64,000 nt of DNA from positions 186,001-250,000 of the forward strand of contig CAJXYU010000006.1 of NCBI GenBank assembly GCA_913063155.1, written 5' to 3'. Under the pieces are notes generated by a model. That model was not told where the DNA came from. It ran no database searches and saw nothing but the letters and a program-made list of their open reading frames with translations. The position numbers and the translations under genes are program-made. Below, one piece after another: positions 1 through 64,000 of this stretch. The first letter of the stretch is position 1; each line of letters opens with the position of its first letter. This stretch comes from an uncultured Desulfovibrio sp. (GTDB lineage: Bacteria; Desulfobacterota; Desulfovibrionia; Desulfovibrionales; Desulfovibrionaceae).

Positions 1-2021
1 ATAATCACATGTCCGGGGTCGTTGCTGCCGTCGATGGTGATCGTGAGTTCGGCGGTCTGAGTGCCGCCCTGACCGTCAGACACCGTGTAGGTAAAAGTCT
101 CGGAAAGATGCTGGCCGTCGTGCAATCCCTGCACCGTATCACTGCCGCTATCCAACACATAGGTGTAGGAGCCGTCGGCGTTGATGACAACCTTGCCGTA
201 TTCTCCCTGAATTTCGGTACCTACTTGATCCTGTTCGCCATCCACACCGACAACGGTCAAAGTACCGCCGTCAACATCACTGTCATTATCGAGCACGTTT
301 CCGAAAACAGGATTATGGGTATCTTCACCGATGTTGATGTGGTCGGCGTTGGCGATAGGCGCGTCGTTGCCGCCAGTGACAGTGATGGTCAACTCGCCCG
401 TGTCGGTGGCCCCCGCCTCGTCCGTCACCTCATAGGTCACGGTCACTTCGGCGGTCTCGCCCTCGGCCAGATAGTCGTAGCCGGAAGCGTCGAAGGTGTA
501 GGAGCCGTCCTCGTTGAACGTCAGACCGTCGGGAGCGGCGCCGGTGAGGGCGTAGACAAGATTATCGGCGGAAGTCTCGGCGTCCGTGGCCACAACCTGC
601 CCGCTCACAGTGCCGTTCTCGGCTACCGTGCTGGAGGCGTCCGTGGCAACAGGGCCGTCGTTGCCGCCAGTGACAGTGATGGTCAGCTCGCCCGTGTCGG
701 TGGCCCCCGCCTCGTCCGTCACCTCATAGGTCACGGTCACTTCGGCGGTCTCGCCCTCGGCCAGATAGTCGTAGCCGGAAGCGTCGAAGGTGTAGGAGCC
801 GTCCTCGTTGAACGTCAGACCGTCGGGAGCGGCGCCGGTGAGGGCGTAGACAAGATTATCGGCGGAAGTCTCGGCGTCCGTGGCCACAACCTGCCCGCTC
901 ACAGTGCCGTTCTCGGCTACCGTGCTGGAGGCGTCCGTGGCAACAGGGCCGTCGTTGCCGCCAGTGACAGTGATGGTCAACTCGCCCGTGTCGGTGGCCC
1001 CCGCCTCGTCCGTCACCTCATAGGTCACGGTCACTTCGGCGGTCTCGCCCTCGGCCAGATAGTCGTAGCCGGAAGCGTCGAAGGTGTAGGAACCGTCCTC
1101 GTTGAACGTCAGACCGTCGGGCGCGGCGCCGGTAAGTGCGTAGTGCAATTCGGCCGCGCTGTGATCCACGTCCGTGGCCGTCACCTGACCGCTGATGGAA
1201 AAATCCTCCTGAACGGCATTCGTGTCGTCCTCGGCGACCGGAGCATCATTCACCGGGTTCACTGTGATCACACCGGTGGAGGAAACGGAAAAATCGCCGT
1301 CAGAGACGGTAAAGGAAAGGGCGACTTCGCCGTTGAAATCCTGATCAGGAGTAAAAAGCCATGTCCCATTGGCAATCTGCGTCAGGGTGCCGCCGTCCAC
1401 GGAAATCTGGGAGACGCTCAATACTGCGTCCCCGTTCGGGTCGCTGACGACCGAAAGAATCTGGGATTCAGTGATGACGGTGGACGTGTCCTCGTCCAAA
1501 GTCAGAAAAAGCGAACCGGTCACGGTGGGAGCGGAGGTATTCCCCGGATCGGTACTGTGCGCATCCGTGCTCAATGCACGGCCGGAATCAAAATCGTTCC
1601 CGTAGACAGGATCGCCTTGGGTGCCGAGACTGTCGGTCCCGGCATAGAGCGTCCCGATATCATCCAGGTATTCTCCGACGCCGCTTCCGCCCCCGGAACC
1701 GCCCGCCGCAGTTTCAAGTTCATCCCCGTTCTGAAAAGCGAAAAGATAGACATCCCCGGGAACGACTTCACCGCCCATCAATTCGAAGACAGGCAGGGAA
1801 TCGTCCTGTGCATGCGGCAAATAATTATTGATTACAACGGTTCCTTGCCCTTCGACGGTGATGACGAGATCGTTTCCTCTGCCGATGAAAACCGCATCAT
1901 TCACGTCAAAACCGAAGGAGAAAAGCTGCCCGGCGGCAATATCGTACTCGACGATCTGCCCCTTGCCGGGCAGGAGAAGCGGCGTTTCGGCCATCGTATC
2001 TGCGTTATCAACATGAGACAT
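1..2021 (-). CDS. Large VCBS-repeat surface adhesin, N-terminal part (cut by left edge)
   Basis: Open minus-strand frame of about 673 codons with no stop before the window edge, so the protein continues leftwards. It starts MSHVDNADTMAETPLLLPGK, with a GAAAGGA ribosome site 6-8 nt before the ATG. The first ~150 residues form an acidic, non-repetitive head with a Gly/Ser-rich linker. After that come cadherin/VCBS-like modules with motifs such as FTVSDG, GSYTFDASGYDY, EVTVTYEVTDE and GELTITVTGGNDGP. Three consecutive modules are almost identical. Proteins of this type are normally very long type I-secreted adhesins anchored at the outer membrane; the C-terminal secretion signal and any secretion genes would lie outside the window. 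The exact binding partner cannot be read. The overlapping long plus-strand frame is a shadow of the repeats. Confidence 0.85.
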   Translation of the reverse strand, partial: MSHVDNADTMAETPLLLPGKGQIVEYDIAAGQLFSFGFDVNDAVFIGRGNDLVITVEGQGTVVINNYLPHAQDDSLPVFELMGGEVVPGDVYLFAFQNGDELETAAGGSGGGSGVGEYLDDIGTLYAGTDSLGTQGDPVYGNDFDSGRALSTDAHSTDPGNTSAPTVTGSLFLTLDEDTSTVITESQILSVVSDPNGDAVLSVSQISVDGGTLTQIANGTWLFTPDQDFNGEVALSFTVSDGDFSVSSTGVITVNPVNDAPVAEDDTNAVQEDFSISGQVTATDVDHSAAELHYALTGAAPDGLTFNEDGSYTFDASGYDYLAEGETAEVTVTYEVTDEAGATDTGELTITVTGGNDGPVATDASSTVAENGTVSGQVVATDAETSADNLVYALTGAAPDGLTFNEDGSYTFDASGYDYLAEGETAEVTVTYEVTDEAGATDTGELTITVTGGNDGPVATDASSTVAENGTVSGQVVATDAETSADNLVYALTGAAPDGLTFNEDGSYTFDASGYDYLAEGETAEVTVTYEVTDEAGATDTGELTITVTGGNDAPIANADHINIGEDTHNPVFGNVLDNDSDVDGGTLTVVGVDGEQDQVGTEIQGEYGKVVINADGSYTYVLDSGSDTVQGLHDGQHLSETFTYTVSDGQGGTQTAELTITIDGSNDPGHVI
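362..1243. repeat. Three tandem 294-bp near-identical repeats in the adhesin gene
   Basis: The same sequence beginning CGTCGTTGCCGCC starts at 362, 656 and 950, giving an exact 294-bp (98-codon) period. The first two copies differ at only a few bases; the third diverges near its distal (adhesin N-terminal) side. Each unit encodes one VCBS-like module. Such DNA identity suggests recent duplication or gene conversion, and copy number may vary or be mis-assembled. A more diverged module follows at about 1-361. Confidence 0.9.
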
Positions 2022-2501
2022 AACTGTTTCCTTTCATTGCAGCTAGCTCTGAAAATTTTTATTACGCATCAAAATAACCGCTTCCGACAATACGCGTCAA
2101 ATTTTATGAAAATACAGTTATTACAATATATTTTATTGTTGAAAACCTGTAACAAAACAAATGGGAGCGCCCACCCCTCAAGGAAAAACCAATCCCTGCC
2201 ATAATCGGCGATTATCATCCTTCAATATATAGTTTTAAACAGAACTTTGTTGAAAAAGTTATTGTCTACCCTTTTATAAATTTTATTTTCTTTTTTTGGT
2301 GAAACACACAAAACCCTCTGTTTACGGGCCTAAATAACCCAAAAAGATTTTCAGAATTGCATCAAAACAGATCCGTCTTTTTTTCAGATAGCAACAGTAG
2401 GATAAAAAAAACTCCAGGTTACTCAATTTTTCTCAACACGACCATCCTCCTTTCCAAAAAATAACTTTGCCACGTACTGGCGAGAAGAAAACAGCAACCG
2501 C
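2022..2501. other. AT-rich intergenic region upstream of the adhesin
   Basis: About 480 bases with no convincing gene in either direction. Composition is much more AT-rich than the flanks, with many A and T runs, as expected for the promoter and leader of the adhesin gene. No sigma-54 or clear -35/-10 pair could be assigned. Confidence 0.6.
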
Positions 2502-2532
2502 AAAAAAAGACCCCGAAGCGATTGCCCGGGGC
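2502..2532 (-). terminator. Rho-independent terminator after the TSCPD gene
   Basis: On the minus strand a CCCCG...CGGGG stem with an ~11-nt loop is followed by TCTTTTTTT. It lies about 50 nt past the stop of the TSCPD gene. Confidence 0.75.
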
Positions 2533-2584
2533 CCTTGGTCAACCGGCGCATGCGCACCGGAACTCGGTCAAGACCTGTTGCGGA

Positions 2585-2890
2585 TCAACCCGCAAGGTAG
2601 GGAGAAAGCGCCCGCACCAACTGGTCCGGACAGGAAGTGGGCCGATTGCCGCAATGAATACCCCGCAGCCTGTCGGCCACGTCGGAAACATGCATGCCTT
2701 CCACCAGCTTGCTGATGCCCTGCAGGTTGCCGTTGCACCCCCCGGTGAATTCCACGTTGTGGAGGATGCCGTCTTCCACCTGAAAGCGGATGAGCTTGGA
2801 GCAGACACCTTTGGGGGTATAGATTTCGATATTGCTGTCTTGGGGGGATGAAGACGCGCCAGACTGCATTGTGAGTTCATTCAAATCCAT
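2585..2890 (-). CDS. TSCPD-domain protein (TIGR03905-like), 101 aa
   Basis: Small cytosolic protein matching the short TSCPD family: a central GGCNGNLQGISKLVEGM stretch, a GIHCGNRPTSCPDQL signature near the C-terminus, and three or four conserved cysteines. The family is related to the C-terminal domain of some vitamin-B12-dependent ribonucleotide reductases and the cysteines could bind metal, but no reaction is established for the stand-alone proteins. I chose the start MDLNELTMQS because GAAGAGG lies about 8 nt upstream; an ATG seven codons earlier lacks a ribosome site. It is monocistronic, ends in a terminator, and is divergent from nifA with 421 bases between them. A role in nitrogen fixation is not indicated beyond proximity. 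Confidence 0.8.
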   Translation of the reverse strand: MDLNELTMQSGASSSPQDSNIEIYTPKGVCSKLIRFQVEDGILHNVEFTGGCNGNLQGISKLVEGMHVSDVADRLRGIHCGNRPTSCPDQLVRALSPYLAG

Positions 2891-3311
2891 GAAGCAAACC
2901 TCTTCGATCATGTATGGGTTGTGAAACGATTTTAGATCACGGCATGCCGTGTTCAGGCACGGCAGATAATAAGCCTCCTGCCCGGGCTGTCAACCGCAAC
3001 TGTCGGGACCTTCCCTGCGCGTTGCACTGTTCCCGCCCTGTCCAAACAGCCGCCTCATTCACGTCGTGCAGCCAATCATTAAGCGCAACTCGGCACCCCA
3101 TCCCCCTCTGCTTCACAAGGATTGGGGTAAATCACCACAGCAAGTGTCAAAATTCCCATTTTTGTCCAAAACGACATGAGAAGTATGAATTCTTTCACAT
3201 TTTCGTATAAAACATTCACACCTACGACAAGCTAACACATTGAGAATAAAAGATTTTTCTAGTTTCATCTCTACACATCGCCATTGGTATCCATATTGCT
3301 GAGGGTAACCC
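2891..3311. promoter_or_regulatory. Divergent intergenic region between TSCPD gene and nifA
   Basis: 421 bases with no supported gene. It contains a perfect 14-bp palindrome CACGGCATGCCGTG at 2938-2951, close to the TSCPD start; a CATTTTTGTC-N5-CGACA element at 3157-3176; and a TATAAA box at 3206-3211 that could be the -10 of nifA with no good -35. The last two are consistent with an activator-dependent nifA promoter. Confidence 0.5.
3157..3176 (+). promoter_or_regulatory. Putative operator shared with the nifH/nifV region
   Basis: CATTTTTGTC-N5-CGACA, containing the palindrome TGTC-N6-GACA at 3163-3176. The identical arrangement occurs at 15917-15936 between nifH and nifV. It lies about 30 nt before a TATAAA box and 136 nt before the nifA start. 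The binding protein is unknown; it could be NifA itself or a Crp/Fnr-type regulator. Confidence 0.5.
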
Positions 3312-4877
3312 ATGTCCTCCGCAGTACGAAATCTCAAATTCACGGCCCTGCTGGCCATCTGCGAAATCATCGACAAGGCGCTGGATCTGGAGTCCGCCCT
3401 CGAAGAGGTCCTGCGCGTCCTTTCCGAGAAGCTGGCCATGAAACGAGCCACCGTGACCTTGCTGGACGACGGCAGAAACACCCTGAACATAAGCGCTTCC
3501 TACGGACTGACCCAGGAAGAAAAACGCCGCGGCGTCTACAGTCTCGGCGAAGGCATCACCGGCGCCATCTTCCAGTCGGGAGAACCCTATTTCGTGCCCG
3601 ACATCAGCCAGGACCCGCTCTTCCTGAACAAGACCGGCACCAGGAAGATTTCCAAGGCGAAACTGTCCTTTCTGGGCGTGCCCATCATGCTTCACGGCGA
3701 CCCCATCGGCGTACTCAACGTGGATCGACTCTTCGACGATGAGGTGTCCTCGGACGAGGATACTGGATTCCTGTCGGTGGTGGCCACTCTCATCGCCCAA
3801 TTCATCAGCCTGAACCGCAAAATCGAGGAACGCGAGGAAGTTCTCCGCGCGGAGAACACTTCTCTCAGGTACCAGATATCGAAGGAGGCCAAGGGGCTGT
3901 ACATGGTGGGGTCGAGCACGGCCATGATGGACGTGCAGCGCCAGCTCAAGAAGGTGGCCCCCACCAAGGCCACCGTACTGCTCCTGGGAGAATCCGGCGT
4001 GGGTAAAACCCTTATCGCCCGCATCATCCACCAGCTTTCCGACCGCAAGGAACATCCGTTCATCAAGGTCAACTGTGCCTCCATCCCGGAGAACCTGCTG
4101 GAGTCCGAACTCTTCGGCGTGGAAAAGGGAGCCTATACCGGCGCCAGCCATTCCAGGGCCGGACGCTTCGAGGAGGCGGACCGGGGCACCATCTTCCTGG
4201 ACGAGGTGGGTGAACTGCCCCTGGCCGTGCAGGCAAAGCTGCTGCGCGTCATCCAGGAAAAGGAATTCGAACGACTGGGAAGCGCCCGCACCAAACGCAC
4301 GGACGTGCGCATCATTACGGCCACCAACAAGGACCTCGAATCCTTGTCCCGTTCAGGGGAGTTTCGGCCGGACCTTTACTACCGCCTCAACGTCTTTCCC
4401 ATCCGGGTTCCGGCCCTGCGCGAACGCAAGGAGGACGTCCCGGGCCTGCTCAACCACTTCCTGACCAAGGTTTCCACGGAATACGGCAGGTCGCTGGCCT
4501 TCACCCCGGACGCACTCAACGCCCTGACCCAGCACGACTGGTCGGGCAACGTGCGCGAGATGGAGAACCTCATGGAACGGCTGGTTATCATGGCCGATAC
4601 CGACAAGGTCGATTCGGAAATGCTGGAGGGCTTTCTGCACAAACCGCGACAAAAGCCAAAACCTGCGGCGGAAGCCATCCTCGCCCCCTCCTACGGCAAT
4701 CGTTCCCTGTCCGATGTGGAGCGCCAGGAGATCGTGGCCGCTCTGGAACGCAACGGCTGGATTCAGTACAAGGCCGCCAAGGACCTCGGACTCACGCCGC
4801 GCCAGATGGGCTACAGGGTGCATAAATTCGCATTGGAACCCCTCATCGCCCAGGGACGCGCCAACCTCCGCAATTGA
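3312..4877 (+). CDS. nifA: NifA, sigma-54 activator of nitrogen fixation genes
   Basis: 521-aa enhancer-binding protein in the NifA order: GAF sensor (about 20-165), coiled linker (170-190), AAA+ domain (195-430) and Fis-type helix-turn-helix (475-515). The AAA+ domain has Walker A GESGVGKT (226-233), Walker B GTIFLDE (292-298) and the sigma-54 contact loop, which here reads GAYTGA instead of the usual GAFTGA. The terminal TPRQMGYR segment is typical of NifA recognition helices. The Cys-rich interdomain linker of directly oxygen-sensitive NifA proteins is absent, so oxygen or nitrogen sensing must come from elsewhere. GAGGGT lies about 7 nt upstream of the ATG. The gene is convergent with nifB and probably drives the two sigma-54 promoters between nifH and nifV. 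Confidence 0.93.
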
Positions 4878-4894
4878 TTGCCTTACAGGCAGAA

Positions 4895-4939
4895 CAAAAA
4901 AAAGAGAAAGCCCTCGGAAACAATTCCGGGGGCTTTCTC
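4895..4939 (-). terminator. Terminator of the nif operon (after nifB)
   Basis: A long stem with arms GAGAAAGCCC/GGGCTTTCTC and GGAA/TTCC is followed on the minus strand by eight T residues. It sits between the convergent nifA and nifB. The plus strand has no T tract after the stem, so it mainly ends the minus-strand operon. Confidence 0.85.
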
Positions 4940-4985
4940 AGGTGGAGGTTGCTATATTCCTACATATAGCAAATATCGGTATTCC

Positions 4986-6251
4986 CTAACCGCAGCCAAG
5001 CCCGGTCCCGGCGCAACAGCTGCCGCCGATGCCGGACTTGCGGGACTTGTAAACGTCCATGTCCCCGCCGCTGTAAAGGGTTTCGAGCGCTTCATCGATG
5101 AACCCGGAACAGACATGGGCCTTGATGCCGGATTCCTCCAGGAACATTTTGGGCTGCTCGCCCATGGCGCTGGCCAGCACGGCCCGGCAGTCCTTGAGGG
5201 TCGAGGCGAGCTGCTCCCAACGCTTGGGGCCGCATCCCGGCTTGGGAGCCGTGCGTTCCTCGATCATGCGGTATCCGTCATCCCCCCGTCCCCAGATCTG
5301 GAAACGGACGGCCTCGCCCAGGTGCTGATTGACCAGCATGCCCTCGCGACTGGCGACGGCCACATAGGGCCGTGCCTGTTCCACGGTCAGGGGCTTGAGT
5401 TTTGAGCAGGCCTGCAGCGTGCCGCACAGTTCGCCGGAGCGGTCCTCGGCCAGCAGGCCCACAGCGTCGGCACGGCAACGCTTGCAGTGGGTCATCTGCT
5501 CGATGAATTCCCCGGCCGCCTTGCGCAGGGGAACGACCACATCGTGGCCCGGCTCGGGCAGACCGGCAAAAGGAGTGCCCTGGCTGGGCTTGAGCGGAAT
5601 CAGGTTCTGGATGTCCGCTCCCAGTTCGGAAACGACCCGGGACACCTCGGGGATATGGTCCTCGTTGACGCCGGGAATGACGATGGTGTTGACCTTGACC
5701 ACCACGCCCCGCTCCTTGAGGCCACGGACAGCCTTGAGCTGCCGGTCGAGAAGGAGCTTTGCCCCCTGTTCGCCCCGGTAGACCACGTTGCCGTCCTTGA
5801 TCCAGGAATAAATCTTCGCGCCGATGACCGGGTCCACGGCGTTGATGGTGATGGTCACATGGGAAACGCCCAGCGCGGCGATCTCATCCAGATACGGCGG
5901 CACGTTGAGCCCGTTGCTGGAAAGACAGAAAAGCAGGTCCGGATGCCGCTCCTTGAGCAGCCGCATGGTCTCCAGCACTTCCGGGGCGTTTGCGAAGGGA
6001 TCGCCCGGCCCGGCAATGCCCGCAACCGTGATGCGCGAGTCCTTTTCCAGGATGCGGCCCATATACTCGGCGGCCTGAAAGGGCTTGAGCACGGCGCTGG
6101 ACACACCCGGCCTCGACTCGTTCACGCAGTCGTACTTGCGGTTGCAGTAGTTGCACTGGATGTTGCATTTCGGGGCCACGGGGAGATGAACCCTGCCGCA
6201 GCTTCCTGCGGCGTCCTTGTTGAAGCAGGGGTGTCTGGTCGTATCCTTCAT
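4986..6251 (-). CDS. nifB: NifB, FeMo-cofactor precursor (NifB-co) synthase
   Basis: 421-aa radical-SAM protein that builds the 8Fe core of FeMo-co with a central carbide. The motif CNIQCNYC (Cys29, Cys33, Cys36) binds the SAM [4Fe-4S] cluster; the SAM-binding segment GIAGPGDP and the conserved HPC and HCKRCRAD cysteine motifs are also present. Residues from about 290 form a NifX/NafY-like cofactor-binding domain starting YVAVASREG. The C-terminus is unusually Cys/Gly-rich (GGSCCAGTGLGCG). It is the last gene of the nifH-to-nifB transcript, 15 nt after nifN, with GGGAG 7 nt before ATG. It retains every catalytic cysteine, unlike the paralogue at 9782-10945. Confidence 0.95.
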   Translation of the reverse strand: MKDTTRHPCFNKDAAGSCGRVHLPVAPKCNIQCNYCNRKYDCVNESRPGVSSAVLKPFQAAEYMGRILEKDSRITVAGIAGPGDPFANAPEVLETMRLLKERHPDLLFCLSSNGLNVPPYLDEIAALGVSHVTITINAVDPVIGAKIYSWIKDGNVVYRGEQGAKLLLDRQLKAVRGLKERGVVVKVNTIVIPGVNEDHIPEVSRVVSELGADIQNLIPLKPSQGTPFAGLPEPGHDVVVPLRKAAGEFIEQMTHCKRCRADAVGLLAEDRSGELCGTLQACSKLKPLTVEQARPYVAVASREGMLVNQHLGEAVRFQIWGRGDDGYRMIEERTAPKPGCGPKRWEQLASTLKDCRAVLASAMGEQPKMFLEESGIKAHVCSGFIDEALETLYSGGDMDVYKSRKSGIGGSCCAGTGLGCG

Positions 6252-6266
6252 GTTCTTCTCCCGTGA

Positions 6267-7616
6267 TTACAGGTATCCGTAGCCGACGGAACTGTCGGAC
6301 TGTTTCTTTTGCAGTACGGCGTTAACGATGCGGTCATAGAGTTTCTGGGTTCCGCCGTAGCCGAGGGTGCGCAGCCGCTGGCCGCCGAAGCGGTCGTGGA
6401 TGGGAAAGCCCACGCGGACGAGGGGCACGCCCCAGTCCCGGGCATAACGATAGCCCTTGCTGTGGCCGATGACGAGATCCGGCTTCAGCTCCCCGGCCAT
6501 CTCGGCGATCTCGTGGAAATCGACGCCTTCGTGTACCTGGGGCTGTTCGCGCAAGTCCGCGCCAACCCGTTCGATGTTGGCGACCATCTCGCCGGTACGA
6601 GACCCGGTGGCCGCCAGCACGGGCTGCACGCCTATCTCGCTCAGGAAGGCCACCAGGCCCACCACGAGATCCTCCTCGCCGTAAACGATTGCGCGCTTAC
6701 CCGAGACATACTTGTGACCGTCCACCAGAGAGTCGACCAATCTGCCCCGCTCCAACAGATACCGGCGGGGAACACTCCGGCTCGCGACCTCACTCAGGGC
6801 GCTCATGAACCGGTCGGTTTCCCGCAGTCCCATGGGCATGCCCAAACGGATGTTGGAGACACCGAACCGTTCACGCAGATCTTCGCCGGCCGTCTTGGCG
6901 GGCAGGCAGCGGCCGAATTCCATGCTGCACACCGCGCCGGACATGGCCCGGACGGCCTCCAGGGTCGTTCCGCCCGAAGGAATGGGTTCGTAATCCAGCA
7001 GGGCAGGGCCGTCCAAGGTTTCGGAAATATCCGGCAGCACGGTCACATCCAGGCCGAAATACCCGAAAATGTCCTTGAGGGCCCGGACGTCTCCAGGAGA
7101 AATCATGCCCGGAAAAAGGTTCACGCCGCCGTTGTTAGGCATCTTCTCCGTGACCAGCTGCTCGGCCATGGCCCGCACGGCACCGGTCCAGCCGTCCATG
7201 TGCGTACCGCTGTAGCTGGGGGTGTTCACGTAGACCACCTCGGGCAGATCCAAATCGGAAAACTCGCTGCGGAATTCCTTGAGGATCATGCCCACGTCGT
7301 CGCCGATGGTTTCCGTGAGACAAGTGGTGGCCACGCCGATGAGAGCGGGCTGGTATTTCTTCATGACGTTGAGCAGCCCCTTCTTCAGGTTGGGGCCGCC
7401 GCCATAGACCGCGTGCTTTTCTCCCAGGGCCGAAGAGGCGATGTCCATGGGCTCGCGGAAATGGCTGATGATGTAGCGCCGCATGTAAGTGGCGCAGCCC
7501 TGGGAACCGTGCAGAAAGGGAACGGACTGTTCCACGCCCCGGAAGGCCAGGGAAGCGCCGAGGGGCGTACAGAGCTTGCAGGCGTTGGTGGTGGAAACGT
7601 AGTTGGGCTTACGCAT
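6267..7616 (-). CDS. nifN: NifN, FeMo-cofactor scaffold subunit
   Basis: 449-aa NifK-like subunit of the NifEN scaffold, on which NifB-co matures to FeMo-co before transfer to NifDK. Features seen: LHGSQGCATYMRR near residue 35, TTCLTETIGDD near 98, and GYGGTQKLYD towards the C-terminus. The start overlaps the end of nifE by 8 nt and GGGAGG precedes it, which points to translational coupling of E and N. The ending SVGYGYL and overall length are normal for NifN. Confidence 0.93.
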   Translation of the reverse strand: MRKPNYVSTTNACKLCTPLGASLAFRGVEQSVPFLHGSQGCATYMRRYIISHFREPMDIASSALGEKHAVYGGGPNLKKGLLNVMKKYQPALIGVATTCLTETIGDDVGMILKEFRSEFSDLDLPEVVYVNTPSYSGTHMDGWTGAVRAMAEQLVTEKMPNNGGVNLFPGMISPGDVRALKDIFGYFGLDVTVLPDISETLDGPALLDYEPIPSGGTTLEAVRAMSGAVCSMEFGRCLPAKTAGEDLRERFGVSNIRLGMPMGLRETDRFMSALSEVASRSVPRRYLLERGRLVDSLVDGHKYVSGKRAIVYGEEDLVVGLVAFLSEIGVQPVLAATGSRTGEMVANIERVGADLREQPQVHEGVDFHEIAEMAGELKPDLVIGHSKGYRYARDWGVPLVRVGFPIHDRFGGQRLRTLGYGGTQKLYDRIVNAVLQKKQSDSSVGYGYL

Positions 7617-8976
7617 TGCGGGCCTCCCTTCTGGGCACGTATTTCCAGACCGGGCTCATCACCGAAGCATGGATCTCGCGCGCGAAATTGTACATGCCCA
7701 CGAATCCTTCGAGGGCTTCCTTGCGTTCATGGTTGTGGTCGCAGAATCCCACGCCCAGTTTGAAGGCGATGGGCCGTTCCTTGACCCCGCCTACAAAGAC
7801 GTCCACGTCCTTTTCCTTGATGAAGGCGGAAAGTTCCAACGGGTTGGAGTCGTCCACGATGATGGTACCGGGGTCGGTGATGGCTTCCAGTTCCCGGTAA
7901 TCCTCTTCGGTGCCGGTCTGGGAGCCGACCATGACCACCTGCATTCCCAGGTGGCGGAAGGCCTTGATGAGCGAGAAGGCCTTGAACGCGCCGCCCACGT
8001 AGATGGCCGCCTTCTTGCCCTCGAGGTCTTTGCGGAAATCCTTGAGGCCCGGCAGGAGCACGTCGAGCTCGTCCTTCACCAGTTCGGAGGTGCGCCGGGT
8101 GATGTCCGGGTCTATTTCGCTGAAATGATCGGCGATGGCGTACAGGGAGTCGGCCATGTCCTCGATGCCGAGGTAGGAGACCCGGATGTACGGAATGCCG
8201 TATTCCTCCTCCATCATCTTGGCCAAATCGAGAGTCGCGCCCGAACACTGCACCACGTTGAGGGCGGCTCCGTGACAACGGCGGATATCCTCAACCCTGC
8301 CGTCGCCGGTGATATTGGCCACCACCTCCACGCCCATGCGCTCCAGGTATTCGCGGATGATCCAGATCTCTCCGGCCAGATTGAAGTCCCCGAGGATGTT
8401 CACTGCGACCTTGGAAACATTTGAGGTGTCGCCGCTGCCCACCAGACGGAACATGGCCTTGCAGGCCGCGTTGTAACCCTCGCGCTTGTTACCCTTGAAT
8501 CCCTCGGACTGCACCGGAATGACCGGAATGCCCTTCTTCTCCTCCATCCTGCGGCATACGGCCTCCAGGTCGTCGCCGATAAGCCCTACGATGCAGGTGG
8601 AATAGACGAACGCGGCCTGCGGGCCGTGCCGGTCTATGAGTTCGTCAAGAGCGGCCTCCAGCTTTTTCTCGCCTCCGAAGATGACGTCTGTTTCCTGCAG
8701 GTCAGTGGTGAAGCTGAGCCTGTGCAGTTCCGGGCCGCTGGAAAGCGCACCGCGGATATCCCAGGTATAGACCGCACAGCCCACCGGGCCATGCACCAGG
8801 TGCAGGGCGTCGGCAATGGGATAGAGAACCACGCGGGACCCGCAAAACACGCAGGCCCGCTGGCTCACGGCTCCCGCAAGGGAGTCGCGGTTGCAGGCGA
8901 TGTCGATGGGCCCCTGCCCGGTGCGGTGCACCTGTTCGCGGCGTTCGTCCAACAGGGCATTTGCTTCACATTTCAT
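7609..8976 (-). CDS. nifE: NifE, FeMo-cofactor scaffold subunit
   Basis: 455-aa NifD-like partner of NifN. P-cluster-type cysteine contexts are visible: RACVFCGSR, HGPVGCAVYTW and YSTCIVGLIGDD. The cofactor-pocket region reads LNVVQCSGATLDLA in place of the NifD ligand motif, as expected for NifE. GGAGG precedes the ATG, and the start overlaps the upstream GNAT gene stop by 4 nt. It sits in the single minus-strand nif operon. Confidence 0.93.
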   Translation of the reverse strand: MKCEANALLDERREQVHRTGQGPIDIACNRDSLAGAVSQRACVFCGSRVVLYPIADALHLVHGPVGCAVYTWDIRGALSSGPELHRLSFTTDLQETDVIFGGEKKLEAALDELIDRHGPQAAFVYSTCIVGLIGDDLEAVCRRMEEKKGIPVIPVQSEGFKGNKREGYNAACKAMFRLVGSGDTSNVSKVAVNILGDFNLAGEIWIIREYLERMGVEVVANITGDGRVEDIRRCHGAALNVVQCSGATLDLAKMMEEEYGIPYIRVSYLGIEDMADSLYAIADHFSEIDPDITRRTSELVKDELDVLLPGLKDFRKDLEGKKAAIYVGGAFKAFSLIKAFRHLGMQVVMVGSQTGTEEDYRELEAITDPGTIIVDDSNPLELSAFIKEKDVDVFVGGVKERPIAFKLGVGFCDHNHERKEALEGFVGMYNFAREIHASVMSPVWKYVPRREARNA

Positions 8977-9443
8977 ATCCGTTCCTCCGAAAACACGCGT
9001 CTGGTGAGGCAGACCAGGTTGGTCCGCTGCCAGCCCAGACGGTTGTAAAAATCGAAAGCGCCGTCATTCTCCAGATCGGCCAGGAGCTGCATGCGCAGCG
9101 CGCCGTTGTCGGCGGCCCAGCCATGCACGGCGTCCATGAGCATCCTGCCGACGCCCCTGCCCTGCCAGTCCTCCAGCACCACCACGTCCTCCACCAACAC
9201 GGAAGGCGCGCCCTCGGCCGTGGAGACGTTGAGCTGGCCGGAACACATGCCGACAACTTCGCCTTCCGCCTCTGCCACGAACACGACCCTCCCTCTTTCT
9301 TCGAACATCAGCCCGAGACCGCGAGACTGTTTTGCCGCGTCAGCTGTGAAATCCTCTTCAATGGAAAACAGGACCTCCAACAGGGAACACAGGGCGTTCA
9401 TGTCTTCGGGACAGGCCCGGCGTATGGCGATGGCGGCGGTCAT
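8973..9443 (-). CDS. GNAT-family N-acetyltransferase in the nif operon
   Basis: 156-aa GNAT fold. The acetyl-CoA loop region reads WQGRGVGRMLMDAVHGWAAD (about 93-112), followed by the family-typical FYNRLGWQRT near the C-terminus. The substrate is unknown. It lies between the 2Fe-2S ferredoxin gene (9 nt upstream) and nifE (4-nt overlap), so it is co-transcribed with nitrogenase assembly genes. That position suggests a role under nitrogen-fixing conditions but gives no reaction. GGGTG lies about 6 nt before the ATG. Confidence 0.8.
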   Translation of the reverse strand: MTAAIAIRRACPEDMNALCSLLEVLFSIEEDFTADAAKQSRGLGLMFEERGRVVFVAEAEGEVVGMCSGQLNVSTAEGAPSVLVEDVVVLEDWQGRGVGRMLMDAVHGWAADNGALRMQLLADLENDGAFDFYNRLGWQRTNLVCLTRRVFSEERI

Positions 9444-9452
9444 TTCAACACC

Positions 9453-9755
9453 CTAAGAGATCAGGTATTCCGCAGCGGGTTCGCCGTCCTCGAGACCGTC
9501 CAGTACGGCATCGATGGCTTCTTCGCTGTCAATGCCTTTGAACCACAGGTTGTCGGGCTGGATGACCATGATCGGCCCGGCCTCGCACTGTTTGAGACAG
9601 CCGGTGGCCACCACCTGCATGTCCAGACCGCGATCCAGGATCTCCTCTTCGATGTACTGCAGGAAACCGTCGGTCTGCTTGTGGCAAATGCCCTTGGGGT
9701 CGCCGCCTGCGCGGAAGCTCTGGCACACGAGAATCTGTCTTTCAGGTACAGCCAT
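9453..9755 (-). CDS. Thioredoxin-like [2Fe-2S] ferredoxin
   Basis: 100-aa protein MAVPERQILVCQSFRAGG... with Cys11 and Cys24, then a C-L-K-Q-C pair in ATGCLKQCEAGP. This spacing is that of thioredoxin-fold [2Fe-2S] ferredoxins. It may pass electrons to nitrogenase assembly or the Fe protein; this is inferred from its place in the nif operon only. AAGGAG is 8 nt before the chosen ATG. Upstream in-frame sequence lies within the preceding intergenic region and overlaps the nifB-like gene, so I excluded it. Confidence 0.85.
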   Translation of the reverse strand: MAVPERQILVCQSFRAGGDPKGICHKQTDGFLQYIEEEILDRGLDMQVVATGCLKQCEAGPIMVIQPDNLWFKGIDSEEAIDAVLDGLEDGEPAAEYLIS

Positions 9756-9781
9756 GATATTTCTCCTTGAATGCTTACGTA

Positions 9782-10945
9782 TTACTTCTTCTTTTTCCCG
9801 CCGCCGTACAGGGCGTCCACCATGCCTTCCACATTGCAATCCGTGGCCAGCACACCGAGGCCGGACTCGGACAGCACCTGCCGAGGCCGCTCCCCGGCGC
9901 TGCTCACCAGCAGGACGAAACAGTCGGAAAGACGTTCGGCCAGCAGCTTCCATCGGGCGTCCCCTCCGCCCGGTTCCGGCGCGAACCGGGTACCAAGCAG
10001 GCAAGGAAGACCGTCCTCGCGCGGTCCGTAGATCAACAGACGCGAGGCGTGCCCGAGATGCTGGTCCACGTCCATGCCGTCGGAACTGGCCACGGCCACG
10101 TTGGGGCGCTCCGGCGTGGGCCGGGGCGTTCCCGGCGCCTCGAAGACCGGGTCACGGGAAAGCTCGGGAATGGTGGTTCCCACCAAGTCCCGACCGCACC
10201 CTTCCCAGGGCGTCATGAGGCGCATGTGCCGTCCGGCCAAATCCATGGCGGTGCGCATGAGTTCGTCTCCGGGAGCCGTTTCCTCGTCACCCTCCTCCGG
10301 GCTGCACGGGCAGACGGCCATGATGTCCGCCCCCAGCAGGGAGACGGCCTTGGCCACTTCCTCCACATGGGCCGCGTTGACGCCTTTGAAGACCGTGGTG
10401 TTGACCTTGACCGTCAATCCGGCGTCCTTGAGGGCCACGATGGCCTCGGCCTGGGCGTTGAGAAGCGTCCGAACGCCTTCGGCCAGGGGGATGGTCCTGG
10501 TGCCGGGCCGCACCCAGGCGTAGATGTCCTCGGCCACCTTCGGGTCCACGGCATGGACCTCGACGGTGACGTGGGACAGCCAAAGGTCGGCAAGGGACTT
10601 GGCATGGGCCGCCGCATGCAACCCGTTGGTGGTCAGACACAGGGGCATGCCCGGGTAGGATTCGCGCACCAGGCGCAATGTATCCAAAGTCAATTCCGGT
10701 GTGACCAGAGGTTCGCCCGGCCCGGTGATGCCCACTACGCCGATGTCAGTGCCGTCGCGCATGGTTCTGTCCAGCCAGGACACGGCCTCGCGCGGGGAAA
10801 GGACCTTGCCGGTCATGTCCGTGGCCCCGTACCTGAGACGGGTGGTGGCCCGCGGCGCCACAGGCAGGTGCATACGACCGACCGTTCTCCGGGTCTCGGG
10901 CCCGAAGCACGGATGCGTGGGGGTGTGAGGAGCTGTGTGAGTCAT
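9782..10945 (-). CDS. NifB-like protein lacking all radical-SAM cysteines
   Basis: 387 aa, colinear with NifB from HPCF (11-14) through GRMHLPVAP (23-31) to a C-terminal NifX/NafY-like domain beginning VAVASSDGMDVDQHLGHASR. Where NifB has CNIQCNYC, this protein has ATTRLRYG: the three cluster cysteines are Ala33, Leu37 and Gly40. The SAM-loop GITGPGEP and TTNGL motifs remain, but HCKRCRAD has become WEGCGRD. The frame is intact with normal codon use, so this is not simple decay. It cannot bind the SAM cluster and so cannot do NifB chemistry. A cofactor carrier/chaperone role through the NifX-like domain is possible. AGGT lies 6 nt before the ATG; it follows nifK by 49 nt. Confidence 0.85.
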   Translation of the reverse strand: MTHTAPHTPTHPCFGPETRRTVGRMHLPVAPRATTRLRYGATDMTGKVLSPREAVSWLDRTMRDGTDIGVVGITGPGEPLVTPELTLDTLRLVRESYPGMPLCLTTNGLHAAAHAKSLADLWLSHVTVEVHAVDPKVAEDIYAWVRPGTRTIPLAEGVRTLLNAQAEAIVALKDAGLTVKVNTTVFKGVNAAHVEEVAKAVSLLGADIMAVCPCSPEEGDEETAPGDELMRTAMDLAGRHMRLMTPWEGCGRDLVGTTIPELSRDPVFEAPGTPRPTPERPNVAVASSDGMDVDQHLGHASRLLIYGPREDGLPCLLGTRFAPEPGGGDARWKLLAERLSDCFVLLVSSAGERPRQVLSESGLGVLATDCNVEGMVDALYGGGKKKK

Positions 10946-10994
10946 GATACACCTGCCTTTGTGGCTCTTGCGGTTTCCAGTTTTCCGGAACGAA

Positions 10995-12368
10995 TTACAG
11001 GACCAGTTCAAAGGTTTCTTCGGGAGCGTCCCTGTCCTTGCGGTCCAGGAGGACGCCAAGGATCTTCTCCAGCAACCTGAGACCGCCCTTGTATCCCACG
11101 GTGGGAAAGTACTGGTGGCCGACGCGGTCCAGAATGGGGAAGCCCCAGCGCACCAGCGGAATGTCCTCGTCGCGGGCAATATACTTGCAATAGGAGTTGC
11201 CCATGATCAGATCCACGGGCTCGTTCTTGATCCACTGGTGGAGCAGGAACATGTCGCCGGAGGCCTTGACGTTGACCTCGAACGGCATGTCCGCAGTGAG
11301 TTCCTTGATGCGCTTCTCGAAACGCTTGCCCGGGGTGCCGGTGACCACATGGACCGGGCACATGTCGATGGAGACCAGGAACTCGGTCATGGCGATAAGC
11401 TGATCCGGATCTCCCACCAAGGCCACCTTCTTGTGATAGAAGTACTGGTGCATGTCGGACATCATGTCCACGAGCTGGCCGCGTTCATGGGTGATCTCCT
11501 CGGAGACGGACACGCCCGCCACCGTACGCAGGGCGTCGATGAAACGGTCCGTGGCCTTCAGGCCGAAGGGCATATCCAGCACCTTGCACGGCACCTTGTG
11601 AGTGGAGTCCAGGGCGCGGGCCGCATCGGCCGAACACCATTCGCCCAGGGCCAGAGTTCCCATGGAATCGCCGGCGGACTTGAGTTCCTTCATGGTCACT
11701 CCGCCTTCGGGGAACATGTGGTACTCGCCCGAGAGCGGACCGTTGAGCACGCCCGAAGTGTCCGGGAACATGATGAAGTCCACACCCACCAGGGATGCCA
11801 GACGCTTGATCTCCTCCATGTCGGCCGGTTCCACCCAGCCGGGAATAATGTTGATCTTGCCGTTCTTTTTCCCGGTCTTTTCCGCCACCATGGCCATTGC
11901 CTTGACCATATTGGAGAATCCGGTGACGTGGGAGCCCACGTAGCTGGGCGTGGGAGCGCCGATGACGAACTTGCCGTCCGGAATCTTGCCGTCCTTCTCG
12001 GCCTTGTCCCTGATCTGGTTCAGGTCGTCGCCGATGGTTTCGGACAAGCAGGTGGTGTGCACGGCGATCACTTCCGGTTCATAGACCGAGAAGATGTTGT
12101 TGATGGCCTGCACAAGGTTGGCCTGCCCGCCGAACACGGACGCGCCTTCGGTGAAGGAGCTGGTGGCTGCGGAAATGGGTTCCTTGTAATGCCGCGTCAA
12201 GGTGCTCCTGTGATAGGCGCAACACCCCTGCGACCCGTGGCTGTGCGGCAGGCACCCGTGGATGCCCAGGGCCGCGTACATGGCGCCGATGGGCTGGCAG
12301 GTCTTGGCCGGGTTGATGACCAGCGAGCCGCGTTCCGTTATTTCTTCCGGAGTGTGTCTCAGTAACAT
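10995..12368 (-). CDS. nifK: NifK, MoFe nitrogenase beta subunit
   Basis: 457 aa, the short form lacking the ~50-residue N-terminal extension of Azotobacter NifK, as in clostridial and Desulfovibrio enzymes. P-cluster cysteine contexts are CQPIGAMYA, HGSQGCCAYHR and TTCLSETIGDD. With NifD it forms the alpha2beta2 MoFe protein. AAGGA precedes the ATG and it starts 18 nt after the nifD stop. Confidence 0.96.
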   Translation of the reverse strand: MLLRHTPEEITERGSLVINPAKTCQPIGAMYAALGIHGCLPHSHGSQGCCAYHRSTLTRHYKEPISAATSSFTEGASVFGGQANLVQAINNIFSVYEPEVIAVHTTCLSETIGDDLNQIRDKAEKDGKIPDGKFVIGAPTPSYVGSHVTGFSNMVKAMAMVAEKTGKKNGKINIIPGWVEPADMEEIKRLASLVGVDFIMFPDTSGVLNGPLSGEYHMFPEGGVTMKELKSAGDSMGTLALGEWCSADAARALDSTHKVPCKVLDMPFGLKATDRFIDALRTVAGVSVSEEITHERGQLVDMMSDMHQYFYHKKVALVGDPDQLIAMTEFLVSIDMCPVHVVTGTPGKRFEKRIKELTADMPFEVNVKASGDMFLLHQWIKNEPVDLIMGNSYCKYIARDEDIPLVRWGFPILDRVGHQYFPTVGYKGGLRLLEKILGVLLDRKDRDAPEETFELVL

Positions 12369-12386
12369 TTCACTATCCTTCCTGCG

Positions 12387-14027
12387 TTATTCCCAGACAT
12401 AGGTGGCCGAGAGTTCCGGAGTTTCCTGCCAGGGAGCCTTCATGTAGCCCCAGATCCTGCTGTTCACGAGGCGGTCGATCTCCTTGTAGAAGTTGATCGC
12501 GCCCTTGAACCCGGCGTAGGGACCGCCCGAGTCGTAGCTGTGCAACTGCTTCATGGGCACACCCAGCTTCTGGATGGAGAATTTTTCCTTGATGCCTGCG
12601 CAGAACACGTCGGGCTTGAGGATCTCCACCAGCTTTTCGGCCTCGTACTGGTTGAGGTCGTCGATGATCAGGGTTCCCTTATCCATATCCGGGATCATCC
12701 CGTCGTAGTGCTTGAACTTGAACCCGGCCTCTTCCAACTTTTCCATCTCTTCAGAGCTTTTGCGCGGACTGTAGCGGGCCTCGTCGGCCTCGACCTCGAT
12801 CTCCTCGATGTTGCGGCTGTCCGCATCCACCCGGAGGGTGGGGATGACCTCGCGGCCCTCGTAGTCGTCGCGGTGGGCGAACTCGTAGCCCGCGGACAAG
12901 GTCTTCATGCCCATCTCGGCGAAGAGTTCCTGGTAATGGTGGGCGCGGGAACCGCCCACAAAGAGCATGGCGGTCTTGCCTTCGGTACGGGGATAGACGT
13001 CTTCGGCCACGGCCTTCACTTCGGGCATTTCCTCGGCAATGACCTCTTCCACGCGGTCGATGAGCTTCTTGTCGCCGAAATACTGGGCGATCTTGCGCAG
13101 GGACTTGGCCGTGGCCTCGGCCCCGATGAAGTTCACCTTGATCCAGGGGATGCCATACTTGGTCTCCAGCATGTCGGCCACGTAGTTGATGGACCGATGG
13201 CACATGACCGTGTTCAAGTCGGCCTTGGGCGCGGAAGCGAACTGGTCGTAGGTGGAATTGCCCGAGAAGGTGGCGATGTTGGTGATGCCGCATTTCTTCA
13301 GGATGCGGTCGATCTCGAACCCGTCCCCGCCGATGTTGTATTCACCGAGCAGGTTGATCTTGTATTCACCGTCCTTTTCCTCGTCGTTCTCGCCCACCAC
13401 GTGACGGAAGATCTGGTTGTTGGCGATGTGGTGACCGGCGGACTGGGAAACGCCCTTGTACCCTTCGCAGGAAAAGGCGAAGACGTTGCAGTCGGCCAGC
13501 TTTTCCTTCATCTTTTTGGCCACGGCGTGGATGTCGTCACCGATAAGACCCACCGGGCAGGTGGCGAAGACGGCGATGGCTTTGGGATGAAAGGTGTCGT
13601 AGGCTTCCTGGATGGCCTTTTCCAATTTCTTTTCACCGCCGAAGATGATGTCCTCGTCCTGCATATCCGTGGAAAAACAGTAGGTCATGTAGTTCTCGGC
13701 GCCTTCGGCGGATGCGTCGGTCTGGTTGCGGCGGGTCAGCCAGGAATAGAATCCGCAGCCGATGGGGCCGTGGGTGATGTTCACGATGTCGCGGGTGGGA
13801 CCGAGGATGACACCCTTGCACCCCGCGTAAGTGCAGCCGCGCATGGTGATGATGCCGGGCACGGTACGCACGTTGGCCGAGATCTCGGGAGTCTCGTTCT
13901 CCTGGGCCTCGTTGATGAGTATCTGCTTGGCGCGCTTGCGGGCCACCTTGGGAGGATACTTCTTGAGCAACTCCTCCTTGATGTCGGTGGGTTCCCACTG
14001 CACGAGCTTCTTTTTCAGTGTAGCCAT
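12387..14027 (-). CDS. nifD: NifD, MoFe nitrogenase alpha subunit
   Basis: 546 aa. P-cluster cysteines: Cys65 (MRGCTYAG), Cys91 (GPIGCGFYSW) and Cys157 (FATCPVGL). FeMo-co ligands: Cys276 (NTVMCHRSINY) and His496 (KQLHSYDSGGPY). SQSAGHHIAN supplies the conserved substrate-path histidine. An extra acidic segment at about 388-440 corresponds to the insertion typical of group III (clostridial-type) molybdenum NifD. GGAGGAG lies 8 nt before the ATG. It is separated from nifH by the two nifI genes. Confidence 0.96.
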   Translation of the reverse strand: MATLKKKLVQWEPTDIKEELLKKYPPKVARKRAKQILINEAQENETPEISANVRTVPGIITMRGCTYAGCKGVILGPTRDIVNITHGPIGCGFYSWLTRRNQTDASAEGAENYMTYCFSTDMQDEDIIFGGEKKLEKAIQEAYDTFHPKAIAVFATCPVGLIGDDIHAVAKKMKEKLADCNVFAFSCEGYKGVSQSAGHHIANNQIFRHVVGENDEEKDGEYKINLLGEYNIGGDGFEIDRILKKCGITNIATFSGNSTYDQFASAPKADLNTVMCHRSINYVADMLETKYGIPWIKVNFIGAEATAKSLRKIAQYFGDKKLIDRVEEVIAEEMPEVKAVAEDVYPRTEGKTAMLFVGGSRAHHYQELFAEMGMKTLSAGYEFAHRDDYEGREVIPTLRVDADSRNIEEIEVEADEARYSPRKSSEEMEKLEEAGFKFKHYDGMIPDMDKGTLIIDDLNQYEAEKLVEILKPDVFCAGIKEKFSIQKLGVPMKQLHSYDSGGPYAGFKGAINFYKEIDRLVNSRIWGYMKAPWQETPELSATYVWE

Positions 14028-14045
14028 AGGATGGTCTCCTCCGGG

Positions 14046-14420
14046 CTAGAGGATTGATTTCTCACCGGTTTCGCCGGTGCGCACACGGACCGAGTCCGTT
14101 ACGGGGAGCACGAATATCTTGCCGTCCCCGGGTTTGCCGGTCTGGTTGACGTCGATGATGGTCTGGACCACGTCCTCGACATCCCCTTCCGGAACCACAG
14201 CCGTGAGCATGCGCTTGGGATAGAGCTTGCCCTTTTCCCCAAGCAGGGCGGCAGCCTCTTCATAGCCGTCTTCCGCGCCTTCCAGGAGCTTGGTGTTGAC
14301 GAACCCCTTGCCGCGCCCCTGCGCCTCATGGGCGAAGAAGGCGTCGACCCCGACCTCGGTCAAGGCCTTTTTGGTCTGGTTCATCATGTTCATTCGCACT
14401 ACGGCGATCACTTCCATCAT
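14046..14420 (-). CDS. nifI2: NifI2, PII-family regulator of nitrogenase activity
   Basis: 124-aa PII-like protein MMEVIAVVRMNMMNQTKKAL... with the extended T-loop region of the NifI2 subgroup and the C-terminal GDGKIFVLPVTDSVRVRTGE signature. NifI1 and NifI2 form a complex that binds NifDK and switches off activity when fixed nitrogen rises, relieved by 2-oxoglutarate and ATP; this is established in methanogens. It overlaps nifI1 by 4 nt and precedes nifD, the usual order. Confidence 0.92.
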   Translation of the reverse strand: MMEVIAVVRMNMMNQTKKALTEVGVDAFFAHEAQGRGKGFVNTKLLEGAEDGYEEAAALLGEKGKLYPKRMLTAVVPEGDVEDVVQTIIDVNQTGKPGDGKIFVLPVTDSVRVRTGETGEKSIL

Positions 14421-14770
14421 GCTGCCGCCTCCTCTTCGACGCCTTCCTTGACGCCGGAACTGATGGTATAGACGTCGCCGACGTCGCTGACGAAAATCTT
14501 GCCGTCGCCGAACGCGCCTTTTGTCCCGGAACGGGCCGCATCCATGATGGTCTCGATGACGAAATCCTTGTCGCTCGCCTTGACCACGCTCATGAGCATG
14601 GTCTTGGGAATCTCGTCGTAGGTAACCTCGCCGATCTTGATGCCGCGCTGCTTGCCGCGCCCGGCCACCGAATATTTGGTCACGGCCGGGAAGCCGGCGT
14701 CCATGAGGGCCGCAAGGACTTCATCCGCTTTCTCCGGCCTGACGATTGCTCGAACCATGATCATCGACAT
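14417..14770 (-). CDS. nifI1: NifI1, PII-family regulator of nitrogenase activity
   Basis: 117-aa PII protein MSMIMVRAIVRPEKADEVLA... with the NifI1 motif VAGRGKQRGIKIG in the T-loop and GDGKIFVSDVGDVYTISSG at the end. It acts with NifI2 in post-translational switch-off of nitrogenase. AAGGAGAG is positioned well before the ATG. The 154 nt between nifH and this gene contains GC-rich stem-loops but no T tract, which could set a different mRNA level for nifH than for the rest of the operon. Confidence 0.92.
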   Translation of the reverse strand: MSMIMVRAIVRPEKADEVLAALMDAGFPAVTKYSVAGRGKQRGIKIGEVTYDEIPKTMLMSVVKASDKDFVIETIMDAARSGTKGAFGDGKIFVSDVGDVYTISSGVKEGVEEEAAA

Positions 14771-14924
14771 TGTGCACTCTCCTTAAAAATCTTGGTTAAG
14801 AGCCCTGTCCGCTTGCAAGTGCGGGGCAAGACCCGGGGAATCACCAGGGCCGACGCACACCGTCCGGCGCGCGAGGGGTGAGTAATTCCGGGAAACGCAA
14901 CCATGGTGGATTTTCAGCGGGCCG

Positions 14925-15815
<891 letters not shown>

Positions 15816-15916
15816 TCAAAAAACATGACAACGCACTAAAATACCTGCGATTACAGTCAGACACAGTTGGTGGGAATGACATTTTCGGAAAATGGGAATC
15901 TACAATGTGGAATGTA

Positions 15917-15938
15917 CATTTTTGTCGTTTCCGACACA
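15917..15938. promoter_or_regulatory. Putative NifA upstream activator site (shared)
   Basis: TGT-N10-ACA at 15923-15938 fits the NifA enhancer consensus. It lies about 113 bp upstream of the nifH -24 and about 80 bp upstream of the nifV -24, both suitable for DNA looping. The overlapping CATTTTTGTC-N5-CGACA (15917-15936) is the element also found before nifA. Confidence 0.7.
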
Positions 15939-15997
15939 TTGGTAGCCAAGACCAGGAACAGATACAGGTCGACTCAACCGCCTTATATTACAAAATA

Positions 15998-16013
15998 TTA
16001 TGTAAAAACATAA
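15998..16013. promoter_or_regulatory. Palindrome TTATGT-N4-ACATAA next to nifV promoter
   Basis: A perfect 6-bp inverted repeat ending 4 bp before the nifV -24 element. The 6-4-6 layout resembles Crp/Fnr-type operators. Its position would let a bound protein block or modulate the sigma-54 holoenzyme or its activator. No regulator can be assigned. Confidence 0.4.
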
Positions 16014-16017
16014 TGGA

Positions 16018-16032
16018 TGGCATTCTTTCTGC
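16018..16032 (+). promoter_or_regulatory. Sigma-54 promoter of nifV
   Basis: TGGCAT-TCTTT-CTGC keeps the invariant GG and GC with correct 10-bp spacing, with small departures from TGGCAC/TTGC. Transcription would start near 16044, giving a leader of about 50 nt. Confidence 0.7.
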
Positions 16033-16094
16033 TTACAACAGAAGCATACCATCCAGGGCTACACAAAACGGCTGCTGAAACAAAGGACGAAACA

Positions 16095-17192
16095 ATGCTG
16101 ATAGACACGACCCTTCGCGAAGGCGCACAGCTTTACGGTGTCAGCTTCACCCCGGAAGCGCGCACGGCGATCGTGGACGGCCTGCTGCGGCTGGGGATCG
16201 AGGAAATCGAACTGGGCTGGATCGGCATGGACGGCCTGGAACGGGCCTCACGCAAGGCCCATTCCCGAAAAGCCGACACGGTCTTCAGCGTCTGGAGTCC
16301 CTGCCGCGAGCAATGCGTGAAGCAGGCTGCGGATCTCGGCTTCAAACGCATCAACATCGGTGTGCCCGTCTCCGACGATCACGTGACCAAACGGCTAGGC
16401 CTGCGACACGGGGAACTGCTGGAACGCATCACCGGCTCGGCCATGCTGGCCCACCTGCTGGGTATGGAAGTTTCCGTGGGGCTGGAAGACGTTTCCCGCG
16501 CCAATTGGGAATTCGCCGTGCGCGTGGCCAAACATGCGGAATCCGCGGGGGCCTTCCGCGTCCGCCTGCCGGACACGGTCGGAGTTCTCAACCCGTCCGA
16601 AATTTCAGGGTTGGTGCGCTTTTTCAAGGCCAACCTCGACGTGAAGCTGGCCATCCACTGCCACGACGACTATGGCATGGCCACGGCCAACACCATCACC
16701 GCCCTGCTGGCCGGGGCCGATTACGCCGACGTATCCATCCTGGGCATCGGAGAGCGCTCCGGCATCGCGGCCCTGGAGGAAGTGGCCGCCTACCTGACCC
16801 TCAAGGAGAAAAAACATGCCTACAACCTGGAAAGCCTGCCTGAGCTTTGCACACACGTGGCCCGGGAATCGCGGGTGGCGATTCCCAGAACCAAGGCCAT
16901 TGCTGGTGAGGACATATTCGCCTGTGAAACAGGTCTGCATCTGCACGGAATGGCCTGCGACCCGTCGCTTTTCGAGCCGTATCCGCCGGAACGGGTGGGC
17001 GCGGCCAGAAAGTTCGGCTACGGGGAAAAGGTCGGCCATGGCGCCATCGGCTGCATTCTTGCCGAACAGGGGAGTACGGAAACAAAAGAGGAAGTGACCG
17101 GCCTGTTGCGCGCCATCAAACGGGTGGCCAGCCGCCTGGGCAGACCCCTCGCCCACCAGGAAGTCCTCGATCTCTCGACAAGAAAATCGTGA
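16095..17192 (+). CDS. nifV: NifV, homocitrate synthase
   Basis: 365 aa. Condenses acetyl-CoA with 2-oxoglutarate to homocitrate, the organic ligand of FeMo-co. N-terminal motif LIDTTLREGAQ supplies the catalytic Arg and metal-binding Asp; AIHCHDDYG gives the HxH metal motif; GIGERSGIA follows. The start at MLIDTTLREG has AAGGA about 8 nt upstream; a longer in-frame extension would run back into the sigma-54 promoter and is rejected. It is monocistronic, divergent from nifH, and ends in a strong terminator. A stand-alone gene means FeMo-co is likely made with authentic homocitrate. Confidence 0.93.
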   Translation: MLIDTTLREGAQLYGVSFTPEARTAIVDGLLRLGIEEIELGWIGMDGLERASRKAHSRKADTVFSVWSPCREQCVKQAADLGFKRINIGVPVSDDHVTKRLGLRHGELLERITGSAMLAHLLGMEVSVGLEDVSRANWEFAVRVAKHAESAGAFRVRLPDTVGVLNPSEISGLVRFFKANLDVKLAIHCHDDYGMATANTITALLAGADYADVSILGIGERSGIAALEEVAAYLTLKEKKHAYNLESLPELCTHVARESRVAIPRTKAIAGEDIFACETGLHLHGMACDPSLFEPYPPERVGAARKFGYGEKVGHGAIGCILAEQGSTETKEEVTGLLRAIKRVASRLGRPLAHQEVLDLSTRKS

Positions 17193-17194
17193 CG

Positions 17195-17229
17195 AAAAAG
17201 GCTCCGGTATCCGCCGGAGCCTTTTCATT
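17195..17229. terminator. Bidirectional terminator between nifV and the pyrophosphatase-like gene
   Basis: GGCTCCGG/CCGGAGCC stem with 6-nt loop, followed by TTTT on the plus strand and by TTTTT on the minus strand. It serves both convergent genes. Confidence 0.88.
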
Positions 17230-17299
17230 TGTGAATGATGAAGTGAAATCGAAGTCAAACAGTCCCCCCGGAACGTGGGGCGGATGGTCCGCCGTGTCA

Positions 17300-17637
17300 T
17301 TAGCGTCTCACGACCATCCCGGACATATATTTGTTTTCATTGTGAAACCTGTCCACAATGTCGATTTCCTTTTCCGTGCAACCAAGCAGCAGTTTGAGTT
17401 CGGTATCATTCTTCAACGAGTCGACGGTGCAGATGACGGCCACAAGTCTTTTCGACCCCTCCGACCCGCACCAGACGTCTATTTCGTTGCCGTCCCCCCC
17501 GACGTGCCACTCAAATAGCCGTAATCCAACGGGTAGACGATATGTGAATATTTGGGGTGCCTTGCCCCTTTGGGCCTGTCGACGACAAGCTCCACCGAAT
17601 CCAGCAACTTGTCCAATCTCTCCCAAAAATCCATCAT
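17300..17637 (-). pseudogene. Inorganic pyrophosphatase-like protein, frameshifted at a run of 7 G
   Basis: Two minus-strand frames together give a ~112-aa protein of the short pyrophosphatase-like family. The first part (from 17637) reads MMDFWERLDKLLDSVELVVD...YPLDYGYLSGTSGG; the second reads DGNEIDVWCGSEGSKR...KLLLGCTEKEIDIVDRFHN and ends at 17300. The switch occurs at seven G on the coding strand (in the C run near 17500); eight G would restore one frame. Residues on both sides look conserved, so the lesion is recent, a sequencing error, or phase variation. The gene follows the isochorismatase-fold gene by 35 nt and was probably in its operon. Confidence 0.7.
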
Positions 17638-17671
17638 CTCATTCCGACCAGGCATCATTTACATTCACGAT

Positions 17672-18214
17672 TCATTCTTCTGTCCGCAGAAATGTCTCGC
17701 AGGCCACGGCGGTGATGGGCACTCCGAAACTGGTCACGTCTGAAAGCGTCCTGTTGTGATGATCTCTGACGAGTGAGGCGGGCAGATGCTCCTTGTCATG
17801 GGTCGTGTGGGCGTCGGCCACCAGAAAGACCGGATACCCGTGAGCGGCCGCGCTGCGAACGGTGGTGTCCACGCAGAACTCCGTGGCGTAGCCGCAGATG
17901 CAGAGCGCGTCGACATCCCGATTCTTGAGCACCTGCTCCAGGTCGGTGCGCAAAAAAGAATCAGGAGTCATCTTCCGGACCTTGATGTCGCTTTCCTGAA
18001 CCGCAAGGCCGGAAATCAGTTCCCACCCCGCGCCGCCAAAGGCGAGTTCACTCCCCTGCCGCTCATGCTGCACGAAGACGACCGGGTTGCCCTGGGACCG
18101 GGCGCGGGCGGTCAGGGCATTTATCCTGGCGACAACCTCAGCGGTTTCAAACGGCTCGGGGTCGGTTTCGAACAGTCCTCTCTGCATATCAATGACGACG
18201 ACGGCGTATTTCAT
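17672..18214 (-). CDS. Isochorismatase-family cysteine hydrolase
   Basis: 180 aa, MKYAVVVIDMQRGLF.... The family catalytic triad is visible: Asp9 (IDMQ), Lys81 (VRKMTPDSF) and Cys114 (GYATEFCVDTT). Members include nicotinamidases, isochorismatases and other amidases; nothing here fixes the substrate. GGAG lies 8 nt before the ATG; further upstream sequence in frame lacks conserved features. The gene is divergent from the lipoprotein hydrolase at 18373 with about 160 nt between starts. Confidence 0.85.
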   Translation of the reverse strand: MKYAVVVIDMQRGLFETDPEPFETAEVVARINALTARARSQGNPVVFVQHERQGSELAFGGAGWELISGLAVQESDIKVRKMTPDSFLRTDLEQVLKNRDVDALCICGYATEFCVDTTVRSAAAHGYPVFLVADAHTTHDKEHLPASLVRDHHNRTLSDVTSFGVPITAVACETFLRTEE

Positions 18215-18372
18215 CACGGCTCCAAACTTGGTGTAAAAATCATCCGCGGAAGCTATCCGAACGAGAGTGTCGTGTCCATGGCCGGTAAGCCGGGCCCCGC
18301 CGCAACCGGAGCGACGAGCCCCGGCATTCATTATCATACCCCGGCCTGCGGACGCAGTGTACAACAGGGGAC

Positions 18373-19638
18373 ATGATCCCCCTTCTTTCTTGCTCAAACG
18401 GCGCCCCACCTGTTCGACCGCTCCTCACGGCATGCTTTTTCCTTGCCGTATTCCTCTGCATGAGCGGCTGTTCCCTGCTCCGCCTCCAGGAAGACGAATC
18501 CGAAAGGAAGCAAGGGTTCCTCGTGGTTGGCCTGGTGGAAACAGACAAGCCGAATGCCAGGGTCATCGCCTTTGCCGTGAACACGAAAAGCGGACGCGTC
18601 GAAGACTTCGACGTGCTGGAGGGAGCCGGGAGCTTTGTCCTTTCCCTGGCGCGAGGGAAATACCGGATTTTCGCCTTCGAAGATGCGAACAGGGATTCGG
18701 GCTTCACGAAAGGGGAATGTTTCACGGACGCCGGGAGCAGCATCCTGCTCGACGGCGACTCCGCCCTCCACATGATCCTCAGAATGAACCTGACCGGAAA
18801 GCAGCTCAACTGCCCCTACGACATCTCCGACATCACCTTCGTGGACAGCGAAGAAGCTGACTTCCAAAAGCTTCAGACGGGTGCGGTGGTCAGCCTGAAC
18901 ATGCACCTCTTCAACCGCAAATACGTCCGGCAGGGACTCTGGACGCCCTACCGGGCATTCAAACGTCACGGAGCAAAGATCTATTTCCTGGAAAAATTCG
19001 ATCCGGCCAGGGAGCCCGTGCTGTTCATCCACGGCCTGGGAGGCTCACCCCGGGATCTGGAATACCTCATCGCCCGGCTGGACCGGACCCGGTTCCAACC
19101 CTGGGTATACTACTACCCCAGCGGCCAACGCCTGGATAAAAGCGCACACGCGCTCTATCTGGAGCTTTTCAATCTCCGGCCCAGGCTCGGGGATTTTTCG
19201 CTGACCATCGTCGGCTACAGTCTCGGCGGACTTGTGGCCAAACGGTTCCTGGACCTGCATGCCCAACGCGCCACCCATGTGGACCGGTTCATTTCCATCG
19301 CCACCCCTTGGGGCGGGCACGAACGGGCCGCCGAAGGCGTGCGCACGCTCACCGTGCCCATTCCGGTCTGGGAAAATCTGGTGCCCGCAGGAAAAACCAT
19401 CCGCGAAATCGTCTCAACCCCTTTCCCGGAAAGCACCCGCTTCTACCAGATATGCGGTTCCGGACAGGGCCGGCCCGCTGCCGGGAAACGCACTGACGGT
19501 TTCGTGCCCCTGACCAGCCTCTATGAACCCCACGTCATGGAACAGGCCCGCAAGACCTACACGGTGGGCGAGTCCCACACCTCCATCGTCCGCAGCAAAG
19601 AGGTCGCCACGCTGCTGAACAGCATCATTTCCTCCTAA
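18373..19638 (+). CDS. Lipoprotein alpha/beta hydrolase
   Basis: 421 aa with a lipoprotein signal (hydrophobic stretch then MSGC, Cys33). An N-terminal beta-rich region (about 45-200) precedes an alpha/beta hydrolase domain with oxyanion motif [15 protein letters not shown], nucleophile elbow GYSLGG and a C-terminal GESHTSI histidine. It resembles lipase/PGAP1-like esterases acting at the cell envelope; the substrate is unknown. It stands alone between the isochorismatase-fold gene and the polyene-type cluster, and nothing links it functionally to that cluster except adjacency. Confidence 0.8.
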
Positions 19639-19846
19639 TCCCCCCAAAGAATGTATCATTTTTAACTATTGCCAATCCGAAGGTATTTTCGGTAGATTGA
19701 CCCAGTTTTTTGGGGGAAGTGGAGGAGAGAACCATCTCCGTCATACGCGCACAACATACCGTTCCATCATAACAGCAGGCAGGCTGCGGTCTTATCCCAT
19801 CGCAGGGTCGCACGTCCCGGCATGGGAGGCAGCACATATTCAAAAA

Positions 19847-20575
19847 ATGACGGAAAACAAAGTCGCGCTCGTCACGGGCGCCAGCAAAGGCATAGGGGCG
19901 GCCATCGCCCGGGAACTGGCTGAAAACGGATTCGACATCTGGCTCAATTACCGCAGCGACACGCCCGGCGCCGAGGCGGTGGCTCGGGACATCGAAAAGG
20001 CGGACAGGACCTGCACCCTGCTGCAATTCGACGTCACCAACGCACAGGCCGCCGAAGAAGCTCTCTCCCCCCTGCTGGAAGAGACCGTGCCCTTCGCCCT
20101 GGTCAACAACGCAGGCTTTGCCCGCGACTCCCTCATGATGATGATGGGGGAAGAGGATTGGGAAGGCGTACTGCGCGTGCACCTGAACGGTTTCTTCAAC
20201 GTCACCAAGCCCGTGGTCACGAAAATGCTCCGCAAACGCCGGGGCAGGATCGTCAACATCGCTTCCACGTCCGGAGAAACGGGAGTCCCGGGCCAGACCA
20301 ACTACTCCGCGGCCAAGGCGGGGCTCATCGGCGCCACCCGGTCCCTGGCCATGGAGGTTGCCAAACGCAACATCCTGGTCAATGCCGTCGCCCCCGGCTT
20401 TATCGAAACGGAAATGCTCGACGAACTGCCCATGGACCGGATCCTGCCACGCATCCCCATGGGCCGCCTGGGTGACCCGAAGGAAGTGGCCGGTGTGGTG
20501 GCGTTCCTGTGCTCTCCACAGGCAGGCTACATCACCGGACAGACCATTTCGGTCAACGGCGGCATCCATACGTAA
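19847..20575 (+). CDS. 3-oxoacyl-ACP reductase (FabG-like), first gene of polyene-type cluster
   Basis: 242-aa short-chain dehydrogenase. NAD(P)-binding GASKGIG (11-17); NNAG motif; catalytic tetrad Asn114, Ser140, Tyr153 and Lys157; and VNGG near the end, as in FabG. It would reduce 3-ketoacyl-ACP made by the ketosynthases that follow (ApeQ-like role). The ribosome site is poor: GGGAGG lies ~18 nt before the ATG, and the ATG closer to it is out of frame. It opens an 18-gene block in one direction. The 208-nt gap before it must contain the main promoter, though no clear -35/-10 was found. Confidence 0.9.
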
Positions 20576-20612
20576 GCCTCGGGCCTGAGTCACCTTTTTC
20601 TAGATACGACCT

Positions 20613-21842
20613 ATGCATGAAGTAGCGATTGTTGGAATTGGCATTGTCTCCGTGCTCGGCACGGACCTGGAAACCGTTGCCGGCGGCCTGTACCGGGGCG
20701 CGTCCGGCATCGTGGCTGACGAGGAGCGCGTGGCCCTGGGCTTCGAAAGCCCGCTCACGGGCGTCATCAACGGCTTCGACCCCACGGGCAGGCTGTCCAG
20801 AAAGCAACGCAAAACCATGCCGGACTACTGCATGCAGGCCGCCGTGGCCGCACTGGACGCCCTGGAAATGTCCGGTCTGGAGCCCGATGCCCTGCACAAC
20901 GACGAATCCGGATTGATTTTCGGCTGCGACTCCAGCTGCATCGCAGCTCTTGAACAGGTTGAACTGCTGCACGAACGCGGGGAAACCGCCCTCATCGGCA
21001 GCGGAGCGGTGTTCAAATCCATGACCTCCAACATCACCATGAACCTGAACACCCTGCTGGGCACCATGGGCGCGGCATGGTCCCTGAGTTCCGCCTGTTC
21101 CAGCGGAGGACACGCCGTTGGCCAGGCCTTCACCCTCATCGCCACCGGCCAGCAGGAACGGATCATCTGCGGCGGAGCCCAGGAAATCAACTGGCAGTCC
21201 ATGTGCGGCTTCGACGGACTGGGCGCATTCTCCAAGCAGGCGCGGTCTCCCCAAAAGGCCTGCCGCCCGTTCGACGCAAACAGGGACGGTCTGGTGCCCA
21301 GCGGCGGGGCCGCGGCCATCATGCTGGAGCGCCTGGATTTGGCCGAAGCGCGAGGCGCGAACATCCTCGGCACGGTGGCGGGCTACGGATTCTCCTCGGA
21401 CGGCGAGCACCTTTCCGTGCCCAGCCGCGACGGCATCGCCAGGGCGGGGACAAAGGCCCTCAAACAAGCCGAACTGCGACCTGCGGACATCGACTATGTC
21501 TGCGCCCATGCCACGGCCACCCCGGCCGGAGACATGGCCGAGGCCGCCAACATAAAAGCGCTGTTCCAAGACTGCGCCCCCATGATTTCCTCCACCAAGT
21601 CCATGACCGGCCACGAACTCTGGATGTCCGGAGCCAGCCAGGTCGTCTACTCCACGCTCATGGCCCAAAAGGGATTCATCGCCCCGAACATCAACCTGGA
21701 GAAACTGGACCCCGCGGCCCAAGGCCTGAACGTCGTCTCCGAGACCGTGGAACAGGGGCCGGGAACCGTGCTCTGCAACTCCGCCGGATTCGGCGGCACC
21801 AACTCCTGCCTTGTGCTGAGGTTCCAACATGGCCGCCTTTGA
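20613..21842 (+). CDS. 3-oxoacyl-ACP synthase (KS-1)
   Basis: 409-aa FabF/ApeR-type ketosynthase. Catalytic Cys162 (SSACSSGG), His299 (CAHATATPAGD) and His334 (STKSMTGHE) are all present, so it should be active in chain initiation or elongation. It follows the ketoreductase by 37 nt and overlaps the FAD oxidoreductase by 14 nt. No strong ribosome site is seen before the ATG. Confidence 0.9.
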   Translation: MHEVAIVGIGIVSVLGTDLETVAGGLYRGASGIVADEERVALGFESPLTGVINGFDPTGRLSRKQRKTMPDYCMQAAVAALDALEMSGLEPDALHNDESGLIFGCDSSCIAALEQVELLHERGETALIGSGAVFKSMTSNITMNLNTLLGTMGAAWSLSSACSSGGHAVGQAFTLIATGQQERIICGGAQEINWQSMCGFDGLGAFSKQARSPQKACRPFDANRDGLVPSGGAAAIMLERLDLAEARGANILGTVAGYGFSSDGEHLSVPSRDGIARAGTKALKQAELRPADIDYVCAHATATPAGDMAEAANIKALFQDCAPMISSTKSMTGHELWMSGASQVVYSTLMAQKGFIAPNINLEKLDPAAQGLNVVSETVEQGPGTVLCNSAGFGGTNSCLVLRFQHGRL

Positions 21843-23313
21843 TCACGTCATCGTGGGAGCCGGAATTTCCGGCATGACCGCCGCCATTCTCCTGGCCGAA
21901 CAAGGGCGTAGCGTGGCCGTGGCCGAGTCCTTCCGCAAACCCGCCCCCACGATACGCGGCTTCCGGCGCAAGGGCGTCCACTTCGACACCGGGGTCCACT
22001 ATGTGGGCGGCCTGGGACGGGGGCAGGTACTGGACGCCTATTTCGCCCACCTGGGCCTGGACCGGCTCCTTACGACCGTCCCGTACAAAGCCGACGGATT
22101 CGACGTGATCGCCTTCGAGGAATCGGGCCGGGAATTCCGCATGCCCAACGGATACCAGGCCTGCCGGGATTATCTCTGCGCCGAATTCCCCGAAGAAACC
22201 AAGGCCGTCGACACATATTTCCGCGAAATCAGACGCAACTTCGACGCCTCGCCTTTTCTCAACTTCGAACGGGCGTTCTCCATGGACGGTTTCCTGCACG
22301 ACGACACGATCACCTTGCAAAACTTCCTGGATTCCATCACGGACAACGCAACGCTCAAGACTCTGTTCAGCTATCAGTGCCTGCTCTACGGAGTGCCCCC
22401 GCACAACGCCCTGCTCTCCACCCATTCGCTGGTGGCGGGCTCCTACTGCCGGTCCGCTCACACCATCCGCGGAGGCGGGCACGCACTGGCCAAGGCCTAT
22501 GAAAAACGTCTTGCCGAGCTCGGGGTTGGCCTGTTCTGCAACTGCGAAGCCGGTGACATCGTCCTCTCCCCGGAAAAACGTCTCCGGGGCGTACAGCTCT
22601 CCACCGGCGAGGTGCTGGAAACCGGCTCCTGCATCTGGACGGCCCAGCCGTCGGCCCTGGCCGACGCGGTCCCGGAGGGAGTATTCCGCCCGTCCTACAG
22701 GCTCCGGCTCCGGGAACTCCGGGGCAGCGCCTCGGGCACCATGCTCTTCGGAGTCAGCGACTCCCCCGTCCCGGAACTGGATGGCCGCTGCCGCTATATC
22801 TGGCCGGGCGGCGACTTCGAATCCAAGCTGGAAGGCGATCCCCTGCCGGACGACAACCTGATTTATCTCAGCTCGTGTCTGGACCAGAAATCCGGCAAGA
22901 CCGTGATTACGGTCATCTTCCCGGGCACCATCGCCTCCTTCGCCCGCTGGGAACAGAGCGCCTACGGCGATCGCCCGGAATCCTATAAAAACTTCAAAAG
23001 GCAGTTGGCCGAAAAACTCGTCGCCACCCTGCGCCGCAGATGCCCGGAGCTGAGCGGCGTGGATTTTCTGGAGTGCGCCACTCCCCTGACCGTGCGGGAT
23101 TACTGTTCCACCCCCCAGGGAGCCCTCTACGGCCTGAGACATTCCAACGACCAGTACAATCCGGCTCCGGTCACCAAGCTGGACGGACTGTACCTTGCCG
23201 GACAGGGTATCGTCGCTCCGGGCGTTCTGGGGGCCGTGGTTTCCGCCTATCTGGCCTGCGGCATCATTCTCGGACACGAAAGCTTGCATCAGGAGTTGCG
23301 GCAATGCGCCTGA
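21829..23313 (+). CDS. CrtI/retinol-saturase-like FAD oxidoreductase
   Basis: 494 aa. N-terminal dinucleotide-binding motif VIVGAGISGMTAAILLAEQG, then a long substrate domain, and a C-terminal FAD motif LYLAGQGIVAPGVLGAVVSAY typical of phytoene-desaturase-like enzymes. The family oxidises, reduces or isomerises conjugated polyene chains. Its place between two ketosynthase genes, overlapping both (14 and 10 nt), ties it to the pathway. Here it may adjust double bonds of an ACP-bound or released polyene; that is inference. This enzyme is not part of the well-studied E. coli-type aryl polyene set. Confidence 0.8.
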   Translation: MAAFDHVIVGAGISGMTAAILLAEQGRSVAVAESFRKPAPTIRGFRRKGVHFDTGVHYVGGLGRGQVLDAYFAHLGLDRLLTTVPYKADGFDVIAFEESGREFRMPNGYQACRDYLCAEFPEETKAVDTYFREIRRNFDASPFLNFERAFSMDGFLHDDTITLQNFLDSITDNATLKTLFSYQCLLYGVPPHNALLSTHSLVAGSYCRSAHTIRGGGHALAKAYEKRLAELGVGLFCNCEAGDIVLSPEKRLRGVQLSTGEVLETGSCIWTAQPSALADAVPEGVFRPSYRLRLRELRGSASGTMLFGVSDSPVPELDGRCRYIWPGGDFESKLEGDPLPDDNLIYLSSCLDQKSGKTVITVIFPGTIASFARWEQSAYGDRPESYKNFKRQLAEKLVATLRRRCPELSGVDFLECATPLTVRDYCSTPQGALYGLRHSNDQYNPAPVTKLDGLYLAGQGIVAPGVLGAVVSAYLACGIILGHESLHQELRQCA

Positions 23314-24530
23314 ACAAAGTCGTCATCACCGGCCTCGGCGCCGTCTCCCCCTTCGGCACGGGCATGGACGCCCTCATGCACGGGCTTATTTCCGGGCGCA
23401 GCGGTGTCCGGGCCATGGAAGAGCTTTCCGAAATCGCGGGGCTCCGCCCCCGCATCGGCGGCAAGACGCCGGAATGCGACGCGGCCTCCATCCCCCGCAA
23501 GTTCCGGCGCTCCATGTCTGCCATGTCCATCTTCGCGGTGCTGGCCGCCAACGAGGCCGTGGCCCAGGCGGGCCTGGAACCGAAGGAGATCCGTAGCGCC
23601 GGGACAGGGCTGTCCGTCAGTTCGACCATCGGCAGCACCAACGCCCTACAGGCCTTCTTTTCCAATTTTCTGGACGGTATGAGCATCGAGGGCATCCGGT
23701 CCACCGAATTCTTCAAGATCATGAACCACAGTTGCGCGGCCAACCTGACCCAATACTTCGGCATCACGGGCCGGGTCATGGCCCCTTCGGCGGCCTGCTC
23801 CACAGGAGCCCAGGCCATCGGCCTGGCGGCCGAGGCCATCGCCATGGGAAGGCAGGAAATCATGATCTGCGGCGGTGCGGACGAACTGCACCCGCTCACG
23901 GTGGGCACCTTCGACATCATCGAGGCCGCTTCCACAGGACACAACGACGATCCTCAATCCGCACCGCGACCCTTCGACGCCGGACGCGACGGCATCGTCT
24001 GTTCCGATGGCGCGGGCATGGTGGTGTTGGAATCCCTGGAATCCGCACAAAGACGCGGAGCCGTCATCCTGGCCGAACTGGCCGGATTCGCCTCCACCTC
24101 CGATCCCTCCAACATGGCCAGCCCCAGCAGCGATGCCATCAAGGCCTGCATGAACGCAGCCCTGAAAGACGCCAAAGCCGGCCCGGAAGAGGTGGACTAC
24201 GTCAACGCCCACGCCACGGGCACGGTGCTCGGCGACGCGGCGGAAAGCCGGGCCATCGGTGAACTGTTCGGCGACGCCACGCCGGTGAGCAGCCTCAAGG
24301 GGCATCTGGGGCACACCATGGCCGCCAGCGGCGCTCTGGAGTTGGCCGCCACCGTGCGCATGATGCGGGACGAAATTCTTGTTCCCACCCGGAATCTCGA
24401 AGTCATCTCCCCGGATTGCAAGGGGATAGAGCATATATTGAAGTTACAGGACAAAGCGATTACTTTCGCGCTGAAAAACAGTTTTGCGCTGGGCGGAATC
24501 AACACGTCCATTGCGCTGAGGAGAATTTGA
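23304..24530 (+). CDS. 3-oxoacyl-ACP synthase (KS-2)
   Basis: 408-aa ketosynthase with Cys165 (SAACSTGAQ), His303 (NAHATGT) and His337 (KGHLGHT) intact. Motifs resemble FabF. Start MRLNKVVITG has AGGAG 8 nt upstream; a longer open frame upstream overlaps the FAD gene and is spurious. It shares a TGATG junction with the ACP gene, indicating translational coupling. Confidence 0.9.
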   Translation: MRLNKVVITGLGAVSPFGTGMDALMHGLISGRSGVRAMEELSEIAGLRPRIGGKTPECDAASIPRKFRRSMSAMSIFAVLAANEAVAQAGLEPKEIRSAGTGLSVSSTIGSTNALQAFFSNFLDGMSIEGIRSTEFFKIMNHSCAANLTQYFGITGRVMAPSAACSTGAQAIGLAAEAIAMGRQEIMICGGADELHPLTVGTFDIIEAASTGHNDDPQSAPRPFDAGRDGIVCSDGAGMVVLESLESAQRRGAVILAELAGFASTSDPSNMASPSSDAIKACMNAALKDAKAGPEEVDYVNAHATGTVLGDAAESRAIGELFGDATPVSSLKGHLGHTMAASGALELAATVRMMRDEILVPTRNLEVISPDCKGIEHILKLQDKAITFALKNSFALGGINTSIALRRI

Positions 24531-24787
24531 TGACCGACGTCGAAATACTGGAACTGACCAACAAGGTCCTGGCCGAGGAATTCGAACTGAGCCCGAACCA
24601 GATGAAACCCGAGGCATCCTTCCGGGAAGACCTGGAACTGGACAGCCTGGACGCCGTGGACATGGTGGTGGTGCTGGAGCAGACCTTCAAGATCAAAATC
24701 AAAAAGGACGAGGCCTTCAAGAGTATCCGCACCCTGGGCGACCTGCACGCCTTCATCCTGGCCAAGAAAGAGGAAATGGGCGACTAG
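24530..24787 (+). CDS. Acyl carrier protein (ACP-1)
   Basis: 85 aa, MTDVEILELTNKVLAEEF.... The phosphopantetheine Ser lies in LDSLDAVDMV. It is acidic and helix-rich as expected. GAGGAG precedes the start, which overlaps the KS-2 stop. It would carry the growing chain. Confidence 0.92.
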   Translation: MTDVEILELTNKVLAEEFELSPNQMKPEASFREDLELDSLDAVDMVVVLEQTFKIKIKKDEAFKSIRTLGDLHAFILAKKEEMGD

Positions 24788-24809
24788 CGGGCCCGGACGG
24801 AGCAAAGCC

Positions 24810-25598
24810 ATGAGCACCCTTCGACTGATCGTGACCAACATCGTCATGTATGCGGGAACAGTGTCCCTGACCCTGTTCTGCGTGCTCATTTCCGTGCCGT
24901 TCTACTGGTGTCTGCGTCTGACCGGCCGGCACAACAGGACCACGGCCGTGCGGCGCATGATCTGGCTCTACGGCCGATCCTGGGTTTCCATCGCCGACCT
25001 GCTCATGGAGGTGGACAAGCCCAAGACCGGCAGCGTGGACGCCCCCTGCGTCATGGTGCTCAACCACGCTTCGTTTTTCGACTCCTACTGCATCGGCTTC
25101 CAGCCCCAATGGAACTTCAGCTTCGCGGTCCGCAACTGGCCGTTCAAGATCCCGCTCTACGGCCCGTTCATGCGTACGGCAAAATATGTGGCCACCGAGG
25201 ACGCGGACATGGAGACGGTCCTGAAGCAGGCCGTGAAAGTCATCGAGGACGGCGGCATCATGGTCTTCTACCCCGAGGGCACGCGCAGCCGCGACGGCAG
25301 ACTCGGGAGGTTCTATTCCGGGGCTTTCCTGACCGCCATGAAAGCCAATGTGCCGGTAGTGCCGGTCTGCCTTTCCGGCACCGGAAAAATGCTCAAACGG
25401 GGCGGCTGGCTCGTGCGACCCCACCCTCTGCGCATGCGCATCCTGCCGCCGGTCCACCCGGACGCGTACAGGGACATGCCCAACGGGCACGTGGCCATGC
25501 GCAAGGAAGTGAAACGACAAATGGCCGAGGCCTTGAACCATATGGAAACGATTTCCAAAGCATCCATTCGCGAACAAAGGAGCTGTAATGCGACGTAA
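24810..25598 (+). CDS. PlsC-like lysophospholipid acyltransferase (AT-1)
   Basis: 262 aa with an N-terminal membrane anchor (about 8-35). Acyltransferase motifs: NHASFFD (HX4D) and FYPEGTRSRDG. Enzymes of this family in aryl-polyene clusters are thought to transfer the polyene to a lipid anchor. It begins 22 nt after ACP-1 and overlaps the lipoprotein gene by 11 nt. Confidence 0.87.
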   Translation: MSTLRLIVTNIVMYAGTVSLTLFCVLISVPFYWCLRLTGRHNRTTAVRRMIWLYGRSWVSIADLLMEVDKPKTGSVDAPCVMVLNHASFFDSYCIGFQPQWNFSFAVRNWPFKIPLYGPFMRTAKYVATEDADMETVLKQAVKVIEDGGIMVFYPEGTRSRDGRLGRFYSGAFLTAMKANVPVVPVCLSGTGKMLKRGGWLVRPHPLRMRILPPVHPDAYRDMPNGHVAMRKEVKRQMAEALNHMETISKASIREQRSCNAT

Positions 25599-26001
25599 CC
25601 CCCTGATCGTCTTTGTGACTCTCTGTTGTCTGGCCCTGGTCGGCCTCTCCGGCTGCATGGCCAAACCCGTCCTGAACATTCACGACGCCCCCATTCCCGA
25701 ATCCACCGGCCATCATCTTTCCATGGGCCAGGTCGAAAAGGCCATCGTCGAAGCCGGCGCCGAACGCGGCTGGGTCATGCAGACCAAGAAGCCCGGCCTC
25801 ATCATCGGCAACATCACCGTGCGCGGCAAACACCACGCCACCATCAAGATCACCTACGACAAGGACAACTACAACATCGACTACGTGGACAGCCGCAACC
25901 TGGACTACAAGAACGGCAAAATCCACCGCAGCTACAACAACTGGGTCAACTACCTCGATCAGGACATCCGCTCCAGGCTCGCTGTCGCCCAGTACGACTA
26001 G
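25588..26001 (+). CDS. Small lipoprotein of the polyene-type cluster
   Basis: 137 aa with signal peptide and lipobox LSGC (Cys23). The mature part has YDKDNYNIDYVDS and other Tyr/Asp-rich strands, suggesting a small beta-rich periplasmic domain. Similar lipoproteins occur in envelope-targeted polyketide/aryl-polyene loci; no activity is known. AGGAG lies 6 nt before the ATG. Confidence 0.8.
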   Translation: MRRNPLIVFVTLCCLALVGLSGCMAKPVLNIHDAPIPESTGHHLSMGQVEKAIVEAGAERGWVMQTKKPGLIIGNITVRGKHHATIKITYDKDNYNIDYVDSRNLDYKNGKIHRSYNNWVNYLDQDIRSRLAVAQYD

Positions 26002-26017
26002 AACCCGCAAATTCCGT

Positions 26018-26044
26018 CAGGGGGCGCGGCTTTCACGCCCCCTG
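26018..26044 (+). terminator. Hairpin inside the polyene-type cluster (possible attenuator)
   Basis: Perfect 9-bp stem CAGGGGGCG/CGCCCCCTG with 9-nt loop, followed after 6 nt by ATTTTTCT. It sits in the only sizeable gap (57 nt) of the middle of the cluster, just before the radical-SAM gene, and could partly end transcription. Confidence 0.55.
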
Positions 26045-26058
26045 CCTCCAATTTTTCT

Positions 26059-27549
26059 ATGACCGAAAATCCGCACCGCTGCTGGGGCTCCCCCTTCACC
26101 GACGCAGACATAACCGAGGCGCATGCCACAGGCCGGCTCCTGACCATGGAGCTGGAACTCAGCCGCATCTGCAACCTCAGGTGCATCTACTGCTATGCCG
26201 AATCCGGCGAAAAGCTGGCCCATGAGATCTCCTTCGAGGAGATCACCGACGTGCTCGACCAAGGCAAGGCTCTGGGAGTACGCAAGGTCATCGTGCTCGG
26301 CGGCGGCGAACCCATGGCCTACCCGCGTATCCTGGACGTGTTGCGGGCCATCCACGACCGAGGCCTGGCCATCGAACTGTTCACCAACGGCACCCTGCTC
26401 ACAGGGGAGATCGTCAGTGAATTCCTCCGGCTGGGCGTGCATCCGGTCATCAAATGCAACAGCCTCAAGCCCGGGGTGCAGGACCGCCTGGCGGGCCGCA
26501 AGGGGACCTTTGAAGCCATCCGCAAGGGCTTCGACCTGCTCCGGGAAACGGGCTACCCCACGGCCGATCTTTCCCTGGGCGCACAAACCATCATCTGCGA
26601 ACAGAACTACGACGAGCTGCCCAGCATGTGGCGCTGGCTGCGCAGCCGGCAAATCATCCCCTATTTCGAATGCATCACCGACCAGGGACGGGCCAAGGGC
26701 CAGATAAACCTGGCCGTCGCCCCCGAAAAACTGCGCAGCCTGTTCAGCGAACTTTCCCGCATCGATGCCGAGGAATTCGGCATCCACTGGGAGCCCAAGC
26801 CTCCCGTGGCCGCCTTCACCTGCCGCCGCCATCTTTTTTCTTGCACCGTGACCGCCGTGGGCGACGTCATTCCCTGCCCGGGCGTGGACATTCCCGCAGG
26901 CAACATCCGCGACAAATCGCTGAGGGAGATCATCGCCGACAGCGAGGTCTTCCAAAACCTGCGCAACATCCGCCAAACCATCAAGGGAGAATGCCGCACC
27001 TGCGACCTGAGCCGGGAATGCTACGGCTGCCGGGGCATGGCCTATAACGCCACCGGTGACTACCTGGCGTCGGACCCGCTCTGCTGGCGCAACTCCGGCG
27101 CGGAAAACGACCAAGAACTCCCCATAGCCGCCGCCAAGATCATTCCCCACCGGGAGTCCATGCTGCTCATCAACGAACTGGTGGAGGCGGGAAACGGCGC
27201 CGGCAAAGCAACCGCCCGCCTGGACGCCGACGCCATCGTCGCGGCCCCATCAAGCGCCGTCGACCCGCTGACCTTCGTGGAGCTGGCCGCCCAGACCTAT
27301 GCGGCGGTCAAGGGCTGGGAGATCATCCGGGACGGCGGGAAATTCCCCATCGGCTATCTGGTGGGCGTGCAGAAATTCGAGGCGCACGCCGGAGCCATGG
27401 TCGGGGACGACCTGACCATCAGCGTAGAGACTGCGGGCGAGTTTGAGGGTTTTGCCGTGGTCCAGGGCTCGGTGCATCGTGGCGACACTTGCCTCGCCGA
27501 CCTGAAGATCAAGCTCTGGGTACCCCCCGATACGGAGGCCGTCCCATGA
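26059..27549 (+). CDS. Radical-SAM/SPASM protein fused to an ApeP-like hotdog dehydratase
   Basis: 496-aa two-part protein. Residues 25-345: radical SAM with CNLRCIYC (Cys38, Cys42, Cys45), GGGEP motif at about 81-85, and SPASM-type auxiliary-cluster cysteines (Cys255, 262, 273, 312, 315, 321, 324, 342). Residues 352-490: hotdog fold beginning AAAKIIPHRESMLLINEL, with His364 in the PHR motif, like the ApeP class of 3-hydroxyacyl-ACP dehydratases. Standalone ApeP pairs with ApeI in aryl-polyene synthesis, and an ApeI-like gene is at 31049. What the radical-SAM half does is unknown; making or modifying the starter or the bound chain is possible. No good ribosome site is seen before the ATG. It overlaps the LolA-like gene by 4 nt. 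Confidence 0.85.
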   Translation: MTENPHRCWGSPFTDADITEAHATGRLLTMELELSRICNLRCIYCYAESGEKLAHEISFEEITDVLDQGKALGVRKVIVLGGGEPMAYPRILDVLRAIHDRGLAIELFTNGTLLTGEIVSEFLRLGVHPVIKCNSLKPGVQDRLAGRKGTFEAIRKGFDLLRETGYPTADLSLGAQTIICEQNYDELPSMWRWLRSRQIIPYFECITDQGRAKGQINLAVAPEKLRSLFSELSRIDAEEFGIHWEPKPPVAAFTCRRHLFSCTVTAVGDVIPCPGVDIPAGNIRDKSLREIIADSEVFQNLRNIRQTIKGECRTCDLSRECYGCRGMAYNATGDYLASDPLCWRNSGAENDQELPIAAAKIIPHRESMLLINELVEAGNGAGKATARLDADAIVAAPSSAVDPLTFVELAAQTYAAVKGWEIIRDGGKFPIGYLVGVQKFEAHAGAMVGDDLTISVETAGEFEGFAVVQGSVHRGDTCLADLKIKLWVPPDTEAVP

Positions 27550-28172
27550 TCAAACGACTGTTCCCGGCCCTTCTTCTCGTCCTGCTCGCGCCCGCTGCGG
27601 CACGGCCCGCTCCCGGAACCGAACTGCTGAACGCGCTTCGGCAGGAGGCCTCCCGCACCCGGACCATCGCCTGCGACTTTGTCCAGGAAACCCACATGGC
27701 CCTGTTCGACGAGGTAGTCTCTTCTGAAGGAAAATTCTTTTTCAAGCGCCCGGACATGGTCCGCTGGGAATACACCAATCCCTTCAGTTCCGGGTTCGTC
27801 ATGCAAGGGGAGAAAGGTCGTGAATGGGACGAAGCCACGGGCCAAGTCAGGAATTTCACGGCCTCCGGCTCTCCGCAGATGGCCGTGGTGACGAAACAGA
27901 TCGTGGCCTGGACCACCTTTGACATCCAATGGCTGGAAACCCAGTACGATATCCAGGCCGAAGCGCACCCGGCGCCCCACCTGCGCCTGACTCCCAGAGG
28001 CAAGACGGTGCGCTCCTTCATCCAGCACCTGGACTTCTACTTTTCCAAGGACCGGTCCGTGCTCAAGCGCATCGAACTGCACAGCCCGGACGGCGACTTC
28101 ACCCGCATCCGTTTCAGCAACCACCGCATCAACGGCGACCTGACGGACACAACCTTCACCGTGGCGCAATGA
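27546..28172 (+). CDS. LolA-like periplasmic carrier protein
   Basis: 208 aa with an N-terminal signal peptide (to about residue 22). The LolA pattern is visible: CDFVQETHM, then GKFFFKRPDMVRWEYTNPF. In aryl-polyene loci, LolA-type proteins are thought to move the product across the periplasm. GGAG precedes the ATG, which overlaps the preceding stop (ATGA). Confidence 0.85.
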   Translation: MIKRLFPALLLVLLAPAAARPAPGTELLNALRQEASRTRTIACDFVQETHMALFDEVVSSEGKFFFKRPDMVRWEYTNPFSSGFVMQGEKGREWDEATGQVRNFTASGSPQMAVVTKQIVAWTTFDIQWLETQYDIQAEAHPAPHLRLTPRGKTVRSFIQHLDFYFSKDRSVLKRIELHSPDGDFTRIRFSNHRINGDLTDTTFTVAQ

Positions 28173-30550
28173 GCTTCAAAGGGGTCATCTACAATTCGTA
28201 CCGCGCACTCGAAGACCGGCGCGCACTCCTGATTGCGGGAACCGTGGTCCTCGCGGCCCTGTGTCTGCTGGCTCTTTCCCGAGCCACCATGACCGCGGAC
28301 ATCAAAACCATGCTCCCCGGCGGGCAGGCCGGAAGCATGGCCGAGGACTTCGACCTCCTGAACCGCTCCACCCTGTCCAACAGGATCATGATCACCGTGC
28401 GCGGCACAGAGGGCGTTTCCAGGGACGAGCTTTCCGCTTCGGCCGAGACTCTGGCCAAGGCCCTTCCGCCCAAACTTTTCACGGTACAATCCGCCTCGGC
28501 CATCAACCCGCAGCAAGTGCTGGCCTTTCTCGCAACCAACGCCCCCAACCTCATGGGCGAAAAAGAATTGCAAGCCGTCAAGAACAAGCTGTCACCGGCG
28601 CAGGTACGCAGGCAACTGGGCGAAGACTACTCGCTGCTGACCTCGCCCCAGGGCCTGGCCGCCAAGCAGATGGTGCGCCTCGATCCCCTGGGCCTCCATT
28701 CCCTGCTCACCCCAAGGCTGGCCCGGTACCGCGCCTTTTCCAACGTGACCCTGCACCAGGGCCGCGTATTCAGCAAAGACGGCGACGCCCTGCTGCTTAC
28801 GGCCACAACTCCCGTCGCCATGACCGACGCGGACGGGGCGCAACGGCTCGTGGACGCCTTTGCCACAGCTTGTACCGCCCTTCCCGCAGGGGTCACGGCC
28901 GACATGCTCAGCGGCCACGCCCATACCCTGGCCAACGCCTCCGTCATCAAGCGGGACCTGGCCGTCATCAGCGCCGTGTCCCTGGCCGCCCTGGGCCTGC
29001 TCTTTTTCTTCTGTTTCCGCTCGGTGCGCGCCCTGGGAGTGCTGGCGGCCCCGCTCCTGAGCCTGTGCGCTGCCTTGGGCATGACCGCTCTGTGCTTTGA
29101 ACCGGTCTCGGCCATTGTGATCGGGTTCGGTGCGGTCCTCCTGGGTATCTCCATCGATTTTTCCATGCACGCCTACTATGCGGTTTCCAGCCGTCCGGAC
29201 AATCCCGGCGAGGCCCTGGCCTCCCTGAGCACCCCGCTCCTGTTCGGCCTGGTCACGTCCTGCGCCGCCTTCGGAGCCCTGTTCCTGTCAGGCATACCCG
29301 GCATCCAGCAACTGGCGTTCTTCTCCATCGCCGGGCTGGTCACGGCCGCCCTGTACGCCCTGTTCGTGCTGCCCCATATCGGAGGCGCTGCGCCGACCAA
29401 GGCCGCACACGCTCCCTGCGGCGGGCCGAAACGCCATCCCCGCGGGGCGCTGTTCACGGCCATCGGGCTGTTGTTGACTGGCGCGATCCTGTCCTGGAAC
29501 GCCAGCCTGGATACGGACCTTCGCTCCATGGGGTACATGTCCAAGGACATCCGCCGGGCGGAACAGGCCTTCAACAAGTCATGGGGCGACGCCCGCAGCA
29601 AGGCCGTGGTCTTCACGAACGCGCCGGACATGGGCTCGGCCATGGCACGCAACGAGCAAGTATGGAACATGGTCCGGGCACAACTGCCGCAGGTGCAGGG
29701 CGCAAGCCTGGCCCCGCTGCTTCCCGGCCTTGAGTCCCAGGCAGACAATCGCGCCCGCTGGACCGGATTCTGGACCAGAGACAAGCGGCGAGACGTGCAG
29801 GACCTGCTCACCACCGAGGGCAGGCAATTCCGTTTTTCCCCACGTGCATTCCAGCCGTTTCTGGACGGCCTGAAGACAACGCCGCAGCCGGTGACCCCCG
29901 CCACCCTGAAACAGGGCGGACTGGGTATGCTGCTGGAGATCATGGCCCCGTCCCGGCAAAAGGGCGACACCCAATTGCTGACCTTCCTGCCCGACACCGC
30001 CGAGGTGCGCGCTCTGTTCACTCCGGAACGGGAACGAAAACTGGGCGCACGACTCGTGTCCCGCATCCGGTTCAAGGAAAACCTGGAATCGACCATGGAA
30101 AGGGACATCGTCCGGTTCATCACCGCCTCGGGCCTGAGCGTGCTGCTGCTGGCGTTCCTGCTCTTCCGCAACGTGCGCCGCTCTCTGCTCTCCCTGCTGC
30201 CGCCCGGCTTCGGAGTGGTGACGGTCTTTGCGACTCTCGCGGCCACGCACACGCCCATGAATCTCTTTCACATCGTGGCCCTGCCCCTGGTCATCGGCCT
30301 GGGTGCGGATTACGGCATCTTCATGGTCTGCCGGGAGCGGGACCGCCTGCCCTTGTCCACGGTTCCGGCCATCCGCCTTTCCGGACTGACCACGCTGGCG
30401 GCTTTCGGCGTGCTGGCCCTGGCCAGGCACCCATCCCTGCACTCCCTGGGCATGACCGTGCTCCTGGGCGTGGGAGCCGCGCTTCTGGCCGCTCTGTACC
30501 TTCTGCCCCACCTGCTGGAGCAACCTTCCGGGAGGGCCGAATGCGTCTAG
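28169..30550 (+). CDS. MMPL/RND-family exporter
   Basis: 793-aa inner-membrane protein with two similar halves. Each half has one N-terminal helix, a ~200-residue periplasmic loop, and five helices. Repeated motifs are GISIDFSMHAYYAV in the first half and GLGADYGIFMVCRE in the second, the transmembrane Asp region of MMPL transporters. It would export the lipid-linked or free product. The start overlaps the LolA-like gene by 4 nt. Confidence 0.9.
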   Translation: MSFKGVIYNSYRALEDRRALLIAGTVVLAALCLLALSRATMTADIKTMLPGGQAGSMAEDFDLLNRSTLSNRIMITVRGTEGVSRDELSASAETLAKALPPKLFTVQSASAINPQQVLAFLATNAPNLMGEKELQAVKNKLSPAQVRRQLGEDYSLLTSPQGLAAKQMVRLDPLGLHSLLTPRLARYRAFSNVTLHQGRVFSKDGDALLLTATTPVAMTDADGAQRLVDAFATACTALPAGVTADMLSGHAHTLANASVIKRDLAVISAVSLAALGLLFFFCFRSVRALGVLAAPLLSLCAALGMTALCFEPVSAIVIGFGAVLLGISIDFSMHAYYAVSSRPDNPGEALASLSTPLLFGLVTSCAAFGALFLSGIPGIQQLAFFSIAGLVTAALYALFVLPHIGGAAPTKAAHAPCGGPKRHPRGALFTAIGLLLTGAILSWNASLDTDLRSMGYMSKDIRRAEQAFNKSWGDARSKAVVFTNAPDMGSAMARNEQVWNMVRAQLPQVQGASLAPLLPGLESQADNRARWTGFWTRDKRRDVQDLLTTEGRQFRFSPRAFQPFLDGLKTTPQPVTPATLKQGGLGMLLEIMAPSRQKGDTQLLTFLPDTAEVRALFTPERERKLGARLVSRIRFKENLESTMERDIVRFITASGLSVLLLAFLLFRNVRRSLLSLLPPGFGVVTVFATLAATHTPMNLFHIVALPLVIGLGADYGIFMVCRERDRLPLSTVPAIRLSGLTTLAAFGVLALARHPSLHSLGMTVLLGVGAALLAALYLLPHLLEQPSGRAECV

Positions 30551-31059
30551 CCGTTCTGACCATGACCCTCTGCCTGTTGGCCGGATGCGCGACAACGCGC
30601 CCCTGCCCGAAAAACACGGCCCCGACTTCCGCGCAAACATGGCGGGCCAGTGGAAAAATCTTCACCCTGCGCCACGGCGGCGTGCTCATGACAGGAGGCA
30701 GGACCCTGCAAATGACCGGGCTCATGAAGCTGGACACCGGCCGGGGCCGCGCGGATCTGGCCATCTTCAACGGTTTCGGCCTCAAGCTGGCCGTGCTCCG
30801 AGTGACGCCGGAGACCACCGAAGTACGCCAACTCTCGCCCATGGCCGAAATGATCCCGCACTTCGCCGAACAGGCGGGCATCGTTGTTCGAACCCTGTTT
30901 CTCCAAGGACGTCCCGCGGACCAATGCGCCGAAGTCCGGAATGAGAACTCGGTGCGGGCGGCGGGCGTATCCTTCCCGGCCACCATCACCTTCAAAGAGC
31001 TGCGATACGGCTACACGGTCATCCTGCGGCTCAAGGACGTACAGATCCATGATCAGTGA
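30541..31059 (+). CDS. DUF3261/LolB-like lipoprotein
   Basis: 172 aa with lipobox LAGC (Cys16). The mature domain has alternating beta strands (ASGKIFTLRHGGVLMTGGRT..., FNGFGLKLAVLRV...) as in LolB-fold lipoproteins. With the LolA-like and MMPL proteins it would form the export route. It overlaps both neighbours by about 10 nt. Confidence 0.72.
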   Translation: MRLAVLTMTLCLLAGCATTRPCPKNTAPTSAQTWRASGKIFTLRHGGVLMTGGRTLQMTGLMKLDTGRGRADLAIFNGFGLKLAVLRVTPETTEVRQLSPMAEMIPHFAEQAGIVVRTLFLQGRPADQCAEVRNENSVRAAGVSFPATITFKELRYGYTVILRLKDVQIHDQ

Positions 31060-31438
31060 CACCAGACTGAACCGGGAAATCCTGGCCAGCGCGGGCGTCT
31101 TCACAGCCCACGGCGATTCCTTTTCCATGGAATTCACCTTCGGGCCCGGCTTTGTCGGCTTCGAAGGACACTTTCCAAACGATCCCATCCTTCCGGCCAT
31201 GGTCCAGCTCATGACCGGGGCCGCGGCCTGCGGGCAGGCGGCGGGAAAACCACTGGCGGCCCGCACCGTGAGCCGTGCCAAATTCCTCAAGCCCGTCCTG
31301 CCGGGCCAGCACCTGGAGGTGCATGGTTCCCTGAGCCGCACGGATGGCGGCTACACCGCAGCCGTCAAGATCATCAGCGGACAGGACTTGGCCTCCTCTT
31401 TCCAGATGCAGCTGGACGACTGCACGGAGGCGGTATGA
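31049..31438 (+). CDS. ApeI-like 3-hydroxyacyl-ACP dehydratase
   Basis: 129-aa hotdog protein with the FabZ/FabA-type motif FEGHFPNDPILPAMVQL (catalytic His41). In E. coli-type aryl-polyene synthesis, ApeI works with ApeP; here the ApeP-like partner is fused to the radical-SAM protein. It overlaps DUF3261 upstream and the thioesterase downstream (4 nt). Confidence 0.88.
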   Translation: MISDTRLNREILASAGVFTAHGDSFSMEFTFGPGFVGFEGHFPNDPILPAMVQLMTGAAACGQAAGKPLAARTVSRAKFLKPVLPGQHLEVHGSLSRTDGGYTAAVKIISGQDLASSFQMQLDDCTEAV

Positions 31439-31899
31439 GCAGAAAACCGTATTTCCCCCCCGTTCCGGGAGCGCCGGGACCGCTGCGCGTAAGCATGGAG
31501 CGCGAGGTGCGCTTCGAGGAAGTGGACCCCATGGACATCGTCTGGCACGGCCGCTATCCAAGCTACTTCGAGGACGGACGGCAGGTCCTGGGCAAACGCT
31601 ACGGCATCAGCTATCAGCACTTCCGGGACAACAGGGTGGCCGCCCCCATCAAGCAGATGCACATCGACTACGTGCGTCCCCTGCGCTTCGGCGACGCCAT
31701 GAGCATCGAGACCATCCTGCACTGGACCGAGGCGGCCCGACTCAACTACGAGTTCATCATCCGCAACGGCCAGGAGCAGGTGACCACCACCGGCTACACC
31801 GTGCAGCTCTTCATCGCTTTTGACGAGGAACTCATGATGTACCCGCCCGACTTCTACGCCCGGTTCCTGGAAAACTGGAAACAGGGCATTCTGGAGTAG
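31435..31899 (+). CDS. Thioesterase (4HBT/YbgC-like)
   Basis: 154-aa hotdog thioesterase. The region RFEEVDPMDIVWHGRYPSYF matches the 4-hydroxybenzoyl-CoA thioesterase-type active site (Asp in VDPMDIVWH). It would release acyl chains from ACP or edit the pathway (ApeK-like role). Confidence 0.85.
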   Translation: MSRKPYFPPVPGAPGPLRVSMEREVRFEEVDPMDIVWHGRYPSYFEDGRQVLGKRYGISYQHFRDNRVAAPIKQMHIDYVRPLRFGDAMSIETILHWTEAARLNYEFIIRNGQEQVTTTGYTVQLFIAFDEELMMYPPDFYARFLENWKQGILE

Positions 31900-31904
31900 C
31901 CACC

Positions 31905-33095
31905 GTGCCCGAAGTCCTTGTCGTCATACCCGTCTTCAACCACGGAGCCACGCTGCGCAGCATGGTCACGGGCGCGCTGGCGCACCATCCGGACGTGCTC
32001 GTGGTGGACGACGGCAGCACGGACAAAGGCGTGGAAACCATTGCCGATCTGCCGGTGCGCGTCATCCGCCACGAAGCCAACCAGGGCAAGGGACAGGCCA
32101 TACTCACCGCCGCCGAAGAGGCCCGCAGGCTGAACAAGACGCATATCGTCACCATCGACGCGGACGGCCAGCACTACCCCGAGGACATTCCGGCTTTTCT
32201 GATGGCCGTCAAAAAAAATCCCGGCAGCGTCATCGTGGGCAGCCGCCGCTTTACCGGCGAGCACGTGCCGGGCGCATCCAAGTTCGGCCGGTCCTTTTCC
32301 AATTTCTGGCTCCGGGTCCAAACCGGCCGGGAGCTCTCGGACGTGCAATGCGGCTACCGGGCCTATCCCGTGTCCCTGTTCCAGGCCGTGAAGCTGTGCG
32401 AAAGGCGTTACGCCATGGAGGTGGAGGTGCTGGTCAAGGCATCCTGGGCCGGATTCCCGCTCATGGACCTGCCCATCGACGTACACTACCCGCCGCCGCA
32501 CAAGCGGGTCTCGCATTTCAGGGCGCTCCGGGACAACGTCCGGATATCCTTGCTCAACACCCGGCTCACGGCCCGCTGCTTCCTGCCTGTACCGCATCGG
32601 CAATACGCCGAGGACGAGGAAGGCAAGATCAGCCCGGTGCATCCCATCCGCTCCCTGAAGCTGCTGCTCATGCAGGACGAGTCTCCTTTGCTGCTGGCCC
32701 TGGCCGGGGCTCTGGGGATGCTGCTGGGCACTCTGCCCATCATCGGACTGCACTGCATCGCCATCATCTTCGTGGCCGGATATTTCAGGCTGAGCCGCAT
32801 CACCGGACTGGCGGTCAGCCAGCTGTGCATGCCCCCCTTTGTGCCCGCCCTGTGCATCGAGGCCGGATACTATTTGCGCAACGGCGAATTCCTCACGGAC
32901 ATCTCCCTGCGCACCCTGGGCTACGAAGCCCTGGACAGGATCTGGGAATGGGTGCTCGGTTCCCTGGTGCTGGGGCCCTTGTTCGCCCTGGTCATAGGCC
33001 TGGTCATCTACGCCATGGCCCTGGTGGTGCGAACCCGGCTGCAACAACAGGAGCGGAAAAACATGGCGGCCACGGGAGAAGCCCGTGACCGATAG
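31905..33095 (+). CDS. GT2 glycosyltransferase with C-terminal DUF2062 membrane domain
   Basis: 396 aa. Residues 1-220: GT-A fold with IPVFNHGATL, VVDDGSTD and the metal-binding TIDADGQH. Residues 255-385: three or four membrane helices of DUF2062 type (LGMLLGTLPIIGLHC...). It probably glycosylates the product or its lipid anchor at the inner membrane. The start is GTG at 31905 with GGAG 8 nt upstream. It overlaps the next gene by 11 nt. Confidence 0.85.
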   Translation: MPEVLVVIPVFNHGATLRSMVTGALAHHPDVLVVDDGSTDKGVETIADLPVRVIRHEANQGKGQAILTAAEEARRLNKTHIVTIDADGQHYPEDIPAFLMAVKKNPGSVIVGSRRFTGEHVPGASKFGRSFSNFWLRVQTGRELSDVQCGYRAYPVSLFQAVKLCERRYAMEVEVLVKASWAGFPLMDLPIDVHYPPPHKRVSHFRALRDNVRISLLNTRLTARCFLPVPHRQYAEDEEGKISPVHPIRSLKLLLMQDESPLLLALAGALGMLLGTLPIIGLHCIAIIFVAGYFRLSRITGLAVSQLCMPPFVPALCIEAGYYLRNGEFLTDISLRTLGYEALDRIWEWVLGSLVLGPLFALVIGLVIYAMALVVRTRLQQQERKNMAATGEARDR

Positions 33096-34044
33096 GAAAT
33101 GGACCAGCAAGAGTCTGGCCTCCTCGTTCTTTCACCGGATCTTCTACGCAACCATCCGGCTGGGCGGACGCTGGGCGGCCTACTGCCTGCTCGTGTTCGT
33201 GGCGGGCTTCTATGCCCTGCACCCGGGGGTGCGGGCGCGCACCGCGGAATACCGACGCAAGGTTCTCGGCGAATCCGGCTTTTTCCGGAACCTGTGGTTC
33301 TGTTACCGGCACTATTTCGAATTCGGCAAGATGCTGGTGGACCGGGCCGTGCTGGGAATCCTCGGGCGGTTCGACATGCACACCACCCGCGAGGACAAGG
33401 AGTTGCTCCGCGACCTGCTGGCCGAAGAGCGGAAAGGGCTGATCATCATTACCGGCCATGCGGGCTGCTGGCAGCTGGGCACGGCTGGCCTGGAGGACAT
33501 CGACGCGCCCAAAGCCGTGGTGCTCTACCGCGACCGGGCGGACGTCGACCGCCAATATTACGAACACGGAAAGGGCAGGAAAGCCCCTTTCAGGATCATC
33601 GATCCCCTCGGCCCGCTGGGCGGGACCGTGGAAATGATGGAGGCGCTCAAACAGGGTTCCATCATCTGCTTCATGGGCGACAGAAATTTCGGAGATGGGA
33701 ACAGCGGAGTGAAAGTCGATTTTCTCGGGGGAGAAATCGAGGTTCCCATCGGCGCATACAGACTGGCCTCCCTCATGGGCGCCCCCGTGGTGGTGGCCTT
33801 TTCCCGGCGCACCGGCCCGGGACGGGGGAAAATACGGATATCCAGGGCCCTTCAGGTCCCGGACGGACTGGGACGCGAGGCACAGGCCTACAAGGTCTAC
33901 GCCCAGATGTTCGCCGACGACCTGGAGGAATACGCCCGGACAAATCCGCTGCAATTCTACAACTTCTACGACATGTGGGAAAAGAGGGATGAGAGAGATG
34001 AACATCAAGGAAAAACTCAAGGAAGTCCTGATCAGCGACCTTAA
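33085..34044 (+). CDS. LpxL/HtrB-like lipid acyltransferase (AT-2)
   Basis: 319 aa with an N-terminal membrane segment (about 28-48). The acyltransferase motif is GHAGCWQLG, i.e. HX4Q rather than the HX4D/E common in LpxL proteins; ICFMGDRNFGDGN follows. In aryl-polyene loci such enzymes are thought to attach acyl groups to the lipid part. GTG start with GGGAG upstream. It overlaps ACP-2. Confidence 0.82.
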   Translation: MTDRKWTSKSLASSFFHRIFYATIRLGGRWAAYCLLVFVAGFYALHPGVRARTAEYRRKVLGESGFFRNLWFCYRHYFEFGKMLVDRAVLGILGRFDMHTTREDKELLRDLLAEERKGLIIITGHAGCWQLGTAGLEDIDAPKAVVLYRDRADVDRQYYEHGKGRKAPFRIIDPLGPLGGTVEMMEALKQGSIICFMGDRNFGDGNSGVKVDFLGGEIEVPIGAYRLASLMGAPVVVAFSRRTGPGRGKIRISRALQVPDGLGREAQAYKVYAQMFADDLEEYARTNPLQFYNFYDMWEKRDERDEHQGKTQGSPDQRP

Positions 34045-34249
34045 CCTGGTGGATGTGACCCCGGAGGAAATCCGGGACGACGAGCCGTTATTCGGCGACG
34101 ACGGACTGGGACTGGACTCCCTGGACGCCGTGGAGATCATCGTCATCGTGCAGAAGCACTTCGGCGTGGAGATCAGGAATATGGAGGAAGGCAAGGACGC
34201 TCTGCGGTCCCTGGTCAGCCTGGCGAAATTCATCGAGGAGCGTCAGTAG
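33998..34249 (+). CDS. Acyl carrier protein (ACP-2)
   Basis: 83 aa, MNIKEKLKEVLISDLNL.... The phosphopantetheine Ser is in LGLDSLDAVEIIVI. AGAGGG lies 9 nt before this ATG; an ATG three codons earlier is too close to it. It is a second carrier protein distinct from ACP-1, as in aryl-polyene loci with two ACPs. Confidence 0.9.
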   Translation: MNIKEKLKEVLISDLNLVDVTPEEIRDDEPLFGDDGLGLDSLDAVEIIVIVQKHFGVEIRNMEEGKDALRSLVSLAKFIEERQ

Positions 34250-34251
34250 GC

Positions 34252-35442
34252 ATGCGGCCGGTTTCGCCTGTCGCCGTCCTGGGCGCGGAGTGTATCTGCG
34301 CGGCCGGTCCGACCCTGGACACCTGCATGGAATCCATGCTCCAGGGCGGGCACGGACCCGCCTCGCCCACCCTGTTCGCCTGCGAGCAGCCCGAGCCGTT
34401 CCCGGTCTTCGAGGCCGCTGACTTCACGCCCGGCCCAGGAGAGGACAAGTATTCGCGCACGGTTCAGCTCCTGCTGCACACCACGCGCATGGCCTTTGCA
34501 AAAGCCGGGATCACCCCGGATGCACTCGAAGGGCTGCGGGTGGGAGTCTGCATCGGCACCTCGGTGGGAGCTTCGCTGAATTTTCTGGATTACTACAAGA
34601 GGCAGAAGCAGAACGGCGACCTGGAACTGGCCGCCATCCACACCTACGTACGCAGCAACCCGGCCACGGCCCTGGCCCGCAGATACGGCTTTACCGGTCC
34701 GGCCCAGGCCGTGGTCAACGCCTGCTCTTCGGGAACCGACGCCATCGGCATGGGCGCGGCCTGGGTCCGCCAGAATCTGTGCGACCTGGTGGTGGCCGGA
34801 GGAGCCGACGAACTGAGCGAAATCTCCTACAATGGGTTTGCCCGGCTCATGATCACCAGCCCCGAGCAGTGCCGCCCCTTCGACAAGAACCGCAAGGGAC
34901 TCAACTTGGGCGAAGGCGCGGGCGTCCTTCTGCTGGCTTCGGAACGGACCGTGGCCAAGCTTCGAGGTTCCGTACCGGCTCAGGTGCTGGGTTACGGCAC
35001 ATGCAGCGACGCCCATCATCTCACCGCGCCGCATCCCGAGGCTTTCGGCCTGGAACGGGCGGTGAACGACGCCCTGGCCCAGAGCGGGCTGGGCTGTGGA
35101 GACATCGGCTTCATCAACGTGCACGGCACGGGCACGGCCAACAACGATCCTGTGGAAGGATTCCTGCTCAAGAAACTTTTCAAGGACACTCCGTTCGTGG
35201 CCACCAAAGGCTACACCGGCCATACCCTCGGCGCAGCCGGGGCCATGGAGGCCGTGCTGACCGTGGCCGGTCTGGAGCAAGGTATCCTTCCGGCCTGCCA
35301 TGGATTCAGCGAGACGGACCCGAACATCGGACTCGCTCCCGTGGCCCGGGCAACGAAAACCTCGGCCCGGTTCGCCCTGTCCCAGTCCCTGGCCTTCGGC
35401 GGCAACAACTCGGCCATCGTCCTCAAGCGGGGTGACGCATGA
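34252..35442 (+). CDS. 3-oxoacyl-ACP synthase (KS-3), likely elongating subunit
   Basis: 396 aa with Cys158 (VNACSSGTD), His291 (NVHGTGT) and His324 (KGYTGHTLG) all present. It is directly followed (4-nt overlap) by a degenerate ketosynthase, the arrangement of a catalytic ketosynthase and its chain-length partner (ApeO:ApeC-like). It begins 2 nt after ACP-2. Confidence 0.9.
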   Translation: MRPVSPVAVLGAECICAAGPTLDTCMESMLQGGHGPASPTLFACEQPEPFPVFEAADFTPGPGEDKYSRTVQLLLHTTRMAFAKAGITPDALEGLRVGVCIGTSVGASLNFLDYYKRQKQNGDLELAAIHTYVRSNPATALARRYGFTGPAQAVVNACSSGTDAIGMGAAWVRQNLCDLVVAGGADELSEISYNGFARLMITSPEQCRPFDKNRKGLNLGEGAGVLLLASERTVAKLRGSVPAQVLGYGTCSDAHHLTAPHPEAFGLERAVNDALAQSGLGCGDIGFINVHGTGTANNDPVEGFLLKKLFKDTPFVATKGYTGHTLGAAGAMEAVLTVAGLEQGILPACHGFSETDPNIGLAPVARATKTSARFALSQSLAFGGNNSAIVLKRGDA

Positions 35443-36257
35443 TCAGTCTTTCCGGCATGGGGCTGGCCGCGCCCTTCGGCGGCCTGAAGGAACTGCGGGC
35501 AGCATTGGATACGGACGCACCCTCCGCACCGGACCACAAATACCGGGTGGACACAACGTCCCTGACCGAATTCGTTCCGGCCCGCAGACTGCGCCGCGTG
35601 GACCACTTCACCAGCATGACCCTGCTGGCGGCCTACCGCGCCCTGTACGACGCCGGATACGGGGAAACCCTGCCCGAACGCATGGGCATCGTGCTCTGCA
35701 CCGGGTACGGGCCGTCCGAGACCACCTTCGACTTCCTGGACTCCATCATCGATTTCGGGGCCGGATGCGCCTCGCCCCTGGCCTTTTCCCACTCCGTGCA
35801 CAACATACCGGCGGCCATGCTGGCCATGTTCCTGAAAACGCCCTGCCCGTGCACCACCTTGTGCCAGCTGCACCGCCCGGTGTTCACGGGCCTGCTCACC
35901 GCACAGACCTGGCTGAGCGAAGAACGGGTGGACACCGTACTGCTGGGCGCGGTGGATGAAACAACCCCTCTGCTGGAACACACGTCCAATCAGCTGGGCA
36001 GAAATCCGGTGGGCGAAGGAGCCGCTTTTTTCGTGCTGCAACGACAGGAAGAGCGCACCGGACGCACCATCCGGCTCGCCCCGGCGGAAGCCCCGAAGGG
36101 CCTTGCGGCACGGGAGGTCCTACAACCGAAAGTCCTGTGCGGCGACATGCCCGTGGGTGCGGCCTTCGCCCTTGCGGCCACCGCCGTCCGGGTAGAGGCC
36201 GGCATTGCCGCCGAATGCATGGAGCACGGCGCATTGATCCGAGTGGAGCAGGCATGA
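35439..36257 (+). CDS. Degenerate ketosynthase partner (ApeC/chain-length-factor-like)
   Basis: 272 aa, about two thirds the length of a full ketosynthase. It has the N-terminal thiolase-like half (VLCTGYGPSETTFDFLD, FSHSVHNIPAAML) but no NAHGT-type or KxxxGH-type histidine motifs. Cysteines in CPCTTLCQL sit near the nucleophile position. It is probably a structural partner of KS-3 setting chain length. The stop overlaps the ligase start (ATGA). Confidence 0.8.
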   Translation: MISLSGMGLAAPFGGLKELRAALDTDAPSAPDHKYRVDTTSLTEFVPARRLRRVDHFTSMTLLAAYRALYDAGYGETLPERMGIVLCTGYGPSETTFDFLDSIIDFGAGCASPLAFSHSVHNIPAAMLAMFLKTPCPCTTLCQLHRPVFTGLLTAQTWLSEERVDTVLLGAVDETTPLLEHTSNQLGRNPVGEGAAFFVLQRQEERTGRTIRLAPAEAPKGLAAREVLQPKVLCGDMPVGAAFALAATAVRVEAGIAAECMEHGALIRVEQA

Positions 36258-37423
36258 CGCACCGCCTTCCCCTTGAAACACGCGACGTGCAGGAGATGCT
36301 CTCAAGCCTGCTGCTGTCCGAAACACCCTATGACCAGCGCATCAGGTGGGCGCAAGGCGCTTCTCTGCCGGACGATTTCCCGCTGGACGAAGCAACCTTG
36401 CCGGCACTCCCGGCCCTGGCGAAACGGGCGGACGGCATGTTCCTGGCCGACACTGCGCCTTTCCTGGAGAACATGACCCTGTCCCAATGGGCCGGGGCCA
36501 TTACCGGCGGCTGGAACGGCAGCCCGGAAAAGATCACCTTTTTCACCTCGGGCAGCACGGGCGAACCGGTCCCGGCCACCCATCCGTACTCCCGTCACGA
36601 GCAGGAGATCCTGGCCCAGGCAGAAGTCTTCCAAGGCAGAAAACGGATCGTCGGTTTCGTGCCGCGCCACCACATTTACGGCTTCCTCTTTTCCGTGCTC
36701 CTGCCCAAGGCCCTGGGCGTCGAAGCTGTCTGGCGGCAGCCCATGCCCACCCCCGGCCTGGTGGGCGATCTGCGGGCCGGAGACCTGGTGGTGGCCTTCC
36801 CGCTTTTCTGGGAAAAACTCATGCGCCTCGACGTGACGTTCCCGCCGGGCGTCTTCGGCGTCACCTCCACCGGGCCCTGTCCGGCCGAGGTTCTTCACGC
36901 ACTACGTGGTCAGGGGCTGGAGCGTATGACCGAGGTCTACGGTTCCTCGGAAACCGGCGGCATCGGTTACAGGCACGCCCCGACCGACGCCTATACCCTG
37001 CTGCCCTACTGGCGACGGACAGCGAATGTCTCGACGATCCTGCGCACCTTCAAAGGCGGGGCGACCAAAGCATTCACATTGCAGGACAGGCTGGAATGGC
37101 GGACCGAAACCGCATTCCGTCCCTTGGGAAGACGGGACAAAGCCGTCCAGGTAGCGGGCATCAACGTCTATCCCGATCGGGTGCGGGACATGCTCCTCGG
37201 ACATCCCCAAGTCGTGGAGTGCGCCGTGCGCCTCATGCGACAGGAGGAAGGGACGCGTCTCAAGGCCCTGGTGGTTCCCAAGGAAAATACGGACACGGGC
37301 GACCTGGAACACGAACTCCGCGCCTGGGCCAGGGCAAACCTGAGCCAGTACGAGCGCCCCGGTTCCTGGAGCTTTGCAAACGTACTTCCCAAAAATTCCA
37401 TGGGAAAGACCGCCGACTGGTAA
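36254..37423 (+). CDS. Acyl/aryl-ACP ligase (short AMP-binding enzyme)
   Basis: 389 aa. Adenylation motifs: P-loop TFFTSGSTGEP, the aromatic/A5 motif YGSSETGG, FRPLGRRDKAVQVAGINVYP, and C-terminal PKNSMGKTADW with the catalytic Lys. Its short N-terminus is typical of ApeH-like ligases that load the aryl starter on ACP. No aromatic ammonia-lyase is present in the window, so the starter acid must be made elsewhere or by another reaction. It is the last gene of the block. Confidence 0.85.
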   Translation: MTHRLPLETRDVQEMLSSLLLSETPYDQRIRWAQGASLPDDFPLDEATLPALPALAKRADGMFLADTAPFLENMTLSQWAGAITGGWNGSPEKITFFTSGSTGEPVPATHPYSRHEQEILAQAEVFQGRKRIVGFVPRHHIYGFLFSVLLPKALGVEAVWRQPMPTPGLVGDLRAGDLVVAFPLFWEKLMRLDVTFPPGVFGVTSTGPCPAEVLHALRGQGLERMTEVYGSSETGGIGYRHAPTDAYTLLPYWRRTANVSTILRTFKGGATKAFTLQDRLEWRTETAFRPLGRRDKAVQVAGINVYPDRVRDMLLGHPQVVECAVRLMRQEEGTRLKALVVPKENTDTGDLEHELRAWARANLSQYERPGSWSFANVLPKNSMGKTADW

Positions 37424-37463
37424 CCCCTGAACTCATTCATATTTCATAACACCGCAATGACAT

Positions 37464-37500
37464 CAAAAGGGCGGCCCCGGCCTGCGCCGACGCCGCCCCT
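37464..37500 (-). terminator. Terminator after chemoreceptor gene
   Basis: On the minus strand GGGCGGC/GCCGCCC stem with GC-rich loop followed by TTTT. It separates the convergent ligase and chemoreceptor genes. Confidence 0.65.
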
Positions 37501-37526
37501 GTGGGTGAATAAAGGATAACAGAACC

Positions 37527-39662
37527 TTAGAACCGTTCGAAATCATCATCGCCGCCCTTGTCCGGGGCGGCCGGAGCGGGTCTTTCGGCCTGCGGCAATG
37601 CGGCGGGCCTGGCGCGCATGACACGCTGTCCGGTTCCTCCGACTACGGCGGACTGATGCCCCACATGGAAGAAGGACATGACACTTTGCAGGTGTTGCGC
37701 CTGTCTGGAAAGTTCCTCGCTGGTTGAAGCCATCTCCTCGGAGGCGGAAGCGTTCTGCTGAATGACCCTGTCAAGCTGGCCGATGGCCGAGTTGATCTGG
37801 GAGGCTCCGGAGTTCTGCTCGTTGCTGGCCGCGGTGATTTCCTGGACCAGAGAAGCTGTCTTCTCGATGTCGGGAACAAGCAGGGACAACATCTCGCCGG
37901 CCTGTTCAGCCACATCCACGCTGCTGCTCGACAGCTCACTGATTTCGGCGGCGGCTTCGCCGCTCCGTTCGGCCAACTTGCGTACTTCCGCAGCGACCAC
38001 GGCGAATCCCTTGCCGTGCTCACCGGCGCGGGCCGCCTCGATGGCCGCATTGAGCGCCAGCAGATTGGTCTGCCTGGCTATCTCCTCGACGATGGATATC
38101 TTTTCCGCAATGCTGCGCATGGAATCGACGGTCTTTTCCACGGCTTCGCCGCATTTCCGGGCGTCACCGGCGGCCTTGGTCGCCAGGGAATCGGTTTCCT
38201 GCGCATTCTCAGCGTTCTGGTTGATGTTGGAAGCCATCTCCTCCATGGACGAAGTCACTTCCTCGATGGAAGCCGCCTGCTGGCCGGCGCCTTCGGAAAC
38301 CTGCTGTGCGGAAGAGGAGAGTTCTCCGCTGCCCGAGGCGACCTTTTCCGAGACGTTCTGAACTTCCAGCACCACTTCCTTGAGCTTTTCGGCCATATTT
38401 CTCAAAGTGGAGGCAAGAACTCCGACCTCGTCCTTCTGGTCGATATCGATCCGGTTGTCCACGAAGTCACCGTCGGCGATCTTTTCGGAAAAGGCGACAG
38501 CCTTGCGGATGGGAGCCACGATGCTGTTCGCCAGAAGCCAAAGGACCAGACAGCCCAGCACCGCCACCACGGCGCCCGCAACCGCGCCGACAATCACGTT
38601 GTTCCTGGAGTCGGCGGCCAGGGACTTTTCAAGCTGTTCGGCTTCGGCAAACACGATGGACCGCTTGACCTCGATGAAGATGGCCCACGGAGTGCCTGTC
38701 CGGCCCGGATTGATGGGAGCCAGAACACCCACGTTCTCCGCCTCGGGCGAGATGGACACAAAGGGCTTTCCGGCCCTGGTGTTGTCGGCGAGCTTCTGCC
38801 AGTCGCCGCTGTAGGCGTCCCGCAGCAGCTTGCCCACGGAACCCGCATCCTCGCTGTTGGCCACGACAATGCCCATGTTGCTGATGACCCAGACCTTGGC
38901 CTGCCCGTCGTACAGGGACTTGGCCACGGTCTCACTCAATTCCTGAACGAAATCGAGCCGCAGGTCGCTCCCGCCGATGCCGAGGAACTTGCCGTCGATC
39001 TCCACGGGCGCCGACATGGTGGTGAGCCATTCCTGCTTGCCCTGGACGATATACGGAAACGGATCGAGAATGTTCTCCTTTCGCCGCTGCCTGGGGAACA
39101 GATACCAGCCGCCCTTGGTGACGCCGTTGGGATGAAGGGAAGCGTCTTCATACCCGACCAGGGGCTGCCGGGCGATATTGCCGTTGGCATCGCGGTTCCA
39201 ATAGGGAACAAACCGGCCGGTGGCATCATGGCCGCTCGCCTTGTCTCCTGCGTACATGGAGTCGTTGCCGTCAAGGGCATTGGGTTCCCAGGCGCTGTAC
39301 GTACCGAGAAATTCGGGGTTCTCCTCGAGAATGGAAAGCAGGATGTCGTTGAACGCCGTCCGCATGTCCAGGGAACGCGCGGTTTCCGGATTCCGGCGCA
39401 GTGCCCGGAAGACGTCCGCTATGGTCCGCGCCACATCCAGGTTGATGTCGAGCTTGGACTGAACGAAGGCCGCCTCGCGCTGGGCCACGGCCAGCAGACG
39501 CTGTTCGGTCTGCTTGGTGATCAGGGTTCTGACCTGACCGCTCACATTCTCTTCGGACCTGGCCTGCGTGTACATCTGCACCAGCACCAGCACCAGCACT
39601 GTCATCAATAGACAGATGCCCGACATGAAAACGATTTTGGTCTTGACTGATTTGAGTTGCAC
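37527..39662 (-). CDS. Methyl-accepting chemotaxis protein with Cache-type sensor
   Basis: 711 aa. Transmembrane helix 1 at about 10-30; large periplasmic sensor (about 35-345) with dCache-like features such as [13 protein letters not shown] and [11 protein letters not shown]; transmembrane helix 2 at about 350-375; HAMP; then the cytoplasmic coiled-coil with the hairpin tip [20 protein letters not shown]. The last residues DFERF fit the loose x-[FYWH]-x-x-[FYWH] tether found on receptors that bind CheR/CheB. The start is GTG with GGGAGG about 6 nt upstream. The ligand is unknown; Cache receptors often bind amino or carboxylic acids. Confidence 0.92.
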
Positions 39663-39991
39663 CGAATCCTCCCTTGGTTGGAACGAAAACGACAGCGGCT
39701 ATGGGGCCACCCTCTTATCACTAGTATGGGAGAAAAATGTTCATCAATTATAAACGATAGTTCAGAAGGGGGATCGCCACGGCTTAAAACGGCCGCCCGA
39801 AAAGCACCTGACAGCCTCCCTCCCGGTCAGCAGGCGCGCCCCGCGAAAAAATAGGACATTGGCCGAGAGGCAGAATGCTTGCCCCGAAAGATTCCGGGGC
39901 ATATGACTGGCTATCCGTTGCAGAGACGAGAAGGCGACATACTGTTGCAGCCAATTCGAAACCAAAGACGGTCATAGCCGAAAGGTGCCTG
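39663..39991. other. Intergenic region between chemoreceptor and broken NTF2-like gene
   Basis: 329 bases with no supported gene. A TATAAT hexamer on the minus strand near 39750 could be a -10 for the chemoreceptor, but there is no good -35. Confidence 0.4.
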
Positions 39992-40360
39992 ATGAATATA
40001 CCAAGCCCCAAAGAAGTGGTGAAGACATGGGTGAATGCGTTCAACGCCGCCGATGCCGAAGCAATATCCGGCTTATACCATGCCGATGCAGTGAATCACC
40101 AGATCGCGAAGTCTCCTGCGGAGGGCAGGGAGCCATCCATGCAATGTTCGGGTGGGAGTTCGAAGCGGCGGTAGATGACGTGCATTGTCGAGAACCTGTT
40201 CGAGGACGGCGAATGGGCCGTTCTCGAATGGCGTGATCCACTCGGCCTGAGAGGCTGCGGCTTCTTTCACGTGATCGAGGGAGGAATCCGATCCCAACGC
40301 GGTTATTGGGACAAGCTGAGCTTTTTGCGGCAGCATAAACCGCCTCTGCCCAAAGCGTGA
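39992..40360 (+). pseudogene. NTF2/SnoaL-like protein, two frameshifts
   Basis: The start MNIPSPKEVVKTWVNAFNAA and the end YWDKLSFLRQ are typical of SnoaL-like (NTF2-fold) proteins of ~120 aa. The reading frame must shift near 40130 (after PAEGRE, into AIHAMFGWEFEAA) and again near 40172 (to TCIVENLFEDGEWAVLEW). The two shifts together restore the frame, and all three segments look conserved. Either the gene is recently broken or the sequence contains errors here. AAAGGTG precedes the ATG. No neighbour suggests a role. Confidence 0.65.
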
Positions 40361-40490
40361 ACCCGTGCGTTTATGCCCACTTGAAATCATCAGGGCAAAG
40401 GTGTCCCGAAGGTCCCTGGCATGTGTTCGGACATGGAAGAAACGCCAGCCGGAACACCTGACCGATTCCCGGCCGGATGCATTTCCGGCA

Positions 40491-40637
40491 CTACTCCTTG
40501 CAGTCGTTGTCCTTCTTGCAGGAGCATCCCCCGCAACCGCAGCTCGGGGAATTCTTGCTGGAGAGGTTTCTTTTGATCCGTAAGCCGACATAAACCGCGG
40601 CGGCGGCGATGATGATAAGCGCCAGTATGTTGTCCAT
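40491..40637 (-). CDS. FeoB-associated Cys-rich membrane protein, 48 aa
   Basis: MDNILALIIIAAAAVYVGLR followed by a Lys/Arg stop-transfer and a Cys-rich tail with CGCGGCSCKK and a last Cys. One helix plus Cys cluster is the layout of the small FeoB-associated (virus attachment p12-like) family. It usually sits beside feoB; here it is about 2 kb away from feoB on the same strand, after the HD-GYP gene. GGGAG lies 5 nt before the ATG. Confidence 0.85.
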   Translation of the reverse strand: MDNILALIIIAAAAVYVGLRIKRNLSSKNSPSCGCGGCSCKKDNDCKE

Positions 40638-40646
40638 GTTTTCTCC

Positions 40647-40772
40647 CTACCCGGCCAGCCCGGACAATGTGGCCGACTTTTTGTCGAGGTTGGTTTCATT
40701 CTGGTCCCCCGCTGGACGAATCAGGTCTTCCCGAATGGGATGAATATCTTCCAGCCGTTTTCCCATGATCAT
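40647..40772 (-). CDS. Possible 41-aa protein coupled to the HD-GYP gene
   Basis: Open frame MIMGKRLEDIHPIREDLIRP... whose ATG overlaps the HD-GYP stop (ATGA) and whose stop is 10 nt before the Cys-rich membrane protein gene. It is hydrophilic with no signal or known motif. Exact tiling between two genes supports translation, but it may be incidental. Confidence 0.35.
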   Translation of the reverse strand: MIMGKRLEDIHPIREDLIRPAGDQNETNLDKKSATLSGLAG

Positions 40773-41443
40773 ACTGCCATCCTCATGCCCCGCATGGAGT
40801 CGAGATACCCTCTGATGGTGTCCTGGATGTCGAGAAACGCCTCCACCACCCTGGGGTCGAACTGACTGCCGGAACACCGGGCCACTTCGTTGGCCGCCGC
40901 GCCGAAACTCATGGGCGGCCGGTAGGGCCTTTCCTGCAGCATGGCCGAAAGAGCGTCCGCCACCGCGATGATTCTCGCTCCCAGCGGTATGTCTCCTCCG
41001 GCCAGTCCGTGGGGATATCCCTTGCCGTCAAAACGCTCATGGTGATGCAGCACCATTTTGGCAACAGCGTCATTGCCCATGAGGCTGGTCAAGGGTTCGA
41101 TGATTTCGGCGCCCATCTGGGGGTGTTTTTTGATGGTCCTGTATTCCGGGTCCGTGAGTGCGCCCCGCTTTTTCAAAATGGCGTCAGGAATGCCTATCTT
41201 TCCGATGTCGTGCAAATGGCCGGCAATGTGAAGGATATCCGCCTGGCTTGGAGGAAGTCCCAACTGCTGCCCTATGGCTTGCGAAAGGATGGCGACTTCC
41301 TCTGAATGAGAACGGGTGCAATGATCCTTGGCGTCGATGGCGTTGCCAAGTGATTCGGCAAAGACATGCACGGTGAGATGCACGGCGTCCTGGACCTGAA
41401 ATTCGCAAATGTCTTCAAGCGTCATTCGGATATTGGCTGGCAC
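40769..41443 (-). CDS. HD-GYP domain phosphohydrolase
   Basis: 224 aa from a GTG preceded by AGGA at 7 nt; a further upstream ATG lies in a hairpin and is less likely. HD motif HLHDIGKIGIPD and GYP motif HHHERFDGKGYPHG are both intact, followed by ADALSAMLQERPYRP. HD-GYP enzymes hydrolyse cyclic di-GMP or related dinucleotides using a metal pair. A short N-terminal helix replaces a receiver domain, so the input is unknown. Two tiny genes follow closely. Confidence 0.85.
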   Translation of the reverse strand: MPANIRMTLEDICEFQVQDAVHLTVHVFAESLGNAIDAKDHCTRSHSEEVAILSQAIGQQLGLPPSQADILHIAGHLHDIGKIGIPDAILKKRGALTDPEYRTIKKHPQMGAEIIEPLTSLMGNDAVAKMVLHHHERFDGKGYPHGLAGGDIPLGARIIAVADALSAMLQERPYRPPMSFGAAANEVARCSGSQFDPRVVEAFLDIQDTIRGYLDSMRGMRMAV

Positions 41444-41467
41444 GGTCTCTTCCTCTCCCCTGAGGAA

Positions 41468-41490
41468 GCGGCGGGCCATAAGCCCGCCGC
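41468..41490. other. Perfect hairpin between HD-GYP and DUF4198-like genes
   Basis: GCGGCGGGC/GCCCGCCGC with 5-nt loop, no T tract on either strand. It lies just past the stop of the upstream minus-strand gene and could protect the 3' end of the mRNA or assist termination. Confidence 0.5.
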
Positions 41491-41528
41491 AATATGCTGA
41501 ACGTAAGTGCGTCCTGTCCGGCTGCTTC

Positions 41529-42356
41529 CTATTTCATATCCACGGCTTTAACCCAGATCACTGCGTCCTGGGAAAGCTCTTTGCCTTTGTATTCCGTGTC
41601 CGGGCCGACGCCCAGGGCGGCGAAGCCCCACCACCCGGCCTTGGGAACGCCGAAAGTGATGTAACCGTTCGCGTCGGTGAAGATGGTCTGGGTCACGAAC
41701 GCGTCGTGCGGGTAATCCACGGAGGATTTCGCGGGCATGGTGTTGGACTTCAGGTCCGGCATGTGGCTCATGTACTCAACTTCCACTTCAGCACCGGCCA
41801 CGGGCTTGCCCTGAGAAAGCACCTGGGCCTTGAACACGTTTCCGGTCCAGACGCCATAGGGCTTGATCAGGGGAACGATTTCGCAGGGCAGTCCGACGGG
41901 CTCGGCCCAATTGCCGGGAATGCCGCCCACGTTGGCGATGACTTTGGTGATCTGCTGCATGTAGACGCCTTCTTCCTTTTCAAAGTAGTAGCCCGGGACG
42001 AACACGAAGGTGTAGTCGCCCATGGAGCGAACCTCTTTTTTGGGCAGCAGCGCGGAAAAGGCCTTGTTCCTGGATTCGGGGTTCTTCCACTCGATCTCCT
42101 TCACGTACTTCATGAAGTCGAGCTTTTTGGGTTTGGAGTCGCCGCGCTGATACATGGCGTAAAACTCCTTGACGCCGCCCATGTCCATGGTGTGGCCGGC
42201 CTCGGCCGGATGAGTGAAAACCATGCGGAAATCCATGTCGCCGCCCTTCTCCTTGGCGATCTCCGGAGTGTAGACCATCATGAAGTGCGCGGATGCGGGT
42301 ACGGACAAGGCCAGTACCGCCAGCAGGGCAAAGGCGGCAAAAATTCCTTTTTTCAT
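41529..42356 (-). CDS. DUF4198-like periplasmic protein (iron-locus associated)
   Basis: 275 aa with a signal peptide ending ASA before HFMMVYTPE. The mature protein has beta-rich Ig/CnaB-like stretches, including a C-terminal FTDANGYITFGVPKAGWWGF. DUF4198 proteins are often found with metal transporters and may bind metal (several His near the mature N-terminus), but no activity is proven. AGGAGA 8 nt upstream supports MKKGIFAAF as the start. It is last in the feoA-feoA-feoB-small protein series on this strand; a hairpin in the 109-nt gap may separate it. Confidence 0.78.
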   Translation of the reverse strand: MKKGIFAAFALLAVLALSVPASAHFMMVYTPEIAKEKGGDMDFRMVFTHPAEAGHTMDMGGVKEFYAMYQRGDSKPKKLDFMKYVKEIEWKNPESRNKAFSALLPKKEVRSMGDYTFVFVPGYYFEKEEGVYMQQITKVIANVGGIPGNWAEPVGLPCEIVPLIKPYGVWTGNVFKAQVLSQGKPVAGAEVEVEYMSHMPDLKSNTMPAKSSVDYPHDAFVTQTIFTDANGYITFGVPKAGWWGFAALGVGPDTEYKGKELSQDAVIWVKAVDMK

Positions 42357-42418
42357 TGTTCGATTCTCCTGATTAAAAATGAGGTTGACTATTAATCTCA
42401 TCTGTCAGTGTTTTTAAT

Positions 42419-42443
42419 GGGGAGCCGGCCCGCCCGACTCCCC
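42419..42443. other. GC-rich stem-loop downstream of the small periplasmic gene
   Basis: Arms GGGGAG and CTCCCC with inner CGG/CCG pairs; no T tract follows. It may be a weak terminator or an mRNA-processing element. Confidence 0.45.
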
Positions 42444-42465
42444 GATGACAGAGGTCTGCACGTGT

Positions 42466-42783
42466 TTATTCGACGATGTCAGCGCCGTTCACTTCCACGG
42501 TATGGCCTTCGCCGCCGTCAAAGAGAACCATGTAGCCGCCTTCAGGCTTTTTGAAGGAAAACTCGCTGTCCGCGTTCATCTTGCCTTCCTGGAGCACCTT
42601 GCCGGCTCCGTCCTTGACGTACATCTTCACGCCCGAAGCGGAAGAGCCGTCGGAAAATCCGCCTTCGCAGGTCACGGTTCCGTCGCCGTTGTCAAAGCAG
42701 TCGCACAGGGGACTGTGGGCAAAAGCGGTGGCCGCAAAGGCCGACAGGGCCAGCACCAGGGTCAAAGTCATCAATTTCTTCAT
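42466..42783 (-). CDS. Small periplasmic protein following feoB
   Basis: 105 aa. Signal peptide MKKLMTLTLVLALSAFAATAFA, then CDCFDNGDGTVTCEGGFSDGS and a C-terminal beta domain (EGKMNADSEFSFKKPEGGY). Two N-terminal Cys and another Cys could form a disulfide or bind metal. The ATG directly abuts the feoB stop, with AGGAGG about 10 nt upstream, so it is translated with feoB. Function unknown. Confidence 0.78.
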   Translation of the reverse strand: MKKLMTLTLVLALSAFAATAFAHSPLCDCFDNGDGTVTCEGGFSDGSSASGVKMYVKDGAGKVLQEGKMNADSEFSFKKPEGGYMVLFDGGEGHTVEVNGADIVE

Positions 42784-45297
42784 TTAATTCGTTCCTCCTT
42801 CGAAACAATTTTTAGTATTGGATGAGCTGACTACTGTCTCCTGCCGCTCCCTGTGGGGGACAAGCGCCATGACGACGGTCGCCGCCACGCACAGCCCGTA
42901 GAAGGCCCACATGGCCTGGAATCCGGTCAGCCCCAGCAAGACGCCGCCCGTAAACACCAAGGTGGCGAGAGCAAGACCCAAGGCAGTCTGATACAGGATG
43001 GAGAACAGCATCCACTTGGTGGAATTGGACTGCATGCGCACCATGATGGAAGTTGGCACGCAGGGCGGGTACAGGGCCATGAACAGCATCAGCGCCAAAG
43101 CGTGCAGGGCCGTGAAGCCGGTTTCGCCCGCCTTCATGCTTTCCTGAACCGACTGGTCGCTGCCGTCGATACCGTAGATGGACCCGAGGGTGGCCGCGCT
43201 GTTTTCCTTGGCCGCGAAGGCGGACAGAAGCGCGATGTTGATGCGCCAGTTGAAACCGGCATACCGGGTCACCGGCTCCAGGGCATGGCCGAGCACACCC
43301 AGAAAGCTGGATTCGAACCGCTCGGCGCGAATTTCGCGGCGCAGCTTCTTGCGCACCTTGACCACTTTCTTGAGGGCCTTGTTCAGCTTCTTGCCGTCTT
43401 TTCCCTTGCGTTTGACCACGGAGTAAAAGACAGGATTGTCCGCCTCGAACCGCTTGTTGATTTCGGCGGCGGCGGCCTTGTCCGTGACGCCCCGCTTGGC
43501 GTTTTTGAGGTCCTCTTCAAAAAGAATCAAATTCGTCACGTCGGCCGCGACGAGAGTCCCCTTGTAGGAAGTCTTGTCCACCGCCTTCATGAACCTGGTC
43601 ACGGCCGCATGACGTTTGGATTCGTAGTAGTCCATGCGTTCCTTGCTCAGGCCCGGGAAGTTGATGAGCACGAAGATGACCACAGCCACGGCCACCACAA
43701 CGGTGACGATCTTCTTGACGAAGAGCCAGATGCGCTCGAAGGCCCGACGAAGCACTCCACCCATCGTGGGCAGGTGATACGGCGGCATCTCCATGATGAA
43801 CGGAGCGCTTTCCCGCTTGCTGAGCACGGTCAGGGACAAGAGCTTGGCGATGGGCAAAGCTATGAACAGGGTCACCGTGGCTATGAAGAACATGGCCAGG
43901 CCTGCCTGATCCGCAAAATAGGCCCCGATGAGGATCAGGTACAGGGGGACCTTGGCCAGGCAATTCATCATGGGCACGATGAGTATGGTGGCGAGGCGTG
44001 CCCGCTCGTCCGGAATGGCCTTGGTGGCCATGACGCCGGGAATGGCGCAACCACCAACATAAACTCCGCCCAGAATGAGCGGCAGCGTGGACTGACCGTG
44101 CAGCCCGAACCGCCGGAACAACCTATCGAGGATGAAGGCCATGCGCGGCATGTAGCCGCTGTCTTCAAGAATGGCGATGAGAGCAAAGAGCAGAAAGAAA
44201 ATAGGCAGATAGTTGAGGATGGCCGTGGCACTCTTGACGACCCAGACGCCCAGGGACCTCAGCAGTGGGTCGCCCAGGAAGTCCGCCCTCGGTAGGATAT
44301 CGGCCGCGAACGATTCTATGCCTCCCCAGAGCGGCCAGGCCTTCAGGGCCACCCATCCGCCGAAGACGATCGATACTTCATAGAGCACGAGCAGGATGGC
44401 CACGAGGATGACGGGCCCGAGAAAACGATTGCAGACGTACCTGTCGGCCAGATCGGATAGATTTCTGCGCCTTTCCGTCGGCACCCTGACGAAACGTTTG
44501 GCGATTTCGGCGCAGGACCGATGCCGGGAAAATGCAACGTGCCGTTCGGCCGGGATGCCGGCGGATTCGCGAAACTCGACACGCCGCCGCTCCACCTCCT
44601 TGAACAGGGCTGCGGATTCGGGATGGTATTCCTTGACCAGTTCCCGGGCCTCGGCGTCGTTTTCAAGCAGCTTCACCGCCAGCCAGCGGGCCGGATAGGC
44701 CGCCGCCATGCGATGCTCTTCGGCGACCAGATCGGCGATCTTTTCAATGTGCGGCTCAAGCGCACCATAGTCGATGGAAAAAGCGCGGTACTCGGCAAGA
44801 CGACCCGTCTCGGCCACAGCCTTTTTCACGTCGTCACCACCCACGCCCTTCTTGCCGGTGGTGGGAACCACGGGCACGCCGAGATATTCGGCCAATCCGG
44901 CGTAGTCCACCCGGATGCCTCGCCGCTCAGCCACGTCCATCATGTTCAGGTCGATGATGGTCGGCACCTCCATCTCCAGCAGTTGCAGGGTCAGATAGAG
45001 ATTGCGCTTCAGGTTGGAGGCGTCCACCACGTCGACGATCACGCCCGGCTTGTCGCGCAGGATGAAATCGCGGGCGACCCGCTCTTCCAGGGAGTAGGAC
45101 GTCAAGCTGTAGGTGCCCGGCAGGTCCACCAACTCCACGCGCGTTTCGTCCAATTTAAAATGTCCCGTCTTCTTTTCCACGGTAACGCCGGGGTAGTTGG
45201 CCACATGCTGGCGCGCTCCGGTAAGCATGTTGAAGACCGTGGACTTGCCGCAGTTGGGCTGCCCGGCCAGGGCCACCAGAAGGTTTGCACTTCCCAT
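42784..45297 (-). CDS. feoB: FeoB, ferrous iron transporter
   Basis: 837 aa. N-terminal G domain with G1 GQPNCGKS (12-19), G3 DLPG and GDI-like helices; then a membrane domain with the first Gate motif region GGVYVGGCAIPGVMATK. A Lys-rich hydrophilic insert (about 560-665) lies before the second Gate half; it makes the protein longer than the usual ~700-770 aa. FeoB imports Fe(II) driven by or gated by GTP. It starts right after feoA-1 (TAGATG) in a three-gene core with two feoA genes. Confidence 0.94.
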   Translation of the reverse strand: MGSANLLVALAGQPNCGKSTVFNMLTGARQHVANYPGVTVEKKTGHFKLDETRVELVDLPGTYSLTSYSLEERVARDFILRDKPGVIVDVVDASNLKRNLYLTLQLLEMEVPTIIDLNMMDVAERRGIRVDYAGLAEYLGVPVVPTTGKKGVGGDDVKKAVAETGRLAEYRAFSIDYGALEPHIEKIADLVAEEHRMAAAYPARWLAVKLLENDAEARELVKEYHPESAALFKEVERRRVEFRESAGIPAERHVAFSRHRSCAEIAKRFVRVPTERRRNLSDLADRYVCNRFLGPVILVAILLVLYEVSIVFGGWVALKAWPLWGGIESFAADILPRADFLGDPLLRSLGVWVVKSATAILNYLPIFFLLFALIAILEDSGYMPRMAFILDRLFRRFGLHGQSTLPLILGGVYVGGCAIPGVMATKAIPDERARLATILIVPMMNCLAKVPLYLILIGAYFADQAGLAMFFIATVTLFIALPIAKLLSLTVLSKRESAPFIMEMPPYHLPTMGGVLRRAFERIWLFVKKIVTVVVAVAVVIFVLINFPGLSKERMDYYESKRHAAVTRFMKAVDKTSYKGTLVAADVTNLILFEEDLKNAKRGVTDKAAAAEINKRFEADNPVFYSVVKRKGKDGKKLNKALKKVVKVRKKLRREIRAERFESSFLGVLGHALEPVTRYAGFNWRINIALLSAFAAKENSAATLGSIYGIDGSDQSVQESMKAGETGFTALHALALMLFMALYPPCVPTSIMVRMQSNSTKWMLFSILYQTALGLALATLVFTGGVLLGLTGFQAMWAFYGLCVAATVVMALVPHRERQETVVSSSNTKNCFEGGTN

Positions 45298-45516
45298 CTA
45301 CTCCACCTCCACGTGGCGGGCTTCCTCGTGGCGTATGCTGACATGATAGCCGTCCAGCTCCAACTCCACGGGGTCCACCAACGGAGCATTGCGCACGATA
45401 CGAATTTCGGCCCCCGGACAGAAGCCCAGATCCATGAGCCGCTGCCCCAACGCCCCCTCGGCGGTGAGGCCCGTCATGATGCAGGAAACGCCGGGTGTGA
45501 TTTCGTCAAGAGTCAT
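45298..45516 (-). CDS. feoA: FeoA, SH3-like iron transport protein (copy 1)
   Basis: 72 aa, MTLDEITPGVSCIMTGL..., with the FeoA motif RLMDLGFCPGAEIRIVRNAP. FeoA-type SH3 proteins modulate FeoB. AAGGA precedes the ATG, and the last codons carry the feoB ribosome site. Confidence 0.9.
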   Translation of the reverse strand: MTLDEITPGVSCIMTGLTAEGALGQRLMDLGFCPGAEIRIVRNAPLVDPVELELDGYHVSIRHEEARHVEVE

Positions 45517-45604
45517 CTGTTCTTCCTTTGCAGTCCCGAAGCGGAGAAGGCATCCAGCATGCCGGCCCCCCTCCCCGGGATATGAATATGTTGCAGGATT
45601 GCCT

Positions 45605-45829
45605 CTAGGCGACCAAAACCTTGTCGGCAATACCGCGTTCCACCATGATCCGTCCCTCTCCTATGGAAATGATCATGGGACCGCCGCCGTTGTTAAGCAC
45701 ATCCACTTCGGCGCCGGGGATGAGTCCCATGGACTCGAGCCGGTCCTTTGCCTTGCGACCGGCGGCAACGGCGATGATGAATGCGGTCTCGCCGGCAGCA
45801 ACGGTGTTCAACTTTTTTGCTGAGTTCAC
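45605..45829 (-). CDS. FeoA, SH3-like iron transport protein (copy 2)
   Basis: 74 aa from GTG, with GGAGG about 8 nt upstream. FeoA pattern: DRLESMGLIPGAEVDVLNNGGGPMIISIG. Two feoA genes before feoB are usual in Desulfovibrio-type loci. It is first in the transcript, 40 nt downstream of a Fur-box-like site. Confidence 0.9.
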   Translation of the reverse strand: MNSAKKLNTVAAGETAFIIAVAAGRKAKDRLESMGLIPGAEVDVLNNGGGPMIISIGEGRIMVERGIADKVLVA

Positions 45830-45868
45830 TCTTTTTCCCTCCGGAACTTGTCATCCAACCCATATCTT

Positions 45869-45887
45869 GATAATGAATTTCGCTATC
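45869..45887. promoter_or_regulatory. Fur-box-like site upstream of feo operon
   Basis: GATAATGAATTTCGCTATC matches 14 of 19 positions of the classical Fur box and is framed by TGATA/TATCA arms. It lies between feoA-2 and the divergent fur-family gene, so it could control both. Confidence 0.6.
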
Positions 45888-46097
45888 ATAAATAGGCGTG
45901 AGCGCAGAGAGTGTCAAAGAAAAACGGTTCATGAAAACCATTTGCAATTAGCGAAGAAAATAGAGGCAAATACCCTTCTTAGCTGAGAATGACATTCAAA
46001 ATCCAACAAAATCAATAGAGCAAAGCCGCGCCCTTTTTTACGCCAATGGATGAAAAAGACTCTCAAAGAGCCGGAAACGGCACCACAGGGAATGCAC

Positions 46098-46532
46098 ATG
46101 AACGAAACCACCAGAACCTTCCAGGAATACCTGAAAGCGAACCGGCTGAAACTTACCAGCCAGCGCAGGCTCATTCTGGACGTCTTTGTCAGCCGGGGGT
46201 GCCGGGTCACGGCCGATGAGCTGTTCAAGGAAGTGGCCGAACTGGACGACGGAATCAGCCTGTCCACGGTCTATCGTACCGTGAAGCATCTCCTGCAGTC
46301 GGGCTTGGCCCGCTGCTCGCACTATGGCGACGGAACCACGCGCTACGAGCCCGCCGACGGACAGACCAGCCATCTCGTCTGCGAAGTCTGCGGCAGAAAA
46401 GTGCCAATCGCCAACCCTTACCTGGAATGCATGCATGCCGAGGCGGCCCGCCAGGCGGGCTTCCGCATGCTCCATTGCCACGTGACCATTCACGGCCTGT
46501 GTCACGAATGTCTGACCAAACACGAAAACTGA
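46098..46532 (+). CDS. Fur-family metal-dependent repressor (Fur-1)
   Basis: 144 aa. Winged-helix domain with LKLTSQRRLILDVF and the recognition helix LSTVYRTVKHL, then HLVCEVCGRKV and a C-terminal CHECL pair that together form the structural zinc site. Start MNETTRTFQ has AGGG 8 nt upstream; earlier in-frame ATGs have none. It is divergent from feo and followed 13 nt later by a DUF4198-like gene. Metal specificity is not readable, but context suggests iron. Confidence 0.88.
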   Translation: MNETTRTFQEYLKANRLKLTSQRRLILDVFVSRGCRVTADELFKEVAELDDGISLSTVYRTVKHLLQSGLARCSHYGDGTTRYEPADGQTSHLVCEVCGRKVPIANPYLECMHAEAARQAGFRMLHCHVTIHGLCHECLTKHEN

Positions 46533-46545
46533 AAAGGAGAACACT

Positions 46546-47406
46546 TTGACGATCGCACCCACCATGAAAAAAAGCATGCCGCTTTTGCTCGGCATGCTTT
46601 TGTCCCTGTGCCTCGCCGCACAGGCTAGCGCCCATTCCCTGTATATACAGGCCGCGCGATATCACGTTTCCGAGGGCAAGGCCTCTCCCCTCTTTTTCTG
46701 CTACGGCCACCACATCCCGGTGGACGACGCCATCCGCAGGCAAAAGCTCATGAACATCCAGGTGCGCCAGCCCGACGGCCGCATAACCGAGATCCCGTTG
46801 CGCGATGAAAAGTCCCTGCACTCCTATCTGGTGGAATACGACATGCCGGGCACCTATGCCCTCATGGCCGAAACCACGCCGGGGCACTTCACCAAGTGGG
46901 TGGACAAGAAAGGGCGGCCGCGCCACTCCATCAAGCCCCTTTCCGCCGTGGCCGACAAGGCTTCCAAAATCGAGATGAGCGTCTTCAGCAGGCAATGGAC
47001 CAAGACCTACGTAACCTGCGAAAAACCGTCCGAAAAATTCCCGGGGGTTCTGGGCCTGCCCCTGGAGTTGACGCCCGCGCTGGACCCCGCCACATGGAAG
47101 CGGGGAGACATGGCGGAATTCAAGGTTTACCGCTACGGCAGGCCGTACAACGGCGAAGGGGATTGGGACGCCACTTATATGGGCTACTCAACCCAGGCCG
47201 AAGACATGTTTCTTCAGAAGACCAGGGTGAAGGACGGCGTGATCCGCTTCAAACTGCCCACCACGGGGCGCTGGTATGTGCGTTTCTACATCAAGACCGA
47301 TGCGCCCGAAAACAAGAAGCGGGAATACCTCACTCAGAAGCTGACCACAACGCTGGTCTTCGAGATTCCCAACGAACGCCGCAAACCCAAGGTGGATTCA
47401 CATTAA
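46546..47406 (+). CDS. DUF4198-like periplasmic protein, co-transcribed with Fur-1
   Basis: 286 aa. Signal peptide in MKKSMPLLLGMLLSLCLAAQ ending ASA before HSLYIQAARY; the mature part has CYGHHIPVDDA near its start and an Ig-like C-terminal half. The start appears to be TTG at 46546: AGGAGA lies 7 nt before it, whereas the ATG six codons later has no ribosome site. It resembles the protein at 41529 in type and is the second such gene around the iron locus. Confidence 0.75.
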   Translation: MTIAPTMKKSMPLLLGMLLSLCLAAQASAHSLYIQAARYHVSEGKASPLFFCYGHHIPVDDAIRRQKLMNIQVRQPDGRITEIPLRDEKSLHSYLVEYDMPGTYALMAETTPGHFTKWVDKKGRPRHSIKPLSAVADKASKIEMSVFSRQWTKTYVTCEKPSEKFPGVLGLPLELTPALDPATWKRGDMAEFKVYRYGRPYNGEGDWDATYMGYSTQAEDMFLQKTRVKDGVIRFKLPTTGRWYVRFYIKTDAPENKKREYLTQKLTTTLVFEIPNERRKPKVDSH

Positions 47407-47449
47407 AAAAAAACAGGAAAGCCCCTTTTGAGAAACGGCTTCCCTTTCA

Positions 47450-47500
47450 AAAAAAAACAATGAGAAGCCGTCCTGCAAACAGGGCGGCTTCTCATTTCAT
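47450..47500. terminator. Bidirectional terminator between DUF4198-like and Fur-2 genes
   Basis: TGAGAAGCCG/CGGCTTCTCA stem with inner CCTG/CAGG pairs; a nine-T tract follows closely on the minus strand, and ATTTC on the plus strand. Confidence 0.85.
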
Positions 47501-47582
47501 CTCGTGAGCGGCGCAAAGGGACGGAAACGCCTGTTTTCCGACCGCGCCCCAAAAAAGTGCCGTGTCGGGCGCCTGGTCCGGC

Positions 47583-48023
47583 TCAGTGTCCCCCCTTTTC
47601 GTCGCACTCCGGGCAAATTCCGTACAGCAGCATGCGGTGGTTCTGAAGTTCAAAACCGTTTTCCCGGGCCAGTTGCCTCTGGCGCTCCTCAATCTCGGCG
47701 TCCATGATTTCCACTTTGCGGTTGCAGACGATGCAGATGAGGTGGTCATGGTGCTCGTGCCCGTAGTTGTGCTCATAAAGCGACACCCCGTCCCCCGGAT
47801 CGAACGCATCGGCCAGCCCGGAGTCCGTGAGCAACTTGAGAGTCCGATAAACCGTGGCCAGACCGATGGCCGGGTCGCGCTGCCTGACCTTGGTAAACAG
47901 CTCCTCGGAAGTGAAATGCCCTTCCTCACTCAAAAAGGCGTCCACGATCATGGCCCGCTGAGGGGTCATGCTCAAACCATTGTCGCGCAGGTAATCCATG
48001 AACACTTCATGCGCCTGTTTCAT
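47583..48023 (-). CDS. Fur-family metal-dependent repressor (Fur-2)
   Basis: 146 aa. NGLSMTPQRAMIVDAFL, recognition helix GLATVYRTLKLL, metal-site YEHNYGHEHHDHLICIVCNRK, and a C-terminal CPEC pair. Very clear Fur architecture with the His cluster. AGGAAGG precedes the ATG. It ends the moxR-VWA-hypothetical operon, suggesting that operon is linked to metal stress. Confidence 0.9.
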   Translation of the reverse strand: MKQAHEVFMDYLRDNGLSMTPQRAMIVDAFLSEEGHFTSEELFTKVRQRDPAIGLATVYRTLKLLTDSGLADAFDPGDGVSLYEHNYGHEHHDHLICIVCNRKVEIMDAEIEERQRQLARENGFELQNHRMLLYGICPECDEKGGH

Positions 48024-48054
48024 ACTTCCTTCCTTTCTCTTGAAAAATTCTCCG

Positions 48055-48513
48055 CTAGAAGCCGACCGCCTGCAGAAAGCGTTGGGCGGCCACACCCCCG
48101 GCAATATATTTTCTGGCTTCCTCGGAAAGCTCCATCCGCCCTTCGCACTCGACGGGTCGACTGTCGTAGGCGCTTTTCAGCACCAACTCGAACTGTTTGC
48201 GCAGTCGGACAAAGGACTCCTCGATCTCGGGGTATTCGCCGCTTTCCCGCCAGGACAGGCGAAGCGTGTCGCAAATCTCCCCCAGCTTGTGATCCGGTGT
48301 CAGCAGCCGGTAATTTTCCCCTGAGCCGCCCCTGCGTTCGGCCTGATTCGGATAGCAGTAGGAGCGCCAACCGTCGGCAGGACGCTCGATACAACTCTCC
48401 ATGACCACCTGGGGTACGGCCAGATCCCGCTCGAAATCCTCAAGCCGTATGGTGTAGCTGAGCAGGGGGCGATGATTGCCCCGCTTCTTGGTCACTTTCC
48501 ATTCGATGATCAT
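48055..48513 (-). CDS. Uncharacterised protein between VWA and Fur-2 genes
   Basis: 152 aa, MIIEWKVTKKRGNHRPLLSY.... Soluble, mixed charge, no signal peptide, no motif that I recognise. AGGAGG 6 nt upstream and a 4-nt overlap with the VWA gene stop show it is translated as part of the operon. A longer upstream frame overlaps the VWA coding sequence and is spurious. Confidence 0.7.
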   Translation of the reverse strand: MIIEWKVTKKRGNHRPLLSYTIRLEDFERDLAVPQVVMESCIERPADGWRSYCYPNQAERRGGSGENYRLLTPDHKLGEICDTLRLSWRESGEYPEIEESFVRLRKQFELVLKSAYDSRPVECEGRMELSEEARKYIAGGVAAQRFLQAVGF

Positions 48514-49853
48514 CCCACACCTCCTTGCGGAATATCGATGACGTCGCCGAAGGGCGGCGCACCGCCCGCCCCGCCGATTCGCGCCCAGAGCACAGGGTAC
48601 CCGGGCTCCTGCTCCGGGTAGCTGCGGCACTCCAGGTCGCTGAGATACACGAGACAGGACGGTGTGCAGCCGTGCTCACTCACCCACCGGAACACGGGCC
48701 TGAAGTCCGTGCCTCCGCCGCCCGAGGGTTCAAGCAGCAGGGGAAGCTCATCACGACGAAAAACCTGCTCGCCCGCAACCTCGCGGTCGCACCAAAGGAC
48801 CCTCACCGTGGTATCGAAATATTCCAGCACCGAGGAGAGTTCCGCGGAAAATTGTTCCAGCTCCCCGGGGGCGATGCTGCCCGAGGTGTCCACGGCGATG
48901 ACAACCTCGGGCAGCTCGCGTTGCGCAAGACTCGGAAGCAAAATATTCATGTGCACGTACCGCCGGTTTGGCGGAATCCAGGCGTAGTCGTTGCGGGCAT
49001 GTGTATTGATGAAACGCTCCAACAGTTCGCGCCAGTCCAACCGGGGTTGGAGCAACCGCTCCACCAGCCGCTCCAGCCCGCCGGGCAGATCGCCCATGTC
49101 ACGGGTCTGGTTGACGGCCTGGGCCAGGGCGATAAGCCACTGTTCGTCGGTCTCGTCGCTGCCCTCGGGGCTGCCGCCATTGTCTCCGTCCCCGTCACGC
49201 ACCTCCCCACTGCCTCCCGGATCTCCGCTCCCCTGTTCATCTTCCTGTGACACATCGTCCAGGGCGTCGTCGCCGCTGTCCGGTTCCTCGCCCGGGGCCT
49301 GAGCATCACCGTCCGCACCCTCGGCTTTCTGTTCTTTCCCGTCCGGATCTTCCCGACCGGTTTCGCCTTCCTTGCCCTTGAGACCCTGCGGGTCCACCTC
49401 CCCCTTGTCCGGCCCGTCGCCGCCTTCGCTGATCATGCCGTCCCCCCCCTGCAGTAAGGCCAATTCGGAGTAGATCTCGTCGGCGGTCAGGCCATGGTAA
49501 GCGGAGTCGTCCAGATACCCCGGCGGCAAAGTGAGCCCGGCTTCCATGAGAATCCAGTTAATGGCATGGTCGCAGGCCATGTTCCACAAATCATGATCCC
49601 GCCCCCTGCGTCTCTTGTGATGCTGGCAGGCCGGATGCATGACCGTATGGGCCAGGAGCCCCATGGCCGCCTCGTCCGAAAGACCGGCCACATAATGAGG
49701 ATTGAACCCGAGCACACGGCCGTTGGTCCAGGCGGTCCGGCAAGTGCTGTCCACACGCGGTTCCATGCGCAAACACAGGGAACCGAAGAACGGCTGGTCC
49801 AACAGCAGCGAGACACGCGCCTTGAGCAGCTTGCGGCGGGCGGAATCGGTCAT
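48510..49853 (-). CDS. DUF2201/VWA-like putative metallopeptidase
   Basis: 447 aa. N-terminal domain (about 1-130) with HTVMHPACQHH where related proteins have an HExxH-like zinc motif; here the Glu is Thr. A long acidic Gly/Asp/Glu-rich linker (about 145-240) follows. The C-terminal VWA domain has the MIDAS motif DTSGSI. VWA proteins of this sort work with MoxR ATPases as chaperone pairs, and moxR is directly upstream (3 nt). Substrate unknown. Confidence 0.82.
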   Translation of the reverse strand: MTDSARRKLLKARVSLLLDQPFFGSLCLRMEPRVDSTCRTAWTNGRVLGFNPHYVAGLSDEAAMGLLAHTVMHPACQHHKRRRGRDHDLWNMACDHAINWILMEAGLTLPPGYLDDSAYHGLTADEIYSELALLQGGDGMISEGGDGPDKGEVDPQGLKGKEGETGREDPDGKEQKAEGADGDAQAPGEEPDSGDDALDDVSQEDEQGSGDPGGSGEVRDGDGDNGGSPEGSDETDEQWLIALAQAVNQTRDMGDLPGGLERLVERLLQPRLDWRELLERFINTHARNDYAWIPPNRRYVHMNILLPSLAQRELPEVVIAVDTSGSIAPGELEQFSAELSSVLEYFDTTVRVLWCDREVAGEQVFRRDELPLLLEPSGGGGTDFRPVFRWVSEHGCTPSCLVYLSDLECRSYPEQEPGYPVLWARIGGAGGAPPFGDVIDIPQGGVG

Positions 49854-49856
49854 GGC

Positions 49857-50840
49857 TTAAAAAAGCACCGCCGAATTGTCGGCGGCCCAACGGGAAAAGG
49901 CCGGAGAATTCACTATGACGCGATCCGCGCGAATGGAGTCGCGCACCAACAGTACGCCGAACTCCGACGGCAGACGCGAGGCATAAGTTATGATGCTCTC
50001 GGCCGTATTTTCGGCCGCCTTCCGGGCCAGTACCTCACACAGGGCGTAGATGGTGGCGGGGTCCTCAGGCACCACGGAAGTCAGGGGGGCGGCCAGAATC
50101 CGGTCCGGGTCGGGCAGTTCGCGGAATACCTTGCAGAAACCGGAGAATTCCGCAGCCGCTCCCTCGCCCACGGCCCCTTTCACCAGGTCATACTCAATGT
50201 CCGGTGGCGGGGAACAGGAAAGCATACGGCCCACGAACTCCCAGGAACGCGGTGACGGGAAAGCCTTTTCGCTGCCCTGGGGGTCGAAGTTATGCAGAAG
50301 GTTCGGGCGAAAACGGATGAATGCGGTCAGTTCATTGGGAAACGCCTGATGTCCGGCCCACTCCAACCAGTCTTCCGTATGGACCTCGAAGTCGAGATGC
50401 ACGAAACGGTTGGCCAGGGCGGAAGGCATACGATGAGTCACTGCGCGGTCGGTCTCGCGGTTTCCTGCGGCCACCACGGACCAGCCCTCTGGCAATTCGT
50501 ATTCCCCCACCTTGCGGTCCAGCACCAGTTGGTAGCAGGCCGCCTGCACCAGAGGCGGAGCGGCATTAAGCTCATCCAGGAACAAAACGCCCCGGCCGGC
50601 TTCGGGGAGAAAGGACGGCGGAATCCAACGAGCCGTCTTGTCCTCGCCGATGGTCGGCAGGCCGCGCAGGTCCACCGGGTCCAGAAGTACGGCCCGGATA
50701 TCCACCAATTCCACGCCCATGTCTTCAGCGACCTGGGTCACCACCTGGCTTTTGCCCACACCCGGGGGCCCCCAGACAAAGACAGGCTGACCTGCGGGAA
50801 TAAGAGATTTCAATGCACTGGCTATATTTTTCGGTCTCAT
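49857..50840 (-). CDS. MoxR-type AAA+ ATPase
   Basis: 327 aa. Walker A GPPGVGKS, Walker B GVLFLDELN, and sensor-1 VVAAGNRETD. MoxR ATPases remodel or mature target proteins together with VWA partners. It is first in the operon moxR-VWA-hypothetical-fur. The promoter region directly upstream has a Fur-box-like inverted repeat. Confidence 0.88.
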   Translation of the reverse strand: MRPKNIASALKSLIPAGQPVFVWGPPGVGKSQVVTQVAEDMGVELVDIRAVLLDPVDLRGLPTIGEDKTARWIPPSFLPEAGRGVLFLDELNAAPPLVQAACYQLVLDRKVGEYELPEGWSVVAAGNRETDRAVTHRMPSALANRFVHLDFEVHTEDWLEWAGHQAFPNELTAFIRFRPNLLHNFDPQGSEKAFPSPRSWEFVGRMLSCSPPPDIEYDLVKGAVGEGAAAEFSGFCKVFRELPDPDRILAAPLTSVVPEDPATIYALCEVLARKAAENTAESIITYASRLPSEFGVLLVRDSIRADRVIVNSPAFSRWAADNSAVLF

Positions 50841-51200
50841 AAAATTCTTCGATCACTTTTTGAAATATTGATTCTCAATTTCAATAAATATTAAAAAAAA
50901 ATATGCTCTGTGGATCTGGTGAGCATGGTTTGTTGTCAATGGTTGCGGTTGTCGGCACAGGATCTCTCAAAACTGAAAATGGTTTGCCCCACGTCCGCTT
51001 CCTTATTCACCGCGGCACGACATGCTGATATTGATTTTCCATCTCAATGTCAATCATCCTCATTCCTCCATACGGCCATTTATCGTGCCGGACAAAACCC
51101 GCCCCATCAGCACAGGCTTCAAGTCCGAAACGATTACACAGTACGGCACACGGTCCGCAATCGAACCGTGTTCCGCACTTTCGAATGATATCGGGAACAA
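50841..51200. promoter_or_regulatory. Intergenic region upstream of moxR with Fur-box-like repeats
   Basis: 360 bases without a supported gene. Two AT-rich palindromic sites are present: 50860-50884 and 51029-51047 (ATTGA-N9-TCAAT). Short plus-strand frames here do not look like real proteins. Confidence 0.55.
50860..50884. promoter_or_regulatory. Fur-box-like inverted repeat before moxR
   Basis: TTGAAAT-N11-ATTTCAA, a perfect 7-bp inverted repeat containing ATTGATTCTCAAT at its centre, 20 nt before the moxR start. The layout resembles a Fur box, consistent with a fur gene at the end of the operon. Confidence 0.5.
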
Positions 51201-52235
51201 CTACAGGTCGGCGTTGGCGTTGACTGCCCCGGCCTTTCCCTTGACAGGCTCCCCGAGATTCTCCCTGAACCAGGAAACCACCCTGTCGATGACGGGCTTC
51301 TGGAACCAGGCGGGAGCACCGTGCTGAGCTCCCTTGAGCAGCACGTAGTCGGCCTGGTTGCCCCCCTTTCTGAGCGCCAGATAGAGCTGCTCGCTCTGCT
51401 TCGGGGACACCAGGGTGTCCCCGCTGCCGTGCATGATCAGGAAAGGCGGCTTGCCGCCTTTCACATGCCCCATGGGACTGGCTGCCAGGGCCTTTTCCGG
51501 ATCACTCATGATGGAGGCCCCGGCAAAGGATCTGAATGCCGGGCCATGCAGCAGCAGGGCTTCCGTGGCCGCAGGCGACGCATGCACCTTCCGGCTCTTC
51601 TCCGAAAATCCTTCGCCTATGGTCATCAGGTTGGAAATGCCATAAATGGTGGCCACAGCCTGTACATCCGAGGACTTGTCCAGAAACTGTCCCGTTTCGA
51701 AGGTCTTGTCGCCGTTGGTGGTCCCCACCATCTGGGCGAGATACCCACCTGCGGAATTACCGAGAACGCCGATCCGTTTCGGGTCTATGCCCAGGTCCTC
51801 GGCATGCTCCCGCAGGTAGCGCACGGCTGATTTGCCGTCCTCCACCAGGGCGGGGAACGTGTCCGGCACCGTGCGGTATTCGGCGGAGGCGACCACGAAT
51901 CCTGCCTCGGCCAGCGCCATGCGCAACTCGCAGTATTTACCGTTGTCGGCGGCGATGAATCCTCCGCCCGGGAAGTAAACTACGGCGGGCTTGAGCTCCC
52001 TGGTGCGAGGGACCAATAACGACATCTTCAGCTGGCTCACCCCGGTTGTCCGGAATATCTGGGAATAGACCACGCCGTCGATGGCGTCGATCTGACTGCG
52101 GGTCACTTCCGGGTGCATGACTTGGGTCCCTTCGGCATACCCGGGCAGGTTTTCGTCCCCGGCCAAACTCGATTTTGATGTCGAGAACAGAAACAATATC
52201 CCAAAGGCTATGAAAGCCGCTATCTTGAAGCTCAT
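51201..52235 (-). CDS. Secreted alpha/beta hydrolase (esterase/lipase-like)
   Basis: 344 aa. Signal peptide ending about SSLA. Hormone-sensitive-lipase-like motifs: oxyanion FPGGGF, nucleophile GNSAGG, acid region MHGSGDTLVSP, and catalytic His in AQHGAP. Probably a periplasmic esterase; the substrate is unknown. GGGAG lies about 7 nt before the ATG. It stands alone between the moxR operon promoter region and the cytochrome genes. Confidence 0.85.
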   Translation of the reverse strand: MSFKIAAFIAFGILFLFSTSKSSLAGDENLPGYAEGTQVMHPEVTRSQIDAIDGVVYSQIFRTTGVSQLKMSLLVPRTRELKPAVVYFPGGGFIAADNGKYCELRMALAEAGFVVASAEYRTVPDTFPALVEDGKSAVRYLREHAEDLGIDPKRIGVLGNSAGGYLAQMVGTTNGDKTFETGQFLDKSSDVQAVATIYGISNLMTIGEGFSEKSRKVHASPAATEALLLHGPAFRSFAGASIMSDPEKALAASPMGHVKGGKPPFLIMHGSGDTLVSPKQSEQLYLALRKGGNQADYVLLKGAQHGAPAWFQKPVIDRVVSWFRENLGEPVKGKAGAVNANADL

Positions 52236-52429
52236 TTTTCACTCCCGTTCTGGTTGGAAGAAAGAATGCACCGGGACAGGAAATCGAAAACCGTCGCCCG
52301 GTCATGATGGTTGTTGAAGAAATTCAAAAAGGGGTTTGTCGTCCTGGACGATAATTCCCCAAGGCGGGCTCAAAGTCAAAATCGCCCGGCCGCATGAACG
52401 GCAACACCGGCGGGCAGGCGGTCGGAATT

Positions 52430-52459
52430 GCGGCCCCCACCCGTTCGGATGGGGGCCGC
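52430..52459. other. Strong hairpin downstream of the cytochrome operon
   Basis: GCGGCCCCCA/TGGGGGCCGC perfect 10-bp stem with 10-nt loop, 13 nt past the cytochrome stop. There is no T tract, but its stability and position suggest it ends or protects the reductase transcript. Confidence 0.6.
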
Positions 52460-52471
52460 TGTCGCGGGTTG

Positions 52472-54166
52472 TTATTCGTAATGACGTCCGGTGATCATCC
52501 CCTTGATCAGGGAGAAGACGCGTTTGCCGGTCGTCGTCATGTACACGTGCAGCATGAGGAAGGCCAGATATCCCATGGCCAGGACGAAGTGGGCCGTGGC
52601 CAGGGTGCGGGCGGATGCGCCCGGCGTCACCTTTGCGGCCAGCTCCGGAATCAGCAGGAGCAGCCCCGAGCCGAGCAGCACGAACATGCCCAGGCAGTAG
52701 ACCAGCAGATAGGTCAACTGCTGTACGGGGTTCATTCGTTCTCCGGCGGTGACGTGATGCGGTTTCCCGGCACCGGAGAAAATGCCCGCCAGGTAGTAGC
52801 CCACCTGCTGTCCGAAGCGTTGCATCATGCCTCTCCGGAACGGAACATACTGACGGATTTCGCCGGTCAGCAGGCTGTACAGCAGGAAAGCCGCAAAGTG
52901 GGCCACCAGCAGGACGCCCGCCGCATCATGCACCTCGACGCTGAACTCCATTGGCAGGCTCAAGGCCGCTCCGGAATAGTGGATGCTCAGTCCGGTCGCC
53001 AGCAGGACCAGGAAGAGCACGGCATTGACCCAGTGCAGGACGCGCACGGTCAGGGGGTAGACCATTTCGCCGGGCATATCCTTATCGCCATCGGCGCGGC
53101 CGCCGAGAACCACCCGCAGGAGCCCATGAACCAAAAGTGCGGCCAACACGCAGATCAGGAAGAGGTTGGCCTTGCCGTCCAGAGCGGCGGTCTGTCCCAG
53201 GCCGGGCACATATGCGCTACCGAACGCGAGAACAACCTCTTCTTCGGGCACGATCCGGGTGACGATAGGACCGTTGCCGTCGAGGGTGATGTCGGCCTTG
53301 CGCATCTTGACAATCAATTCGGCGTCGTCGAAGAAGCCTTTGCCGACATACGCGCCGCCGCCCTGCTGAACGTCCGTATAGTGGGCGACCCGCTTGACGA
53401 AGAAGGAATCCTTTTCCGTGTGGCAGGCCTTGCAGTCACGCAACGCCTTTTCCTTGGGCAGAATCTGGTGCACACGGCTCTCACCGCCTCCCACCGGGGT
53501 GTGGCACTCCACGCAACGGACGCCGGCGAAGTGACGGTCGCGATACGGCAGGAACTCGTGGGAGAGGTTCTGCGTATACACGGCGCGGCCGGTCAACTCC
53601 TTGTACCGGATGGCGCTGGTATGGCAGTCCACGCAGGCCTTGTTGCTGTCCTCCACCGAGCCCGCGTAGGAATCCAGGGCCGTCACGCGCTGCTGCGTAT
53701 GGGGATCATGGCAGTCCGTGCAGGTGACCTTGGCCCCCAGCTTTTCGAAGTGCCTGCTTTTGCCAAGCTGCCGGCGGATATGGTCGAAGGTCTTGTCGTG
53801 GCAGTTCATGCAGGACGGCAGGGCGCCGCGGTCCAGCCTGTGCGGGATGTCCTTGAAGTCCCCGGCCTTGGCCTTGGGGGCGTGGCAGACCACGCAACCC
53901 ATCTTGCCGTGCACGCTGCGGCCGAACGCCTTCTCCGGGACATGAATCTTCAGGCCGGAACCGCGTTCGGTAACGGGCCTGAGGTCCGCCTTGGAATGGC
54001 ATCCGAGGCAGGTGTCCTTTCGCACGCCTTCGGGAAACACCGGCGCGGCGGACGCATGGGGCGTCTCGACATTGCCGCCTCCCGTGGCCGCCCATGCTGC
54101 GGGCAGCAATGCCACACACAGCAGGAACGCCGTAACTACTAATAAACATTGACGGTATATTTTCAC
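52472..54166 (-). CDS. Seven-haem cytochrome c fused to membrane cytochrome b
   Basis: 564 aa. Signal peptide to about AWA; then seven CXXCH motifs in order: CLGCH, CVVCH, CMNCH, CTDCH, CVDCH, CVECH, CKACH. The C-terminal ~220 residues have four or five helices with the His-rich pattern of formate-dehydrogenase-gamma-type cytochrome b (VLHWVNAVLF, VHDAAGVLLVAHF, LMLHVYM). It would take electrons from menaquinol at the membrane and pass them to the periplasmic tetrahaem cytochrome and flavoprotein. GTG start at 54166 has GGAGG 6 nt upstream; an earlier GTG has none. Confidence 0.88.
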   Translation of the reverse strand: MKIYRQCLLVVTAFLLCVALLPAAWAATGGGNVETPHASAAPVFPEGVRKDTCLGCHSKADLRPVTERGSGLKIHVPEKAFGRSVHGKMGCVVCHAPKAKAGDFKDIPHRLDRGALPSCMNCHDKTFDHIRRQLGKSRHFEKLGAKVTCTDCHDPHTQQRVTALDSYAGSVEDSNKACVDCHTSAIRYKELTGRAVYTQNLSHEFLPYRDRHFAGVRCVECHTPVGGGESRVHQILPKEKALRDCKACHTEKDSFFVKRVAHYTDVQQGGGAYVGKGFFDDAELIVKMRKADITLDGNGPIVTRIVPEEEVVLAFGSAYVPGLGQTAALDGKANLFLICVLAALLVHGLLRVVLGGRADGDKDMPGEMVYPLTVRVLHWVNAVLFLVLLATGLSIHYSGAALSLPMEFSVEVHDAAGVLLVAHFAAFLLYSLLTGEIRQYVPFRRGMMQRFGQQVGYYLAGIFSGAGKPHHVTAGERMNPVQQLTYLLVYCLGMFVLLGSGLLLLIPELAAKVTPGASARTLATAHFVLAMGYLAFLMLHVYMTTTGKRVFSLIKGMITGRHYE

Positions 54167-54202
54167 AATTGCCTCCAGTGCGGAATTCCTTTGTTCCACA
54201 AC

Positions 54203-54682
54203 CTACTTTTTGAAGTTCTCAAAAGTGAAGCTATGACAATCGGCGCACAACACTTTGGAGGGTTGGTGCTCTTTGTGGCAGGTCGTGCACGGCACATAGG
54301 TTCCGTAATGCGGGGCATTGTGCGGGTTGCGCTCCAGCTTGGCGGTCACTTTCGCCATCTGCTGCGGAGTGCCGTGACAACGAATGCAGTTGGCGTCGTC
54401 CGGCGGAGCAGTGGGAGCCTCCCCGGAATGGCACAACTGGCAGTTGTTCCCGTTCTGATGAATTTTCTTGTGATAGTCCTTGAGGGTGCGTTCCCCCAGC
54501 ATGATGCGGGTCGATTCGGCCAATTGGGCGGCTGCCGAGGGATTGTACCCCACCTCGTCCAGCTTTTTCCCGTCGGGGCCCACCTGAGAAGAAGGCGTCT
54601 GGGAATCGCCGCCGCTGGCGAAGACGCCCCAAGCACCGACGCACAAGACCATGACGGCGGCAAGAATGGTCAATCGTTTCAT
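54203..54682 (-). CDS. Tetrahaem periplasmic cytochrome c (FccA haem-domain-like)
   Basis: 159 aa with signal peptide MKRLTILAAVMVLCVGAWGV. Four CXXCH motifs: CQLCH, CIRCH, CTTCH, CADCH, in the arrangement of the haem domain of Shewanella-type flavocytochrome c. Here it is a separate gene 5 nt after the flavoprotein gene, so the two chains probably form the reductase together. Confidence 0.9.
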   Translation of the reverse strand: MKRLTILAAVMVLCVGAWGVFASGGDSQTPSSQVGPDGKKLDEVGYNPSAAAQLAESTRIMLGERTLKDYHKKIHQNGNNCQLCHSGEAPTAPPDDANCIRCHGTPQQMAKVTAKLERNPHNAPHYGTYVPCTTCHKEHQPSKVLCADCHSFTFENFKK

Positions 54683-54687
54683 CTCTC

Positions 54688-56271
54688 CTACTCCCCTTTC
54701 CTGCTCCGGGCCTTGTTCAAGGCCGCGTTTTTACCTGCAATGGTTCCCATGACCAGCGTCTCCGCAATGGCACAGCTGCCCAGGCGGCTTTCGCCGTGGG
54801 TGCCGCCGGTGATTTCTCCGGCCGCAAACAGTTTTGGAATCGCTTGCCTGCTCTGCATGTGGATGACTTCCGCCTTGGTGTTGATGTTGACGCCGCCCTG
54901 ACAGAAATGGACCTTGGGCCAGGCGCGCATGGCGTAGTAAGGTGGTTTGTCGAGGTACATGGAGCGGTCGAAGTCGAAAATGGGCTTGCCGAACTCCTCG
55001 TCCTTGCCCTTGGCCACGAAGGACTTGAAGCGCTTGACTTGAGCCTTGAGCGGTTCGAGCGGAATACCGAAGTGCGCGGCCAGCTCTTCCAGGGAGTCGA
55101 ACTTCCAGGCGACCCCTTCCTTGAGGGCGTACTTGACTGTCGGGGATTTCACGGTTCCCGGCTCGGAACAGAACGCAACGGGATAGTAAATCTTGCCGGT
55201 TTCGTCCTTGCAGTGTTTGAGCTGAGCGTCGGCCCGGGTCTTGCGGTCCGCGTTTTCATTGACGAACCGCTTGCCGTCGCGAATGTCCACCATGATGCCG
55301 TACGGAAAGGCGGCCTGCTGGTTGAACTGCGGCGCATAGCCGAAACCGCTTTCGTCCGGGGAGGCCCAGGGACCGAGCTGAAAGGAGGCGGTGTTCACCG
55401 GAGCGGCGTTGACCGCCAGCAGGGCGTGGAACGACTCCGAGGTGGCGCCCGAGTGGTTGGTGCATCCCACGGTGTCGTCGAGGGTGGGGTTCTGCATCAT
55501 TCGGAACGGGATATCGTTGCCGAAACCACCGGTACAGGCCACAAAGCCGCGGTTGATCTTGTAGCGGCGGAGCACGCCGGACTCTTCGTTCGGGAAGTCG
55601 TAATTTTCACGAACAAGAACGCCGGTTATGACCCCGGAATCATCCGTGAGGATCTTTTCGAGCTTGCAGCGGTTTTTATAGATGGCGCCAAGCTTGATGC
55701 CGCCTTCCATGAGAGGGATTGTAATGTCGCCGCCGGTAAAGTTGACCGTCTGGCAGGTGCGCTGTACGGAATGCCCGCCGAACTGCAGGAGGACGTCCTT
55801 CCATTTGACACCGAACTCCTTGGTCATCTCAAAGGCTTCCGCGGTTCCCGCGCAAACGACGCGCAGCAGATCCACGTGGTTTGTGCCACGTCCGCCTTTG
55901 AGCATGTCGGCCATCATCAATTCGACGCTGTCCTCGATGCCTTTTTCCTTCTGCAGCGGGGAACCGGCCACGGCCATGGCCCCGCCGTTGATGGCGGAAT
56001 TGCCGCCGAACACGGGCATCTTCTCGATGACCAGGGTGGAAGCCCCCTCCCGCCTGGCGGCGATGGCCGCCGCGCAACCGGCGAAACCGCTTCCGGCGAC
56101 GATCACGTCGAATTCCCGGTCCCAGTAATCGCTTTTCAGCGTGGACGCCTTACTCTCGGTGACGGTCATCTGCGAAAACAGAACCGATCCCGCCGCGATG
56201 CCCGCAGCTTTGAGCATGTCGCGGCGATGAAGCCCTTTTGGTTTGTCACTATGTGCAGTCTTTTTCCTCAT
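54688..56271 (-). CDS. Tat-exported FAD flavoprotein of the fumarate-reductase-like family
   Basis: 527 aa. Twin-arginine signal HRRDMLKAAGIAAGSVLF (15-32). FAD-binding VIVAGSGFAGCAAAIAARREG (57-77) and GEITGGTHGESRLGS at the end. By alignment with FccA, the proton-donor Arg402 corresponds to Arg343, His504 to His455 and Arg544 to Arg496. The fumarate-binding His365 is replaced (QLGPWAS region, Gly300) and Thr377 is not evident. The core chemistry of alkene reduction is therefore likely kept, but the substrate is probably not fumarate; urocanate- and arylacrylate-reductase relatives show similar divergence. GGAGGAGGG lies before the ATG. Confidence 0.87.
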   Translation of the reverse strand: MRKKTAHSDKPKGLHRRDMLKAAGIAAGSVLFSQMTVTESKASTLKSDYWDREFDVIVAGSGFAGCAAAIAARREGASTLVIEKMPVFGGNSAINGGAMAVAGSPLQKEKGIEDSVELMMADMLKGGRGTNHVDLLRVVCAGTAEAFEMTKEFGVKWKDVLLQFGGHSVQRTCQTVNFTGGDITIPLMEGGIKLGAIYKNRCKLEKILTDDSGVITGVLVRENYDFPNEESGVLRRYKINRGFVACTGGFGNDIPFRMMQNPTLDDTVGCTNHSGATSESFHALLAVNAAPVNTASFQLGPWASPDESGFGYAPQFNQQAAFPYGIMVDIRDGKRFVNENADRKTRADAQLKHCKDETGKIYYPVAFCSEPGTVKSPTVKYALKEGVAWKFDSLEELAAHFGIPLEPLKAQVKRFKSFVAKGKDEEFGKPIFDFDRSMYLDKPPYYAMRAWPKVHFCQGGVNINTKAEVIHMQSRQAIPKLFAAGEITGGTHGESRLGSCAIAETLVMGTIAGKNAALNKARSRKGE

Positions 56272-56338
56272 AACCCTCCTCCGGGTGTGGAATGTTTGGG
56301 CACGCAAAGCCCGTGAAACAGTAAATCCATTCCAATTA

Positions 56339-56353
56339 GCAACGCCCATTCCA
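56339..56353 (-). promoter_or_regulatory. Sigma-54 promoter of the reductase operon
   Basis: On the minus strand TGGAATGGGCGTTGC keeps GG and GC 10 bp apart with a perfect TTGC -12 part. Transcription would start near 56327, about 56 nt before the flavoprotein ATG. The divergent sigma-54 activator gene supports it. Confidence 0.7.
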
Positions 56354-56406
56354 AAACGTAATCATCTTGAATCAAAGAATAAAAAACAAACCACCCATGA
56401 TCACCC

Positions 56407-56439
56407 GCGAAATGTCGCAATTACACCGCCACATTTCGC
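56407..56439. promoter_or_regulatory. Inverted-repeat activator site for the sigma-54 regulator
   Basis: GCGAAATGT-N15-ACATTTCGC, a perfect 9-bp inverted repeat with half-sites 24 bp apart, 54-86 bp upstream of the -24 box. It also lies before the activator gene itself, which it could autoregulate. Confidence 0.65.
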
Positions 56440-56528
56440 AACCGACTGCGCCCCCTCACAGCCAAAAAGATTGACGAGTACGCATCCACCTGCTAGCGCT
56501 AGGCGAATTATCAAGGGACTGATAGGGA

Positions 56529-58082
56529 ATGAACGGCAGATTATTTGAAACCCTCGTCGACAGGGTGTGCTCGACCCTGGACTTGCAGGCGGCCATCAGC
56601 GAAGTACAGCTTCTGCTCGGTTCTCATACCGGCATTGAAGGCATTTTCGTGGGGCACCATGCGAAAGATGAGAAAAAAGTATATAATCTGGCCTACGCCG
56701 ACAAATCCCGGGGCCTGAACCTCAACCACATCCAGCCCGCCAAAGACGAACTGCACGACTATCTTCTTTCCAACGAACGCCGCGAGCTGAACATGATCGC
56801 CAGGCTCAACGATTTTCCAGCCATGGCCGTCACCCTCAACTCCCATATCCCGGCCCACCACACCCTCTACGAATTTCGAGTCCGGCTGGACGGCGAGCAC
56901 ATCGGTATGCTGGCCTTTCACACGGCCAGACCGGATCTCAACGATTCAACGCTTGATCTGTTGATGAAACTCAGGGGACCGATCGCCCTCAGCCTGGCGA
57001 ACCGTTTGGCCAAGATGCAGGTCTGGCCCCCCTCCGAAAAGCCGTGTCCGCCGGGGGCGAGGGACTGTCCGCACGTCGTCTGCACCTCCCCGGCCATGCG
57101 CCCGATATACGAAATGCTGGACGCAACAGCCCCCACCAGCAACACGATTCTCCTGACCGGAGAAACCGGCGTGGGGAAGGACGTTCTCGCGCGGCACGTC
57201 CACTCGCTTTCGCCAAGGAGCGGAAAACCCTTCGTACATGTCAACTGCGGCAGCATTCCCGAATCGCTCATCGAATCGGAATTCTTCGGACATCGCAAAG
57301 GCGCCTTCACAGGAGCAGTCGCAAACCACAAAGGCTTTTTCGAACAGGCAGACGGAGGGACGATATTTCTTGACGAGATCGGGGAATTACCTCTGACCAT
57401 GCAGACAAGATTGCTTCATGTCCTGCAAAACAAGATCATCCGCAGAATAGGGGACGCCAGGGACATCCCGCTCGATTTCCGAGTGGTGGCGGCCACCAAC
57501 TGCGACCTTGACGGCATGTGCCGGGACGGCCGATTCCGTCGCGATCTCTTTTACCGCCTCAATTGCATCAGGATCGAAATTCCGCCACTCCGGGAACGGC
57601 GGAAAGATATTCCCCTTTTGGCCGGGAGCCTGCTGCAAACCATCGCCCGGGAGCAGGGGCAATCGAGCGCGCCCTCCATCAACGGCGCGGACATGGACCG
57701 TCTGGTCCGGCACGACTGGCCCGGCAATATCCGGGAGCTGGAGAACTGTCTTCAGCGTTCAGTGGCCCTGAGCAAGGGAACAACCTTGAACATAGACCTG
57801 TCCCCGAACCTGACCCGCCCGCCGCAGTTCCGTACCGCGAGTCCGACGACTCCGCAGGCCGTTTCGATCCATGCCGCGGACGGGGCATTCCAACGCAAGA
57901 CATCCCTGCAGGATCACATCCGGAGCCACCTGGAAGAAGCGCTCCACCTTTCCGGCGGCCGTATCCATGGAAAGGGCGGGGCGGCGGAGCTGCTCGACAT
58001 CAATCCGAGCACCCTGCGCAGCCGGTTAAAAAAATACGGCATCCCCTTCGGGCGGCAGATCTCGGAACATTCTTCGCGATAG
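56529..58082 (+). CDS. Sigma-54-dependent activator of the reductase operon
   Basis: 517 aa. N-terminal GAF-like sensor (about 1-165), AAA+ domain with Walker A GETGVGKD, sigma-54 loop GAFTGA and Walker B GTIFLDE, then a Fis-type helix-turn-helix (GKGGAAELLDINPSTLRSRL). No receiver domain, so it likely senses a small ligand directly, possibly the reductase substrate. It is divergent from the flavoprotein, tetrahaem and cytochrome c/b genes, with a sigma-54 promoter and a perfect inverted repeat between. Confidence 0.9.
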   Translation: MNGRLFETLVDRVCSTLDLQAAISEVQLLLGSHTGIEGIFVGHHAKDEKKVYNLAYADKSRGLNLNHIQPAKDELHDYLLSNERRELNMIARLNDFPAMAVTLNSHIPAHHTLYEFRVRLDGEHIGMLAFHTARPDLNDSTLDLLMKLRGPIALSLANRLAKMQVWPPSEKPCPPGARDCPHVVCTSPAMRPIYEMLDATAPTSNTILLTGETGVGKDVLARHVHSLSPRSGKPFVHVNCGSIPESLIESEFFGHRKGAFTGAVANHKGFFEQADGGTIFLDEIGELPLTMQTRLLHVLQNKIIRRIGDARDIPLDFRVVAATNCDLDGMCRDGRFRRDLFYRLNCIRIEIPPLRERRKDIPLLAGSLLQTIAREQGQSSAPSINGADMDRLVRHDWPGNIRELENCLQRSVALSKGTTLNIDLSPNLTRPPQFRTASPTTPQAVSIHAADGAFQRKTSLQDHIRSHLEEALHLSGGRIHGKGGAAELLDINPSTLRSRLKKYGIPFGRQISEHSSR

Positions 58083-58430
58083 CCTGACGACCTGACGCCT
58101 TTTTGAAACGCCTCCCGCGCCCGCGAACAGCAGACGGCCAACCTGATTACGATTGCCGTCTCCCTTCTTATTTCATACCCATGCAATATCACACAGCCTG
58201 GTATGCAATATGTTCTTGAATAAGACCTATCGACTGCAACACACGTAACCCTGCAGCAAATAAACATGTAATTTTCATGCGGACGGGTTGTCTCCAACAA
58301 CATAATCTGTCAATCTGGCGAATATCTTTCCTGCAACTGCAGGACACCAGGCCTATTCGCAATCACTGAAAGCCTCTTTCGACTTCTCAACGTGATACGA
58401 GTGGACACTACAAACTCAGGAGGTTGTTTT
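58083..58430. promoter_or_regulatory. Intergenic region upstream of aldA
   Basis: 348 bases without a supported gene. ATGCAATAT occurs twice as a direct repeat at 58181-58189 and 58203-58211, 22 bp apart (two helical turns), as for a regulator binding one face. No sigma-54 consensus was found. Confidence 0.5.
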
Positions 58431-59867
58431 ATGAAGGTCTATCAGCAGTACATCAACGGCGAATTCCGCGACGCGGCTTCCAGGGAGCAATTCGAGGTCG
58501 TCAATCCCTTCACCGAAAAGGTCGTCGCCATGGCTCCCAAGGGCGGGGTCGAGGATGCAGCCCTGGCCCTTGAGGCCGCCTCTTCCGCCCGCAAGGCGTG
58601 GGCTGCCAAACCCTGCGCAGAGCGCGCCGTCTTCCTGAAGAAAATGGCCGAGGTCATCCGAGGCAACCGGGAAATGCTGGCCCGCACACTGGCCGAGGAA
58701 CAGGCCAAGGTCCTGCCCCTGGCGCAGGTGGAAATCGACGCCACGGCCGAATATTTCGACTACTACGCGGGGTGGTCGCGCAAATACGAAGGAGAAGTGA
58801 TCCAAAGCGACAGACCGACCGAAAACATCCTCCTCTACCGCCAGCCCATAGGCATCGTCGTCGGCATCTGCCCGTGGAACTTCCCGTTCTTCGTCATGGC
58901 CCGTAAAGTGGCTCCGTCCATCCTCACGGGCTGCCCCATCATCCTGAAACCCAGCAGCGACACCCCCAACACCACCTTTGAATTCGCCAAGCTGATCGCC
59001 GGAATCGGTCTGCCCAAGGGCGTGCTCAACTTCGTGTCCGGCGGAGGCAGCACTCTGGGCGACGCCCTGGTCAAAAGTCCGGAAGCCGGCCTCATCACCC
59101 TGACCGGCAGCGTGGAAACCGGCCAGCGCATCATTGCGGCCACGGCGGAAAACATCACCAAGACATCGCTTGAACTGGGCGGCAAGGCCCCGGTCATCGT
59201 CTGCGACGACTGCGACCTGGATCTCACGGTCAAAGCCGTGGTGGCCTCCAGGGTCATCTTCTCCGGCCAAGTCTGCAACTGCGCCGAGCGCGTCTACGTC
59301 GAGGAGAGCATCTACGATGAATTCATGACCCGACTGACCAAGGCCATGGCGGCTGTGGCCTATGGCGATCCCTTTGCCGATCCGGCCCCGGACATGTCCT
59401 CCCAGATCAATGAAGCCCAAATGCTCAAGATCGAAGCAATGGTGAAAAAGGCAAAGGTCGAAGGAGCGGAAGTGCTGGTGGGCGGCGGCCGAGGCGACGA
59501 CCAGCCCTCGGGGTTCTTCTACAAGCCCACGCTCCTGGCCAACTGCACCCAGGACATGGAAATCGTCCGCAAGGAAATCTTCGGACCGGTTCTCCCGGTG
59601 GTCAAGGTCTCGGGCTTCGACGAGGCGCTGAATCTGGCCAACGACTGCGAATACGGCCTGACGTCTTCCATCTTCACCAAAAACGTCACCAAAATGATGC
59701 GGGCCATCAACGAGCTGGAATTCGGCGAAACATACGTCAACCGGGAGCATTTCGAAGCCATACAAGGATTCCATGCTGGTTGGCGGAAGTCCGGCATCGG
59801 CGGCGCCGACGGCAAGCACGGTCTCTACGAATACCTGCAGACCCACGTTGCCTACATTCAATACTAA
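58431..59867 (+). CDS. aldA: AldA-type aldehyde dehydrogenase (lactaldehyde/glycolaldehyde dehydrogenase)
   Basis: 478 aa, colinear with E. coli AldA. Characteristic stretches: GEVIQSDRPTENILL, CPWNFPFF, catalytic Cys in SGQVCNCAERVYV, Glu in LELGGKAP, and the long C-terminal match NREHFEAIQGFHAGWRKSGI. It oxidises lactaldehyde, glycolaldehyde or similar aldehydes with NAD+. Start MKVYQQYING has AGGAGGT 8 nt upstream. It is monocistronic; a GC-rich hairpin (59891-59914) lies after it. Confidence 0.9.
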   Translation: MKVYQQYINGEFRDAASREQFEVVNPFTEKVVAMAPKGGVEDAALALEAASSARKAWAAKPCAERAVFLKKMAEVIRGNREMLARTLAEEQAKVLPLAQVEIDATAEYFDYYAGWSRKYEGEVIQSDRPTENILLYRQPIGIVVGICPWNFPFFVMARKVAPSILTGCPIILKPSSDTPNTTFEFAKLIAGIGLPKGVLNFVSGGGSTLGDALVKSPEAGLITLTGSVETGQRIIAATAENITKTSLELGGKAPVIVCDDCDLDLTVKAVVASRVIFSGQVCNCAERVYVEESIYDEFMTRLTKAMAAVAYGDPFADPAPDMSSQINEAQMLKIEAMVKKAKVEGAEVLVGGGRGDDQPSGFFYKPTLLANCTQDMEIVRKEIFGPVLPVVKVSGFDEALNLANDCEYGLTSSIFTKNVTKMMRAINELEFGETYVNREHFEAIQGFHAGWRKSGIGGADGKHGLYEYLQTHVAYIQY

Positions 59868-59889
59868 CCGCCAAATTCATTTTGAAGAA

Positions 59890-59920
59890 AAGACCGGCCG
59901 CGAGTGCGGCCGGTCCCATC
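59890..59920. terminator. Hairpin after aldA
   Basis: GACCGGCCGC/GCGGCCGGTC perfect 10-bp stem with 4-nt loop. The plus strand lacks a T tract; the minus strand has TTTT after the stem. Confidence 0.5.
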
Positions 59921-60019
59921 CCCTTGCACACATCTCCCGCCGTATGCCCACGGGCGACTCCGCGCACCAGAGAGGCAGAAAGCAGAAGACAGAATTATCC
60001 GCCTTGCGTATAAAAAACT

Positions 60020-60790
60020 ATGCTCAGGCTTTCCTTCTGTCTCATGGTCGTCCTGCTTTTTCCGGCGACAAACGTTGCGGCCGGAGACAAACTGCACGTC
60101 GTCACCATGCTTGCTCCCCCAAGGATCATGGTCATAGACGACGTCATCACCGGCATGGCCGCCGACTTGGCCAAGGAGGCCCTCGCCAGGGCCGGCTACG
60201 ACGCCGTCATCCAACTGGTGCCATGGAAGCGGGCGGTCTACATGGCGAGCACCGGTCTGGCCGACGCACTCTTCTATCCTCTCTATACCGAGGAACGAGC
60301 CAAAGTGTTCCACTATCCGGCGACCCCGCTTTTCAGCATTGACCTGGTGGCCCTCAGACGGGCTGATGCGGATATAGTGATCCGCCCCGGCTACAAGGGA
60401 CTGCGTGGCCTGGTCCTGGGGGTGGGACGGGGATTCGTGTACGGCCCCAAGGCTCTGAAACTCATCGACAGGGCCCATTTCAAAAAAGTCGAATCCACCG
60501 CTTCCAACGATCTCGGCTTCCGAAAACTTCTGGACAACCGCATTGATATGCTTCTGATGGACAGAACGCTCGCCCAGCACTTCCTGAATCAACCGGCAAC
60601 CCTCGGCAAGGCGGACTATGTCCGGGATGAACAAGGCCGAATAGCAATCCTCGACAGCAAGAACGGGTATATGGTCTTTTCCAAAAGAACAACTTCCGCA
60701 ATGGATGCGGAGAGATTCAACAACGCACTGGAATCAATGAAGGAAGACGGCAGTTATCAGGCCATCATCAGCAAATATCAGGCCCCCTGA
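60020..60790 (+). CDS. Periplasmic solute-binding protein, family 3 type
   Basis: 256 aa. Signal peptide to about VAA; then LHVVTMLAPPRIMVIDDVITGMAADLAKEA, VPWKRAVYMASTG, and a second lobe ending AIISKYQAP. This is the bacterial family 3 fold that binds amino acids or other small solutes. No permease or ATPase genes adjoin, so it may serve a distant transporter or a sensor, such as the kinase next door (convergent). No clear ribosome site before the ATG. Confidence 0.8.
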   Translation: MLRLSFCLMVVLLFPATNVAAGDKLHVVTMLAPPRIMVIDDVITGMAADLAKEALARAGYDAVIQLVPWKRAVYMASTGLADALFYPLYTEERAKVFHYPATPLFSIDLVALRRADADIVIRPGYKGLRGLVLGVGRGFVYGPKALKLIDRAHFKKVESTASNDLGFRKLLDNRIDMLLMDRTLAQHFLNQPATLGKADYVRDEQGRIAILDSKNGYMVFSKRTTSAMDAERFNNALESMKEDGSYQAIISKYQAP

Positions 60791-60894
60791 CACCGGCTCG
60801 GCAAACGCCCAAAGACAGGCCCACGGAAAAAACGACTCAAGGGTCCGGCGATGGGTCCGCACCACCCGATACAAGTCTCAACCGACTTGTCCGG

Positions 60895-62982
60895 TTAACT
60901 GATCGGCGTCTTGATATGGAATGTCGTTTCCCCTTTCCGTGATTCAAGCCAGATCTTCCCTTCGTGTTTTTCGACAAGCTGCAAGACGATCGCCAGGCCT
61001 ATCCCGGTCCCTTTCCCGACCTCTTTTGTAGTGAAGAACGGATCGAAGATCTTATCCTTGATGGCATCGGAAACGCCGACGCCGTTGTCCGTGATGGAAA
61101 TGCGCAGTGAACTGTTGTCACGACGAGTCGATATGGTAATGAGTCCCTTTGTATTCGTGTCTCCGAATACTTCCTGCGAGGCATGCGCGGCATTGACGAT
61201 CAGGTTCAACATTATCTGGTCGAAATCGCCTGGTGGATAGAACAGTTGGGGAAGTTCTTCATCAAGAGAGGTCACGACTTCGGCAGCGTGTTTCCATTCG
61301 TTTCTGGAAATATTGATGGTGTCGCGTATCCTTTCGTTGACATTGATGACTTGTGCTTCGTCGTGGCCGGGATGGGCGAATCCCTTGACGGATTGAACAA
61401 TGGAGGAAATGTGCCCCAATCCTCCAATGGACTCTTCCATGGCTGCCGGAATCTCTTCAGCCATGAAATCGAGATCGAGCTCCTCAAGCATTTCCGTGAC
61501 GGCTCCAATGGAATCAGGGGAAATTCCTTCCGCAAACACATTCTTGATGAATTCGCCGAGACCAATGAGCTTGTCGGTGGATTCCTTTATGAAATCCGCG
61601 TTCCCGATAATATATTGAAGAGGAGTGTTGATTTCATGGGCAATACCGGCAGCCAAGACGCCGATCGTTTCCATTTTTTGGGACTGAAGCAACTGCCTTT
61701 CCATCCGCTTGATATTTGAAATATTGGTGACGACCTCATAGGAGCCGACAATCTCGCCATCTTCGTTCAAAAGAGGTGTCGGGGATGACAAAACAGATAC
61801 GGTGTCGCCGCTTTTATTGGTAAGAGTCATTTCGTACGGTTCGGAAGCACCGTCTTTTCTGAGGATCTGATGATGAATGAAGGTGTCTTTGCTGTCTTCA
61901 TGCACGAAGTCTACGAATTTCCCATCAACAATTTCCCGAATGTCACGTTCAAGCAATTCGCAAATCTTGCGGTTGACAAACATGACGTCGTTTTCGCGGC
62001 TGAGAACGAGAACGCCTTCATTCATCAATTCAACAAGGTTCCGGTATTTCTCCTCGCTCTGCCGCAGCAATGATTCCGCTTCAACCTGCTTGATGACGGC
62101 CTGAATGTCTTTCAGAAAATCCGATATGCGGACGACGTCATCCTGGGAATATCCGAAGTCTTTATTGCCGACCGCCGCGACGGAGTGGATTTTCTCACCG
62201 ATGAAATGGGGAACAACCATGAGGCTTTCCAGTTTGACATGGCCATCAGGGAACCCTTTTCTGGGCAATTCACAGGCTGAGAAATCATTCACGACCAGAG
62301 GACGCCTGTGCCGTATCGCCTCCGCCCACAGCCCGGCTTTCCCCACAGGGAAAACCACAGGCTTGTCGACCACGGTGCACCCCTTCATGGTTTCGCCCGT
62401 CCAGGAATGGATAATCATGTTCTCTTCGGCATCATCCAAAAATCCAAAAAAACCATATTTGCTTTGAGTGATTTCTGCGATAGCCTCCAAGGTGACGTCA
62501 CATATCTCCTTGATGGATATGGAGCTCTTTTTTGTGATGCGCCACAGATTTTCAAGACGCAGCGTCGCACTCTCAAGGTTGTTTCGCATCTTGAATTCGT
62601 CAGAGATGTCCTCGACCGTCGAGACCGCTCCACGTAAAACGCCATCGGTCACAATCGACGAGGAACGCATCGAAATTATTTTCTTTATGTCATTATGGAG
62701 GATGGAAAAAGTCAGCGTCGATCGACCTTTTTCCCGGAGGCTTTTCATAATGGGGAAATCCTCAAGAGGGACGGCATGGCCATTGACGTCCAACCCGTTC
62801 AGCCCGGAAAGCGTATCAGATACGTTTGTCTGTACCGAAGTCGCATCCAAATGAAATATTTCACGGCACCTCTCATTGATGAATTCCAATGAGTTGTTCC
62901 TGTTTGAAACAACCATGATCCCAATGGGACAATGATCCAGAGAAAGGGAAAGAAAGGATGGGTCACTTGAGATGTGAGTCAT
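60895..62982 (-). CDS. PAS-GAF-PAS sensor histidine kinase
   Basis: 695 aa, cytosolic with no obvious membrane segment. PAS (about 12-125), GAF (about 150-300, FFGFLDDAEENMIIHSW), PAS (about 310-430), then HisKA-type dimerisation with His in GIAHEINTPLQY, and HATPase with N box LNLIVNAAHAS, DNGVGV and GTGIGLAIVLQLVEKH. GGAGGTG 7 nt upstream supports MTHISSDPSF. It ends close to the stop of the solute-binding protein. No response regulator is adjacent, so the partner is elsewhere. Confidence 0.9.
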   Translation of the reverse strand: MTHISSDPSFLSLSLDHCPIGIMVVSNRNNSLEFINERCREIFHLDATSVQTNVSDTLSGLNGLDVNGHAVPLEDFPIMKSLREKGRSTLTFSILHNDIKKIISMRSSSIVTDGVLRGAVSTVEDISDEFKMRNNLESATLRLENLWRITKKSSISIKEICDVTLEAIAEITQSKYGFFGFLDDAEENMIIHSWTGETMKGCTVVDKPVVFPVGKAGLWAEAIRHRRPLVVNDFSACELPRKGFPDGHVKLESLMVVPHFIGEKIHSVAAVGNKDFGYSQDDVVRISDFLKDIQAVIKQVEAESLLRQSEEKYRNLVELMNEGVLVLSRENDVMFVNRKICELLERDIREIVDGKFVDFVHEDSKDTFIHHQILRKDGASEPYEMTLTNKSGDTVSVLSSPTPLLNEDGEIVGSYEVVTNISNIKRMERQLLQSQKMETIGVLAAGIAHEINTPLQYIIGNADFIKESTDKLIGLGEFIKNVFAEGISPDSIGAVTEMLEELDLDFMAEEIPAAMEESIGGLGHISSIVQSVKGFAHPGHDEAQVINVNERIRDTINISRNEWKHAAEVVTSLDEELPQLFYPPGDFDQIMLNLIVNAAHASQEVFGDTNTKGLITISTRRDNSSLRISITDNGVGVSDAIKDKIFDPFFTTKEVGKGTGIGLAIVLQLVEKHEGKIWLESRKGETTFHIKTPIS

Positions 62983-63576
62983 TGGTGAACACCTCCAGTA
63001 TTGTTTTGCATTCCTTTGGCTACCTTTTGATTCAACAGTCAGTGATGATTTCCCCACCAATCAGACCATTGAGCGCTCAAAGCCCCTCTCTTCAAGCCCG
63101 CGGGCACGGGGCAGCCGGCGATGACCGAATGCTCGGCACAATCCTATGAAAGCAGGGCATTAAGGCCCTCCCCTGCCGTATCACACCCATGAGGGAAAAA
63201 CATCTCCGCTGAAATAAATATAAAAGATACTTTGGTGAGACCCGCCGGGACATACCGTTGGGCGCAGACGGGCGGACCAAGCCGGCCAGCAGGCTTTCGG
63301 ATTCCGCTCAAGAAGTGCCCCATTACCTTCTGAAACGACCAATTATCGGTACAAACGCAGAACTTCTGTGGCAAAAAGAAAATTTGGCGCAACGGGCAAC
63401 CGTCCATGGAAAAGTGCAAATATCCGGGCCGGTCCTCTTGACGAAGCAATCCTGGTGGCTAAGTCCACTTCAAACTCATGCTCCAATTTTTTGCTCCCAA
63501 AGGCCAATCGAGCAACTTTATCCAAGTTTTTCTCCGCAAGCCTCACTATGCTGACCGACAGAACAGAGGTTGAACG
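62983..63576. other. Intergenic region with unresolved minus-strand protein-like frames
   Basis: 594 bases with no gene I can support. On the minus strand, 63343-63591 reads VRLAEKNLDKVARLAFGSKK... and 63144-63449, in another frame, reads KVMGHFLSGIRKPAGRLGPP.... Neither has a convincing start. They could be parts of one decayed or frameshifted gene or a chance open frame. The downstream end carries the leader of the AraC-type gene. Confidence 0.35.
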
Positions 63577-64000
63577 ATGATGAAGACGCATTCAAATCAT
63601 TTTCAATTCGTGAATTCCGAGAACGCCGCCGGACTGACCGTCCTCAATGCAGTCATGTCGGATTTCTACTACTCCAACCATGCACACGACGACTTCGCCC
63701 TGGGGGTCACGCTTGAGGGCGTCCAGGAATTCGTCTGCAACGGCCAGAAAATCCAAAGTTCTCCCGGTAACGTCATCCTGCTCAACCCCGGCGATGTGCA
63801 CGATGGAAATCCAGGGAAAGACACGGTCTTGAAATATACGATTCTTTACATTGATTCGGACGAGTTCTCACCGCTGCTGGGAAGTGCCGCCGCCATGGAC
63901 AAAAAGGACTTCCGAATTCCGGAAATGCATTTTGAAGACCGGGTTCTCCGGTCACTGATTCTGGAAATGTCCCATTTCGTCACCAAGGCCGACGGCAAAT
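63577..64000 (+). CDS. AraC-family transcriptional regulator, N-terminal part (cut by right edge)
   Basis: Frame of 141 codons open to the window end, from MMKTHSNHFQFVNSENAAGL. The sequence SNHAHDDFALGVTLEGVQEF followed by SPGNVILLNPGDVHDG is the cupin effector-binding domain of AraC-type regulators. The helix-turn-helix domain would lie beyond the edge. AGAGG precedes the start at 8 nt. Confidence 0.85.
   Translation, partial: MMKTHSNHFQFVNSENAAGLTVLNAVMSDFYYSNHAHDDFALGVTLEGVQEFVCNGQKIQSSPGNVILLNPGDVHDGNPGKDTVLKYTILYIDSDEFSPLLGSAAAMDKKDFRIPEMHFEDRVLRSLILEMSHFVTKADGK

Follow-up and report, generated by a model that had tools for sequence, protein, structure and literature searches.

Introduction

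The described systems that stand closest to the locus analysed here are the aryl polyene clusters APE_Ec and APE_Xd, the flexirubin cluster of Chitinophaga pinensis and the 'ladderane' cluster of Kuenenia. The two aryl polyene clusters share with our locus an ApeI/ApeP pair that forms one site, a ketosynthase with chain-length factor, a ketoreductase and acyl carrier proteins, as well as LolA-like and RND-type export, a thioesterase and acyltransferases, and the available parts of their descriptions mention no radical SAM gene (PMC8253772, PMC8041823). ApeI and ApeP have been described as a heterodimer 'with a single active site' (PMC8041823). The starter proposed for APE_Ec of E. coli is a UbiC product, 4-hydroxybenzoate, which is also an early intermediate of the ubiquinone pathway (PMC8253772), so that the ammonia-lyase to which an initial annotation of our DNA referred is not the starter source in every described aryl polyene system.

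In flexirubin biosynthesis, the tyrosine ammonia-lyase FlxA makes 4-coumarate and the 4-coumarate:CoA ligase FlxY activates it (PMC3992019). The C. pinensis cluster has ketosynthases, ketoreductases, dehydratases, an acyl ligase, LolA, an exporter, an acyltransferase and a glycosyltransferase in common with ours and obtains its starter via the tyrosine ammonia-lyase, with no radical SAM gene named in the available portion of that report (PMC3992019). Our locus differs in having a radical SAM-ApeP fusion gene and in lacking an in-cluster lyase.

In Kuenenia, what is by position a member of the same radical SAM family lies in the region Kuste3335-3352 beside a phenylacetyl-CoA-ligase-like gene, a phytoene-desaturase-like gene, many ketosynthase genes and a glycosyltransferase gene; Kuste3344 is annotated as 'phenylacetyl-CoA ligase' and Kuste3343 as 'SAM radical enzyme' (PMC4790861). 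According to the accessible text of Rattray et al. 2009, which reported it, a radical SAM cascade was proposed for Kuenenia, reviewer text published there pairs the radical SAM gene with DP1855 of Desulfotalea, and no ladderanes were found in the syntenic Desulfotalea. After expression in E. coli, no new fatty acids were seen, and detection of the proteins failed for both kuste3342 and kuste3343 (PMC4790861). The available text of publications naming Kuste3343 demonstrates no function for it, and a 2026 preprint proposes cobalamin-dependent radical SAM enzymes as the ladderane ring formers (PMC13142503).

Results

An aryl polyene-type cluster with a radical SAM-ApeP fusion gene

The window, by which we mean the whole 64-kb stretch of uncultured Desulfovibrio sp. 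DNA that was analysed, contains a cluster of 19 genes on a single strand at about 19.8-37.4 kb:

19847..20575, + strand: KR, FabG-type ketoreductase (FlxB model 298 of 340 bits, under cut-off)
20613..21842, + strand: KS1 ketosynthase (profile hits)
21829..23313, + strand: FADox, FAD oxidoreductase, carotenoid-desaturase-like (profile hits)
23304..24530, + strand: KS2 ketosynthase (profile hits)
24530..24787, + strand: acyl carrier protein 1 (profile hits)
24810..25598, + strand: PlsC-type acyltransferase (profile hits)
25588..26001, + strand: LP137, 137-aa lipoprotein-like, at the place of the FlxY-type ligase (no family hit; position)
26059..27549, + strand: fusion of a radical SAM/SPASM half (aa 1-343) and an ApeP-type hotdog half (aa 352-489) (profile hits, structure matches, motifs)
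27546..28172, + strand: LolA-like carrier protein (LolA2_flexi 109.6 of 125 bits)
28169..30550, + strand: MMPL/RND-type exporter (profile hits)
30541..31059, + strand: LP172, 172-aa lipoprotein-like, conserved in the cluster (no family hit; position)
31049..31438, + strand: ApeI-type dehydratase partner, with the GHF His and without the Glu (profile and motif)
31435..31899, + strand: 4HBT thioesterase (profile hits)
31905..33095, + strand: glycosyltransferase 2 + DUF2062 (profile hits)
33085..34044, + strand: LpxL-type acyltransferase (profile hits)
33989..34249, + strand: acyl carrier protein 2 (profile hit)
34252..35442, + strand: KS3 ketosynthase (profile hits)
35439..36257, + strand: ketosynthase-like, chain-length-factor candidate (profile hits)
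36254..37423, + strand: AMP-forming ligase, nearest to 4-coumarate--CoA ligase TIGR02372 (297.3 of 334.7 bits, under cut-off)

With ketosynthases and a ketosynthase-like factor, a ketoreductase, a split dehydratase, acyl carrier proteins, LolA/MMPL export and a ligase, the cluster has the gene content of the aryl polyene/flexirubin-like type, in agreement with the polyene-type assignment made initially, and would be predicted to make a polyene. The ketoreductase and LolA (and the ligase of relatives) approach NCBIfam flexirubin models, all under cut-off. No FlxY/PaaK-type ligase gene was detected by profile search in the 64-kb stretch, no gene for a B12 radical SAM enzyme either, and there was no lyase match in the window that could correspond to the in-cluster FlxA of flexirubin clusters. 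The region just left of the cluster, 12387-17192, encodes a homocitrate-synthase-like protein and several nitrogenase-type proteins, namely component 1, two PII and NifH.

The ORF at 26059-27549 is genuine: its radical SAM core and the SPASM region, which has seven Cys, continue in frame into the ApeP-type half. Radical SAM/SPASM proteins have the signature CX3CX2C plus CX9-15GX4C ... CX2CX5CX2-3C ... C; the corresponding residues, Cys 38/42/45, 255-G268-273 and 312/315/321/324/342, are kept in all 90 radical SAM rows (90/90), and this pattern together with Pfam places the protein among them. Against NCBIfam, none of the 25 models shown for the radical SAM half (hereafter rSAM) exceeded its cut-off, the nearest being AhbD, an oxidative decarboxylase, at 147 of 500 bits. 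Structure prediction, proposed as a check in the initial annotation, yielded a model in which the radical SAM fold would begin near residue 28 and the rSAM half most resembles SkfB, SuiB and sactipeptide maturase entries, with 6QSR_B as best structural match of the hotdog half. Among known SPASM radical SAM enzymes, SkfB, SuiB and PqqE stand nearest, and DesII appeared among the structural matches as well.

In such dehydratases the catalytic residues are a Glu on ApeP and a His on ApeI. When rows matching both profiles (FabZ-like) were excluded, except L028, the Glu motif (E[LIVM]xxQ-type) was present in 65 of 65 ApeP domains and the GHF His motif in none of them (0/65); conversely, GHF was found in 47/47 ApeI-type proteins and a Glu 14 residues on in 0/47. 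The hotdog half, with the Glu only and a partner ApeI with the His, is thus an ApeP dehydratase subunit, and the domain pair of the initial annotation is confirmed by Pfam, the invariant Cys pattern and these motifs. Since the complementary Glu and GHF motifs fit the single-site heterodimer, the fused protein would be expected to dock with the ApeI encoded at 31049-31438.

The radical SAM gene recurs in polyene-type loci and is repeatedly fused to ApeP

The rSAM family is spread across many phyla and many anaerobic bacteria, and its APE-type loci show the order PlsC - FlxY-type ligase - rSAM - ApeP - LolA - MMPL. Of the 69 loci that extend far enough to either side of rSAM, a FlxY-type ligase gene stands directly upstream of rSAM in 50 (52/72 in a wider count) and ApeP is fused or adjacent in 39; rSAM lies between ligase and ApeP in 30, beside the ligase but not ApeP in 20 and next to neither in 10. 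A same-strand ketosynthase gene is found near rSAM in 40 of 47 loci that extend at least 5 kb upstream and at least 4.5 kb downstream. Homologues with the two domains as separate genes, and with the rSAM half away from polyene loci, had been named as evidence that would speak against the initial reading: separate genes do exist, but the rSAM half sits in polyene-type loci in those 40 of 47 cases.

In a species-level genome set, rSAM and ApeP are fused in 42 of 80 loci; the 80 include near-duplicates (L039 and L050 from one genome, L023 and L025 from one MAG) and the locus L024, which is probably from a misbinned contig. On the rSAM tree (90 rows, 88 of them different, as L021/L103 and L026/L106 are duplicate loci from two sets), the fused or separate state changes 6 times, and at least 5 of these changes are forced by well-supported branches. 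The nearest relative, the sister species G023 (87% identical), has two genes with a 4-base stop/start overlap, ATGA, whereas the frames are continuous in the window. A sequencing error that merged two genes was rejected, and with 42/80 loci fused the fusion is not a unique feature. The only fusion partners among 120 listed of 1283 homologues were ApeP and LolA, with no ligase fusion among these 120. The fusion is therefore a minor feature, probably the late joining of neighbouring, overlapping genes, and it loses the weight of a special clue that it had been given, because rSAM stands beside the ligase (50/69) more often than fused or adjacent to ApeP (39/69).

Several individual loci deserve mention. 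P0071 (L096:10001-) is a triple fusion of radical SAM, ApeP and LolA of 727 aa. At L122:9384-10517 (G340), an ApeP-fused, shortened rSAM half lacks CX3CX2C and keeps the SPASM region, and the cluster is otherwise intact. The L024 'Opitutales' contig is almost identical to L023, a Desulfonatronovibrio contig from similar sediments, and is probably misbinned.

Across 395 Desulfobacterota genomes, rSAM occurs in 22, ApeP in 57, both in 14 and neither in 330 (p = 5e-8). This co-occurrence is linkage; starter and tailoring roles are separated by gene order and not by co-occurrence. The ligase (E <= 1e-70) was found in 10 of the 65 genomes having rSAM or ApeP, beside rSAM in 8, with rSAM absent in the other 2. 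In one of these two (G433) an ammonia-lyase gene lies between ligase and ApeP, and in the other (G151) there is nothing in that place.

A putative aromatic ammonia-lyase gene occupies the same operon slot

A PF00221 lyase is present in 30 of 64 genomes of the order to which G433 belongs, and 30 lyase loci were read, one per genome, with a second place in G584 and a fragment in G607 outside the count. In 22 of the 30 (L174-L195), the lyase is the next labelled gene between ligase and ApeP, followed by LolA - MMPL; both flanks are present in 20 of these loci, 2 are cut at a contig end, and the gap between ligase and lyase reaches about 0.9 kb in L182. The remaining 8/30 (L167-L173, L196) have other flanks. 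Longer stretches of 21 of the 22 lyase clusters, several of which end at contig ends, gave 0 matches to the rSAM profile, and the lyase profile gave 0 matches in the 80 rSAM loci, in 13 regions of relatives and in the window stretch. The backbone of the rSAM clusters recurs in these 21 lyase clusters: 20 have ApeP, LolA and MMPL, 20 have the ligase, 18 the FAD oxidoreductase, 16 ApeI and 15 KR, and 13 contain a B12-type radical SAM gene.

The exchange is also visible in trees of the neighbouring genes. Among the 77 rows of the ligase tree, two ligases from rSAM loci of one MAG, L023 and L025, nest within 19 lyase-associated ones (100/96, 96/89), and at least 2 changes of partner are forced, which suggests that the same ligase lineage can work beside either enzyme. 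In the exporter tree, made with a quick method that gave long-branch warnings, lyase clusters fall among rSAM clusters (80 rows: 48 rSAM, 18 lyase, 14 neither). On this comparative evidence, the gene swap between lyase and rSAM in one operon slot is the new element of our analysis, and it supports the earlier guess that the rSAM half may stand in for an ammonia-lyase in making the starter. The consulted portions of the literature on aryl polyenes, flexirubin and ladderanes do not describe such a swap, and a literature search returned nothing joining flexirubin with radical SAM or aryl polyene with Desulfuromonas.

Several features bear on what the in-cluster lyase acts on. The motif NQDVVSMGT is present in 22/22 in-cluster lyases, and 6 of 8 stand-alone lyases have NQED, a mark of histidine lyases. 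The best PDB hit of the G433 lyase is the tyrosine aminomutase 2ohy (337.9 bits), with NQDVVSMGL at the same place; two entries entitled histidine ammonia-lyase, PDB 3kdy and 3kdz, look in the alignment like near-identical forms of this aminomutase, and other histidine-lyase PDB entries score 317 bits or less. Relatives of the in-cluster lyase are often named histidine ammonia-lyase, and in NCBIfam the histidine ammonia-lyase model comes first (506 of 524), followed by HutH (495 of 539) and FlxA (479 of 700), with no model reaching its cut-off. Specificity is not readable from the sequence of such lyases, and FlxA itself has an HAL-like motif (PMC3992019, available part). We therefore treat the in-cluster lyase as a putative aromatic ammonia-lyase. 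The lyase of G433 (L114) and P0123, which carries the name of Geoalkalibacter halelectricus, are 100% identical. No lyase-ApeP fusion was seen among 120 listed of 7711 relatives.

For the FlxY-type ligase the nearest model is FlxY, which it matches with 448 and 460 of 520 bits. In Bacteroidota, FlxY exceeded the cut-off in 5 of 66 genomes, with a lyase labelled within 20 kb in 1 of the 5 (L164).

Other known starter sources are mostly absent

PF00221 is absent from 44 and UbiC (PF04345) from 48 of 49 rSAM genomes of unstated completeness, many of them MAGs. In the genome to which the window belongs (G000, completeness 100), UbiC PF04345 was not found, and the single PF00221 gene lies on another contig, where its neighbours score 973 bits as hutU (cut-off 375) and 443 bits as hutI (cut-off 298). 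It scores 457 with HutH versus 283 with an aminomutase model and 277 with FlxA and has the motif GQEDHVSMG; with these neighbours, motif and score it was rejected as a starter source.

Among ApeP-positive genomes, PF00221 occurs in 1/14 with and 13/43 without rSAM, a weak contrast, and lyases are commonly absent from ApeP genomes anyway (30 of the 43 rSAM-negative ones). Two relatives, G010 and G033, have the cluster without rSAM and no PF00221 gene, and clusters with neither rSAM nor lyase include L111, L112, L132 and L133. In 10 of 40 rSAM-negative ApeP neighbourhoods (40 of the 43 genomes were covered; G443, G159 and G339 were left out), PlsC directly precedes ApeP. In L130 and L134-L140, from one family of Desulfobacterota, two other genes stand in the slot between PlsC and ApeP; scans of L136 and L138 identified them as housekeeping genes, for NAD(P)H-hydrate epimerase/dehydratase and for TsaE, and they were rejected as a rival starter enzyme. 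Because related clusters with neither gene occur, a third starter source would have to exist or rSAM be optional, and these clusters are the main objection to reading rSAM as a replacement for the lyase.

By position, the family includes the anammox protein Kuste3343

In the anammox loci L035 and L065, rSAM is unfused and has a PaaK-type ligase gene on one side (split into fragments in the draft of L035) and a B12-type radical SAM gene on the other, and a canonical FabZ takes the place of ApeI:P. Their gene order equals the locus-number order Kuste3352-3335, and the methyltransferase of L035 is that of PDB 8HD2 (755 bits), which we take to be AmxMT1 of PMC9821293. By position, the rSAM family would thus correspond to Kuste3343 of the Kuenenia 'ladderane' cluster and is not new (2009). 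The earlier statement that no radical SAM step is known in such systems is superseded accordingly, since a family member in a FASII/polyene-type cluster was already present in Kuste3343. The window does not have the ladderane-type order (ligase - radical SAM - B12 radical SAM, with canonical FabZ), and TIGR04072 was not found in its genome at 1e-60.

Discussion

Because the lyase fills the same slot, a FlxY-like ligase is encoded next door in most lineages and other known starter sources are mostly absent, we rank starter supply first, as the most likely function of rSAM, and chain tailoring second. That the rSAM/SPASM half is the starter-supply enzyme of an anaerobic aryl polyene (flexirubin-like) pathway, where it would replace the aromatic ammonia-lyase, has in our judgement about an even chance of being correct. 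Its product would be an aromatic acid; the simplest case would be 4-coumarate or cinnamate derived from Tyr or Phe, and other aryl acids are possible. An acyl ligase would activate this acid, namely the adjacent FlxY-type ligase in most lineages and the product of 36254-37423 in the window. Ketosynthases, KR and the ApeI:P dehydratase, in which the ApeP half and ApeI may form one composite site, would extend the activated starter to a polyene for export by LolA/MMPL. Reaction, substrate and pigment are predictions here that build on domains, gene cluster, slot swap and complementary ApeI/ApeP residues read directly from the sequences. Against starter supply count the lack of a FlxY-type ligase beside rSAM in the window and its lineage, the missing ligase fusion among the homologues listed and the 10/69 loci in which rSAM has neither neighbour.

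The principal competitor holds that the rSAM half tailors the ACP-bound polyene, by oxidation, desaturation or the joining of carbons, while the ApeI:P dehydratase keeps it close to a chain that has just been dehydrated, and we consider it doubtful, yet well worth keeping in view. The fusion to ApeP in 42/80 loci with at least 5 forced fusion or split events, an ApeP half that makes sense only with ApeI (65/65 Glu, 47/47 GHF) and AhbD as nearest NCBIfam model would all suit such tailoring, as would the absence of rSAM from the otherwise intact clusters L111 and L112. Tailoring gives no reason for a lyase in that slot; in 20/69 loci rSAM adjoins the ligase and not ApeP, and the fusion is easily accounted for by the 4-base overlap in G023. 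If rSAM instead acted on the aryl acid or thioester after the ligase, changing rather than making the starter, the order ligase - rSAM - ApeP would be expected, and a separate starter source would explain the clusters that lack both rSAM and lyase; such a modifier should sometimes accompany the lyase, however, and none of the 21 lyase clusters and none of the rSAM loci that were read contained both, which makes this head-group modification unlikely.

Peptide modification, the activity of most solved SPASM relatives, is suggested by the best structural matches (SkfB, SuiB and sactipeptide maturase entries). The predicted fold from near residue 28 would leave no N-terminal peptide-binding domain, however, and the 57 bp to the preceding gene and the 4-bp overlap with the following one leave no room for a precursor gene at those flanks, so that a RiPP maturase ranks as the least probable of the functions considered. 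Cyclisation of the polyene chain, as proposed for the Kuenenia radical SAM enzymes, seems hardly more credible. It can point to the anammox members in Kuste3352-3335 order with their 8HD2 neighbour and to the cascade proposed by Rattray et al. 2009, but the family extends over many phyla, that report, as far as accessible, found no ladderanes in the syntenic Desulfotalea, and the family has no B12 domain, in contrast to the proposed cobalamin-dependent ring formers (PMC13142503).

The preferred reading, starter supply, can be widened further. Tentatively, and with clearly less confidence than for starter supply itself, we propose that the whole rSAM/SPASM family could serve anaerobes as an aromatic ammonia-lyase of non-homologous origin, or as an aryl-acid synthase, that needs no MIO cofactor to make starters of the 4-coumarate or cinnamate type; together with its ligase it would then also make the primer acid in the anammox 'ladderane' cluster. 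We know of no radical SAM aromatic ammonia-lyase and, regarding the anammox ligase-rSAM pair, of no aryl product in anammox bacteria. If the proposal is true, Kuste3343 would be a starter enzyme and not a ring former, so that in the open question of ladderane synthesis one candidate radical SAM enzyme may act on the primer and not in ring closure. A radical SAM family of many anaerobic phyla would also gain a function that experiments can address, and enzymes would be predicted to reach aromatic acids by a new route. Separately from this family, B12-binding radical SAM genes follow ketosynthase genes in many clusters (L077:17860-20501, L101:13983-15368, L198-L216), and L077:19128-20501 matches TIGR04072 rSAM_ladder_B12 with 624 bits (cut-off 360).
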